From positions 1 through 44,366 of the forward strand of contig CALWQP010000025.1 of the NCBI GenBank assembly GCA_944383695.1: a DNA stretch of 44,366 nucleotides. The letters run 5' to 3'. The translations under genes were made by a program, and so were the position numbers. Below, piece after piece: positions 1-44,366 of this stretch (the stretch's first letter is position 1; each line of letters starts with the position of its first letter). Source of the stretch: an uncultured Mediterraneibacter sp. GTDB taxonomy: Bacteria > Bacillota > Clostridia > Lachnospirales > Lachnospiraceae. The notes beneath the pieces are model-generated. The model searched no databases, was not told the DNA's origin, and worked only from the letters and a program-made list of their open reading frames with translations.

Positions 1-77
1 CTAATTATGAAGCAGTGACACAAATGAACAGTGTAGAATACTATAATGCACCTGTACCTGAAAATACGGCGGAATAG
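1..77 (+). pseudogene. 3' end of a tandem paralogue of the 150-788 gene (cut by window edge)
   Basis: The first 77 bases read in frame to a TAG stop and encode the same last 25 residues as the gene ending at 788, ending NAPVPENTAE. The match at DNA level is essentially exact through the stop and continues with a few changes into the following ~20 bases. This is therefore the tail of an upstream copy of the next gene. Whether that copy is complete cannot be seen because the window starts inside it. Function unknown. Confidence 0.75.
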
Positions 78-149
78 CGTCAGTTTATTACCCATGCGTA
101 TGCCGGCAGATCAATGAACGCTGTGAAAAACTGGAGGAAGGATGGCAGC

Positions 150-788
150 ATGAAAAAAAAGAAACGGAGAATATTTTTTCTTGTCATACTTTTATTTTTC
201 ATTGGCTCCAAAATAGTAAAAGATATACAAATATCCTATATGCGTGCAAACAGCGAGGAATACCGGCTGATTGATGACGTCCTTAAGGAATATGGAACAG
301 GTCTTTATCCATTAGAAGTTACAGGGATTGACATTGATAAAGATAAAAAAACCATAGGATATGGTTTTAAACAAAAAATGGGACTGGATATATTCCGGAA
401 AGACCTGACATGGGAGGATGCAGAAACCATGCGCGAGCTGATGAATGCGTATTTAGCGGAGCATCCGGACTATTATCTGAATGACAACTACTCGATTTAT
501 GTGAACATACAGCAGGCGAATCAAGTGCCGTGGATGGGGGTTACAAATGATAAAAGCCATCTTTGGATTGAAGGAGTAGACGGCTTATATGATGGTTTAG
601 ATTGTATCCTCATTGACAGTAGTCCCGATGAAGGTAAGTCTTTGCATGTACCTGTGGAAGTATTTAAGGGAGCAAAAGGGTTTTATTTTGACAGTGTTTC
701 TTACCTGGAAGCTAATTATGAAGCAGTGACACAAATGAACAGTGTAGAATACTATAATGCACCTGTACCTGAAAATACGGCGGAATAG
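150..788 (+). CDS. Membrane-anchored protein of unknown function (tandem family)
   Basis: I do not recognise the family. The 212-residue product starts with a lysine/arginine-rich stretch (MKKKKRR) and one hydrophobic segment at about residues 8-22, then a hydrophilic acidic domain, so it is probably a membrane-anchored protein with an extracytoplasmic domain. The start at 150 is preferred over an in-frame ATG at 114 because GGAGGAAGG lies just upstream of 150 and because the hydrophobic anchor then sits at the N-terminus. The tail of a near-identical copy precedes it and a short piece of a third copy follows at 819-855, so it belongs to a tandem array. No functional partner is evident. Confidence is high that it is a gene, low for any role. 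Confidence 0.7.
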   Translation: MKKKKRRIFFLVILLFFIGSKIVKDIQISYMRANSEEYRLIDDVLKEYGTGLYPLEVTGIDIDKDKKTIGYGFKQKMGLDIFRKDLTWEDAETMRELMNAYLAEHPDYYLNDNYSIYVNIQQANQVPWMGVTNDKSHLWIEGVDGLYDGLDCILIDSSPDEGKSLHVPVEVFKGAKGFYFDSVSYLEANYEAVTQMNSVEYYNAPVPENTAE

Positions 789-818
789 TGTCAATTTATT
801 ATCCATCGCGAACATAAA

Positions 819-855
819 TTTTTCATTGAATCCAAAACAGTAAAAGATATACAAA
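819..855 (+). repeat. Remnant of a third tandem copy
   Basis: These 37 bases match 195-231 of the preceding gene at 34 of 37 positions (the segment coding for the end of the membrane anchor and the following VKDIQ). The sequence after the stop of the complete gene also follows the sequence after the upstream copy for about 20 bases before they diverge. The rest of this copy is gone, so a deletion removed most of a third paralogue. Confidence 0.7.
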
Positions 856-926
856 ATCGGGATTTGCCGGGGGAAGTGCGATTGAGTGATATGTCCGAAA
901 ACTGGAGCCCTTTTGTAGAACCTTTT

Positions 927-1008
927 GGGGATACGGTGTTGATTTTCAGAGCAGGATTATCTGACGTGAAGCGGAGTTGCCTGCTCTGAAAATCAACACC
1001 GTATCCCC
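927..1008. repeat. 29-bp perfect inverted repeat (large hairpin)
   Basis: Bases 927-955 are the exact reverse complement of 980-1008, separated by 24 bases. The arms begin GGGGATACGG and end CAGAGCAGG. No run of T directly follows, so it is not a standard intrinsic terminator in either direction. It could be a small palindromic mobile element, a replication-generated inverted duplication, or a transcription block between the array and the PadR operon. The left arm lies in a 43-codon open stretch without a clear start. Confidence 0.85.
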
Positions 1009-1061
1009 TTCCCTTTGGAAATTCTTTAGAAATGATTATGTATAACTTAAGCAATATTATA

Positions 1062-1094
1062 TTGACATACTATATTATATTGAATATAATATAG
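1062..1094 (+). promoter_or_regulatory. Promoter and operator of the padR operon
   Basis: TTGACA at 1062-1067 and TATAAT at 1085-1090 with a 17-bp spacer make a near-consensus sigma-A promoter. A 25-bp palindrome at 1070-1094, with 12-base perfect arms (CTATATTATATT and its complement) around a single G, covers the spacer and the -10 box. PadR family proteins bind AT-rich palindromes over their own promoters, so autorepression is the likely reading. Confidence 0.8.
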
Positions 1095-1154
1095 AAAACA
1101 GTACAGTATTGCTGACTGATGCTAAGTCAGAACTTGTACAGAAAGGGTGGTTGC

Positions 1155-1478
1155 ATGGTATTCAATACAGGAGCAGCGCTTCTGGACGCCATCGTGCTGG
1201 CGGTTGTCTCCATGGAAGACGAGGGCACATACGGCTATCGGATCACACAGGATGTACGCAGAGTCATCGATGTGTCAGAATCCACTTTGTATCCGGTCCT
1301 GCGCAGGCTTCAGAAGGATGAATGCCTGGAAGTATATGACAGGCAGTTCGACGGCAGGAACAGACGCTACTATAAGGTGACGTCCCGGGGGATGGCACAG
1401 CTTAATCTGTATAAAGCAGAGTGGAAAACTTATATTCAGAAGATCAACGCGATATTTGAGGGAGGTGTGACTGCATGA
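1155..1478 (+). CDS. PadR family transcriptional regulator
   Basis: A 107-residue winged-helix regulator of the PadR type. The N-terminal helix (LLDAIVLAVVSMEDEGTYGY) and the segment STLYPVLRRLQKD followed by GRNRRYYKVTSRG are the standard PadR recognition helix and wing. The start at 1155 is chosen because AAAGGGTGG precedes it and because PadR proteins begin close to this helix; an in-frame ATG at 1119 lacks a good ribosome site. It overlaps the next gene by four bases, the usual PadR-DUF1700 coupling. It probably represses its own operon through the palindrome at 1070-1094. The inducing signal is unknown; relatives respond to antimicrobials or envelope stress. Confidence 0.9.
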   Translation: MVFNTGAALLDAIVLAVVSMEDEGTYGYRITQDVRRVIDVSESTLYPVLRRLQKDECLEVYDRQFDGRNRRYYKVTSRGMAQLNLYKAEWKTYIQKINAIFEGGVTA

Positions 1479-2206
1479 ACCGTGTGGAATTTTTGGCTGA
1501 ACTTGAGCGGCTGTTATCCGGCATGCCGGAGGAAGAGCGGCAGGCGGCGGTTCAGTATTATGCAGATTATCTGGCGGACGCCGGAGAGGAAAACGAGACC
1601 GAGGCGCTCCGGGAGCTGGGAAGCCCGGAGAAAGTGGCAGAGTCGATCAAGGCGGACTATTATGGAACGGAATTTGACGAGTCAAAATTTGATCATAAGG
1701 ATTACATGGAAAAATACGGACAGCGCACCGGAGGAAACGGACAGGGGCCAAATGCCGAAACAGGGGCGGCGGCCGGCGCAGATAACGAGACCGGGGAAGC
1801 AGTCGCTTCAGAATGGGACGCCCGGAAGAAGGATGCTCCGTGGACGAGCCGGGGACTGAAGATTCTCCTCATTATTTTGATCGTGATCGTAGTCTGGCCT
1901 GTGGCACTGGGAATCGCAGGTGTTGTGCTGGGCGTTGCGGCGGCTGTCATCTGTTTCTTTGCGGGACTTGTCATAGCGGCGGCAGCTATTATGATATCCG
2001 GAGTCGTTGTGGCAGTCACCGGGCTGGTATTGCTGGTCATCCCTCCGGCCGGGATGATCGTCATAGGAGTCGGCATCCTTTTGTTTGTGCTCGGACTCAT
2101 GGCGACTGTGGGTACTGTAAAGCTCTGCGTCATTGTATATCCTGCGATGCTCAGGGGATTTGTCGCTCTGTGCAGACGCCCATTTTATGGAAAGGCGGTG
2201 TCATAA
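1475..2206 (+). CDS. DUF1700/HAAS-domain membrane protein
   Basis: The N-terminal ~65 residues (MNRVEFLAELERLL, then EEERQAAVQYYADYL and ELGSPEKVAESIKADYY) match the HAAS/DUF1700 domain that accompanies PadR regulators. A low-complexity polar linker of about 60 residues follows (GNGQGPNAETGAAAG region), then three to four strongly hydrophobic segments to the C-terminus. It starts inside the padR stop codon with GGAGGTG upstream and is followed after 3 bp by the DUF4097 gene, so the three are co-transcribed. Members are thought to transmit or modulate the PadR signal at the membrane; the exact role is not established. Confidence 0.88.
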   Translation: MNRVEFLAELERLLSGMPEEERQAAVQYYADYLADAGEENETEALRELGSPEKVAESIKADYYGTEFDESKFDHKDYMEKYGQRTGGNGQGPNAETGAAAGADNETGEAVASEWDARKKDAPWTSRGLKILLIILIVIVVWPVALGIAGVVLGVAAAVICFFAGLVIAAAAIMISGVVVAVTGLVLLVIPPAGMIVIGVGILLFVLGLMATVGTVKLCVIVYPAMLRGFVALCRRPFYGKAVS

Positions 2207-2209
2207 AAG

Positions 2210-3106
2210 ATGAAAAAAGGATGGAAAATATTCTGGATCATCTGCGCGGTCCTTGCTGCTGTGGGAATATTCCTTGCTGTGGCTGGAACAGCTCTGGGCG
2301 GGCTGGTGATGCTCAGGGATGACAGAGGTGAGGGGATCCTGCGGTCCTGGCTGGATCGGTTCGGGATCAGGCAGGAGGTGACAGTGATGTCAGAGATTGA
2401 AGAGGTCACTGACGGCAGTCTGGTGTATGCTGAGCCGGATGGGAAGGATGTGACTTCCTATGCGGGGATCGATGAGCTGGAGATTGAGCTTACCGGGATG
2501 GGAGTCCGCGTGATGCCTTATGACGAGAGCGGGGGAACAGCTTATGACGGAGAAAATATCATTGTGGATATTTCCGGATGCCGGGAAGATTTAAAAGATA
2601 GAATAAGCGTATCCCAGGACGGCGCGGAACTGCGGGTGGAAATGGAACACCGCGGATGGCTCGGCACCCAGAACAGCGGGATCATATATATCAGCGTGCC
2701 CCGCGGGAAATATTTTGAAAAGATATCAGCGGACGCAAAGGCAGGACTGATCGAACTGACGGAAATAGAAGCCGGAGAACTTTCCGCGAAAACCGGCGCC
2801 GGTCAGATCATCGCCTCATCCTTTTCGGTAAACAGGCTGGATGCGGACTGCGGTGTCGGACAGATCACGCTGGAAGGCGAGGTGGCAGACCGGGCCAAGA
2901 TCAACTGCAATGTGGGAGAGGTGCTCTGCACCCTTTCGGGAACGGCGGACGCTTATGATTATGAGGTGAAATGCTCCGTGGGAGAGCTTTTGATCGATGG
3001 GGAATCATACAGCGGCATCGGTAATAAAATGAAAATAGACAATGGAAGCGGGCGCAGGATCGAGGCGGAATGCAACATGGGCACCGTGGAGATCATGTTT
3101 GAATAA
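2210..3106 (+). CDS. DUF4097 family beta-strand repeat protein, membrane-anchored
   Basis: A 298-residue protein with an N-terminal transmembrane segment (residues ~5-35) and an extracytoplasmic domain of repeated short strands: KAGLIELTEIEAGELSAKTG, AGQIIASSFSVNRLDADCG, VGQITLEGEVADRAKINCNVG and VGEVLCTLSGT. This glycine-punctuated right-handed pattern is the DUF4097 (putative adhesin) fold. It is the third gene of the PadR operon. Homologues occur in envelope-stress operons; no enzymatic residues are apparent. The gene starts three bases after the DUF1700 stop. Confidence 0.85.
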   Translation: MKKGWKIFWIICAVLAAVGIFLAVAGTALGGLVMLRDDRGEGILRSWLDRFGIRQEVTVMSEIEEVTDGSLVYAEPDGKDVTSYAGIDELEIELTGMGVRVMPYDESGGTAYDGENIIVDISGCREDLKDRISVSQDGAELRVEMEHRGWLGTQNSGIIYISVPRGKYFEKISADAKAGLIELTEIEAGELSAKTGAGQIIASSFSVNRLDADCGVGQITLEGEVADRAKINCNVGEVLCTLSGTADAYDYEVKCSVGELLIDGESYSGIGNKMKIDNGSGRRIEAECNMGTVEIMFE

Positions 3107-3166
3107 ACCGGGCTTTCCGGGGTGATTTTAAAAACATGAGGTTTGTTAAGAAAGGGGAAGTTAAAA

Positions 3167-3355
3167 ATGACAGACAAAAAATTATATCGTTCAAGAACAA
3201 GTAAAATGCTCTGCGGAGTGTGCGGGGGGATCGGAGAATACTTTAACATTGATCCGACGCTGATCAGACTCGCATTCGTGCTGTTCGGATGCACCGGCGG
3301 AGGGATAGTTGCATATATCATAGCAGCGATCATCATACCGGACCAGCCGGTGTAG
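3167..3355 (+). CDS. PspC domain-containing protein
   Basis: A 62-residue protein with the PspC pattern: a basic N-terminus (KKLYRSRTSKMLCGVCGGIGEYF), the NIDPTLIRLAFVLF segment, and one transmembrane helix (GGGIVAYIIAAIII). PspC proteins sit in the inner membrane and sense or buffer envelope stress. The start at 3167 follows AAGGGGAAG; a TTG 24 bases earlier is less likely. It is the last gene of the PadR operon, which fits an envelope-stress module, and a terminator follows about 100 bp downstream. Confidence 0.9.
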   Translation: MTDKKLYRSRTSKMLCGVCGGIGEYFNIDPTLIRLAFVLFGCTGGGIVAYIIAAIIIPDQPV

Positions 3356-3454
3356 GAGACAATCGGGATCATCCAATGCAGAAAACGATCAGAAACAGCT
3401 TATGGAAAATAGTCTGAATCAGTCTGCGAGGGCAGGCGCCTGATAAAACCTACG

Positions 3455-3489
3455 AAAACCGCAGTAAACAGAGAACTGCGGTTTTCTTC
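3455..3489. terminator. Bidirectional intrinsic terminator
   Basis: An 11-bp stem (AAAACCGCAGT at 3455-3465 with ACTGCGGTTTT at 3475-3485) with a short loop. T-rich ends on both strands let it serve the PspC gene on the plus strand and the convergent monooxygenase-like gene on the minus strand. Confidence 0.85.
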
Positions 3490-3490
3490 A

Positions 3491-3781
3491 TTAAAATAAT
3501 ATCTTGTCCAGGCGGGTGTCGGTCACATATTTGTTTTTTATGGACTTTAATATCTCCATATGCGGTTGTTTTAAGTGAAGTGCTTGCTGCTCCTCCGTCT
3601 CCCATTTTTCTAATAAAAGGATTTCATCAGCTCTGCCGACAGGCTGGTAATACTCATAGCCCAGGCATCCGCTTTCCCGGCGGATTTTTTCCAATACCCC
3701 GCTTTTCAGGATTTCGTCTGTAAAGGCTTCCCGCATCCCGGGCTTTGTTGTATAAGTAACAAAAAGCATCAGATTTTGCAA
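3491..3781 (-). CDS. Antibiotic biosynthesis monooxygenase (ABM) family protein
   Basis: A short ferredoxin-like alpha/beta protein of the ABM/YgiN type. It begins with LMLFVTYTTKPGMREAF and has CLGYEYYQPVGRADEILLLE and then KWETEEQQALHLKQPHM, the usual WxxxxAxxxHxxxPH signature. Such dimeric proteins act as quinol or small-molecule monooxygenases or as stress proteins; the substrate cannot be told. The start is uncertain: GGGAG lies 8 bases before a TTG at 3781, while GTG at 3790 is too close and ATG at 3769 is about 20 bases away, so TTG is preferred. It stands alone and converges on the PspC operon. Four copies of a 17-bp repeat lie upstream of it. Confidence 0.8.
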   Translation of the reverse strand: MQNLMLFVTYTTKPGMREAFTDEILKSGVLEKIRRESGCLGYEYYQPVGRADEILLLEKWETEEQQALHLKQPHMEILKSIKNKYVTDTRLDKILF

Positions 3782-3811
3782 ATAGATCACTCCCTTCAGT
3801 CGGTTATCCCT

Positions 3812-3879
3812 AAATTCAGCCTGGTCCCCAATTCAGCCTTGCGCCAAATCCAGTCTAGCGTCAAATCCGGTCTGGTGTC
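3812..3879. repeat. Four imperfect tandem repeats of about 17 bp
   Basis: Units at 3812-3828, 3830-3845, 3846-3862 and 3863-3879 read AAATTCAGCCTGGTCCC, AATTCAGCCTTGCGCC, AAATCCAGTCTAGCGTC and AAATCCGGTCTGGTGTC. They lie just upstream of the ABM-type gene on its own strand and before the spore-protein promoter on the other. They may be a set of operator half-sites or a decayed minisatellite. Confidence 0.65.
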
Positions 3880-3899
3880 AAGCCATATATCATCCCGGC

Positions 3900-3930
3900 T
3901 GTATATCCTTCCCGGCATCCGGCAATACTC
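3900..3930 (+). promoter_or_regulatory. Possible sigma-G (forespore) promoter of the spore protein gene
   Basis: TGTATA at 3900-3905 and AATACTC at 3924-3930 are spaced by 18 bp. Compared with the sigma-G consensus (TGAATA and CATACTA, 17-18 bp) this matches 5 of 6 and 5 of 7 positions. It would start transcription about 45 bases before the spore-protein ATG. Support comes mainly from the identity of the gene. Confidence 0.4.
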
Positions 3931-3983
3931 CTGTGAAAAGAGGGCAATATTTTTGTGCCAAGAAAGCGGAAAGAAGGAGTGTC

Positions 3984-4172
3984 ATGGGAACAAAGAAGGA
4001 AAAACCGATCGATCTGAATAATCTGGAGCCGGATGAAAAGCTGAAATATGAGGTGGCCGAAGAACTGGGACTTCTTGACAGGGTGCTCTCCCAGGGATGG
4101 AAGTCACTGACGTCAAAAGAGACAGGGCGTATCGGCGGACTGGTGACAAAAAAGAAGAAACAGGAACAGTAA
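3984..4172 (+). CDS. Alpha/beta-type small acid-soluble spore protein
   Basis: A 62-residue protein carrying the two hallmark regions of alpha/beta SASPs: LKYEVAEELGL, which contains the spore-protease recognition region, and GWKSLTSKETGRIGGLVTKK, the DNA-binding helix-turn segment. These proteins coat spore DNA in an A-like form and are degraded at germination by the GPR protease. The ATG at 3984 is preceded by AAGGAG at a normal distance; the longer reading from 3933 has no ribosome site. The charged N-terminal extension (MGTKKEKPIDLNN) and the linker between helices make it one of the divergent clostridial SASPs. It implies that the host forms endospores. Confidence 0.85.
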   Translation: MGTKKEKPIDLNNLEPDEKLKYEVAEELGLLDRVLSQGWKSLTSKETGRIGGLVTKKKKQEQ

Positions 4173-4176
4173 AATC

Positions 4177-4205
4177 TTTACAAAAAAGCAGATATTTGAT
4201 AAAAT
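4177..4205 (+). promoter_or_regulatory. Sigma-A promoter of the WecG/TagA-like gene
   Basis: TTTACA at 4177-4182, a 17-bp spacer, and TAAAAT at 4200-4205. The predicted start is about 25 bases upstream of the ATG at 4239, which is preceded by AGGTGA. Confidence 0.6.
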
Positions 4206-4238
4206 TGTACAACTGGGAAGACGATAGGTGATGTAGCG

Positions 4239-4904
4239 ATGACAGATAGTATAGATGTTCTGGGCGTCAGCCTGAACTGTCTTACCGCGAAAGAAGCCAT
4301 GCTTAAGGTAATGCAGTTTATGGAAAACGAACTGGTTGATACAATTGAGATCATGTCCATGGATGCTCTTATGAAGGGCAGGGAAGACGCGGAATGGAAA
4401 GAACTGTTCCGGGAGATGGATCTTGTGCTGCCCGGGGAGGCGGAGATACTCAAGGGCACGGACATGACGGATAAAGGCAGAATGAAAGAAACAGAAAACC
4501 GGACCTTTCTAAAGCTGTTTTTGAAATATCTGCAGAAGAATCAGAAAAGAGTGTTTTTGCTTGCCGAGACAGAGGAAGACCTTCAGCGCGTCGGAGAAAT
4601 GCTGCGCAGATACAGCAGGGGAATCTGTCTGGCAGGCAGCGGTATCATAGAGGCCGATGATAAACGTGAGGAGAGTGTGGTCAACGAGATAAACGGCACA
4701 GAGACTGACTGTATCCTCTCGGTACTGGCGTCTCCTTACCAGGAGCAGTTTATCAGCAGGAACAAAGCTCTGCTCAATGCAAAAGTATGGCTGGGCTGCG
4801 GCGCTGTATTTGCGGAGAGCCGGGGCGGCCATAAGGCGGCGGGCAGACTGCGGCATTTTTTCAGGAAGTTTATGTTCTCCTGGCGTGTGGGAAAAGAGAA
4901 GTAG
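4239..4904 (+). CDS. Divergent WecG/TagA/CpsF family protein
   Basis: 221 residues following the order of the WecG/TagA/CpsF (GT26) family: an N-terminal IDVLGVSLNCLTAKEAML segment, a central KRVFLLAETEEDLQRVGEML Rossmann-like segment, and a C-terminal DCILSVLASPYQEQFISRNK plus VWLGCGAVF block. In family enzymes that transfer N-acetylmannosamine or glucosamine to lipid carriers the last block is usually ALGSPKQExW and a gly-rich GGTFD. Here several of these positions differ, and the usual Asp of the substrate loop (normally in NADG) is not apparent. It may be a degenerate or regulatory member. No teichoic acid genes are nearby. It is separated from the regulator downstream by about 220 bp in which no gene is seen. 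Confidence 0.7.
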   Translation: MTDSIDVLGVSLNCLTAKEAMLKVMQFMENELVDTIEIMSMDALMKGREDAEWKELFREMDLVLPGEAEILKGTDMTDKGRMKETENRTFLKLFLKYLQKNQKRVFLLAETEEDLQRVGEMLRRYSRGICLAGSGIIEADDKREESVVNEINGTETDCILSVLASPYQEQFISRNKALLNAKVWLGCGAVFAESRGGHKAAGRLRHFFRKFMFSWRVGKEK

Positions 4905-5121
4905 AAGGGCACAGAGGCGCTTTGTGAAGAATGCATAGGCTAAGAAATATGAATTTTTTGTAAAAACTTTGAGGAAATGCATAAAAAAAGTGTATTTCCT
5001 CTTTCTTTTTTTGATGTTTTGCATTAATATATTACATGAGTATGTGAACGTAAGAAATTATTTCGACTTAAACTTTGTGAAAAATGTACATGGAATAATC
5101 TTAAGGAGCGGAGGGAAAAAT

Positions 5122-6213
5122 ATGATTTCGAATCAGATACTGCAAAATACGATAGAGGGGCTAAAGGGAATCTCAAGAGTCGATTTTTGTGTGCTTGACA
5201 CAGAAGGGAAGGAGCTGGCTGCCACATTTGAAAATGTGCAGGACAGGAGCGAGGCGGTGCTCTCATTTGTTGAGTCGCCCGCGGACAGTCAGGTAATCCA
5301 GGGCTGTCAGTTCTTCAAGATTTTTGACGAACAGCGGCTGGAGTATGTGCTTCTTGCCGACGGCGACAGCGAGGATGTCTATATGCTGGGCAAGATTGCG
5401 GCATTTCAGATCCAGAGTCTTCTGGTTGCTTATAAGGAGAGATTTGACAAGGATAATTTTATCAAAAACCTTCTGCTCGACAACCTGCTTTTGGTAGATA
5501 TTTATAACCGTGCAAAAAAATTACATATTGACACAGAAGTAAAACGTGTTATCTTTATTATTGAGACATCGCACGAAAAAGATAATGCTGCGCTTGAAAA
5601 TGTAAGAGGCCTTCTCGGCGGGAAATCAAAAGATTTCATCACAGCAGTGGATGAGAAGAACATCATTGTTGTCAAGGAACTGGCGGAGAGGGAAGGCGGC
5701 AGGGAACTTGAAAAGATGGCAAAAGAGATGCTCGATACGCTCCGCAGCGAGGGAGAGGAGGAGCAGATACGCATCGCTTACGGCACCATCGTCAATGATA
5801 TCAAAGAAGTTTCAAAATCTTACAAAGAAGCAAAGATGGCTCTTGACGTAGGCAAGATCTTTTTTGACGATAAGGACATCATAGCGTTTGCGACTCTTGG
5901 CATCGGACGTCTGATATATCAGCTTCCGATACCGCTGTGCAAGATGTTTATCAAAGAGATTTTTGAGGGGAAATCTCCGGACGAATTTGATGAGGAGACA
6001 TTGACGACGATCAACAAATTCTTTGAAAACAGTCTCAATGTATCAGAGACGTCCAGGCAGCTTTATATTCACAGAAATACTCTTGTATACAGACTGGACA
6101 AGCTCCAGAAGAGCACCGGACTGGACCTGCGCGTCTTCGAGGATGCGATCACATTCAAGATTGCGCTGATGGTCGTCAAATACATGAAGTATATGGAGTC
6201 ATTAGAATACTGA
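5122..6213 (+). CDS. CdaR/PucR-type transcriptional regulator
   Basis: 363 residues. The C-terminal ~60 residues (FFENSLNVSETSRQLYIHRN then TLVYRLDKLQKSTGLDLR) are a PucR-type helix-turn-helix as in the CdaR sugar-diacid regulator family. The middle part (RVIFIIETSHEKDNAALENV and AYGTIVNDIKEVSKSYKEAK) resembles the GGDEF-like domain of this family. The N-terminal 130 residues would be the sensory domain. The ATG at 5122 is chosen because GGAGCGGAGGGA precedes it; an upstream in-frame ATG at 4969 would add an unlikely hydrophobic stretch without a ribosome site. It is followed after 34 bp by ftsE and could be co-transcribed with the division genes, but a link in function is unproven. Confidence 0.85.
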   Translation: MISNQILQNTIEGLKGISRVDFCVLDTEGKELAATFENVQDRSEAVLSFVESPADSQVIQGCQFFKIFDEQRLEYVLLADGDSEDVYMLGKIAAFQIQSLLVAYKERFDKDNFIKNLLLDNLLLVDIYNRAKKLHIDTEVKRVIFIIETSHEKDNAALENVRGLLGGKSKDFITAVDEKNIIVVKELAEREGGRELEKMAKEMLDTLRSEGEEEQIRIAYGTIVNDIKEVSKSYKEAKMALDVGKIFFDDKDIIAFATLGIGRLIYQLPIPLCKMFIKEIFEGKSPDEFDEETLTTINKFFENSLNVSETSRQLYIHRNTLVYRLDKLQKSTGLDLRVFEDAITFKIALMVVKYMKYMESLEY

Positions 6214-6247
6214 TCTACACAGGAGTATGAATAATTAGGAGGAACAT

Positions 6248-6934
6248 ATGATTGAATTAAGGAACGTGACGAAGGAGTATTCCAAGGGGAATGCTGCTCT
6301 TAACGGAGTTTCCGTTAAGATCGAGCGGGGAGAGTTCGTTTTCATCGTCGGCGACAGCGGGTCAGGTAAATCCACCCTGATTCGTCTTATCATGAAGGAA
6401 CTGAATCCGACAGAGGGAACGATCATCGTAAACGGGCAGAACCTAAACCGGATGAAGCACCGCCATATCGCGAAATACAGAAGGGGACTTGGCGTTGTCT
6501 TCCAGGATTTCCGGTTGCTGAAGGACAGAAATATCTATGAGAATATTGCATTTGCGCTGCGTGTGACAGAGACGCCTACCAGGGTGATCAAGAAGAAGGT
6601 GCCGGCGGCACTTTCCCTTGTGGGACTCGCACAGAAATATAAATCTTTCCCAAAGGAACTTTCAGGAGGAGAGCAGCAGCGTGTCGCAATTGCAAGGGCG
6701 CTTGTAAATGAGCCTGCCATTTTGTTGTGCGACGAGCCGACAGGAAACCTGGATCCGACGAATTCATGGGAGATCATGAGCATTCTGAAGGAGGCAAACG
6801 AACGCGGAACGACAGTTCTTGTCGTTACACATAACCAGGAGATCGTAAACGAGATGAACGAGCGCGTTATCACGATGAAACAGGGCGTGATCGTCAGTGA
6901 TGAACAAAAAGGTGGGTATATAGATGAGGATTAG
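6248..6934 (+). CDS. ftsE: Cell division ATP-binding protein FtsE
   Basis: A 228-residue ABC ATPase with Walker A GDSGSGKST, Q-loop VVFQDFRLL, signature LSGGEQQR, Walker B ILLCDEPTG and the switch histidine in VVTHNQE. The first residues (MIELRNVTKEYSKGNAALNG) and VFQDFRLLKDR are typical of FtsE. It pairs with FtsX in the membrane to activate peptidoglycan hydrolases at the septum or side wall. AGGAGG lies just upstream of the ATG. Its end overlaps ftsX by 11 bases, and the M23 hydrolase it presumably controls follows ftsX. Confidence 0.96.
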   Translation: MIELRNVTKEYSKGNAALNGVSVKIERGEFVFIVGDSGSGKSTLIRLIMKELNPTEGTIIVNGQNLNRMKHRHIAKYRRGLGVVFQDFRLLKDRNIYENIAFALRVTETPTRVIKKKVPAALSLVGLAQKYKSFPKELSGGEQQRVAIARALVNEPAILLCDEPTGNLDPTNSWEIMSILKEANERGTTVLVVTHNQEIVNEMNERVITMKQGVIVSDEQKGGYIDED

Positions 6935-7874
6935 TACAATAGGATACGTCGGAAAACAGGGCGTTAAGAATATCTGGAGGAACAAGATGTTTTCTCTCGC
7001 ATCCATTGCGACGATGTCAGCTTGTATCTTCTTGTTTGGTTTATTTTTCTCGATTCTTGTAAATTTTCAGCATATTATCAGGACAGCAGAGGAAGGCGTG
7101 GCAATTACAGTGTTTTTTGATGAGGATGCCACGGAAGCCCAGAAAAGGGAGATCGGAGAAGAGCTGGAAAGCCATCAAGGTGTGTCGGATGTAGTATATG
7201 TTTCAGCCGACGAGGCGTGGGAGGAGTTCCAGAAACAGTATTTTGGGGATAACCCGGAGCTGGCGGAAGGATTCAAAAATGATAATCCGCTGGCAAGCTC
7301 TGACAACTATGAGGTATACATGCAGACCACAGATGACAATCAGAGCCTGCTCGCGAGAAGCCGGTCTCTGTCAGAAACACAGAAGGAGCTTGTGGAATTC
7401 GCACAGCAGCTTGACGGTGTACGCGAGGTCAATCGTTCAGATGTGGTCGCCAACACACTGTCCAGCGTGAATACACTTGTGGCGGTCGTGTCAATTGCGA
7501 TCATTATCATCCTGTTTGGGGTGTCCATTTTCCTGATCAGCAATACAGTTACGATGGGTATCACAGTCCGCAAGGAAGAGATTGCGATTATGAAATACAT
7601 CGGTGCAAAGGACTTTGTCGTGCGGTCACCATTCGTGATCGAAGGTCTGATCATCGGTATCTTCGGCGCGGCGCTTCCGCTCGTGCTCCTGTACTTCCTG
7701 TATGATAAGGCTGTACAGTATATTATGGAGAGGTTCAGTATCCTGCAGAATATTATTGATTTCCTGCCGGTAGGAACAGTTTACCAGATCCTTCTCCCGG
7801 TCGGCCTGGTGATGGGAATCGGGATCGGTTTCCTGGGAAGTTTCTTCACCGTGCGTAAGCACCTGAAAGTATAG
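6924..7874 (+). CDS. ftsX: Permease-like cell division protein FtsX
   Basis: 316 residues with one transmembrane helix near the N-terminus (residues ~25-50), a ~130-residue extracellular loop (from ITVFFDEDATEAQKREIGEE onward) and three further helices (about residues 185-210, 235-260 and 285-305). This is the FtsX/MacB-like layout. FtsX couples ATP hydrolysis by FtsE to a coiled-coil wall hydrolase through the extracellular loop; the next gene encodes such a hydrolase. The two genes overlap, which suggests translational coupling. Confidence 0.95.
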   Translation: MRISTIGYVGKQGVKNIWRNKMFSLASIATMSACIFLFGLFFSILVNFQHIIRTAEEGVAITVFFDEDATEAQKREIGEELESHQGVSDVVYVSADEAWEEFQKQYFGDNPELAEGFKNDNPLASSDNYEVYMQTTDDNQSLLARSRSLSETQKELVEFAQQLDGVREVNRSDVVANTLSSVNTLVAVVSIAIIIILFGVSIFLISNTVTMGITVRKEEIAIMKYIGAKDFVVRSPFVIEGLIIGIFGAALPLVLLYFLYDKAVQYIMERFSILQNIIDFLPVGTVYQILLPVGLVMGIGIGFLGSFFTVRKHLKV

Positions 7875-7885
7875 GAGGTGTTCTT

Positions 7886-8998
7886 ATGAAAAAACGAATG
7901 AGAAAGCTGTGGGGGCTTTTGATGGCGCTGATCCTGACAATGGGACTGGCTTACAGCGTAAGTGCAGTTACCTTGGATGAGGCGCAGCAGAAGGCGGATG
8001 AGCTGGATGAACAGAAAGAGGCTGCGGAAGCCGAGCAGGCAACACTGTCCGAGAAGCTGAACTCCATTATCGCGGATATGGAGGCTACTCAGGAGAAGCT
8101 GACCGAAAAGGAAGCGGAAGTGGCAGCCGTAGAAAATGAATTGGTAGAGGCAAGGATCAATGCGAATGACCAGTATGAGAGCATGAAGATCCGAATTAAG
8201 TTCATGTACGAGGGAGGCAGTACCCAGTTCATGGAGATGCTTTTTGCAAGCGAAAATATGGGCGATTTTCTCAACAAAGCAGAGTATGTTTCCCGGATTT
8301 CTGAATATGATAGAAATGAGCTGATCAAGTATCAGACGACAGTTGACGAGGTAGAGAAGAAAGAAGAAGAAGTCCAGAAAGAGTACGAGGAGCTGAACAC
8401 GCTTCAAACCCAGCTTGTGACGCAGCAGGAGGAAGTGAGCGCGCTGATCAGCAGCAACGAAGCGGAACTCGCAGAAATTCAGGCGCAGATCCAGGAAAAT
8501 GCGGACACGCTGGAAAGGCTGGAAGCTGAGGCTAGAGAGGCTGAAAGGATACGGCAGGAGCAGAGCAGCGGCGGCAGCGGCTATCTCCCGCCGACAGGGG
8601 GAAACGTGGTGAGTGGGAATGGATTCTTCACCCACCCCTGTCCCGGATACACATATCAGTCCAGCTATTTTGGGGAGATCCGTGAATTTGAGGTGGGCGG
8701 ACATAAAGGACATGATTATGCCGCGCCTACCGGAACACCTACATATGCGGCGGCAGCAGGCTATGTGGTTACCGCCGGGTACAGTCCCAGCGCCGGGAAC
8801 TGGGTGGTTATCAACCACGGCAACGGTTTGACGACCAAGTACATGCACCACAGCGCGCTGTGTGTCAGGACAGGACAGTATGTGGAGAAGGGACAGCAGA
8901 TTGGGTATGTGGGAAGTACCGGGCAGTCCACCGGACCACACCTTCATTTCCAGGTGGAAGTAAACGGTGTTCCGGTAAACCCGGACTTATATTTGTAA
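7886..8998 (+). CDS. Murein hydrolase activator/endopeptidase, EnvC/PcsB-like with M23 domain
   Basis: 370 residues. A signal peptide (KKRMRKLWGLLMALILTMGL, ending near VSA at ~27) is followed by two long coiled coils (residues ~30-120 and ~145-225, rich in E, Q, A and L), a Gly/Ser linker, and a LytM/M23 domain at ~245-370. Zinc ligands are visible as H273 or H276 with D277 in GHKGHDYA and H352/H354 in GPHLHF. The coiled coil is the part that contacts FtsX in PcsB, CwlO and EnvC. Having both the coiled coil and an apparently intact M23 site, it is likely an active D,D- or D,L-endopeptidase rather than only an activator. The gene follows ftsX after 11 bp with AGGAGG upstream, so it belongs to the same unit. 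Confidence 0.9.
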   Translation: MKKRMRKLWGLLMALILTMGLAYSVSAVTLDEAQQKADELDEQKEAAEAEQATLSEKLNSIIADMEATQEKLTEKEAEVAAVENELVEARINANDQYESMKIRIKFMYEGGSTQFMEMLFASENMGDFLNKAEYVSRISEYDRNELIKYQTTVDEVEKKEEEVQKEYEELNTLQTQLVTQQEEVSALISSNEAELAEIQAQIQENADTLERLEAEAREAERIRQEQSSGGSGYLPPTGGNVVSGNGFFTHPCPGYTYQSSYFGEIREFEVGGHKGHDYAAPTGTPTYAAAAGYVVTAGYSPSAGNWVVINHGNGLTTKYMHHSALCVRTGQYVEKGQQIGYVGSTGQSTGPHLHFQVEVNGVPVNPDLYL

Positions 8999-9038
8999 TA
9001 CATAGCGGTCTGAGATAAAAGGACTGCACGGGACGAGG

Positions 9039-9085
9039 GAGGACAAAGCGGAAGGAGTGTTCCGCTTTGTCCTCTCTGAGTTTTC
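9039..9085 (+). terminator. Strong hairpin between the M23 and S41 genes
   Basis: A 14-bp perfect stem (GAGGACAAAGCGGA at 9039-9052 with its complement at 9061-9074) and an 8-base loop, followed by TCTGAGTTTTC. The T-run is poor, so it may act as a partial terminator or RNA-stabilising hairpin between ftsEX-hydrolase and ctpA. Confidence 0.6.
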
Positions 9086-9117
9086 AGACAATGGATTAAG
9101 AGAGAAAATGGAGACAG

Positions 9118-10335
9118 ATGGTTATGGATTGGGAGACAGAGAAGAAAATTCGAACAAAAAGATTCTGGCTGGGAGCCTTTACGGGATTTGCGGCGGCAGT
9201 GTTTCTGTTCGCCGGGGTATGGAGCGTATGGCAGCTCGGAGGAATGCTGGCAGGAGGAAATTATGCCTCCGGCAGTGTTACGGAAACAGATGTAGAGAAA
9301 AAGCTCGATAAGATCAACAGGCTGATCGAGAGCTATTATCTGTATGAAGATGAAATCGATGCGGATGCTCTGATAGAAGGGATGTATTCCGGGTACGCGG
9401 CTGCGCTGGGCGACCCTTATACAGCATATTATGACGAGGAAGCCACACAGACCCTCCTGGAAACCACAAGCGGCGAATTCTCCGGCATCGGCGCGACAAT
9501 GTCAAGGAGCGTGGACAGCGGGGAGATCACCATCGTAAATGTATATAAAGATTCTCCGGCGGATAAAGCAGGACTTCGGGAAGGCGATACACTATACCAG
9601 GTCGATGATAAAGACACCGCAGGAGTGGATCTGGATACTGTCGTATCATGGATTAAAGGCGAGCGGGGCACGGATGTAACGCTTCACGTGCTGCGCGATG
9701 GGGAAGAAATCCAGGCCACAGCAACACGGGATATTATCGAGATACAGACTGTGGAGTATGAGATGAAAGACGGACAGACCGGATATATCGCGGTCAGCGA
9801 GTTCGATGACGTTACTTATGAGCAGTTTGAGACAGCACTTAACGATCTGGAAGCGCAGGGCATGCAGGGGCTTGTGATCGATCTGAGGGGAAATCCGGGC
9901 GGGAATCTGTCTACAGTGACCGATATGCTCAAACTTCTTCTTCCTGAGGGAACGATCGTTTCCACAAAAGACAAATACGGCAATACAGACGAAATCACCT
10001 GTGACGGCTCCCATGAGTTTACGAAACCGCTGGCAGTCCTGGTGAACCAGTACAGCGCCAGTGCGTCCGAAATCTTCAGCGGCGCCATCCAGGATTATGG
10101 CGTCGGGCAGATCGTGGGAACGACCACTTATGGGAAGGGAGTTGTCCAGCAGCTTATGGATCTGGGAGATGGAACTTACCTGAAGCTCACTATTGCAGAA
10201 TACTATACACCCAGTGGGAGGAGCATCAACGGAGCAGGAGTGGAGCCGGATGTGGAAGTAGAGAACGTGTATAGCGAAGAGGGGGCGGAGGTGGATAATC
10301 AGCTAGAGAAGGCTCTTGAGGTAGTAAGTCAATAG
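9118..10335 (+). CDS. ctpA: C-terminal processing protease, S41 family
   Basis: 405 residues with an N-terminal anchor (FWLGAFTGFAAAVFLFAGVW, ~15-35), a helical region, a PDZ domain at about 110-200 (FSGIGATMSRS through DKAGLREGDTLYQV), and the S41 core. The catalytic dyad is readable: S315 in the SASASEIF motif and K340 in TTYGKG; D326 in IQDYG lies 11 residues after the serine and 14 before the lysine, the spacing of Prc/Tsp. CtpA-type proteases trim or degrade secreted proteins, often wall hydrolases or their activators, which fits its place after ftsEX and the M23 hydrolase. A second ATG two codons in is also possible. Confidence 0.93.
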   Translation: MVMDWETEKKIRTKRFWLGAFTGFAAAVFLFAGVWSVWQLGGMLAGGNYASGSVTETDVEKKLDKINRLIESYYLYEDEIDADALIEGMYSGYAAALGDPYTAYYDEEATQTLLETTSGEFSGIGATMSRSVDSGEITIVNVYKDSPADKAGLREGDTLYQVDDKDTAGVDLDTVVSWIKGERGTDVTLHVLRDGEEIQATATRDIIEIQTVEYEMKDGQTGYIAVSEFDDVTYEQFETALNDLEAQGMQGLVIDLRGNPGGNLSTVTDMLKLLLPEGTIVSTKDKYGNTDEITCDGSHEFTKPLAVLVNQYSASASEIFSGAIQDYGVGQIVGTTTYGKGVVQQLMDLGDGTYLKLTIAEYYTPSGRSINGAGVEPDVEVENVYSEEGAEVDNQLEKALEVVSQ

Positions 10336-10374
10336 TACTACCTACTATACACGAAAATCATGGATCATATTTTC

Positions 10375-10403
10375 TTCCTTTTCATCATAAAAAGGAGTAT
10401 AAT
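10375..10403 (+). promoter_or_regulatory. Possible promoter of the giant surface protein gene
   Basis: TATAAT at 10398-10403 is a perfect -10 box, but the hexamer 17 bp upstream (TTCCTT) is poor. A small inverted repeat, ATAGTA at 10332-10337 and TACTAT at 10343-10348, lies just upstream and could bind a regulator. The gene has AGGAGG before its ATG. Confidence 0.35.
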
Positions 10404-10453
10404 ATTACAGATAGAGAATAATTTTGTATTAATATGCATAGGAGGAAATAAGA

Positions 10454-13400
10454 ATGAAGAGTAAAGTTCGCAGTGTGCTTGCATTATTCATGGTAGTCAG
10501 TATACTGTCGGGAACGCTGCCCATAACATCATTTGCAGAGAGCGCTTTTGATACCGTGGCAGACGTAGCAGAGGAGGATGAAAGGAGGGATGTCACGGCT
10601 GAGGAACCGGGGCTTACGGGGGTTCCCTGGTACTGGAGACCGGATGGAGTTGAATCAGAAGGCCAGGGGAGTATGACCATTGAAGATTATGATGGAAGCC
10701 AGCGGGATCAGATTGTTGACTTTATCGTGGAGAAGTATCCCCTGTGGGACGGTCTTGTATCAGCTAAGCTGACGATTAAGGAAGAAGATATGGGTGACAT
10801 TACCGGACTTGGACCAGATGCCACTCAGGATGAAATATATGAATGGTGGGGGCGCGAAGCGGAACAAATTGTCTATGATGCAAGAGAGGCGTTATCTGCA
10901 GAGAGAAGTTTTGCTTACTGGCGGTATATCTATGCCGCGGGACATCGGTTTACGACATCCCCAATTAATTTCGCATGGGATGGAGAAGGAGGGTATACCA
11001 TCACCATCAAGACAGGCGGAAATCCCTGGTTTCATAACTATCAAAAGGAAGTAGAACTCAGAAAATTTGTGCAGAATCTGTATTCTTCCGGGGGCGAACT
11101 CTATCCCTACCGTGCGGAAAACGATCTTTACAGCGATTATGAAAAATATACTGCTGTCTGGAACTGGATTAAGAACAATATTTCATACGGAGGCACTCAC
11201 TCTGCGTGGCAGGGGATCGTTCAGGGAGGCACGTTCTGTGATGGTTATTCTGCCGGCAATGCTTTGCTGTGCGCGTATGCGGGAGTGGAGTCTATTCCGG
11301 TCATTGGCTATATTCCCGCCGGGAAGCATGCGTGGAACTGGATCAAGATCGGAGAAAAGTATTTTGTGTCAGACAGTACAGCCAATAATGTGAATGGACA
11401 GTTTTTTCTTGTTGACCAGGAAGAAAAGGACGGTTATCACCAGCTGGATGAATACGAGGAGCCTGCCGAAATACAGGCCAGATATCCGCGATATACATTC
11501 ACATATAATGAAGCGTTGGAGGATGGGAACAAGATTGATTCGGGCAGGATTGGGGATAATCTTTCCTGGATACTTAGTGAAGGGGTGCTTACCATTTCCG
11601 GAAAGGGAGACATGCGCGATTTTGAAGATCCGTTTCTTGTTCCCTGGAGAAACAGCACTGAATACATTAAAAAAGTTGTCATAAAAGATGGAGTTACATC
11701 CATTGGTGCCAATGCATTTTATTCTTTGCAAAATATTAAAAAAGACGACTCTTCTACGGCAGAGATTGCGGAATCTGTGAAGAAAATTGGAAAACATGCT
11801 TTTTATGATCCGAATGATCCTGTGACGGAATTTTCCTCACGGCTTTCGTTGAAGAGCAGTTTTGAGAGGCAATATGAAGGAACTGGCATAAAGAGAGAGG
11901 ATATAGTTCACGAGGCGTACTATGGGACGACCCCGGCTTCAGACAGTGATTTTCAGTACAGATATTCCACGGACAAAGGAGTAAACTGGACGAACGGACT
12001 CCCCGAGAATGTCGGGACATATGTGATCGAGGTCACGCTGAAAGAGAAGAACTTGGGGGGAATAACTTATCATTCCAGCAAGGATACAATATCGGCAACT
12101 GTGACAAAAGGAGATTTCACTGTAAAATCGATACAAGCTGACACTGGACGTATCTATGACGGAACAACGAAAGTTAACATAGATTCTGTTTTTACGGACT
12201 ATTCCCATTGGTGGAACAGACATCTCGAAATGGGTGTGGATTATGACGTCACTGCCGAATACGTTTCTCCTGATGTGGGAACGTATACGGCTTATATGAC
12301 GGTGACACCCCGAAATACAGATCGTATGAACAATTATAACCTGACCTATCCGACGGAGCCTGTAAGTACAACTTTTAGGATCAGGCCCAAGACCTTGACT
12401 GAGGAAATGTTTGATAAGATTCCGGATCAGGCTCACACGGGAGCAGAAGTTCGTCCGCTTCTTTCTATTTCGGACAGTGAAGCAGATATTATGTCCTATG
12501 ATGACTTTACAGTGACTTATGAAAATAATGTCTCTGAGGGAACAGGATACGCTGTCGTAAAAGGGCAAAACAATTACACGGGAGAGGTACGACTTCCGTT
12601 TAAAATTGATGCTTCTCTGGAAGCGGAAACGACCCTCACGCCTATAAACAGCTCCGGAGCGGTTTCCAGAACGTTTACTTATCCGGAGATAATGAAGGTC
12701 GATCTGGAGCATGTGAAAAATATGCAGGGTCAGACAGTCAGTCTTCACTACACGGAAAAAGACGGTTCTCTTTCATCAGAGCCTCTTGCAGAGGCTATGG
12801 TCGGAGAAAATGGATCAGCAGAATTTACAGTCAATACACATGACAAAAAACTTCCTTCAGGCAGCCACACTCTTGTGGCCGTGCCTGCTCAGAAACAGAG
12901 CGCAGACTTGGAGATTGCTCATGTTGCGGTCACTCTGAATAAAATAAAACTTACGGCAACGCCTTCAGAGAGCTGCTACGTCGTAAAAGAGTATGACGGA
13001 ACAACAAAGGCCCTTACTTTGGAAGAAGGCGGTCGTCAGTATAATGTAAAACTGGATCTGGATAATGTGCTGGATGGGGATGAAGTGAATACCACATATG
13101 TCTGCGAACACGCCTCTGCAGAAATCGGAGATCATGATTTGCTCTTTAAAAATATTGCTCTGGCAGGGAAAGATGCAGATTTCTATCATCTTACTAATAC
13201 AACGGCGAGCATCGGCACGGTTAAGCACCCATTTGATGGGACATACACTATTCGGGCTGAGATTGTCAGAGCCGATGTGACGCCACATATTCAACTCGGA
13301 GAGAAGATTTATGACGGTACATCGGATGTGCCGATAACCGATATCAAATGGGATGGACTGGTAGGAGATGACACTCTGCGCCAGACGACCGATTATACGA

Positions 13401-16400
13401 TAGAGGCTCACTTCAATGAAACTAATGCGGGAAAACAGTCTGTTACGGTTACGATGAAACTACTCAATACACCGGCCACTTCCCATTACCGGCTCGTGTA
13501 TTATGACCCGTTTACAATCGAAGGCACGATCAAGCCAAAAGAAATTACTGAGCAGATGTTTGAGAAGATTCCCAAACAGTCTTACACCGGTGAAAAGATC
13601 GAGCCCGAGGTCAAAGTGGCTGCCACAGAAAAGTTGCTGACAAAAGAGAACTATACTCTTACATATGGCGAGAACATTAACGGCACGGGATCTGTCACGG
13701 TTACAGGCAAAAAGAACTACACGGGAGAGGTGACGCTGACATTCCCTATTTCAGGCGGTGAAGAACAGTCGTCGATCGACGGAGATTCATACAGAGGAAA
13801 CACACAGACTAGTGACTTTATATATGGAGATATCATAACTGTCAGAGGGTTGGCGTCAGGAGTGAATGAAGGCACAAAAGTATATTTATATAACGGTGAC
13901 ACTTTGCTTGGAGAAGCCTCGACAAATGAAAAAGGAAACTATGAGATTGACTATTACACGAATAAAAAGTCTATACCGGCTTCAGGAGAGACGGCTTCGC
14001 TCCGGCTCCGTCTGGGTGGAAAAACAGAGTCTGAGGCGCTGGCTGTAAAGGATATTAAGGTGTCCCTTTCTCCCAGACAGGTGACCGCGAGACTTACCGG
14101 AGATGCTGTAAAAGTTTATGACGGTACTACCGGACTGCCTGAGAACCACAGTATGAAAATCCTGCTGGATGATATACTTGCCGTAGATTCATCTGTTCTT
14201 ACGGCAGAAGGAAGTTACCGGTTTGAGTCTGCGTCTGCAGGCACAAAGACTGTAATTGCCTCAGATCTGATACTTGTCGATTCAACTTCAGCGGGAGTGG
14301 AAAGCTTTTATCAGCTTGCAGGTGATAAAGAAATCACGACAGAAGTTACAGGAGGTATAAATCAGGCGGTGATCACATCTGCCATTACTGCTCAGGATAA
14401 AGACTATGATGGCGAAAAGAGTGCAGACGTCACTGTTACTTTTTCAGGTCTGGCAGGAGATGAACAGCTCACATTGGATCAGGATTACACCGTAACGGCA
14501 TCTTTTGATAATAAAAACGCGGGTACGGATAAAACAGTCCGTGCAGTCATTACACTGAAGGATAAAGGCGCTGCCGCCAACTATAAATTTGACGGTGATA
14601 CCCCTACGAAGGCTGAGGTGACTGACCAGGCAGACATACGTCCATTAGCTCTTAAGAAAGAGATGTTTGTGCCGGTGGAGGACCAGCCGTGGACCGGAAG
14701 TCAGATTACTCCGAAGATTTCGATTGCAAAAGGATATGATCTGCTTACGAAGGATGATTTTAAGGTTACTTACGGAGAAAACATCAGGGAGAGCGGTACT
14801 GTTACAATCACAGGAACTAACAATTACACCGGTACAGTGGACCTTACTTTTACAATCGTGGGGGATGCACCCCTTCCTGAGCTGAGTGCCAGAACGTATA
14901 AAGGCAGTGCGGAGGAAACAAACTTCACCTACGGAGACACAATAACCGTCAAAGGAGCCGCAGCGCTGAGCAGCGGAGCATCAAACGGAAAAGTTACGTT
15001 ATATGTAAACGGCTCTCAGGTGGGAAAAACGGTGAAAGTAGACAGTGAGGGAACATATACGCTTACTTATAATACTGAGGATAAAGAGATTGGCGCTTCC
15101 GGTGATCCTGTTGTTCTGGAGCTTCGCCTGTCCGACAGCATCGATGAAAAGGCGGCGTCTGTACAGACGAAAATCGTTCTTTCTCCGAAGGAAGTGACAG
15201 CAGTGCTGTCTGGAGATGCGAAAAAGACTTATGATGGGACAGCCGATGTTCCTGATGCCCACAGTCTGAAGCTGTCTCTGGAAGGCGTACTTGAAGCTGA
15301 TAAAGATCAGGTGAGCGTAAGCGGCGCTTACGCCTTTACAGATGTGAATGCGAACACTTCTGAAGTTATCGCGACAAATGTGACGCTTTCTAATGCAGCG
15401 GAGAACGTGGATGTGGCAGGCTTCTATCGTCTGCCGGAGGGAACAGAAGTTTCTGCCCATGTTGCGGGCGGGATCAGCCCGGCCGTACTTACAGCTGATG
15501 CTGAGGCAAAAGACAAGATTTATGACGGTACAGCTGATGCCGAGGCAGTTGTAACGCTAGCGGGACTGCAAAATTCAGAGACTCTGACATCCGGGACAGA
15601 TTACACTGTGACTGCCAGTTTTGAAAATGAAAATGCAGCTGCCGGCAAAAAGGTAACAGTTAACGTGACCCTTTCGGATTCTCCGGCTGCATCCAACTAC
15701 TGCTTCAGAGGAAGCGGAGAAACGGAAGAAAAAACAGTGACCTGTACAGTGCAGGCTGACATTACTCCGCTGACGCTTACGACAGAGATGTTCATCCCGA
15801 TTGCGGATCAGACATATACAGGAAGTCCACTCACACCGCAGGTGACATTGGCAGAAGCTTATGCATCCCTTTTGGATGCAAATGATTACAAGGCTGCCTA
15901 CGGCTCTAATACCGATGCGGGAACCGGACTTGTTTCCATAGCCGGACAGAATAACGCTCAGGGCAGTGTGGATCTTTACTTTAGGATTACAGGGCTTATG
16001 ACGACTCTTACAGCGCAGACAGAGGATGAATCGGGAAATCCGACGTCCCAGTTTGTATATGGAGACAGGATTGTTGTTACAGGAACTTTTGCCACGACAG
16101 ATGCCAGAGCGCGTTCTCTTCGGGCGGCGTCGCAGGCCGGAGATGGGCAGGTTGCCCTTTATGTGGGTGATATTCAAGTATCTGAGCCACAAAATGTTTC
16201 TATGGATAATCGTTCCTTTACGTTGTCAGTAAATACAGGCGACAAGGAAATTCCTGCAGGAGATACAGTTTTGAAACTTCGTTATCTGGGCAGCGCATCT
16301 CTGGCAGCTTCCGAGATAGATATTCCGATACGTCTGGAGAAACGTGTACTGACTCCTGAGGCCCATTCGGATTCTTTGATTACAAAGACTTATGACGGAA

Positions 16401-17746
16401 CCGTTGAGGTTCCTGCGGATCAGACACCCCGGATTACTCTGGTCGGATCAGTTGCAGACGGCGACACTCCGACAGCTTCCGCTCCTGTGTGGAGCTATGC
16501 CGCAGCCGATGCTGCAGAAACTGTCGACATCATAGGAAGCGGTCTTGTGCTGGATGGGTCATGGCAGAGGTGGTATGATCTGTCCACAGATACTGTGACA
16601 CTTACAGGCCGAGGCAGGATCGAGAAAAGTGCGCAGAGTGCGCAGAATGAGCGTGTGGATCTGCCTGCAGGTACAGCATCGTCATCCGTGACCAAACTTC
16701 TTTCCGGGCTTGTACCGGAAGATGCGGGAGGAGTACCGGTCTATAAGGTGATAAGTTATACCGAGAACGGGCTGGTTTCTGCAAGTGTCAATGAGAAGGG
16801 TGAACTAAGTGTTGTCTCAAAGGAAATAACAGATGTTTCAATGACGGATACCGTTATAGTAGAAGTAAGCGGTATGGCAAACTACAGTGATTTTACAATT
16901 GAAGTTACGGTGGGTTACGCGGACAGAACCCCGGTGACTATTACATTTACTCCCCGTCAGACTGCTGCTGTGTACAATGGACAGCAAATACAGGGATATG
17001 GGGAGATTACGGCAGTTTATACGGATGAGAACGGTTTTGCTCAACCGTATAACAATCTCTCATATATTTATGAGGGGACAACCCGGTCGGGAGAGGTTTA
17101 CGGACCGGTCAGCGCGCCTCCTTCCCAGGCGGGAAGCTATACGGTGACTGCTTCTGTGCCTGAGACAGATATAATGTATACAGGAAGCCAAAGCTTTGCT
17201 TTTGTAATAGAGCCAGCTTCTCTCACATTCAAAGCTGATAATATCCAGATTGAGCAGGGAGCGGCAATGCCTGTATTTACCTACACAGTAGAAGGTCTTG
17301 TAAGCGGGGACAGTCTGATTACCGAGCCCGTTCGGACGACTTCTGCAGCGGATACCAGTATGCCGGGAATCTATACTATCAGCATTGCCGGAGCCGATGC
17401 GGGAGCGAATTATATAATTGCCGGTTATGTGAGTGGTACCCTGACAATTACAGCCGTTTCCAATCCGGAGCCTGATCCGGGGCAGCCACCAGTCCTGGAT
17501 CCGGATCCTGGGCAGCCGTCGGTTCCGGATTCTGCTTCGGGAATTCAAGCAGATCCAACTGTTCAAAACACCGTTGCAGCGTCCGAGTCAGAAGGAAAGA
17601 AAAAAGCTCAGATCCCGCCGAAGACGCGAGATAATGACTTGGTGGGTCTACATGTTTTAGTTATTGCTGGAGCATTTATAATAAGCGTTCTTGGAGTTCT
17701 CGGCATGCAAAATAAGCGTAACCGGAGAAAAAATAAAACAACGTAA
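10454..17746 (+). CDS. Giant secreted repeat protein with transglutaminase-like domain
   Basis: 2430 residues. A signal peptide ends near residue 28 (TSFA|ES). A transglutaminase-like core lies at ~230-310 with a readable triad: C262 in GGTFCDGYS, H292 in GKHAWNW and D307 in FVSDST. The long remainder is built of repeats: YDGT-type modules begin near residues 569, 846, 952, 1221, 1317, 1593, 1689 and 1979 (KIYDGT, KTYDGT and variants). These alternate with modules ending NNYTG or KNYTG near 706, 1086 and 1456, and an MBG-like region lies at ~2165-2320. A Pro/Asp linker leads to a C-terminal PKTRDND, a hydrophobic segment and a basic tail (NKRNRRKN). This resembles a sortase sorting signal, but the usual glycine of the PKTGD class is arginine. 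Role is probably adhesion or modification of surface polymers. It is monocistronic, between a weak promoter and a terminator. Confidence 0.85.
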   Translation: MKSKVRSVLALFMVVSILSGTLPITSFAESAFDTVADVAEEDERRDVTAEEPGLTGVPWYWRPDGVESEGQGSMTIEDYDGSQRDQIVDFIVEKYPLWDGLVSAKLTIKEEDMGDITGLGPDATQDEIYEWWGREAEQIVYDAREALSAERSFAYWRYIYAAGHRFTTSPINFAWDGEGGYTITIKTGGNPWFHNYQKEVELRKFVQNLYSSGGELYPYRAENDLYSDYEKYTAVWNWIKNNISYGGTHSAWQGIVQGGTFCDGYSAGNALLCAYAGVESIPVIGYIPAGKHAWNWIKIGEKYFVSDSTANNVNGQFFLVDQEEKDGYHQLDEYEEPAEIQARYPRYTFTYNEALEDGNKIDSGRIGDNLSWILSEGVLTISGKGDMRDFEDPFLVPWRNSTEYIKKVVIKDGVTSIGANAFYSLQNIKKDDSSTAEIAESVKKIGKHAFYDPNDPVTEFSSRLSLKSSFERQYEGTGIKREDIVHEAYYGTTPASDSDFQYRYSTDKGVNWTNGLPENVGTYVIEVTLKEKNLGGITYHSSKDTISATVTKGDFTVKSIQADTGRIYDGTTKVNIDSVFTDYSHWWNRHLEMGVDYDVTAEYVSPDVGTYTAYMTVTPRNTDRMNNYNLTYPTEPVSTTFRIRPKTLTEEMFDKIPDQAHTGAEVRPLLSISDSEADIMSYDDFTVTYENNVSEGTGYAVVKGQNNYTGEVRLPFKIDASLEAETTLTPINSSGAVSRTFTYPEIMKVDLEHVKNMQGQTVSLHYTEKDGSLSSEPLAEAMVGENGSAEFTVNTHDKKLPSGSHTLVAVPAQKQSADLEIAHVAVTLNKIKLTATPSESCYVVKEYDGTTKALTLEEGGRQYNVKLDLDNVLDGDEVNTTYVCEHASAEIGDHDLLFKNIALAGKDADFYHLTNTTASIGTVKHPFDGTYTIRAEIVRADVTPHIQLGEKIYDGTSDVPITDIKWDGLVGDDTLRQTTDYTIEAHFNETNAGKQSVTVTMKLLNTPATSHYRLVYYDPFTIEGTIKPKEITEQMFEKIPKQSYTGEKIEPEVKVAATEKLLTKENYTLTYGENINGTGSVTVTGKKNYTGEVTLTFPISGGEEQSSIDGDSYRGNTQTSDFIYGDIITVRGLASGVNEGTKVYLYNGDTLLGEASTNEKGNYEIDYYTNKKSIPASGETASLRLRLGGKTESEALAVKDIKVSLSPRQVTARLTGDAVKVYDGTTGLPENHSMKILLDDILAVDSSVLTAEGSYRFESASAGTKTVIASDLILVDSTSAGVESFYQLAGDKEITTEVTGGINQAVITSAITAQDKDYDGEKSADVTVTFSGLAGDEQLTLDQDYTVTASFDNKNAGTDKTVRAVITLKDKGAAANYKFDGDTPTKAEVTDQADIRPLALKKEMFVPVEDQPWTGSQITPKISIAKGYDLLTKDDFKVTYGENIRESGTVTITGTNNYTGTVDLTFTIVGDAPLPELSARTYKGSAEETNFTYGDTITVKGAAALSSGASNGKVTLYVNGSQVGKTVKVDSEGTYTLTYNTEDKEIGASGDPVVLELRLSDSIDEKAASVQTKIVLSPKEVTAVLSGDAKKTYDGTADVPDAHSLKLSLEGVLEADKDQVSVSGAYAFTDVNANTSEVIATNVTLSNAAENVDVAGFYRLPEGTEVSAHVAGGISPAVLTADAEAKDKIYDGTADAEAVVTLAGLQNSETLTSGTDYTVTASFENENAAAGKKVTVNVTLSDSPAASNYCFRGSGETEEKTVTCTVQADITPLTLTTEMFIPIADQTYTGSPLTPQVTLAEAYASLLDANDYKAAYGSNTDAGTGLVSIAGQNNAQGSVDLYFRITGLMTTLTAQTEDESGNPTSQFVYGDRIVVTGTFATTDARARSLRAASQAGDGQVALYVGDIQVSEPQNVSMDNRSFTLSVNTGDKEIPAGDTVLKLRYLGSASLAASEIDIPIRLEKRVLTPEAHSDSLITKTYDGTVEVPADQTPRITLVGSVADGDTPTASAPVWSYAAADAAETVDIIGSGLVLDGSWQRWYDLSTDTVTLTGRGRIEKSAQSAQNERVDLPAGTASSSVTKLLSGLVPEDAGGVPVYKVISYTENGLVSASVNEKGELSVVSKEITDVSMTDTVIVEVSGMANYSDFTIEVTVGYADRTPVTITFTPRQTAAVYNGQQIQGYGEITAVYTDENGFAQPYNNLSYIYEGTTRSGEVYGPVSAPPSQAGSYTVTASVPETDIMYTGSQSFAFVIEPASLTFKADNIQIEQGAAMPVFTYTVEGLVSGDSLITEPVRTTSAADTSMPGIYTISIAGADAGANYIIAGYVSGTLTITAVSNPEPDPGQPPVLDPDPGQPSVPDSASGIQADPTVQNTVAASESEGKKKAQIPPKTRDNDLVGLHVLVIAGAFIISVLGVLGMQNKRNRRKNKTT

Positions 17747-17757
17747 GTAAATCTGAT

Positions 17758-17793
17758 GCCGATGGGGGAGATTTCCTACCCCATCGGCTTTCT
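17758..17793 (+). terminator. Intrinsic terminator after the giant gene
   Basis: A 10-bp stem, GCCGATGGGG (17758-17767) with CCCCATCGGC (17779-17788), and an 11-base loop, followed by TTTCT. It lies 12 bases after the stop codon. Confidence 0.8.
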
Positions 17794-17932
17794 AAAATGC
17801 AGGGGGATCATTGGCAAATCAGAGTAAGCTTCAAATAAGAATGTGCAGCGAAACCTAGTGTGGTATAAAAAGTTGACAGCTTATATCAGACACTGATGCT
17901 GAAGCAGCCGGGGGAGTCCCTATACCCAGCGA

Positions 17933-18561
17933 GTGTACCGTGTACCGGGTCATGTTTCAGATCGTTCCAAGCTATCGATTAAAAAGAAACCCAATGGGAT
18001 TACAAAAGCCCACCGGGAAGCCATGAAAGCTGATGACCTGTTAATATGGAAATTCCAATCGGATGCCCTACTGGAAAAGTGTGTGGCGAATATAATGGAG
18101 ATTAAGGCGTCCGATTGGAAACCGTATGTATCTGCGATTTTTGACTGCTTTGATCTTGGTGTCTTCGGTCTGGTAATGGGGACAGGCATGAAAGCGGGTT
18201 TGTATGTCCATACATTAGAGAAGGCTCCGACCACATATTCGCCTCTGGAAGGTACCATTATCCATTGTGACCGTGGAAACGCAGTATACCAGCGAGGTAT
18301 ACCAAAGGGCTATTCGAGACTATCATTACCGCCAAAGCATAAACAGTGCCGGTGACCGGGCCAAGATAATGTACGCTTTGAGAGTATGTGCGCCCGGATG
18401 AAGACTGAGGTTCCCTATGACCGTTACGATACGAAGCAGATGACGGCAGAGGAATTAAAGGAACTTATCTGGAAATACTTCCCCAGCTACTGGAACAACT
18501 GGAGGATCTGATCAGCTAATGGAGGCCTTCCACCTATGATAAAACGCGGACAGTATTGTAA
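17933..18561 (+). pseudogene. Decayed IS3-family transposase (integrase core part)
   Basis: The frame from 17933 reads KKPNGITKAHREAMKADDLL, then KPYVSAIFDCFDLGVFGLVM and GTIIHCDRGNAVYQRGI. This is the rve integrase core of IS3-type OrfB, where the catalytic context is YVSAIFDCFD and IIHSDRG. After 18355 the reading continues only in another frame (DNVRFESMCARMKTE, MTAEELKELIWKYFPSYWNN, then ANGGLPPMIKR), so at least one frameshift has occurred; an internal stop follows NNWRI. The N-terminal half and clear inverted repeats are missing. It is an inactive relic. Confidence 0.8.
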
Positions 18562-18672
18562 GAATTTGGAGCTGCCGTAAGTGGTGGGATCTACACCATG
18601 GTTGAGACTGTCAAAGCGAATGGGCTTGCCCCAATGAAGTATATAAAATATATTCTGGCTGAAATGCGGAGA
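18562..18672 (+). pseudogene. IS66-family transposase fragment
   Basis: One frame reads GAAVSGGIYTMVETVKANGL then APMKYIKYILAEM, which matches the C-terminal region of IS66 TnpC (typically GAxASAxIYSxVETAKxNGL). Only about 35 codons survive, directly joined to the IS3 debris and abutting the end of the yoaK-like gene on the other strand. Confidence 0.65.
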
Positions 18673-18679
18673 AGTACGG

Positions 18680-19414
18680 TTAGTGATCAAACCACCGCAG
18701 ATTAAATCGGTCAGTCAGTCTCAAGAGTTGATTTTTAAGAAAAAGCATAATCAATACAATGGAAAGCAGAGTAATCGGCAAGATGAGTGAAAATCCATTT
18801 AGAATACCGTTGAAAAGAGAACCTGCTAGGGCTCCTGCGACAAAGCTGCCTGCAATGAGAAAATAATGTCTGAAGTTTACAAGATGTCTGCGGTCCTGGA
18901 CATGGATATATGCGCACAGTTCTTGTATTCCGCTGCGCAGATTTCCTGTACACATGACAGAAATATAGGACAGCCCATGAAGTGATCTGAAAGCCTGTGT
19001 CTGTAGAGCACAAATGAAGGATATGATAATGTTGGCCACTCGGTTTGAGCCGGCAGGAATAAACATACACACGGTCAGGAGAAGGATTTCTAGAATGAGT
19101 ATGATATGTCTCCATTTTATATAGCTTGCCCTGCTCATACGCCGATGAATATTTTCTGCAAGAAATACGCCGAACAGAAACGATAAGATGGGGAGTATAT
19201 AATAGGACGCACCCTGAAAATCCCCTTCTGCCAGTTGGATGCCCAGCAGAACGAGATTTCCGGTCTGACCATTGGAAAAAACCTCTCCCCTGTATAGATA
19301 AGTGTAAGCGTCGAGAAATCCTCCTGACATTGTCAGAAGAATCCCGACGATGAGGGTTTCTGAGATTCGTATTCTGTTATCTTCATGTTTAATCTCAGTT
19401 AGCATATTCTCCAC
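18680..19414 (-). CDS. YoaK family (DUF1275) membrane protein
   Basis: 244 residues with about six hydrophobic segments. The start of the domain, LTMSGGFLDAYTYLYRG followed by EVFSNGQTGNLVLLGIQLAE, is diagnostic for the YoaK/DUF1275 family, as is YISVMCTGNLRSGIQELCAY in the second half. The function of this family is unknown; a transport role is often supposed. It starts with GTG at 19414, nine bases after GGAGG inside the end of the PEBP gene, which it overlaps by 20 bases, so the two are translationally coupled. The last ten codons run up to the IS66 fragment, and the C-terminal end may have been altered by that insertion. Confidence 0.88.
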   Translation of the reverse strand: MENMLTEIKHEDNRIRISETLIVGILLTMSGGFLDAYTYLYRGEVFSNGQTGNLVLLGIQLAEGDFQGASYYILPILSFLFGVFLAENIHRRMSRASYIKWRHIILILEILLLTVCMFIPAGSNRVANIIISFICALQTQAFRSLHGLSYISVMCTGNLRSGIQELCAYIHVQDRRHLVNFRHYFLIAGSFVAGALAGSLFNGILNGFSLILPITLLSIVLIMLFLKNQLLRLTDRFNLRWFDH

Positions 19415-19895
19415 TGATGGTTACCTCCCCGAGAATGTGCCCTTTCATTTTTCGGTACATCTCATTCATGTAGAATCCATCTTTCAGATCTAGTACAGTA
19501 TCCAAGGCATAGACATGGATATCGTATATGTGCGGGGCATCCGGCGGAGCCATGCCTCCGTAGTAACTGCAGGATTCTGCCGGGTGGCTTCCGCCCTGTA
19601 AGCTCAGCCATGAGTTGACGCCCTGGACAAAATCATCTGCCGTCTGGCTTTCGTTTTCTCTCAATTCTGTTCTGCAGATATTTGCGGCAACCCAGTGTAC
19701 CCATGTGAATCCACCGCTCACCGGGAAAGCATCTTTGTCGTCGATCACGACGGCAAAGCTTTTCGTTTCCTCCGGTGCGTCTTTGATGGACAGGGGGAGA
19801 GAATATGTCGGCATGCCGAGTTCGTTGCACGCACCCCTCTTTCCGTATTTGTCCTGAATGATTCCATTCACGATTCCACTGCTTGTTACTTTCAT
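19395..19895 (-). CDS. YbhB/YbcL-type PEBP family protein
   Basis: 166 residues of the phosphatidylethanolamine-binding/Raf-kinase-inhibitor-like family. Readable landmarks are SLPLSIKDAPEETKSFAVVI with DDKD, the WVHWVAANI strand, and a C-terminal APHIYDIHVYALD. These form the anion-binding pocket. Bacterial members have no settled function. The start at 19895 follows AAGGAG; an extension to 19949 lacks one. It heads a two-gene operon with the YoaK family gene. A palindrome, ACGTTGCTTTTGCAACGT, centred 41.5 bp before its predicted transcription start suggests activation by the adjacent Crp/Fnr regulator. Confidence 0.88.
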   Translation of the reverse strand: MKVTSSGIVNGIIQDKYGKRGACNELGMPTYSLPLSIKDAPEETKSFAVVIDDKDAFPVSGGFTWVHWVAANICRTELRENESQTADDFVQGVNSWLSLQGGSHPAESCSYYGGMAPPDAPHIYDIHVYALDTVLDLKDGFYMNEMYRKMKGHILGEVTISGEYAN

Positions 19896-19968
19896 AGTTG
19901 TTCTCCTTTCCGCGGCGTTGGCTGTCAAGGGGTTCCATGCCGCTGACAATCTTATATATTATGCCGCC

Positions 19969-20012
19969 ATCATACACTGGAAAAACAGAGAAGTACGTTG
20001 CTTTTGCAACGT
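19969..20012 (-). promoter_or_regulatory. Crp/Fnr-type operator and -10 box of the PEBP-YoaK operon
   Basis: The palindrome ACGTTGC-TTTT-GCAACGT occupies 19995-20012. On the minus strand TATGAT (19974-19969) is a good -10 box without a good -35. With the start near 19962 the palindrome centre falls at -41.5, the classical class II position of Crp/Fnr activators. The regulator gene ends only 12 bp away. Confidence 0.6.
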
Positions 20013-20023
20013 GTCTGTAAAAT

Positions 20024-20686
20024 TTATAATGTTTTTAACTGGAACCAGCTATGCCTGTAATCCAGAATCCCCTCTTTTTTCATTTTGGACAGTTCTTTGG
20101 AAAGGGCACAGCGGTCGACGGAGAGATAGTCTGCCATCTGCTGTCTGTCATAAGGGATAGTAAAAGAGGGAGTCCCATTTTTTTGATATTCCTCCGAGAG
20201 AAAGGCAGAGACTTTTTCCCTCAGGTTTCTGCGGGAGAGGATGTCTGCTTTTTTCATATAGTTTAGTTTTTTTTGGATGATTATGGTCATCAGGTTGTGA
20301 TACAGTTTCAAAATCCCATTGTCACCGCGGCGTGCGGCATCCAGTATCTTCTGTGTCCTGATAAAAAGCAGGTTTGACGGCTCTACCGCGACAAGGGAGA
20401 AGAAAAGGGGAGTTCGGGAGATGCTGTGTGCTTCCCCGAACAGCGTATTCTTTGTAAATTCTGCAATAATATTCTGATTCCCCCAGAAATCTTCGGATAT
20501 CATGTGAATCCTGCCCTCCAGAACGATTCCGGTATCTTCTATTACATCTTCCGGGTAGGAGAGAAACTCGCCGGAAGATGCATTTTTTATGTGGGGATAA
20601 AGTACTGTGTCAAGCCGGGCAAGTTCGTCCACTGTGATGCCCTGAAAAAGCGGAATGTGGGAAAGTATGTCTGCGTTCAGTATCAT
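20024..20686 (-). CDS. Crp/Fnr family transcriptional regulator
   Basis: 220 residues: an N-terminal cyclic-nucleotide-binding-type beta barrel (~15-115; IPLFQGITVDELARLDTVL, then GIVLEGRIHMISEDFWGNQN and LFGEAHSISRTPLFFSLVA) and a C-terminal helix-turn-helix at ~165-215 (PYDRQQMADYLSVDRCALSK). The cAMP-binding arginine and the N-terminal cysteine cluster of Fnr are not obvious, so the effector is unknown. GGAGGTG precedes the ATG at 20686; a longer start at 20755 is not supported. It lies between two transcription units that each carry a similar operator-like site, so it is the likely regulator of both. The site at 20696-20713 overlaps its own leader, which could give autoregulation. Confidence 0.9.
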   Translation of the reverse strand: MILNADILSHIPLFQGITVDELARLDTVLYPHIKNASSGEFLSYPEDVIEDTGIVLEGRIHMISEDFWGNQNIIAEFTKNTLFGEAHSISRTPLFFSLVAVEPSNLLFIRTQKILDAARRGDNGILKLYHNLMTIIIQKKLNYMKKADILSRRNLREKVSAFLSEEYQKNGTPSFTIPYDRQQMADYLSVDRCALSKELSKMKKEGILDYRHSWFQLKTL

Positions 20687-20695
20687 TTTACACCT

Positions 20696-20739
20696 CCGTT
20701 GCAAATACCACATACAAGTTATGGAAATGATACTACAAT
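20696..20739 (+). promoter_or_regulatory. Putative Crp/Fnr operator and -10 box of the CoA-transferase operon
   Basis: TACAAT at 20734-20739 is a plausible -10 box with a weak -35. A site CCGTTGC-AAAT-ACCACAT at 20696-20713 agrees at 10 of 14 arm positions with the perfect palindrome at 19995-20012, and its centre is again 41.5 bp from the predicted start. The left arm is good and the right arm weak, so this is suggestive only. Confidence 0.4.
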
Positions 20740-20769
20740 ACGGACAAATTCGCAAGGAGGTGCAGAAAA

Positions 20770-21963
20770 ATGGGAAAAGGACTGTTGGAAGGAGTAAAGG
20801 TTCTTGATCTGACGAGGGTGCTGGCAGGACCGTACTGTGGTATGATGCTGGCTGATATGGGAGCGGAGGTGATCAAAATAGAAGTGCCGGGTAAAGGAGA
20901 CGATGCCAGAGGAAACTTCCCGATCATCAATGGAGAGAGCGCGTATTACATGAACTTAAACCGCAACAAGAGAGGGATGACCCTGAATCTGAAAAGCGAG
21001 AAGGGAAAGGACATTTTGCGTAGGCTTGTGTCCCAAAGCGATATCCTGATTGAGAATTACCGACCGGGCGTCATGGAAAAGCTGGGCTTGGGGTACGAGG
21101 ATCTGAAAAAGGTCAATCCTGGGCTGATTTACGGCTGTGTATCAGGGTTTGGACATTATGGCCCCTATTCGCAAAGAGCCGGATACGATATTATCGGGCA
21201 GGCGATGAGCGGACTGATGAGCACCACCGGATGGCCGGGCGGGAAGCCCACCCGGACGGGAACTGCAATTGCGGATGTGATGGGAGGTCTGTCCTGCTGC
21301 ACCGGGATTCTGGCAGCGTATATCAACAGGCTGAAAACAGGAGAAGGAGAGAAAGTAGACGTGTCTCTGGTGGATTCCATGGTATCTTCACTGGAGATTA
21401 TCAACATCATCTACCTGTGTACCGGAAAAGTGCCGGAGAGGATTGGAAACAGGTATGAGGCAATCTATCCCTATGATTCTTTTGAGGCTTCGGACGGTTC
21501 GGTGGTGATCGGAGCGGGAAATGACAAGCTGTTCGGACTGCTGTGTGAGCAGATGGAAAAGATAGAGCTGCTGGAGGATGAGCGGTTTTGCTGCAACAAC
21601 AGCCGAGTGCTTCACCACGCTGAGCTTAAACCTATCATAGAAGAGTGGCTCCGGGATAAGAAGATTGATGATATCGTGGATTTGCTGCTGGATGCAGGAA
21701 TTCCCGCCGCTCCCATCAATACGATCGACCGCGTTGCGAAAGATCCGCATATTGCGGGGGCAAGGGAGATGTTTGTTGAAATCGACCATCCGAAAGCCGG
21801 GAAACTAAAAATGACGGGAAACCAGATCAAGCTGACCAACCATAAGATCGATACATTCAGACCGGCTCCCACTCTGTCACAGGATACGGAAGAAATATTG
21901 AGGAAGTATCTGGATATGTCGGAAGAGGATGTAAAACTGCTGGTAAAAGAACAGGTAGTATAA
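20770..21963 (+). CDS. CaiB/BaiF family (class III) CoA-transferase
   Basis: 397 residues with the class III CoA-transferase layout: GVKVLDLTRVLAGPYCGMML at the N-terminus, GAEVIKIEVPGKGDDAR, NRNKRGMTLNLKSEKGK, the catalytic aspartate D169 in TAIADVMGG, and a C-terminal DHPKAGKLKMTGNQIKL. These enzymes move CoA between carboxylic acids through an aspartyl-CoA mixed anhydride. Known relatives act on oxalate, carnitine, bile acids, malate/citramalate and itaconate. As first gene of the operon with a hydratase pair, a lyase and a PrpF isomerase, it most likely activates a hydroxylated branched dicarboxylate such as citramalate or dimethylmalate. AAGGAGGTG precedes the ATG. Confidence 0.92.
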   Translation: MGKGLLEGVKVLDLTRVLAGPYCGMMLADMGAEVIKIEVPGKGDDARGNFPIINGESAYYMNLNRNKRGMTLNLKSEKGKDILRRLVSQSDILIENYRPGVMEKLGLGYEDLKKVNPGLIYGCVSGFGHYGPYSQRAGYDIIGQAMSGLMSTTGWPGGKPTRTGTAIADVMGGLSCCTGILAAYINRLKTGEGEKVDVSLVDSMVSSLEIINIIYLCTGKVPERIGNRYEAIYPYDSFEASDGSVVIGAGNDKLFGLLCEQMEKIELLEDERFCCNNSRVLHHAELKPIIEEWLRDKKIDDIVDLLLDAGIPAAPINTIDRVAKDPHIAGAREMFVEIDHPKAGKLKMTGNQIKLTNHKIDTFRPAPTLSQDTEEILRKYLDMSEEDVKLLVKEQVV

Positions 21964-22008
21964 AGGCGGGGAACACGAAATGACAATGACGGTACAGAGG
22001 TGCGGAAC

Positions 22009-23265
22009 ATGGGAATGACGATGACAGAAAAAATATTAGCCCGGGGATGCGGGCAAAAGAGTGTAAGGCCGGGGGAAATCGTATGGTGTAAAGTGGACGG
22101 CGCCATGATGGACGATATCCTTGGCCCCCGGGTAGAGATAGCGGAGAAACTAAAGGAGCTTGGGGCTTCCATATGGGACGCCGGCAGGGTCACCATTGTA
22201 TCAGATCACTATACTCCGCCCGCTAACAGCAAACAGGCAGAAATCGTGAAATTTACGAGAGAGTGGGCGCGGCAGCATGGGGTCTCCAATTATTTTGAAT
22301 TCGCCGGACCGTGCCATCAGGTCATGGTGGAAAATGGGCGCGTGTGCCCCGGGGATATTATTGTGGGAACAGATTCCCATACTTGTACATATGGCGCGCT
22401 GGGTGCCTTTTCCACAGGCATTGGGTCCACGGAGATGCTGGGAGTTCTTGTGACAGGAGAGATATGGCTGCGAGTACCGGAGAGCATCCGGATCGTTTTG
22501 CGGGGAGAGCTTCCTGAAAGTGTGATGGCAAAAGATGTGGCGCTGAAAGTGATCGGCACACTGGGGCATCATGGGGCAACCTACAAAGCCCTTGAATTTA
22601 CTGGCGATACATTTGAAAAAATGATCATGGATGAGCGGCTGTGCATAGCCAACATGGCAGTGGAAGCAGGAGCTAAGAATGGGATTTTTCCGTTTGATGA
22701 AGTGACAGGGGATTATCTGAGAGAGCAGGGGACTCCCTGCGGCGAAGCCCTGGCAAGCGATGAGGACGCTGTGTATGCACAGACAGTCGAATTTGAATCA
22801 GAACAGCTTGAGCCTCTCTGCACATGTCCCCATGAGGTAGACAATGTAACGGAGATAAAGAACCTGGACAATGTAACGGTTGATCAGGCTTACATCGGTT
22901 CCTGCACCGGGGGACGGTATCACGATCTGAAGATGGCGGCGGATTTCCTGAAAGGAAAGAAAGTTGCCAGAGGGGTGAGGCTTTTAGTCTCCCCGGCTTC
23001 GGCGCAGGTTTGGAGACAGTGTGCAAAAGATGGGATACTAAATACACTGGCAGAGGCAGGGGCGGTCGTGCTGGCATCAAGCTGTGGGGCATGCCTGGGA
23101 GTGCATTCCGGAGCTATCGGATCCGGAGAAGTATGCGTGTCATCTACGAACCGGAACTTTATCGGCAGGATGGGGAGCAAGGAAGGGCAGATCTATCTGG
23201 CATCCCCTTTGTCTGTAGCAGCCAGCGCAGTCATGGGAAAACTGACGGACCCAAGGATGATATAA
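22009..23265 (+). CDS. Aconitase-type hydratase, large subunit (LeuC/DmdA-like)
   Basis: 418 residues of the LeuC/homoaconitase branch. DSHTCTYGALGAFSTGIGST and GSCTGGR are present. The three [4Fe-4S] ligands can be read as C299 (SCTGG), C359 and C362 (SSCGACLG). The family hydrates or isomerises unsaturated di- and tricarboxylates. The organism would use a canonical LeuCD in leucine synthesis, but no leuA or leuB is adjacent, and the operon context (CoA-transferase, HMGL-like lyase, PrpF) points to a catabolic dehydratase such as 2,3-dimethylmalate dehydratase or citraconate hydratase. ATG at 22009 follows GAGG by 8 bases; a GTG at 22000 is possible. The small subunit follows after 9 bp. Confidence 0.9.
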   Translation: MGMTMTEKILARGCGQKSVRPGEIVWCKVDGAMMDDILGPRVEIAEKLKELGASIWDAGRVTIVSDHYTPPANSKQAEIVKFTREWARQHGVSNYFEFAGPCHQVMVENGRVCPGDIIVGTDSHTCTYGALGAFSTGIGSTEMLGVLVTGEIWLRVPESIRIVLRGELPESVMAKDVALKVIGTLGHHGATYKALEFTGDTFEKMIMDERLCIANMAVEAGAKNGIFPFDEVTGDYLREQGTPCGEALASDEDAVYAQTVEFESEQLEPLCTCPHEVDNVTEIKNLDNVTVDQAYIGSCTGGRYHDLKMAADFLKGKKVARGVRLLVSPASAQVWRQCAKDGILNTLAEAGAVVLASSCGACLGVHSGAIGSGEVCVSSTNRNFIGRMGSKEGQIYLASPLSVAASAVMGKLTDPRMI

Positions 23266-23274
23266 GGAGGAAAC

Positions 23275-23802
23275 ATGGAAAAAGAGAGTGGTGTATACAG
23301 AGGAAGATGCTTAAAATATGGGGATAATATTAATACGGACATTATTTCTCCCCCGATGTATATGGAGCTGCCCATAGAGCAGGCCGCCGCATATGCCATG
23401 AGTCCCATTGATCCGGAGTTTGCTTCAAAATGCAGACCGGGGGATATCTTTGTGGCAGAGGAGAATCTGGGCAGCGGATCCAGCCGGGAAACAGCGCCGC
23501 TGGCGCTAAAGGAGCTGGGCATCCGTATTGTTCTGGCAAAATCTTATGCAAGGATATTTTACCGCAACTGCATCAATCTGGGGATTCTTGCCATTGAATG
23601 CAGCCAGACGGACAAAATCGCCTATTTTGACGAGATAGAGATCGACTATAAAAAGGGAGTGATCACGAACAGGAGCAGTCAGGAGACATACAGGTGTCAG
23701 GCGATTCCAAATCATATTGTCGGTCTGACAGAAAAAGGCGGGCTTTTTGCCTGCCTCATGGAAAGGAGAGAGAAGGTAGATGGATCAGATATACATTTAT
23801 GA
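23275..23802 (+). CDS. Aconitase-type hydratase, small subunit (LeuD/DmdB-like)
   Basis: 175 residues with the swivelling-domain signature of LeuD-type subunits: GRCLKYGDNINTDIISPPMY at the N-terminus, the substrate loop GSGSSRETAPLAL, and KSYARIFYRNCINLGILAIE. It assembles with the preceding large subunit into a heteromeric Fe-S hydratase. Substrate choice in this family depends partly on the loop after NTD; here it reads IISPPMYMELP, close to the archaeal-type and DmdB forms. AAGGAGG precedes the ATG, and the end overlaps the lyase gene by 23 bases. Confidence 0.9.
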   Translation: MEKESGVYRGRCLKYGDNINTDIISPPMYMELPIEQAAAYAMSPIDPEFASKCRPGDIFVAEENLGSGSSRETAPLALKELGIRIVLAKSYARIFYRNCINLGILAIECSQTDKIAYFDEIEIDYKKGVITNRSSQETYRCQAIPNHIVGLTEKGGLFACLMERREKVDGSDIHL

Positions 23803-24709
23803 AGTTGGACCAAGGGACGGTTGGCAGAATGTGGCGGAGCTGATTTCCACAGAGGAAAAAAAGAAGATCATTGATGGCCTGGCAGATGCAGGCGTCTCCC
23901 ATATCCAGATCTGCTCCTTTGTTAGTCCCAGGGCGATCCCCCAGATGCGGGATGCCAAAGAGGTAGCAAAGTACTGTGTCAGCCGGTATCCGAATATAGA
24001 TCTGCTGGCGCTGGTGCCGAATCTCCGCGGCGCAAAGGACGCGCAGGAGGCGGAAATCCGGCATCTCTCTTATGTGGTCTCTTTAAGCGAAAGCCACAAT
24101 AAAGCAAACATAAACCGTACAAGGGAGGAGTCGCTGCAAGAACTGGAGAATATCATGGAGGCTTACCCTGATCTTAATATCTGCGTGGATATTGCCACTG
24201 CGTTCGGATGCCCCTTTGAGGGTAAACCGAAAGAAGGAGAACTGGCAAAATTCGCAGAGCAGGTGTATGGGATGGGAATAAGAGAAATCTGCCTGTGCGA
24301 TACCATCGGTGCGGCAAATCCCCGCCAGGTGCGCGAGGAAATCCGCCGTGTGGAAAAAACCTGTCCGGAACTTGAACTCATGGTCCATATCCACGACACA
24401 AGAGGCATGGGACTGGCATGTACGCTGGCGGCGGCTGAAGCCGGGGTCACCAAAGTCCAGTCTACCCTGGGAGGACTGGGCGGATGTCCTTTCGCCCCGG
24501 GGGCATCGGGCAACACAGCGACAGAAGATCTTGTATATATGTTCCAAAATATGGGATATGATACAGGGATCGACTTTGGCAGGCTGCTGAAGCTGTCAAA
24601 ATACCAGAAGTCTGTCATACAGGGGAATTACAGCGGACATCATATGATGATCCAAATGATGCAGGAATATGGAGAGAAGGGGGACGGACAGATATGCACA
24701 GCCAGATGA
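23780..24709 (+). CDS. HMG-CoA lyase-like enzyme (HMGL/DRE-TIM family)
   Basis: 309 residues forming one TIM barrel of the HMGL type. Metal and catalytic positions are readable: EVGPRDGWQN (R12, D13) at the first strand, HIHDTRGMG on the later strand, and the cysteine loop GLGGCPFAPGASGN followed by ATEDLVYM, as in true HMG-CoA lyases. These enzymes cleave 3-hydroxy-3-methyl acyl-CoAs by retro-Claisen reaction. No leucine-degradation genes (carboxylase, acyl-CoA dehydrogenase) are nearby. Citramalyl-CoA and 2,3-dimethylmalyl-CoA have the same tertiary alcohol beta to the thioester, so a role as citramalyl- or dimethylmalyl-CoA lyase is inferred. It overlaps both neighbours. Confidence 0.88.
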   Translation: MDQIYIYEVGPRDGWQNVAELISTEEKKKIIDGLADAGVSHIQICSFVSPRAIPQMRDAKEVAKYCVSRYPNIDLLALVPNLRGAKDAQEAEIRHLSYVVSLSESHNKANINRTREESLQELENIMEAYPDLNICVDIATAFGCPFEGKPKEGELAKFAEQVYGMGIREICLCDTIGAANPRQVREEIRRVEKTCPELELMVHIHDTRGMGLACTLAAAEAGVTKVQSTLGGLGGCPFAPGASGNTATEDLVYMFQNMGYDTGIDFGRLLKLSKYQKSVIQGNYSGHHMMIQMMQEYGEKGDGQICTAR

Positions 24710-25842
24710 ATATGATACGGTGTGCCATTGTGCGAGGTGGCACGAGCAAAGGAATCTTTATCATGGAGAATGAACTCCCAGTGGACCCGAAGGAAAGAGA
24801 CCGTGTGCTCCTCTCTGTTTTCGGAAGCCCGGATATCCGTCAGATTGATGGCCTGGGCGGCGCGGACGTGCTCACCAGCAAACTTGCAATAATCTCTCCG
24901 TGCCGCACAGGCGAGGCGGATGTGGATTATACATTCGGACAGGTCAGCATTGAAAAAGCCTTCATCGACTACGGCGGCAACTGTGGGAATATTTCATCAG
25001 CAGTAGGTGGTTTTGCCATTGACATGGGACTTGTCCGTGCAGTGGAGCCGGTTACAACAGTCAGGATACGCCTGACAAACACGAACCGCATCCTGACGGC
25101 TTCTGTTCCTGTAACCGATGGAAAGGCCGCGGTGGAAGGAGACTATCACATTGATGGAGTCCCCGGTACCGGGGCGAAAATCACTCTGGACTGGTCAGAG
25201 ACAGCGGGCGGTATCACAGGAAATGTCCTGCCAACTCGAAGAGCGCAGGATATCATATCCGCAGACGGCAGAAACTACAGGGTGTCTGTAGTGGACGCGG
25301 GAAATATCGTGGTCTTTGTCCATGCCGGGGAACTGGGGCTTAAAGGGACGGAAACACCGGAACAGATTGAAAGGGACAGCGGGCGAATGCGGCTTATCGA
25401 GCGGATCAGGGGAGAAGTATGCACGAAGATCGGTCTGGTGAAGCGGTGGGAGGATGCACAGAAAGTGACGCCGTTTCAGCCGTTTTTTGTGATTGTCAGC
25501 AAAGAACGCAGCCATGAGTGCTTCAATGGGCGGAAAATAGAAGAGGGAGAAAGCCACATAACCTCCCGGATCGTATTTATGGGACATATGCATAAAGCCT
25601 ACCCTGTCACAGGAACCGTGGCTACTGCAGCTGCGGCGAGGATACCGGGCAGTGTGGTATATGATCTGCTAAGTGATAAGGCACATAATGAGCCTGTGCT
25701 CAAGATCGCCCACCCGTCCGGCATAATAGAGGCGGAAGCCCGGGTGTCTGTGCGGGATGGGAAAATCAGTGTGGAGAAGATTGGAATATACAGGACTGCG
25801 AGAATGATTATGGATGGGTATGCGTATGTAAAGAAATCATAA
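24694..25842 (+). CDS. PrpF family isomerase
   Basis: 382 residues of the PrpF/DUF453 family (two diaminopimelate-epimerase-like halves). Characteristic segments are CAIVRGGTSKGIFI at the start, GLGGADVLTSKLAII, DYGGNCGNISSAVG and PTRRAQDI. PrpF isomerises 2-methylaconitate and the related Mii of Eubacterium barkeri moves the double bond of 3-methylitaconate to dimethylmaleate. In this operon it probably supplies the maleate-type substrate for the LeuCD-like hydratase, for example itaconate to citraconate or methylitaconate to dimethylmaleate. It starts within the lyase gene (16-bp overlap). The next promoter, that of clpB, begins 16 bp after its stop. Confidence 0.9.
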   Translation: MHSQMNMIRCAIVRGGTSKGIFIMENELPVDPKERDRVLLSVFGSPDIRQIDGLGGADVLTSKLAIISPCRTGEADVDYTFGQVSIEKAFIDYGGNCGNISSAVGGFAIDMGLVRAVEPVTTVRIRLTNTNRILTASVPVTDGKAAVEGDYHIDGVPGTGAKITLDWSETAGGITGNVLPTRRAQDIISADGRNYRVSVVDAGNIVVFVHAGELGLKGTETPEQIERDSGRMRLIERIRGEVCTKIGLVKRWEDAQKVTPFQPFFVIVSKERSHECFNGRKIEEGESHITSRIVFMGHMHKAYPVTGTVATAAAARIPGSVVYDLLSDKAHNEPVLKIAHPSGIIEAEARVSVRDGKISVEKIGIYRTARMIMDGYAYVKKS

Positions 25843-25843
25843 A

Positions 25844-25886
25844 TTAGCACTCGATACTTGACATGGCTAACAACTCTTGCTATATT
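25844..25886 (+). promoter_or_regulatory. clpB promoter with CIRCE-like HrcA site
   Basis: TTGACA (25858-25863), a 17-bp spacer and TATATT (25881-25886) form a strong sigma-A promoter. TTAGCACTC at 25844-25852 is a perfect left CIRCE arm; after exactly 9 bases CATGGCTAA (25862-25870) matches 6 of 9 of the right arm GAGTGCTAA. The element overlaps the -35 box, so HrcA repression with heat-shock release is likely, though the right arm is degenerate. Confidence 0.7.
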
Positions 25887-25921
25887 ACTAATAGAACACT
25901 GATATGAAGGAGGGAATAGCC

Positions 25922-28525
25922 ATGAATATTAATAAATTTACACAGAATTCATTACAGGCTGTCCAGAACTGTGAGAAGATCGCCGCGGACAACGGGAATC
26001 AGGAACTGGCGCAGGAGCATCTGCTCTACGCCCTGCTCACACAGGATGACAGTCTGATTTTAAAATTACTTGAAAAGATGAGCATCCAGGGTCAGCTCTT
26101 TGTCAACAGAGTACAGCAGGCAATTGATAAGCGCCCAAAGGTCCAGGGTGGTCAGGCTTATGTGGGACAGGAGCTCAACAACGTCCTCATCCATGCGGAG
26201 GATGAGGCGAAGCAGATGGGAGACGAGTATGTGTCCGTGGAGCATCTGTTCCTTGCCCTGTTAAAATATGCAAGTAAAGATATGAAGCAGATTTTCCGGG
26301 AGTTCGGCATCAGCCGGGAGGGATTCCTTCATGCGCTGTCGACTGTCAGGGGTAATCAGAGAGTGACCAGCGACAATCCGGAAGCGACCTATGATACGCT
26401 GAATAAATATGGCCAGGACCTTGTGGAGCGGGCGAGAGACCAGAAGCTCGACCCGGTCATCGGACGTGACGAGGAAATCCGCAATGTAATCCGTATCCTT
26501 TCCCGTAAGACAAAGAACAACCCGGTGCTCATCGGTGAGCCCGGCGTCGGCAAGACAGCGGTCGTGGAAGGTCTGGCGCAGAGGATTGTCAGCGGGGACG
26601 TGCCGGAAGGGCTGAAGGAGAAAACCATCTTTTCCCTCGATATGGGTGCTCTTGTGGCGGGCGCAAAATACCGCGGCGAGTTTGAAGAGCGTCTGAAAGC
26701 GGTCCTTGAAGAAGTAAAGAACAGCGACGGAAGGATCATCCTGTTTATTGATGAGCTGCATACCATTGTGGGAGCCGGAAAGACCGACGGCGCCATGGAT
26801 GCGGGAAATATGTTAAAGCCTATGCTGGCAAGGGGCGAGCTGCACTGTATCGGAGCTACTACGCTTGACGAATACCGCCAGTATATTGAGAAAGACGCTG
26901 CGCTGGAGAGGCGTTTCCAGCCGGTCATGGTAGATGAGCCCACAGTGGAAGACGCTATTTCGATTTTGAGAGGGCTGAAAGAGCGGTATGAAGTGTTCCA
27001 CGGCGTGAAGATCACGGACGGCGCCCTGGTGGCGGCTGCGACATTGTCCAACCGTTATATTTCGGACCGTTTTCTTCCGGATAAGGCGATCGACCTGGTA
27101 GACGAGGCGTGCGCCCTGATCAAGACGGAGCTGGATTCCATGCCGACAGAGCTTGACGAGCTGAGGCGGCGCGTGATGCAGCTTGAGATCGAAGAAGAGG
27201 CGTTAAAGAAAGAAGACGACCGCCTGAGCCGGGAGAGGCTGGAGCATCTCCAGGAAGAGCTTGCCGGGCTGAAAGAAGAGTATGCGGGCAAGAAAGTGCA
27301 GTGGGAGAATGAAAAGACCTCTGTGGAACGTGTCCAGAAAATCCGTGAAGAGATTGAGCAGGTCAACAAGGATATCCAGAAAGCGCAGAGGGAGTATGAC
27401 CTGAACAGGGCAGCGGAACTCCAGTATGGAAGGCTGCCGCAGTTACAGAAACAGCTTGAAGAAGAGGAAGAGAAGGTAAAGGCAAAAGACCTGTCCCTTG
27501 TCCACGAGGCTGTGACGGACGAGGAGATTGCCCGCATCGTGTCCCGCTGGACCGGTATCCCTGTGGCAAAACTAAACGAGACCGAGAGGAATAAGACCCT
27601 CCATCTGGCGGATGAACTGCATAAGAGGGTGGTCGGACAGGATGAAGGCGTGGAGCTTGTGACTGAGGCGATCATCCGGTCAAAAGCAGGTATCAAAGAC
27701 CCCAGCAAGCCCATTGGTTCCTTCCTCTTCCTTGGGCCGACCGGCGTGGGTAAGACGGAGCTTGCCAAAGCTCTTGCTCAGAGCCTGTTTGACGATGAGA
27801 ACAACATGGTGCGCATCGACATGAGCGAGTACATGGAGAAATATTCTGTGTCCAGACTGATCGGAGCGCCTCCGGGATATGTAGGGTACGATGAGGGCGG
27901 CCAGCTTACTGAGGCGGTCAGAAGGAAGCCGTACTCTGTAGTACTGTTCGATGAGATAGAGAAAGCGCACCCGGATGTGTTTAACGTACTTCTCCAGGTG
28001 TTGGATGATGGGCGTATCACGGATTCCCAGGGACGCACCGTGGACTTTAAGAATACTATCCTCATCATGACGAGCAATATTGGGGCGAACTACCTGCTGG
28101 AAGGCATCCGTGACGATGGCTCTATCGATGAGAAATGCCAGGAGCTGACCATGAATGACCTGAAAGCACATTTCAGACCGGAGTTTTTGAACCGGCTGGA
28201 TGAAATAATTATGTTCAGGCCATTGACGAAACAGAATATCCGTGCCATTATTGATTTATTGATAGCAGATGTGAACCGGCGTCTTGAGGAGAAGGAACTG
28301 AAGATCGAACTGACGGAAGCTGCGAAGGATTTCGTAGTGGAAGGCGGGTATGATCCCATGTACGGCGCAAGACCGCTGAAGAGATATCTGCAGAAGAATG
28401 TGGAGACACTTGCCGCAAGGCTGATCCTTGCCGGAAATGTAGGCAGGGAGGACACCATCCTGCTCGACGTAAAAGACGGCAGGCTGGCTGCAGATGTCAA
28501 GGGCCAGCTTACCGCTTCAAATTAA
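25922..28525 (+). CDS. clpB: ATP-dependent disaggregase ClpB
   Basis: 867 residues. The N-domain ([20 protein letters not shown]) is followed by AAA-1 with Walker [10 protein letters not shown] and Walker B ILFIDELH, a full-length coiled-coil M domain at about 400-520 (rich in E, K, L), and AAA-2 with GPTGVGKTE and [11 protein letters not shown]. The complete M domain separates ClpB from ClpC/ClpA. It works with DnaK to dissolve protein aggregates after heat stress. The start at 25922 follows AAGGAGGG; the upstream ATG at 25904 overlaps that ribosome site. It has its own CIRCE-like heat-shock promoter. Confidence 0.97.
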
Positions 28526-28575
28526 GAGCCCTGTGCCCGGCGGCAGTGTGATGGTTCAGCAGTGCGAAAGGACGG

Positions 28576-29892
28576 ATGTGTCAGATGGCACCCATTATCT
28601 TTCATATTGATGTGAATTCAGCTTATTTGAGCTGGACGGCAGTGGAACAGCTGAAGAACGGAGCCAAAGTGGATGTGCGCGAGATACCGGCCATTATCGG
28701 CGGAGACCAGAAGTCCCGCCATGGCGTGGTGCTCGCCAAATCCCCTGCGGCTAAAAAATATGGCATCCGCACAGGGGAACCTGTTGCGAATGCCTTTCGT
28801 AAGTGCCCGAATCTTGCCATGTATCCCCCGGATCATAAGATGTACCGGGAGAAGAGCAGGAGGCTCATGGAATATCTTCGGACATTTACGAAAGAAATCG
28901 AACAGGTCAGCGTGGATGAGTGCTATATGGATTTTACATCCATTGCGGACAGATACCATTCTCCGGTGGATGGGGCGCTGGAAATCAAGGATGGGATAAA
29001 AGAGCGGTTCGGGTTTACGGTAAATATCGGCATCTCCACCAACAAACTGCTGGCAAAGATGGCGTCGGATTTCCAGAAGCCGGACCGGATCCACACCCTT
29101 TTTCCTGAGGAGATACAAGTGAAGATGTGGCCACTGCCCATCGGAGAGCTGTACATGGCAGGGCGGTCCAGCGTGGAGACGTTGAAAAAGCTGGAGATCA
29201 ACACCATCGGCGACCTTGCCCAGGCTGACCCGAAGCTGATCGTGCTCCATCTGAAAAGCCATGGGAAAATGCTGTGGGAGTTTGCCAACGGCAGAGGCAC
29301 GGATGTGATCCAGGCAGAGCCGGAAGAGGCAAAAGGGATTGGGAATTCCATGACACTCAGGGAGGACGCAGAGACAGAGCAAGAGGTATATGCTGTTTTT
29401 GAGGAGCTGGCGCAGAGTGTAGGAAGACGGCTAAAAAAGGCGGGGAAGAAAGCAGGTATGGTGAGTATGGAGATTAAATACCATGATTTCCGCACTGTTT
29501 CCCATCAGATGCAGCTCGAAAAGCCGTCCAATGCCCCAAAGCTGCTGCAGGAGACTGCGTACAGCCTGTTTCTCGAGACGTGGAGCGGAGAGCCGGTGCG
29601 GCTGCTGGGAATACGGACGTCAAAGCTGGCGGATGAGTCTGAGCCGGAGCAGCTTTCCATTTTTGACCTGAAGCCGCCCAAAGAGCCGGATGAAAAGCAT
29701 AAGCGCCTGAAAAAGGCGATGGACGAGCTGAACGCCCGGTTCGGCGAGGGCGCGGTGGTGAAGGCGAGCCGGATGAAAAAGGGTGAGCCCGCCCCCGGAA
29801 AGCGAAGCCGGGAGACAGGGCATAAGCTGGGATCTGTGCAGAAGAATAAGGAAGCGAAGGAGAAAGGGATGGATGAAGGAGAAAAACTATAA
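28576..29892 (+). CDS. dinB: Y-family DNA polymerase (DinB/Pol IV-like)
   Basis: 438 residues of the Y-family. Palm motifs are FHIDVNSAYLSW at the N-terminus and SVDECYMDF; the finger/thumb region includes NIGISTNKLLAKMASDFQKP and a helix-hairpin-helix near ELYMAGRSSVETLKKLEI. Against E. coli Pol IV (DMDCFFA) the second acidic residue of the first motif is Asn and the steric-gate position is Tyr, as in many clostridial DinB proteins. A beta-clamp motif QLSIF is seen at 359-363, followed by a basic tail. It performs translesion synthesis. The exact start (28576 or 28585) is unsure. No LexA-like box was seen upstream. Confidence 0.93.
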   Translation: MCQMAPIIFHIDVNSAYLSWTAVEQLKNGAKVDVREIPAIIGGDQKSRHGVVLAKSPAAKKYGIRTGEPVANAFRKCPNLAMYPPDHKMYREKSRRLMEYLRTFTKEIEQVSVDECYMDFTSIADRYHSPVDGALEIKDGIKERFGFTVNIGISTNKLLAKMASDFQKPDRIHTLFPEEIQVKMWPLPIGELYMAGRSSVETLKKLEINTIGDLAQADPKLIVLHLKSHGKMLWEFANGRGTDVIQAEPEEAKGIGNSMTLREDAETEQEVYAVFEELAQSVGRRLKKAGKKAGMVSMEIKYHDFRTVSHQMQLEKPSNAPKLLQETAYSLFLETWSGEPVRLLGIRTSKLADESEPEQLSIFDLKPPKEPDEKHKRLKKAMDELNARFGEGAVVKASRMKKGEPAPGKRSRETGHKLGSVQKNKEAKEKGMDEGEKL

Positions 29893-30886
29893 TCTGGAAC
29901 TGGTTCGGATGGTGTCGTTTGTCCTTGTCATCGTTATTCACGTGACGAATTATTTTTGCCGGGCATATGGAGAAATCTCCCGGGGAGAGTATCTGTTCTC
30001 ACTCGTCCTGGACACGGCGGCAAGAGTCAGCGTCCCTTGTTTCTTCATGATATCGGGAGCGCTTCTGCTGGGGCGAGATGAACCCCTCCAAAAGCATGCC
30101 CGCAGGCTGTTCCGCTTCCTGAGCGTACTGATTGTCTGGAGCGTGGTTTATTATTTTTGGAATACATACTATATGGGAACGAGTTATGACTTAAAGGAAA
30201 TCTTTTCCGTGCCCGTGGAGCAGCATCTGTGGTATCTTTATGCGATGATTCCCATATATCTGGTCCTGCCGTTTTTCCAGATATTGTGCAGGGGTATGAG
30301 CATGAAGCTGGAGAAGGTGTTTTTGGCGGTAACGACATCCGCAGTGCTCATAAACTATCTGCTTGGCCTTGGGGGTCAGGAACTGTATTACGACGTGCCG
30401 CTGGTCGGCGACAGATGCTACGTATATTACATGTTTATGGGGTATTATCTCTATAAATACCGGAGACACATCCCTCTTGGACAGAAGCCGGTCCTTGCCG
30501 TCTGCCTGCTGAGTCTGGCGGCGGATGTGGGAATCACGCTGGGAGTGACTGTAAGCCAGGGAGACCATTATGAGGGGGCTCTCACATATGAAACCCTTTT
30601 TATCATACTGGCTTCGGTGACATTTTTCCTGTTTATGCTCCGGCTGGGGAATGGGCGTATCCGTTTTGGAGAGCGGGCGCGGAAGGTGATTGGACTGTTC
30701 TGCGCATGTTCGTTTGGGATTTATCTCATACATATCCTGTTTCTGGATTGTTATAAAAAATATGTGGAAGCGGCGGACCTGTCCGCATGGATCGCGGTGC
30801 CTGTGCTGACGGTGGGGATCGCAGGACTGTCTTTTGCCTTTGTGTGGGTGATGAGACGGTTTGTGCTTGGGAGAAAGATAACTTAA
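29873..30886 (+). CDS. Acyltransferase 3 family membrane protein
   Basis: 337 residues with about ten transmembrane segments. The N-terminus (LELVRMVSFVLVIVIHVTNY) contains the conserved Arg and His of the acyltransferase-3 family, and SVPCFFMISGALLLGRDE is its second diagnostic block. Such proteins O-acetylate or succinylate surface sugars and peptidoglycan. The ATG at 29873 lies 11 bases after GAAGGAG within the end of dinB, overlapping it by 20 bases. An ORF extension to 29783 would be entirely inside dinB and is unlikely. The target polymer is not indicated by context; the next gene is a lysozyme. Confidence 0.88.
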   Translation: MKEKNYNLELVRMVSFVLVIVIHVTNYFCRAYGEISRGEYLFSLVLDTAARVSVPCFFMISGALLLGRDEPLQKHARRLFRFLSVLIVWSVVYYFWNTYYMGTSYDLKEIFSVPVEQHLWYLYAMIPIYLVLPFFQILCRGMSMKLEKVFLAVTTSAVLINYLLGLGGQELYYDVPLVGDRCYVYYMFMGYYLYKYRRHIPLGQKPVLAVCLLSLAADVGITLGVTVSQGDHYEGALTYETLFIILASVTFFLFMLRLGNGRIRFGERARKVIGLFCACSFGIYLIHILFLDCYKKYVEAADLSAWIAVPVLTVGIAGLSFAFVWVMRRFVLGRKIT

Positions 30887-30985
30887 GAAAGAAAAATCAC
30901 AGACAAGGAAGAAAAATTCCAGAAAAGATAATATGTAACAGAAAATAATATAAAAGAGAACATAATCATGGAGGACAGGAGCACT

Positions 30986-31924
30986 ATGGCAGTATTGAGA
31001 GTGATCGACGCATCATCCCACCAGGGGAGCATGGACCAGGCCGCAATGGATTTTGACGCGCTTATCGTAAAAGCAACAGAGGGCACATCCTATGTCAACC
31101 CATACTGTGACGGAGAGTTTCAGAAGGCGCTGGCGCTTGGGAAGAAGCTGGGCGTGTACCATTTCGCGCGCAATGTCAGCGGAAACAGCGCCCAGGCAGA
31201 AGCGGATTTCTTTATACAGAATACGCGGCAGTACATAGGGAAAGCCATCCCAGTCCTGGACTGGGAGGACACGGATCCGTCTGACGTGGCCTGGGCGCTT
31301 GGCTGGCTGCAGAGAGTGGAAAAGGCATACGGCTGTAAGCCTCTTATTTATATGTCTGAGTCCGTTGTGAACCGCTATGACTGGTCAGAGGCAGCGGCAG
31401 GGGGCTATGGTCTGTGGTGCGCAAAATATACGGACTATATTCCTGACTATAACTGGGATATGGCAGGCGCGGGACCGGCTCCCGCTGTGAAATGGTGGTC
31501 TGTGACCGCGCTGTGGCAGTGGACGTCTGTCGGGCGTCTGGATGGGCATGAGGGCAATCTGGACTGCTCTGTGTTCTACGGAGACCGCGGGGCATGGGAT
31601 AAATATGTGGGAGGCATCGATACCATGCAGGCAGTTGATACCGTTCAAGAAGCTCCGCCAGCATTTGGCAGAGTGCCGTTGGAATCCACGCTTAAGCTGG
31701 CGGAAGCGGTCATGAGGGGTGTGTATGGAAATGGGGATGAGCGCAGAACAGCGCTGGGCTCCAGATACAGCGAAGTGCAGGACATGATCGACCACATTGC
31801 GTCCGCATCTGTGGATACATTGGTAAATGAGACGCTGGCAGGGAAGTATGGGAACGGAGAGACGAGGAAGACCGTGCTGGGCGCAAGATATGCCGCGGTG
31901 CAGGAACAGATCAACAATCAGTAG
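30986..31924 (+). CDS. GH25 lysozyme with two Cpl-7 type wall-binding repeats
   Basis: 312 residues. The N-terminal ~210 are a GH25 (Chalaropsis-type) muramidase: VIDASSHQGSMD at strand 1, ALIVKATEGTSYVNPY, and the catalytic pair region PVLDWEDTD. The C-terminal part carries two Cpl-7 (CW_7) repeats, LAEAVMRGVYGNGDERRTAL and LVNETLAGKYGNGETRKTVL, which bind the peptide stem or disaccharide of the wall. There is no signal peptide, as in phage endolysins, yet no phage genes are close. ATG at 30986 is chosen for GGAGG upstream; an ATG at 30968 is possible. It could be a domesticated endolysin released by lysis or exported by an unknown route. Confidence 0.9.
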   Translation: MAVLRVIDASSHQGSMDQAAMDFDALIVKATEGTSYVNPYCDGEFQKALALGKKLGVYHFARNVSGNSAQAEADFFIQNTRQYIGKAIPVLDWEDTDPSDVAWALGWLQRVEKAYGCKPLIYMSESVVNRYDWSEAAAGGYGLWCAKYTDYIPDYNWDMAGAGPAPAVKWWSVTALWQWTSVGRLDGHEGNLDCSVFYGDRGAWDKYVGGIDTMQAVDTVQEAPPAFGRVPLESTLKLAEAVMRGVYGNGDERRTALGSRYSEVQDMIDHIASASVDTLVNETLAGKYGNGETRKTVLGARYAAVQEQINNQ

Positions 31925-32069
31925 GCCGGAAGGGAAGAGCCGCGCGGTCCGGCCGGCGCTGCCTATGTCTTACGGCCCGGCAAATCTTTAGAATTTCTTT
32001 ATAATCTTATATCAGCCTCCTTAAGATTTACAAGTTATCCTGTGAACAGTAAAAGGGGGCTGTTTTTTT

Positions 32070-32579
32070 ATGAATATCCAGGATCTTACCAATTATTTTA
32101 TACAGTATGGTGCTTTTTTTATTTATCTCATCGTACTTTTGGAGTATCTGAACCTGCCGGGATTTCCCGCAGGGGTCATCATGCCGCTCTCAGGCATATG
32201 GGCTGCTCAGGGAGAGATTAGTTTTCCCATGGTGATGGTGCTGACCGTCTCAGCAGGTCTTACGGGAAGCTGGGCGTTATATCTGCTGGGCAGATACGGT
32301 GGCGGCAAGGTGATGTCAGTTTATCTGAAAAAATTTCCGAAACACAAGTCTGTCATCGAGGACAAGATGGAGTTTTTAAGGCAGAAGGGCTGTGCGGGGG
32401 TGTTTGTGAGCAAGCTGCTCCCCATGGTGAGGACGCTGATCTCGATCCCGGCGGGAATGGTCAGGATGAATTTTACAAAGTATACGCTTAGCTCGCTGGG
32501 AGGGATATTTCTCTGGAATCTGGCTTTTGTGGGGGCAGGATATTTCTTTGGCGACGCGGCGATCGAGTTCTTTACATAG
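32070..32579 (+). CDS. DedA family membrane protein
   Basis: 169 residues with four or five hydrophobic segments and the DedA/VTT pattern: GFPAGVIMPLSGIWAAQGEI, SAGLTGSWALYLLGRYGGGK, and LLPMVRTLISIPAGMVRM with the conserved Arg and Pro. DedA proteins take part in lipid-carrier or phospholipid flipping and envelope homeostasis. It is shorter than most DedA proteins (~200). AAAAGGGGG precedes the ATG. It is followed after 23 bp by a lipid-type glycosyltransferase. The 145-bp gap upstream contains a TATAAT at 32000-32005 without a recognisable -35, and a short GGCCGGA/TCCGGCC hairpin just after the lysozyme stop. Confidence 0.9.
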   Translation: MNIQDLTNYFIQYGAFFIYLIVLLEYLNLPGFPAGVIMPLSGIWAAQGEISFPMVMVLTVSAGLTGSWALYLLGRYGGGKVMSVYLKKFPKHKSVIEDKMEFLRQKGCAGVFVSKLLPMVRTLISIPAGMVRMNFTKYTLSSLGGIFLWNLAFVGAGYFFGDAAIEFFT

Positions 32580-32602
32580 ATGATGCGAAGGAGGCAAGGG
32601 GT

Positions 32603-33937
32603 ATGAGGATTGCAATGCTGACAAATAATTACAGGCCGTTTGTGGGCGGAGTGCCGATTTCGGTGGAGAGGCAGGCGCAGGAGATGGTGAAGCTGGGTCA
32701 TGAGGTGACGGTTTTCGCGCCATATTATGGGGAGACAGCATCCGAAAGAGAAGAGCTGCTCCGCGCGGATGCGGCGGCCCCGGAGAGGGTAGTGCGCTAC
32801 CGGACGCAGAGGAGGAAAATGGATAACGGCATGGTCTATCCGGCGGTGGTCCTGTCCGAGATCACCCGGGTGTTTGAAAATGAGACGTTTGACTGCATCC
32901 ATGTGCATCACCCCATGTTTGTCGGGCCGCTGGGCGTAAAACTGGGGAGGAAATATGGGATACCGGTCATCTTTACATGTCACACGCGGTATGAAGATTA
33001 TCTTCATTATATCCCTGTGTTTCGCATAAGGAGCGGCAGTCCAGGGATTAAGAAAAAAGCTGTGGGATGGATCAGGAGGAAAGTGATCCCATCCTATATG
33101 AGATGGTTTGCGGACCAATGCGACCTGGTGCTGGCTCCGTCAGCGGGGATGCAGCGGGTGCTCAGAGGATATGGGATGACAAGCTGCTCAGCCGTATTCC
33201 CCACAGGGCTGGAGGAGCATTTTTTCCAGGTCGATGAAAGCCGGGCGCAGGAAATCCGCAGGAAATACGGAAAAGGGAAAAAGCATCTTCTGATCACAGT
33301 GTCCCGCCTCGAAAAAGAGAAGAATTACGGATTCCTTCTGAGAGGGATTGCGGACATCCGGCAGCGGATAGGGGATGATTTCCATGTGCTGATCTTAGGA
33401 GACGGCAGCCAGAAAGCGGAGCTGAAGGTGAGGACTTCCCTTTTGGGCATCCGGGATATGGTCACGTTTGCCGGGAATGTCCCGAATGAGGAGGTCAGAG
33501 ATTATCTGGCGGCAGCAGATTTATTTTTGTTTGCGTCCACGTCTGAGACACAGGGGATCGTGCTGGCGGAAGCATTTGCGGCGGGTACGCCGGTGGTTGC
33601 CGTCCGGGCAGTCGGGACAGACGATATTATTGAAAACGGAGTGAACGGATTTCTTACGGACGAAAGAGAGACCGAATGGGCTGACCGTGCGGCGGAGATT
33701 CTCTGTGGGGGCAGGGTGGAACAGATGAAAGAGGCGGCGAGAGCGTCTGCTGAAAATTACCGTTCCTCCAGACTTGCCATACATGAGGAGATGCTCTACA
33801 ATCAATGTATCTGTGAAAAACAGGCAGAGAGCAGAAGAGACGCGTGGATTGTCGGACCACAGCAAGACGGAAAGGAAGAGGTGCTTTATGAGGCTGAAGA
33901 AGAGTGCGGAGAACATTCTGCAATGGCTGTTCACTAA
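32603..33937 (+). CDS. GT4 family glycosyltransferase, probably glycolipid-forming
   Basis: 444 residues with the GT-B fold. The N-terminal domain has MLTNNYRPFVGGVPISVERQ and the lipid-type FTCHTRYEDYLHYIP motif seen in diacylglycerol glucosyltransferases; the C-terminal domain has LITVSRLEKEKNYGFLL and the nucleotide-sugar site ASTSETQGIVLAEAFAAGTP. Homologues add glucose to diacylglycerol to make glycolipids and lipoteichoic anchor. A ~60-residue hydrophilic tail after residue ~390 is unusual. Its 3' end overlaps the acyltransferase gene by 50 bases. With DedA and the LPLAT-like gene it forms a membrane-lipid operon. Confidence 0.88.
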   Translation: MRIAMLTNNYRPFVGGVPISVERQAQEMVKLGHEVTVFAPYYGETASEREELLRADAAAPERVVRYRTQRRKMDNGMVYPAVVLSEITRVFENETFDCIHVHHPMFVGPLGVKLGRKYGIPVIFTCHTRYEDYLHYIPVFRIRSGSPGIKKKAVGWIRRKVIPSYMRWFADQCDLVLAPSAGMQRVLRGYGMTSCSAVFPTGLEEHFFQVDESRAQEIRRKYGKGKKHLLITVSRLEKEKNYGFLLRGIADIRQRIGDDFHVLILGDGSQKAELKVRTSLLGIRDMVTFAGNVPNEEVRDYLAAADLFLFASTSETQGIVLAEAFAAGTPVVAVRAVGTDDIIENGVNGFLTDERETEWADRAAEILCGGRVEQMKEAARASAENYRSSRLAIHEEMLYNQCICEKQAESRRDAWIVGPQQDGKEEVLYEAEEECGEHSAMAVH

Positions 33938-34520
33938 ATATCTGGCGCTGGTGGACCGCACGGTGAAGATCGAGTGGTATGAGGAAAATACATACGGCGA
34001 CAGCCAGATTTTCGGATTCTGGCATGAAGACAGCTTTTTTATGAATCTTGTGCTGGAGGAACTGTCACATAAGACCACTCCGGTGGATGTGATCGTGACA
34101 GCAGATACAAGAGGAAATTACATAGAACATATGATAAAGAAGTGCGGCGGCAGCGCCTTGAGAGTGCCGGACGGCTACCGGGCGTTTGCGCCGTTGAAGA
34201 AGATTGTCCAGGACTCTTATGAAAAGACCCATTCCATCGCCGTTGCGCTGGACGGACCGCTGGGGCCCAGACACGAACCGAAGAAACTGGCATTTTACCT
34301 GTCAGAGCACGCAGAAGAAGAGTTCGTCGGGATCAGCCTGTCCTACTCTTCCTGTATCCGGCTGAGGCGCAGATGGGACAAATACGTGATACCCCTGCCG
34401 TTTACCAAGGTGACGGTGGCAGTGAAGAATTATGGCATCGTGAAGAAAAATGCAATTCCGCCGCTTCCTGTGGACGCGGAAATCGTGAAAGGGATCAGAC
34501 CCCTTCCAGAAGGTATCTGA
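33888..34520 (+). CDS. DUF374/LPLAT-like acyltransferase family protein
   Basis: 210 residues matching the DUF374 branch of lysophospholipid acyltransferases: IFGFWHEDSFF holds the active-site His, VTADTRGNYIEHMIKKCGG follows, and VALDGPLGPRHEPKKLAFYL is the DGPxGPR block. The DUF374 proteins of Gram-negative bacteria act in lipid A or related acylation; the clostridial role is not known but should be acyl transfer to a membrane lipid or lipid-linked sugar. The ATG at 33888 follows AAGAGG and lies within the glycosyltransferase gene, so the two are coupled. Confidence 0.82.
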   Translation: MRLKKSAENILQWLFTKYLALVDRTVKIEWYEENTYGDSQIFGFWHEDSFFMNLVLEELSHKTTPVDVIVTADTRGNYIEHMIKKCGGSALRVPDGYRAFAPLKKIVQDSYEKTHSIAVALDGPLGPRHEPKKLAFYLSEHAEEEFVGISLSYSSCIRLRRRWDKYVIPLPFTKVTVAVKNYGIVKKNAIPPLPVDAEIVKGIRPLPEGI

Positions 34521-34566
34521 CCCCTATGATGAGAATTTTCAGACAAAAGGAGAGATTGAGGATAAA

Positions 34567-35265
34567 ATGGAAACAAATCATGTTTTGATCGTTGAGGATG
34601 ACAAGGAGATACGAGAAGGTGTCCAAATCTATCTGCAGAGTCAGGGATATAAAGTTTTCCAGGCAGCGGACGGCATTGAGGGATTAGAGGTCCTGGAGAG
34701 AGAGGAAATCCATCTTGCGATCGTGGATATCATGATGCCGCGCATGGACGGAATACGGATGACGATGAAGTTAAGGGAAAAATATGATTTTCCGGTGATC
34801 ATGCTGTCTGCAAAGTCAGAGGAAGTGGATAAGATCACAGGGCTGAACATCGGCGCGGACGATTATGTGACAAAGCCGTTCACTCCTATGGAGCTGATGG
34901 CGAGAGTGAATTCTCAGTTGCGCCGTTATCGGAAATTTCTTGAGAAGCTGACGCCGAAGGACAATGTCCATGTCATAGGCGGGCTGGAAATCAATGAGGA
35001 ATCCGTGGAAGTGACCATGGACGGTAACCCGGTAAAGCTCACCCCCATTGAGTACAAGATACTGCTCCTCCTGGCAAAGAACCCCGGCAGAGTGTTTTCC
35101 GCAGAAGAGATTTATGAGCGGATATGGCAGGAGAAGGCGATCAATACGGACACGATCATGGTCCATGTGAGAAACATCAGAGAAAAGATTGAGATCGATC
35201 CAAAGAATCCGAAATATTTAAAGGTGGTGTGGGGTGTTGGATACAAAATCGAAAAACAGCCGTAA
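34567..35265 (+). CDS. OmpR family response regulator
   Basis: 232 residues. The receiver domain has the acidic pair D11/D12, phosphoacceptor D54 (VDIMMP), and the conserved Thr/Ser and Lys (MLSAKS and YVTKPF). The winged-helix domain starts near 140 (LTPIEYKILLLLAKNPGRVF) and ends with YLKVVWGVGYKIE. It pairs with the following histidine kinase, whose GTG start lies 32 bases inside it. AGGAGAG precedes the ATG. Target genes are probably the neighbouring envelope genes, by analogy only. Confidence 0.94.
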   Translation: METNHVLIVEDDKEIREGVQIYLQSQGYKVFQAADGIEGLEVLEREEIHLAIVDIMMPRMDGIRMTMKLREKYDFPVIMLSAKSEEVDKITGLNIGADDYVTKPFTPMELMARVNSQLRRYRKFLEKLTPKDNVHVIGGLEINEESVEVTMDGNPVKLTPIEYKILLLLAKNPGRVFSAEEIYERIWQEKAINTDTIMVHVRNIREKIEIDPKNPKYLKVVWGVGYKIEKQP

Positions 35266-37513
35266 GGCAGGCGTCATTGCGGTCGTACTGCTGCTTGCGT
35301 TTTGTTCTGTCATGATGCTGAGAGGTTACCCGCAGATGTCTTCTTATCTGGAGAGCGCAGAATCGGAAGAGTCGGCATATGAGGAAGCGCTCTATGGAAT
35401 GGGCGGAGATCTGGCAGAAGGAAATTATATCCTCTACAATGAATATGCAAAGGCCACAGATCCAGGTGAGGTGCTGGATGAGTACGGACAGAGAAAATTT
35501 GACCTGACGAGAAAATATATGGACTGTGATGTGTTTGCAGCAGTACAGGAGACTGCCTCTTCAGAGGATGCCGGGGAAACGGCTTCTGAACAGGCAGAAG
35601 AAGACCGACGGATGGAGGCGCTTCTGGATAATACGTCGGAAGAGCTGCAGGAACAGCTCACGGCTCCGGATACAGACCGCTACGCAGTCCGGGTGCAGTA
35701 TACATTTTCAAGTGACGGACTGCTCTCCGGGGTCCAGGTGGACGGAACCCTGCTTTCTCCACAGGAGGCTTACAATCTTGAGTACAGTTATATCCATGAG
35801 GCGGAGATCGTGGAGGATACCTATGGGATATCAAGCATATCAATGCCCGCGGATGTCACAGTTATTTATGGGATAACACAGGAAAATCTTGACGCGTATG
35901 CAAGAGCAGATAATTTGATGTACCCGGATGTTTACAGCCTGAGCAGCTGCGGAGCGTACAATGACACTCTGGAGGTCCTGGGCCTTCTGGTGATCGTGGC
36001 GGCGCTCCTCCTGCCCGTGAGCAGGCGGCTGGATATCAGCGGGATGAAGATGTTTGCCGTGCCTTTTGAAATCCCGGTAGTGGTCCTGTTTCTCTGCATT
36101 GGCAGTGATGTGTATTTCTGGCCTATGCAGGTGGTGTACGGAACTCTGACAGGGACTATTCTGCCAACGGCGGCGGACGGCGGGCTGGAGCTCCCGGCAA
36201 TGGTGCTCAATTTCTTCATGTGGGCGCTGGTGTTCGGCGTTCTGTTCTGGATCGCCACGTCGTTAAGAGCAATGGTACGCATGAAAGGCGCATACTGGAG
36301 AGAGCGGACGCTGACTGCCAGGCTGGTCCGCCGCATCAGGAATCGAGGTGGTGAAAATGGTGGGACTATGACACGGAAGGTAGGAGGAATCTTCCGGAAA
36401 GCAAAGGATTTTATTTCCAGACAGTATGACGCCCTTCTGCATCTGGATTTCCAGGATAAGACAAACCGCACGATCCTGAAGGTAGTGCTCATCAACTTTG
36501 TGATCCTGTGTATTGTGTGTGTTTTCTGGTTTTACGGAATATTTGCGCTGATCGTTTACTCAGTGCTCCTGTTCTTCTTCCTGAGAAAATACACGAAAGA
36601 TTTGCAAGAGGAATATAAACTGCTCTTAAGGTCTACGAACCAGCTGGCGGATGGGCGTCTGGATGTGCCCATCGAAGGAGATATCGGTCTGTTCAATCCG
36701 ATCCAGGAGGAACTGAAGAAGATACAGAAAGGCTTCAAAAAGGCAGTTGACGAAGAAGTGAAAAATGAGCGGATGAAGACAGAGCTTGTGACCAATGTGT
36801 CTCATGACCTGAGGACGCCGCTGACCGCCATCATAACCTATACGGATCTGCTTAAAAACGAAAAAGACGAGGAGAAACGCAGAGAATATGTCGAAGTGCT
36901 GGAGAAGAAGTCCCTGCGGCTGAAAGTTCTGATAGAAGACTTGTTCGAAATCAGCAAGGCGGCCAGCAAGAGCGTTGTCATGCACTTTATGAAAGTAGAT
37001 ATCGTGAATCTTCTGAAGGAGGTAGGCCTTGAAAACGACGGTAAGATAAAAGAGGCGAATCTGGAGTTCCGGTGGAAGCTTCCTGAGCAGAAGATCGTTA
37101 TGTGGCTGGACAGCCAGAAGACATACCGTATCTTCGAGAATCTGATCGTGAATATCACAAAATATGCGATGCCTCACACCCGGGTCTATATTGAGATGAC
37201 GGAACAGGAGAATTCTGTGCATATTTCTATGAAAAATGTGTCGGCAACAGAATTGGATTTCAATGCAGACGAGATCACGGACCGGTTCGTCCGGGGGGAT
37301 TCTTCAAGAAATACAGAAGGGTCCGGGCTGGGGCTTGCCATTGCAAAAAGCTTCGCAGAGCTTCAGCATGGTACTCTCAAGATTTCCACAGAGGCAGATC
37401 TGTTTAAGGCGGATATCACGCTGCCAAAGCTGGAGTTCCCTCCGGCGGAGGAGAGGATGGAGACGGTTCAGCAGGCGCAGGAGATGCAGAAAAGACAGGC
37501 GGAACGGATGTAA
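35234..37513 (+). CDS. Sensor histidine kinase
   Basis: 759 residues. One transmembrane helix at ~12-30, an extracytoplasmic domain of about 200 residues, then at least four more helices (~243-262, 275-297, 320-345, 417-450). A HisKA domain has the phosphorylated H524 in NVSHDLRTPLTAI, and an HATPase domain has N-box FENLIVNITKYA and G-boxes GSGLGLAIAKS. The multi-helix middle part is larger than in most kinases of this class and suggests a membrane-embedded sensor. The start is GTG with AAGGTGG upstream, overlapping the regulator. A terminator follows its stop. The signal is unknown; the lipid genes upstream suggest envelope state. Confidence 0.92.
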   Translation: MLDTKSKNSRKAGVIAVVLLLAFCSVMMLRGYPQMSSYLESAESEESAYEEALYGMGGDLAEGNYILYNEYAKATDPGEVLDEYGQRKFDLTRKYMDCDVFAAVQETASSEDAGETASEQAEEDRRMEALLDNTSEELQEQLTAPDTDRYAVRVQYTFSSDGLLSGVQVDGTLLSPQEAYNLEYSYIHEAEIVEDTYGISSISMPADVTVIYGITQENLDAYARADNLMYPDVYSLSSCGAYNDTLEVLGLLVIVAALLLPVSRRLDISGMKMFAVPFEIPVVVLFLCIGSDVYFWPMQVVYGTLTGTILPTAADGGLELPAMVLNFFMWALVFGVLFWIATSLRAMVRMKGAYWRERTLTARLVRRIRNRGGENGGTMTRKVGGIFRKAKDFISRQYDALLHLDFQDKTNRTILKVVLINFVILCIVCVFWFYGIFALIVYSVLLFFFLRKYTKDLQEEYKLLLRSTNQLADGRLDVPIEGDIGLFNPIQEELKKIQKGFKKAVDEEVKNERMKTELVTNVSHDLRTPLTAIITYTDLLKNEKDEEKRREYVEVLEKKSLRLKVLIEDLFEISKAASKSVVMHFMKVDIVNLLKEVGLENDGKIKEANLEFRWKLPEQKIVMWLDSQKTYRIFENLIVNITKYAMPHTRVYIEMTEQENSVHISMKNVSATELDFNADEITDRFVRGDSSRNTEGSGLGLAIAKSFAELQHGTLKISTEADLFKADITLPKLEFPPAEERMETVQQAQEMQKRQAERM

Positions 37514-37544
37514 ATATCTGCTGGATTGTTACAAAAATATCTAT

Positions 37545-37582
37545 AAAAAACCGTCAGGGTAGTTACTCTGCCGGTTTTTTAT
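37545..37582 (+). terminator. Intrinsic terminator after the kinase gene
   Basis: AAAACCG pairs with CGGTTTT across a partly paired CAG/CTG inner stem; a run of six T ends it. It lies about 35 bases downstream of the kinase stop. Confidence 0.8.
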
Positions 37583-37607
37583 GTTATGATGAAAGAAAAA
37601 TATTGAT

Positions 37608-37631
37608 GCTTCCGGAGAAAAACCCGGAAGC
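37608..37631 (+). other. Leader hairpin before the AIM24 gene
   Basis: GCTTCCGG (37608-37615) and CCGGAAGC (37624-37631) form a perfect 8-bp stem with an 8-base loop in the probable 5' leader. No T-run follows, so it is likely an RNA-stability or control element, or merely a chance hairpin. Confidence 0.4.
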
Positions 37632-37658
37632 GCAATAAAACCAGAGAGGAGATTGATT

Positions 37659-38339
37659 ATGAGGTACGAGATTAAAGGAGAGACACTTCCGGTAGTAGTG
37701 TGCTATCTGGAAGACGGAGAAGTGATGCTCACAGAGCGCGGTTCTATGAGCTGGATGTCCCCGAACATGAAGATGGAGACAACGTCAAACGGCGGGATAG
37801 GGAAAGCATTGGGCAGGATGTTCGCAGGGGAAGCTCTTTTCCAGAACCGTTATACTGCCACCGGAGGAAATGGGATGATCGCGTTTGCCTCCAGTTTCCC
37901 GGGACAGATCCGTGCCTGGGATATAGCGCCCGGGAACGAAATCATCGTCCAGAAATCAGGATTCCTTGCGGCAGAGTCCGGCGTGGAGCTGTCCGTATTC
38001 TTCCAGAAAAAGCTGGGAGCAGGATTCTTCGGCGGCGAGGGCTTCATCATGCAGAAACTGTCCGGACAGGGGACGGCATTCCTTGAATTCGACGGACATG
38101 TGGTGGAGTATGATCTCCAGCCGGGACAGCAGATCGTGATCGACACTGGATATCTGGCTGCTATGGACGCTACGTGCAGCATGGAGATAAAGACCGTGCC
38201 CGGGCTCAAGAATATGGTGTTCGGCGGTGAGGGTGTATTCAATACTCTCATAACCGGACCGGGACGCGTATGGCTCCAGACTATGCCCATTTCAGGCGTG
38301 GCGGCACAGATCCTGAAGTTCATGCCGGTGTCAAAATAG
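37659..38339 (+). CDS. AIM24 family (TIGR00266-type) protein
   Basis: 226 residues of beta-helical AIM24 type: MLTERGSMSWMSPNMKMETT at the N-terminus, then glycine-rich repeats GFFGGEGFIMQKLSGQGTAF, VEYDLQPGQQIVIDTGYLAA and FGGEGVFNTLITGPGRVWLQ. Mitochondrial AIM24 affects inner-membrane shape; bacterial members have no established role. The ATG at 37659 is preceded by AGAGAGGAG. It stands alone between terminator structures. Confidence 0.9.
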   Translation: MRYEIKGETLPVVVCYLEDGEVMLTERGSMSWMSPNMKMETTSNGGIGKALGRMFAGEALFQNRYTATGGNGMIAFASSFPGQIRAWDIAPGNEIIVQKSGFLAAESGVELSVFFQKKLGAGFFGGEGFIMQKLSGQGTAFLEFDGHVVEYDLQPGQQIVIDTGYLAAMDATCSMEIKTVPGLKNMVFGGEGVFNTLITGPGRVWLQTMPISGVAAQILKFMPVSK

Positions 38340-38364
38340 AAAGCGAAAGCGGTAAAGCGGATGT

Positions 38365-38394
38365 CCGCCGGATACATTTTCTCAGTTCCGGCGG
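38365..38394. terminator. Hairpin between convergent AIM24 and degV genes
   Basis: CCGCCGGA (38365-38372) pairs with TCCGGCGG (38387-38394). It spans the degV stop codon. Neither side has a clear T-run, so termination activity is uncertain. Confidence 0.4.
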
Positions 38395-39260
38395 CTTCTC
38401 ACCGCTCCGATTCCGAGCCCTCCGGGACCCACATGAGTGCCGATGCTCATAGTGAGCGGGAAATACACTAATTCCATGTCAGGAAAATTATCTTTCAGTT
38501 CTGTTTTAAATGCCTCCAGCTTTTCAGGCTCCATTGCCGTATTGGCAATCCCGATTTTCAGGCATCCTTGTTCTCTCAGGGGAGCGAGCCTTGTGGAGAT
38601 ATCCTTTTTTATTGCATTGAGCATTGTGTGAAATGCAGACTTCATTCCCCGCGCTTTGGCGAAAGAATCTAGTTTGTCCCCCTGGATAGTCAGTACAGGT
38701 TTTAACCGGAGCATGTTGCCTACCGCGGCAGCGGCTGGGGTGATCCGCCCGCCTTTCTTCAGATATTCCAGCGTATCGACCGCGATATAGATGGTGGCAT
38801 CAAGCGCCTCTCGTTCAAGGATGTCTTTGATTTCCGAGCCGCTTTTCCCCTCGTCTGCCAGGATTTTCGCATCCAGAACAGACAAAGCCTGTGTGACAGA
38901 GATGCGGTGGTTGTCCACGACAAAGATCCTGTCTTTGTATGGCTTGTCTTCTGCAAGGATAAAGGCGGTCTGGCAGGTATTGCTCAACCCGGAAGACATC
39001 GGTATAAAGATGACTTCGTCATAATGGTCCAGAAGCCTGTCCCACATTGCGGTCACATCCCCGGGAGAAGGCTGGGAGGTAGTGATCACAGCGCCGGCGG
39101 CCTGCTTTTTATAAAATTCTTCCGGCGTGATATTGATTCCTTCATAATAAGTTTCGCCATCGATGATGACTGGCATGGGAAGCACGTGGATTCCGTAAAC
39201 GGTTTCGTCCGATGGCATGATCCCGCAGTTGCTGTCTGTCATAATGCCAATTCCAGGCAT
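38382..39260 (-). CDS. DegV family fatty-acid-binding protein
   Basis: 292 residues with the DegV fold. The N-terminal IGIMTDSNCGI, ITTSQPSPGDVTAMWDRLLD, PMSSGLSNTCQTAFILAED and IAVDTLEYLKKGGRI are conserved DegV/FakB blocks that line the fatty-acid pocket. FakB-type DegV proteins present fatty acids to FakA kinase for phospholipid synthesis; no fakA is nearby. AGGAGGG precedes the ATG at 39260. It is divergent from a TetR family gene, and overlapping promoters with a shared palindrome suggest control by that regulator. Confidence 0.92.
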   Translation of the reverse strand: MPGIGIMTDSNCGIMPSDETVYGIHVLPMPVIIDGETYYEGINITPEEFYKKQAAGAVITTSQPSPGDVTAMWDRLLDHYDEVIFIPMSSGLSNTCQTAFILAEDKPYKDRIFVVDNHRISVTQALSVLDAKILADEGKSGSEIKDILEREALDATIYIAVDTLEYLKKGGRITPAAAAVGNMLRLKPVLTIQGDKLDSFAKARGMKSAFHTMLNAIKKDISTRLAPLREQGCLKIGIANTAMEPEKLEAFKTELKDNFPDMELVYFPLTMSIGTHVGPGGLGIGAVRSRRN

Positions 39261-39320
39261 GATATCCCTCCTGATATAAGATTTGTTTTATTTAATCCTT
39301 TGATTATAGTTTGACATTTG

Positions 39321-39357
39321 TTGACCGTTATTATAACAGGTGTTAAAATTATAGCAA
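39321..39357. promoter_or_regulatory. Overlapping divergent promoters and palindrome, degV/tetR
   Basis: On the minus strand TTGCTA (39357-39352), 16 bp, TATAAT (39335-39330) faces degV. On the plus strand TTGACC (39321-39326), 17 bp, TAAAAT (39344-39349) faces the TetR gene. The palindrome TAACA-GG-TGTTA at 39334-39345 lies within both and could be the TetR operator. Confidence 0.55.
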
Positions 39358-39432
39358 AATAGTTTTTGAACCACAATGAACAATAAAGAGAAAATGTAAG
39401 TTATTTATACAAGAAAGGAAATCTGTCAGGAA

Positions 39433-40023
39433 ATGGAAGACAAACGCATCGTCAAAACAAAGCGCAGCCTGAAAGCAACTCTGATCGAAATGCTTGAAAA
39501 AGAAGATTTTGAACATATTTCTATTACGGCATTGTGCAGAAGGGCAGAAGTCAGCAGGATTACTTTTTATTCCCATTATAATGATAAATATGCGCTTCTT
39601 GACGATATCTTTAATGATATGCTGCGCATTGGGACTGAGGATTATCAAAGAAGGCAAAAAGAAAATAATCCGTCGCGCAGGCTTGCCGCGGGATATGTAA
39701 ATATGCTGGACAGTATCCTCGAACTGTATTATGAAAGATTTGATTTCTTTCAGCACACCAATCCAGAGAAAAATCCTTACCTTGCCTCGCGGTTTTACAG
39801 CATCGTGCTTGATACGGTGGAGATGCATACGCTGCACGTAAAAAAGAGGCTGCAGCTCAGATATTCGCCGAAAAAAATCGCTGGCTTTGTGTGTTTCGGG
39901 ATGCTTGGATTTGTCAATGAATCCCACAGGGAAAAGACTCCGCTGGAGGAGATAAAGGAACAGGCAAGAGAACTGCTCACTGACCTTCTGAAATCCGGAA
40001 TCCTGGCAGAGGGCGAAGGATAA
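39433..40023 (+). CDS. TetR/AcrR family regulator
   Basis: 196 residues. The N-terminal helix-turn-helix is readable as TKRSLKATLIEMLEKEDFEH then ISITALCRRAEVSRITFYSH, the standard TetR layout. The C-terminal part (~60-190) is helical, as in the TetR_C_33-like ligand domain found in Firmicutes. It is likely to repress itself and the divergent degV from the shared palindrome, which would fit a lipid-related ligand, but that is inference. The gene marks the left border of the decayed accessory region that follows. Confidence 0.88.
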   Translation: MEDKRIVKTKRSLKATLIEMLEKEDFEHISITALCRRAEVSRITFYSHYNDKYALLDDIFNDMLRIGTEDYQRRQKENNPSRRLAAGYVNMLDSILELYYERFDFFQHTNPEKNPYLASRFYSIVLDTVEMHTLHVKKRLQLRYSPKKIAGFVCFGMLGFVNESHREKTPLEEIKEQARELLTDLLKSGILAEGEG

Positions 40024-40038
40024 AGAAGGGCATAAAAA

Positions 40039-40146
40039 TGGCACGGCAACCGAACAGGAAAGGATATCCGTATCCCAAGGCATGGAAGCAGGGAGATTCC
40101 AACAGGAACAGCGAATAGAATCTTGAAGGATGCAGGGCTGAAATAA
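40039..40146 (+). pseudogene. Truncated hicA toxin gene
   Basis: One frame without a start reads KDIRIPRHGSREIPTGTANR then ILKDAGLK and TAA. This is the C-terminal half of HicA mRNA interferase (usual pattern HGxKEIPxGTxxxILKxAGL). The first ~30 codons, which carry the dsRBD-like catalytic His region, are missing or unrecognisable. It sits just before the hicB remnant in the normal hicA-hicB order, so the toxin is dead. Confidence 0.7.
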
Positions 40147-40182
40147 GCTCCAGTCCGGTTTGATATAAAGGAGGTCAATAGA

Positions 40183-40584
40183 ATGGAAAAAATATGTATA
40201 TCCAGCAGTTTTTGTACCGGAAGAGGAGGGCGGGTATCTGGCATTTTTCCCGGATTTAGAGGGGGGCTATACCTGCGGAGATGATCTTCAGGATGCGATT
40301 ATGATGGCAGAGGATGTATTGGCTTTTTATCTTTACGATGAAGAGAAAGGTGGAAATGTGATACCGAAACCAACACCGCTTAAACAGATAAAATTAAGAG
40401 GAAATGAATTCGCGAACTATATTGCATGTGACACGAGAGAATATGCAAAACTGCATAATAACAGGGCAGTGAAAAAACTCTCAATATACCAGAATGGCTG
40501 AATGAAGAGGCAGCCGCGTTAGGAGTGAGCTTTTCACAGGTGTTGCAGGAAGCTCTGCTGAATAAGGTGAATGCAGGTAAGTAA
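40183..40584 (+). pseudogene. Frameshifted hicB antitoxin gene
   Basis: ATG at 40183 follows AAAGGAGG but the annotated frame soon ends. Reading with one A removed from the 6-A run at 40187-40192 gives MEKYVYPAVFVPEEEGGYLA and FFPDLEGGYTCGDDLQDAIM, the HicB RNase H-like fold. Adding one A at the run 40472-40477 then gives LNIPEWLNEEAAALGVSFSQ and VLQEALLNK, the ribbon-helix-helix/HTH tail. Two opposite one-base changes in poly-A runs therefore break an otherwise well kept 130-residue antitoxin. Confidence 0.78.
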
Positions 40585-40589
40585 ACAGA

Positions 40590-40960
40590 AAAATTCCCCT
40601 TAATGCATTCTGTTTTGAAAGGGCATCCACTGCAGCCGCTGCTTTGATATACGGTAACGGTTCTTCGGTAGCAGCTGACCGTTTCCTTCGAGAAACAGGT
40701 AATTCTCTTCGCTTTCATATCCTGCATCCGCCACGATCTCCTGATATTTATACGGAAGATATTACTCCATGTCTTTCAGAAACGGGATCAATGTCCTTGT
40801 ATCTGTGGGACGGGAACTGGTATCCAGCCATGTGACGTATTCCGAATCCACTCCATGCTGAAGATTATAAGCCGGTTTCAACTGTCCATTAAGCATAGCA
40901 TCTTCTTTCATCCGCATAAAAGTCGCATCCGGGTCTGTTTTGGAATAACTATTGCGGTCT
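40590..40960 (-). pseudogene. IS1182-family transposase remnant
   Basis: On the minus strand one frame reads [38 protein letters not shown] and [16 protein letters not shown], the central block of IS1182-type DDE transposases. Further downstream (40600-40745) short stretches in shifting frames read EIVADAGYESEENYLFLEGN and CSGCPFKTECIKG, also typical of this family. Ends, start and parts of the core are missing; several frameshifts or deletions are present. Confidence 0.75.
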
Positions 40961-40990
40961 CCACAGACATGGAGCTTTTGGTTGAACTTG

Positions 40991-41019
40991 TTGAAAATTG
41001 TCAAAATTTGATATATTAT
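40991..41019 (+). promoter_or_regulatory. Promoter of the TIR-like gene
   Basis: TTGAAA (40991-40996), a 17-bp spacer and TATTAT (41014-41019). The predicted start is about 40 bases before the ATG at 41066, so the gene has its own promoter despite lying behind IS debris. Confidence 0.6.
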
Positions 41020-41065
41020 ACAGATGTGGTGTGCTTTCGGAAGGTTTGTATGGAGGGATGAAAAT

Positions 41066-41734
41066 ATGAATTTGGAGCAAATGAAGAGTTGCTTATATGG
41101 CGTGTATGCCATTGCAGAAGAGAAAAGCACAGCAAATGCAGAACAGTTAAAACTCGATAACGGAGCCGTAATTAATGTGTTTGGCAATGGGAACTATAAT
41201 GTTCAAGGGAAGAATAGTGCGGAGGTAAAAGAGCACATAGAACAGTGCTTAGGAATAAATAAAATAATAGATAAGAATAAAAAAGTATTTATTGTTTATG
41301 GGCATGATGAAAAAGCACGTAATGAACTGGAAAATATTTTAAGAAGATGGGGATTAGAGCCTATAATATTAGACAAAAAGGCATCTGGTGGAAAAACAAT
41401 AATTGAAAAACTGGAGAGTCAAATGCCAGAAATTGGGTATGGTATTATTTTAGCTACTGCCGATGATGAAGGATATCGAAAGGATGCTCCTAATGAAAAG
41501 ATGTTTCGATGTAGGCAAAATGTGGTGTTGGAATTAGGTATGCTTTTGTCTAAGTTAGGAAGAGAGCGGATAGCTATTTTATTACAGCATCCAAATGAAA
41601 CGGAAAGACCTTCAGATATTCAAGGACTGTTATATATCCCATTTGAAGACAAATTAGAACCGGATGCTTCAAAACTATTAGCAAGGGAAATAGAGGATAA
41701 ATTAGACATTGTTATTCCAGCATCAAAATTATAA
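41066..41734 (+). CDS. TIR-like nucleotide-binding domain protein (CAP12/PF10137-type), probable defence effector
   Basis: 222 residues. From ~72 the product matches the TIR-like domain of the predicted nucleotide-binding family: [20 protein letters not shown], a [10 protein letters not shown] segment, [38 protein letters not shown] with the conserved glutamate E156, and [17 protein letters not shown] domains of this type cleave NAD+ in CBASS or Pycsar-like immunity. The N-terminal 70 residues contain a polar [20 protein letters not shown] motif that I cannot assign; it may be an oligomerisation or sensing part. No cyclase gene is adjacent. GGAGGG precedes the ATG at 41066. The gene is clearly more A+T-rich than the core genes, which points to horizontal gain. 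Confidence 0.85.
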
Positions 41735-41766
41735 TTGGTGAAAAGGTATTCCTGAGATAAGATCCT

Positions 41767-41796
41767 TGCATACATTTCCTGCTGTTACACATACTA
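41767..41796 (+). promoter_or_regulatory. Sigma-G-type forespore promoter
   Basis: TGCATA (41767-41772), 17 bp, CATACTA (41790-41796). The -10 is identical to the sigma-G consensus and the -35 fits TG(A/C)ATA. The small gene at 41813 starts 17 bases later, behind GAGGTGA. Confidence 0.65.
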
Positions 41797-41812
41797 TCCC
41801 CGAGGTGATAGC

Positions 41813-41959
41813 ATGAACAAGAAGCAGCAGGAGCAGCAGAACAGGCAGAAGAACCTGAACAAATTCAACAACATAACACAGAAGGCAAAGCCGGAGAACC
41901 AGAACCAGGGGCACAACGTCCGATCTGAAGCGGTAGAGCCGAAGAACAGACAAGTTTAA
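41813..41959 (+). CDS. Small Gln/Asn/Lys-rich protein, probable spore protein
   Basis: A 48-residue protein beginning MNKKQQEQQNRQKNLNKFNN and ending VEPKNRQV, with about half of its residues Q, N or K, no hydrophobic core and no cysteine. It has no clear family match by eye, but this composition is that of small forespore proteins (gamma-type SASP, SspO/SspP-like). A sigma-G-type promoter, a good ribosome site (GAGGTGATAGC before ATG) and a terminator directly at the stop make a complete single-gene unit. Forespore expression is inferred from the promoter alone. Confidence 0.65.
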   Translation: MNKKQQEQQNRQKNLNKFNNITQKAKPENQNQGHNVRSEAVEPKNRQV

Positions 41960-41983
41960 GGCGTCCATAAGGGCGTCTTTTTC
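41958..41983 (+). terminator. Intrinsic terminator with G-U pairs
   Basis: AAGGCGTCC (41958-41966) pairs with GGGCGTCTT (41971-41979) using two G-U pairs around a 4-base loop, followed by T residues. It overlaps the stop codon of the small gene. Confidence 0.65.
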
Positions 41984-41984
41984 C

Positions 41985-42013
41985 TTGCCTCTTGTCGATT
42001 ACTGAGGTATAAT
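41985..42013 (+). promoter_or_regulatory. Promoter of the NPCBM-like gene
   Basis: TTGCCT (41985-41990), a 17-bp spacer and TATAAT (42008-42013). The start would lie about 30 bases before the ATG at 42051. Confidence 0.6.
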
Positions 42014-42050
42014 GACAATAGGTGTTCTGGAGCAGGGGATTGGGGGAAAG

Positions 42051-42741
42051 ATGAAACCAGGTATAAAAGTCCTTAATCGCGGCTGGAAGTGCCATATTAG
42101 TGGCGGCGATTAGTATACCAGCTACTGCAACTATTAGTGGTGAGTATTATCAGTCAAACAATAATTTTATGACAATTAACTTGGATGGCGAAAGAGTAGT
42201 GGTTACCGCGGAAAAGTATGAGGACTTGATACGTGAAAACGAATCAATGTCTAAAGAAATAGAGTCTTTAGAAAGCGAGATTCAAAATGTAAATAAAAAA
42301 GATGAAGATGACGCTGATGTGGAAACAAATGCTGCGCTGTCACAGGGAGCGACCAAGTTGAAAGATCTTGTCCAAGTAGATGCGCAAAATTGTGAGTTTA
42401 TTGAACCTTTTACGGATTCATATGGCAATCAGTACGAAACAGGTTACCAGTTTGACGCTTCGGATGACGCGTATGCTGTGTATGGCCTACAAGGCAAGTA
42501 TAGCAGTTTTTCAGGGATGGTTGTTTGTTCAAATGAGACTGGATCAGGAGCAATTATGAGCATGATGATATATAAGGATGACGAGTTGATTGATACGATA
42601 ACAGATATAACTAAGCAGACAGAAACCAGACATATTGGTCCATATGATATTAGCGATGCTAGAAGGTTAACGATTAAGACATCAAATAGCGGAGCGTATA
42701 GCTATGGACAGTGCTATTTGGTGAATGCTGTTGTTGAATAA
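42051..42741 (+). CDS. Secreted protein with coiled coil and NPCBM-like domain; start region frameshifted
   Basis: The open frame (from GTG 42100) encodes 213 residues: a short coiled coil (AEKYEDLIRENESMSKEIES region) and a C-terminal NPCBM/NEW2-like domain (YGLQGKYSSFSGMVVCSNET to the end), a carbohydrate-binding module of surface proteins. No ribosome site fits GTG 42100. ATG at 42051 follows GGGGGAAAG and, if one A is removed from AAAA at 42065-42068, reads MKPGIKSLIAAGSAILVAAI and continues in frame, giving a normal signal peptide or anchor ending near PATA. So the gene was probably 42051-42741 and is now shifted by one base, or the base is a sequencing error. It resembles small secreted proteins often found near phage or mobile regions. 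Confidence 0.65.
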
Positions 42742-42754
42742 TTTACGGTAGTAT

Positions 42755-42780
42755 AGAGACACTTCGGTGTCTCTTTTCTT
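42755..42780 (+). terminator. Intrinsic terminator with TTCG loop
   Basis: AGAGACAC (42755-42762), loop TTCG, GTGTCTCT (42767-42774), then TTTCTT. It lies 14 bases after the stop of the NPCBM-like gene. Confidence 0.88.
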
Positions 42781-42782
42781 AT

Positions 42783-42852
42783 GCGGACATATCATCAACG
42801 TCAGATGTGCAGGGTCGCGCCCTGTGTCCCGGTTCGACTCCGGGTGCTCTGC
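42783..42852 (+). other. tRNA-like relic upstream of the terminase genes
   Basis: CCCGG-TTCGACT-CCGGG at 42828-42844 is a perfect T arm. GCAGG-GTCGCGC-CCTGT before it folds as an anticodon arm with T at position 33 and CGC as anticodon. The 3' acceptor strand GCTCTGC pairs only 5 of 7 with GCGGACA at 42783; the D arm is very poor and the variable loop is about two bases. It is therefore a degenerate phage tRNA, or a tRNA 3' part left as an attachment site, not a working tRNA. Confidence 0.45.
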
Positions 42853-42879
42853 TTTAACAGGAAAGAGAGGTGAGCCTGA

Positions 42880-43406
42880 ATGACAAAAAAACAGAAGATA
42901 TTTGCAGATGAGTACCTGATCGATCCAAATGCCACTCAGGCTTACCGGGTGGCTTATCTGTCTGTAAAGAAAGATGGAGTTGCTGCTGTTAATGGCAGTA
43001 AATTGCTAAGAAACACTAAGGTTCAGGAATATATTTCAGAACGGATGCAGGAGCGCCAGCAGCATACTGAAGTGACTCAGGACATGGTCGTCAAGGAATT
43101 GGCGGCCATTGCTTTTGCAAGAGCAACGGATTATGCTGCGGTTAGAGGAGGCGCTGTGTGCATCAAGGACACAGACTCTTTATCTGATGAGCAGATCCGG
43201 GCAATCGCTGGCATCAAAGAGGGAGCAAACAGTATCGAGATCAAGATGAATGATAAGGAGAAGGCGCTGGAGCTTCTTGGCGGCGCCTTGGCATGTGGAA
43301 TGATAAACTGGACATCAAGACTCTGGCGATCGATGATTTCATAAAGGAAATGGAGGCATACTTTGAACAGCTCAAAGCAAGCGGTTCTGGACCTCCTGTG
43401 GAATGA
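42880..43406 (+). pseudogene. Phage terminase small subunit, frameshifted near the C-terminus
   Basis: The first ~137 residues match phage TerS of the Terminase_2 type: KKQKIFADEYLIDPNATQAY, AAVNGSKLLRNTKVQEYISE and MVVKELAAIAFARATDY. The open frame then ends at 43344 after an unrelated tail. In the next frame, from about 43288, the text continues as GMWNDKLDIKTLAIDDFIKE and MEAYFEQLKASGSGPPVE with stop at 43404-43406, so a single base has been lost in the GC-rich stretch near 43280-43290. AGAGAGGTG lies upstream of the ATG. TerS binds the packaging site and loads the large subunit. Confidence 0.75.
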
Positions 43407-44319
43407 ACCGTATAGAATTGGACATTGGGTAGGCTTCAAAGACCTTACCGCTTTGCATAATGAGTGGCTGAGGTCTTTTCTTTATGCTGAGAAAGACCAG
43501 ACGCTTCTTGCGCACCGTGGATCATACAAGACAACGGATTTGTCGCTGTTCCTGTCGATTCATACAATAATTGATCCGAATGAAAATGTGATGTTCTTTC
43601 GGAAGACGGATGATGATGTGACGAATGATATTGTCAACCTGAAAGACCGAATCAGTAAGGCAGAGCGGGAGCGGACAAAGACTCAATACATGGAGTTGCA
43701 AAATAACAAGAACCGTGGAGGTCGTTTTATTAATACTGGGACGCCCTGGCACAAGGAGGATGCAATCTCGATCATGCCGAATGTCGGGAAGTACGACTGT
43801 TATTCCACCGGGCTGATCATGCGGGACAAGCTGGAAGAACTCCGGCAGTCTATGTCGGACAGTCTCTTCGCCGCGAACTATGAATTGAAGCATATTGCGG
43901 ATAAGGATGCGATGTTTCAGAACCCGCAGTTTACGAAAGAGATACAGCTTATTCATGGTGGCTTGGCTCACATTGATGCGGCATATGACGGCGAGGACGG
44001 CACGGCATACACGATTATAAAGAAGATGCCGGATGGTCGGATCATCGGCTTCGGGAAGCGTTGGGACAAGCACGTTGATGATTGTCTCTCCGAGATTGGC
44101 ATCTACCACAAACGATTCAGGGCAGGATCAATATCCTGCGAAAAGAATGCGGATAAAGGATATCTGGCGAAGGAACTCCGAGGACTTGGCTATACACGGC
44201 GCGTTACAGTCGACACCAAAGCTCCGGTCATCAGCGATGTCGAGGCAGATGCGACTACGGTCAACGCAAATGGTACGATCCACCTGACCTTTAAGGTCGT
44301 GGATCCGGCGGACGAATGA
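43363..44319 (+). pseudogene. Phage terminase large subunit, internally deleted and fused to an Ig-like tail
   Basis: TTG at 43363 with GGAGG six bases before it starts 318 residues. Residues 1-87 contain the atypical Walker A of this family (AHRGSYKTT) and NVMFFRKTDDDVT. The text then jumps to NDIVNLKDRISKAERERTKT, which in full-length proteins follows the Walker B acid; about a third of the ATPase domain, including Walker B, is missing. A nuclease-like part follows (HIDAAYDGEDGTAYTIIKK). After ~280 (ELRGLGYTRRV) the sequence changes to DTKAPVISDVEADATTVNAN, typical of an Ig-like phage structural protein. Two deletions can explain it. It cannot be a working packaging motor. Confidence 0.7.
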
Positions 44320-44366
44320 TTGTCCGGGTGTGGGGCGTAGTGAATTCTACTGAGGTTGAGTTTACG
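44316..44366 (+). CDS. Start of a phage structural (Ig-like) protein, cut by window end
   Basis: ATG at 44316 overlaps the previous stop (ATGA) and opens 17 codons, MIVRVWGVVNSTEVEFT, to the end of the window. Its place after an Ig-like C-terminus and the short beta-strand pattern suggest a phage tail or surface Ig-like protein. Little more can be said. Confidence 0.45.
   Translation, partial: MIVRVWGVVNSTEVEFT

Follow-up and report, generated by a model that had tools for sequence, protein, structure and literature searches.

A five-gene block from an uncultured Mediterraneibacter that may encode a CoA-dependent catabolic route for itaconate or citraconate

Which substrate is used by a gene block that combines a CoA-transferase, a two-subunit Fe-S hydratase, a lyase of the HMG-CoA lyase family, and a PrpF-type isomerase? 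The question was raised by contig CALWQP010000025.1 of an uncultured Mediterraneibacter sp., of which positions 1 to 44,366 constitute the window, i.e., the whole stretch of DNA that was analyzed. The initial annotation had claimed five linked open reading frames, and all five were found on the + strand in one tightly packed block with intergenic gaps of, in order, 36, 9, -23, and -16 bp. No transporter gene was found in the window operon. The features of the region are as follows.

19395..19949, - strand: flanking PEBP/YbhB-like gene (PF01161)
20024..20755, - strand: Crp/Fnr-type regulator, divergent from the block (PF00027 and PF13545; sequence)
20687..20769, no strand: probable divergent control region, with AAGGAGG ahead of the CoA-transferase ATG (sequence read)
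20770..21963, + strand: class III (CaiB/BaiF) CoA-transferase, 397 aa (PF02515, 428 bits; D169)
22000..23265, + strand: LeuC-like [4Fe-4S] hydratase large subunit (PF00330, 327 bits; SCTGGR)
23275..23802, + strand: LeuD-like hydratase small subunit with GSGSSRET and the loop NINTDIISPPMYMEL (PF00694, 71 bits; alignment of 14 small subunits)
23780..24709, + strand: HMG-CoA-lyase-family lyase, 309 aa, proposed (R)-citramalyl-CoA lyase (PF00682, 168 bits; NCBIfam PRK05692, 293 bits)
24694..25842, + strand: PrpF/Mii-type isomerase, 382 aa, proposed itaconate/citraconate isomerase (PF04303, 368 bits)

The large subunit starts at GTG 22000 or, as homologues suggest, at ATG 22009. The regulator likely starts at a later ATG near position 20686, and about 83 bp would then separate the start codons of the divergent genes. 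Scanning of this interval (20687..20769) revealed no promoter-like match on the + strand. Over the block, 11 promoter-like matches (shuffles, 6.0; SD, 2.9) and 7 terminator-like matches (shuffles, 4.5; SD, 2.5) were counted, neither of which was used as evidence; a strong match of the promoter/terminator scan lies before clpB at 25858-25886.

With a probability just short of even, the block is an operon for the catabolism of a branched C5 dicarboxylate, by which itaconate or citraconate would be converted to acetyl-CoA and pyruvate. We infer the substrate, direction, stereochemistry, and order of the steps as follows. The PrpF/Mii-type enzyme would convert itaconate to citraconate by a double-bond shift, and the LeuCD-type Fe-S hydratase would add water to form (R)-citramalate. 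The class III CoA-transferase would then generate (R)-citramalyl-CoA with an acyl-CoA as donor, and the HMG-CoA-lyase-family enzyme would cleave it to acetyl-CoA and pyruvate. The transferase and the lyase may represent the more widespread core, with the isomerase and the hydratase as a front end in some lineages; with such a front end, itaconate or citraconate could be used as well as citramalate.

Analysis of the CoA-transferase upheld its assignment to class III, with a PF02515 match and the catalytic aspartate at the position given in the initial annotation. Its best match among solved proteins is succinate-hydroxymethylglutarate CoA-transferase (9br6, 311 bits), and no substrate-specific equivalog was passed. 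The lyase lies above the cut-off of the PRK05692 HMG-CoA lyase subfamily (293 versus 246 bits), and its best solved match is HMG-CoA lyase (2cw6, 221 bits). The positions of human R41, D42, H233, H235, C266, and N275 are identical in all 84 relatives compared. The position of human E72 is occupied by Q43 in the window lyase and by Q in 60 of the 84 relatives; tried as a lyase marker of the five-gene set, it showed no relation to the set (of the 10 full-set rows, 7 have Q and 3 have E).

That both best solved matches are HMG enzymes would count against the C5 scheme. Together with the subfamily assignment of the lyase, it favors a reading for HMG/3-methylglutaconate, in which HMG is activated, HMG-CoA is cleaved to acetyl-CoA and acetoacetate, and the isomerase and hydratase feed unsaturated relatives in. 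HMG and larger acids are possible substrates. As an account of the operon, however, this reading is unlikely: the operon contains no acetoacetate-handling gene, the lyase has Q in place of human E72, and the characterized PrpF and LeuCD enzymes known to us act on butenedioate- or citrate-type acids, none of them on glutaconates.

The last two steps of the C5 scheme have a counterpart in Chloroflexus, in which an HMGL-like (R)-citramalyl-CoA lyase (EC 4.1.3.46) occurs with a CoA-transferase (EC 2.8.3.20); we know of no isomerase/hydratase front end for this pair. The comparison is one of reactions, which would be the same, and not of sequences. EC 4.1.3.46 and succinyl-CoA:(R)-citramalate CoA-transferase (EC 2.8.3.20) are treated as an established pair in an excerpt of PMC8307300. 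The lyase reaction itself thus has a precedent. (R)-Citramalyl-CoA would also fit the lyase because TIM-barrel HMG-CoA lyases are specific for (S)-HMG-CoA, which corresponds to (R)-citramalyl-CoA. In passages of PMC6689899, these lyases are described as (S)-specific, and (S)-citramalyl corresponds to (R)-HMG.

The Ict-Ich-Ccl pathway of Pseudomonas and Yersinia, which has a MaoC-type hydratase and a CitE-type lyase, would share its end products and purpose with the window operon if the substrate is itaconate. Two PF03328 (CitE-type) matches were found in the genome, in frames of about 500 aa and barely over the 25-bit cut-off (29.2 and 28.7 bits); no such match lies inside the operon. In the cited passages, the Ict-Ich-Ccl pathway proceeds by activation and then hydration via (S)-citramalyl-CoA (PMC13307414, PMC12290011, PMC9875883), whereas the scheme proposed here would hydrate the free acid first and run in the (R)-series. 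The initial annotation had already noted this difference in order. According to an excerpt of PMC9875883, the Pseudomonas aeruginosa cluster expressed in Pseudomonas putida allowed no use of (R)-citramalate or citraconate, which are, in contrast, the intermediates proposed for the window.

The hydratase carries the predicted Fe-S cysteines C299, C359, and C362, counted from the ATG (C302, C362, and C365 from the GTG), and the GSGSSRE motif. Two motif positions that the initial annotation missed set it apart from isopropylmalate isomerase LeuCD, likewise a two-subunit Fe-S hydratase. SCTGGR in LeuC was accompanied by GSSRET in LeuD in 13 of 13 pairs, whereas all 10 pairs of the housekeeping or Dmd type combined SCTNGR with GSSREH; in this tally, regions fetched more than once were counted a single time, and L115, which has a LeuC match and no small subunit, was left out. 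A further SCTGGR/GSSRET case outside the tally is L144. The SCTGGR-type LeuC rows share one fork in a quick tree (SH-aLRT, 95). The LeuC and PrpF quick trees were built from 23 chosen loci with only single tblastn matches that covered at least 80% of the query.

Window LeuC falls below the LEU2 equivalog cut-off (473.3 versus 610.65 bits) and LeuD below that of leud (147.5 versus 245.85 bits). LeuC passes the subfamily models hacA_fam, IPMI_arch, and PRK00402, with isopropylmalate/citramalate isomerase as its best match, and the small subunit passes the LeuD/DmdB subfamily model. The initial annotation had asked whether this hydratase is the only LeuCD of the strain. The genome has a second LeuCD (44% identity to the window LeuC and 45% to LeuD) and gave a single match to LeuA_dimer and two to Iso_dh; leuA and leuB are absent from the window operon. 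A role as the leucine enzyme of the strain is disfavored by the other LeuCD, the failed equivalog cut-offs, and the different motifs.

The best solved match of the isomerase is 3-methylitaconate isomerase (3g7k, 370 bits), followed by solved PrpF at 223 bits. The methylitaconate isomerase reaction has the same form as the conversion of itaconate to citraconate. Window-type PrpF rows share a fork (SH-aLRT, 96) beside, and not inside, the Mii-type pair L116/L118 (SH-aLRT, 99), and the window protein shares 48 to 50% identity with the proteins of this pair (50% with L118). Mii/Dmd-type clusters occur in genomes of the same class (L116, L118). This observation and the best solved match favor a reading in which methylitaconate is isomerized to dimethylmaleate, hydrated to dimethylmalate, activated with CoA, and cleaved to propionyl-CoA and pyruvate, the last enzymes replacing the Dml lyase of Eubacterium barkeri.

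Mii/DmdAB/Dml of E. barkeri nicotinate fermentation resembles the window block in its PrpF-family isomerase and LeuCD-family hydratase, which in both cases would act on a branched dicarboxylate in its free form, ahead of C-C cleavage. The L118 cluster, in contrast, has a CoA-independent lyase of the PEP_mutase/ICL family in place of the CoA-transferase and HMGL-family lyase. The hydratases differ as well: the L118 pair (SCTNGR/GSSREH; LEU2, 717 bits for LeuC versus 473 in the window) falls with housekeeping LeuC, and the window pair belongs to the other group. A search of the genome revealed no PEP_mutase-family lyase and, by eye among three PF02310 matches, no protein like the B12-dependent 2-methyleneglutarate mutase. 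In one genome, G237, a window-type set occurs alongside a Dmd/Dml-type cluster. Methylitaconate lost its place as first candidate after G237 and the nicotinate-type cluster of L118, with its nearly identical Mii, were found, and we now consider it quite improbable as the substrate. The CoA-dependent branched-dicarboxylate route put forward in the initial annotation is still the best fit, and its linkage recurs; its methylitaconate/dimethylmalate version was weakened.

PrpF and aconitase-superfamily enzymes isomerize and hydrate tricarboxylates elsewhere. The block might accordingly isomerize trans-aconitate or a 2-methylaconitate isomer, hydrate it to citrate or methylcitrate, and, after activation, release oxaloacetate and acetyl- or propionyl-CoA. 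Aconitase X in the sets of L074, L079, and L144 and a second aconitase in L079, which have no use in the C5 scheme and count against it, would fit such chemistry, as would the common PrpR_N-type regulators. The PrpF scores (370 versus 223 bits), the isopropylmalate/citramalate isomerase match of LeuC, and the MatC-family proteins among neighboring carriers make it a rather remote alternative.

The C5 scheme was further examined against the distribution of the genes. The search for a conserved five-gene set, suggested in the initial annotation, covered 80 HMGL loci retrieved by homology; in 10 of them all five genes lie together, and five different gene orders occur. L117 is one further genome, with the set spread over 14 kb. 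Two of the 10, L021 and L026 (MAG records), are near copies of the window block (96 to 100% identity per protein). Since the block is nearly identical in these two and the set is rearranged in distant bacteria, its linkage is not due to chance. On the HMGL tree (matches with >45% identity and >240 residues; neighbors labeled if within 6.5 kb and in the same orientation), the full-set label changes 7 times, at least 4 of them by well-supported branches, against a shuffled mean of 9.7.

A LeuC match was absent from the stretch examined in 39 of 52 transferase-positive HMGL loci (transferase, >45% identity and 40% coverage; other genes, E ≤ 1e-8 at any position of the stretch), so a hydration step is not necessarily the source of the lyase substrate. 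The congeners G035 and G009 kept the transferase, lyase, and isomerase and lack the dedicated hydratase, which, like the missing transporter of the window operon, counts against the C5 scheme; a housekeeping-type LeuC is present in both. The hydratase is absent and genes are broken in G012; in G014, LeuC, LeuD, and PrpF are broken, and the interval from the regulator to what is left of LeuC contains no transferase. Alternatively, the block could comprise a citramalate/HMG-cleaving pair and a separate isomerase/hydratase pair, neighbors by convenience. The pairs without LeuCD, the three-gene forms that persist in two congeners, the dispersed set of L117, and L144 (strain CE91-St43), with LeuCD, transferase, and PrpF together and its HMGL not adjacent but at another locus, L072, speak for such a division; the overlapping reading frames in the window and the recurrence in five orders leave it a small probability.

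The C5 scheme can accommodate loci with housekeeping-type enzymes. LeuCD serves in the threonine-independent isoleucine route. Because such enzymes can take citraconate, the LeuC of G035 and G009 and the LeuCD of L063, located beside lyase and transferase, would fit it; L063 also indicates that the linkage can occur with a hydratase other than the SCTGGR/GSSRET type, which counts against the C5 scheme. In excerpts, isopropylmalate dehydratase converts citramalate to citraconate (PMC5882075), and the threonine-independent isoleucine route proceeds through the (R)-isomer of citramalate (PMC8307300).

Itaconate is a macrophage product. Tentatively, and with the balance leaning against it, we suggest a second, (R)-stereochemical itaconate route in gut anaerobes, consisting of free-acid isomerization, hydration by an SCTGGR/GSSRET LeuCD, CoA activation, and HMGL-type cleavage; judged by sequence, it would use enzyme families different from those of the known route. 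If so, commensals could consume itaconate and its isomer citraconate, commensal Clostridia would be expected to take part in clearing them from the gut, genes now named leuC/leuD, prpF, and HMG-CoA lyase would acquire functions, and the two motifs would be a signature for finding such hydratases. Itaconate is abundant in the feces of healthy people (Little et al. 2024, as related in PMC12290011). In passages of PMC12290011, PMC13307414, and PMC9875883, the route by which bacteria degrade itaconate to pyruvate and acetyl-CoA is Ict-Ich-Ccl; reduction of itaconate to methylsuccinate by gut bacteria is also described. Among the matches listed from open-licence PMC, mostly titles and abstract starts, no paper on this five-gene set appeared; the "prpF" matches in PMC12915319 are plasmid names (pRPF) and not the gene.

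Carriers and regulators in the 52 transferase-positive loci also speak for the C5 scheme. MatC/CitMHS carrier matches lie anywhere in the stretch in 20 loci and Na_sulph_symp matches in 10, and PrpR_N regulator matches, with a query that may also catch other sigma-54 activators, were found in 34. The Crp/Fnr-type regulator adjoins the block also in L021-L026, and the PEBP/YbhB-like gene recurs near such operons in L025, L031, L040, and L045.

Analysis of the five-gene block at positions 20770 to 25842 revealed a real and recurrent gene set. It most likely constitutes a CoA-dependent route for branched dicarboxylates, and the most likely substrates, given about an even chance, belong to the itaconate/citraconate/(R)-citramalate group of C5 acids. 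The reading frames of the initial annotation are present where it placed them, and profile matches gave each the family it had named: class III CoA-transferase (T), LeuC (C), LeuD (D), a lyase of the HMG-CoA lyase family (HMGL; H), and a PrpF/Mii-type isomerase (P). They form a single + strand block with successive gaps of 36, 9, -23, and -16 bp. The gene for a Crp/Fnr-type regulator is divergent from the block, with about 83 bp between the start codons if its internal ATG is used. The clpB gene starts 61 bp past prpF; because clpB has a strong promoter-like match of its own, prpF is most likely the last gene of the block.

Features of the window
10454-17746: 2,430-aa secreted repeat protein; by eye, N-terminal transglutaminase-like region and C-terminal membrane anchor
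19395-19949, - strand: PEBP/YbhB-like gene near the operon
20770-25842, + strand: five-gene block

The residues singled out by the initial annotation, D169 of the CoA-transferase and three LeuC cysteines in Fe-S motifs, were found, as were the conserved K63 and C97 of PrpF. The lyase positions corresponding to human R41, D42, D204, H233, H235, C266, N275, E279, and D280 are identical in 84/84 relatives. The human E72 position is Q in the window lyase and in 60/84 relatives, with no relation to the full set. We take the listed residues of the four proteins to be catalytic and the solved reference chains to be human (lyase) and E. barkeri (isomerase). Among solved proteins, the best matches of the window transferase and lyase are HMG enzymes; this and the Q at the E72 position count against the C5 reading.

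Named genomes were scanned with the HMGL alignment, and the best 80 of 434 relatives were used as loci; since these were picked by similarity to the window HMGL, fractions of loci are not general frequencies. The nearest named records in this sample are Mediterraneibacter MAGs. The block recurs with 96 to 100% identity per protein at L021, which is from Candidatus Mediterraneibacter intestinipullorum, and at L026. A 1,090-aa reading frame (L021 positions 12518-15787) lies between prpF and clpB in L021 and is absent from the window and L026. A CoA-transferase relative is present in 52 of the 80 loci and absent from 28. A locus was labeled a full set if CoA-transferase, LeuC, LeuD, and PrpF lay within 6.5 kb of HMGL on the same strand. 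The genome search proposed in the initial annotation gave ten such HMGL rows among the 80 loci (L021, L025, L026, L031, L040, L045, L057, L074, L079, and L094), including the two near copies of the window and L057, whose frames are broken.

Gene orders in full-set loci
T-C-D-H-P: window, L025
T-C-D-P-H: L031; L040, L045, and L057 (in these three, MatC follows T)
T-H-C-D-P: L074
P-C-D-T-H: L079
P-C-D-H-T: L094

Neighbors of the 52 transferase-positive loci were counted as matches anywhere in each locus stretch, with query families named by profile match except for DctM (by eye). LeuC matched in 13/52, LeuD in 13/52, PrpF in 12/52, and a PrpR_N-type regulator in 34/52. The associated transporters, also proposed for inspection, were MatC/CitMHS (20/52), Na_sulph_symp (10/52), and DctM (9/52) carriers. 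Locus L067, from a Fusobacteriaceae MAG, has every gene of the set except PrpF in the 16.6 kb covered. An independent draw on 391 genomes of the class gave PrpF relatives (E ≤ 1e-20) in 7; within the regions inspected, the window-type set was found in the own genome and G237, a weaker second match of G301 lying outside these regions. A PEBP/YbhB-like gene is also close to such operons in other Clostridia (L031, L040, and L045) and was seen in 8/52 transferase-positive loci (five being close window relatives) versus 1/28 other loci; E. coli ybhB is also near one PrpF-like and one aconitase-like gene.

The possibility that the hydratase is the strain's only LeuCD did not hold: the own genome carries another LeuCD, 44% (LeuC) and 45% (LeuD) identical to the window pair and neighbored by genes resembling asd and thrC (by eye), together with one LeuA_dimer and two Iso_dh matches. 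Window LeuC and LeuD score above broad subfamily models and under the isopropylmalate equivalog cutoffs. The LeuC motif SCTGGR accompanied LeuD GSSRET (window type) in 13/13 nonredundant pairs, with L144 as one further pair, and SCTNGR accompanied GSSREH in 10/10 pairs (L116, L118, L063, and, from the own genome and those of six congeners, the housekeeping pairs). At L063, this LeuCD of housekeeping type adjoins MatC, HMGL, and transferase genes. In quick, midpoint-rooted trees, one LeuC fork holds the SCTGGR rows (SH-aLRT 95), and the window-type PrpF rows share one fork (96) beside the Mii-type pair (99). Because the residue after GSSRE differs among three solved small subunits (H in isopropylmalate/citramalate isomerase, Q in homoaconitase, S in a third), a role in specificity is plausible.

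Locus L118 of genome G320 is by gene content a nicotinate fermentation cluster: its PrpF barely differs from the solved 3-methylitaconate isomerase (match of 806 bits), and it also encodes one B12-binding and one MutL-like protein, a PEP_mutase/ICL-family lyase, a molybdenum hydroxylase subunit, and a LeuCD, which was taken as a DmdAB reference. Genome G237 has a cluster of the nicotinate kind (L116; PrpF 47%, LeuC 45%, LeuD 41%, and a PEP_mutase-family lyase). At a distance of roughly 10 kb, it also has a window-type set (L117; PrpF 62%, LeuC 61%, LeuD 60%, transferase 62%, HMGL 51%, and MatC), whose genes are spread over 14 kb and interspersed with a regulator and remnants of PrpF. In L117, a degenerate second copy of PrpF lies at about 6754-7642, between the hydratase and isomerase genes.

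The window isomerase is nearest to Mii, which shifts an exocyclic double bond inward, and would convert itaconate to citraconate, the reaction of Mii minus one methyl group. LeuCD serves in the threonine-independent isoleucine route. Excerpts of published work describe the conversion of citramalate to citraconate by isopropylmalate dehydratase (PMC5882075), the (R) isomer of citramalate in that route (PMC8307300), the action of TIM-barrel HMG-CoA lyases on (S)-HMG-CoA (PMC6689899), and (R)-HMG as the counterpart of (S)-citramalyl (PMC6689899). Therefore, (S)-HMG would correspond to (R)-citramalyl, and because the isoleucine route uses (R)-citramalate, we infer that the (R) series is common to hydratase and lyase. 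The known itaconate pathway follows the (S) series, whereas the window scheme would follow the opposite, (R) series. According to an excerpt of PMC9875883, the P. aeruginosa cluster in P. putida supports growth with itaconate, mesaconate, methylsuccinate, and (S)-citramalate and gives no growth with citraconate or (R)-citramalate. Single pieces of the pathway are already known; we found neither the combination nor the hydratase type described among the matches listed from open-license PMC papers.

Other results speak against the scheme. Close HMGL relatives (≥55%) occur in 6 of 37 genomes of the genus, counting the own. Genomes G035 and G009 (both 92% complete) have full-length transferase, lyase, and isomerase genes, and the only LeuC in either is of housekeeping type, window-type LeuC being absent. 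It was likewise not found in G012, where transferase, lyase, and isomerase are broken. In G014, LeuC, LeuD, and PrpF are broken, and no transferase lies between the regulator and the LeuC remnant; in the 19 kb examined, G026 has only transferase and lyase. Either a housekeeping LeuCD stands in or the hydratase is dispensable for the main substrate. Both parts of aconitase X (L074, L079, L144), a second aconitase (L079), and a GGGtGRT-family protein (L079, L094, L144) are unaccounted for by the four-step scheme. At L144, LeuCD, transferase, PrpF, and aconitase X lie within about 13 kb, and the HMGL of this chromosome is elsewhere (L072). A protein with a subthreshold NifU_N match is common to L074, L079, and L094; this protein, aconitase X, and the GGGtGRT-family protein cluster with PrpF and window-type LeuCD.

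A search of the own genome (ALTERNATIVES) found no PEP_mutase-family lyase, and its three B12-binding matches resemble, by eye, a protein of MetH type, a radical-SAM protein, and IMP dehydrogenase; therefore, no nicotinate branch was seen in these searches. Because two CitE-family matches are barely above the cutoff and one is under it, the genome gives no clear evidence of a CitE-type route. The 28 of 80 HMGL loci without a CaiB-type transferase (e.g., L041, L053, and L069), mostly from Spirochaetes and Acidimicrobiia, perhaps represent another uncharacterized HMGL pathway. Their neighbors are an aldehyde dehydrogenase-like protein (cluster 3; in 22 loci), a protein of 497 aa resembling, by eye, class I CoA-transferases (in 20 loci), and two halves that by eye are transketolase-like.
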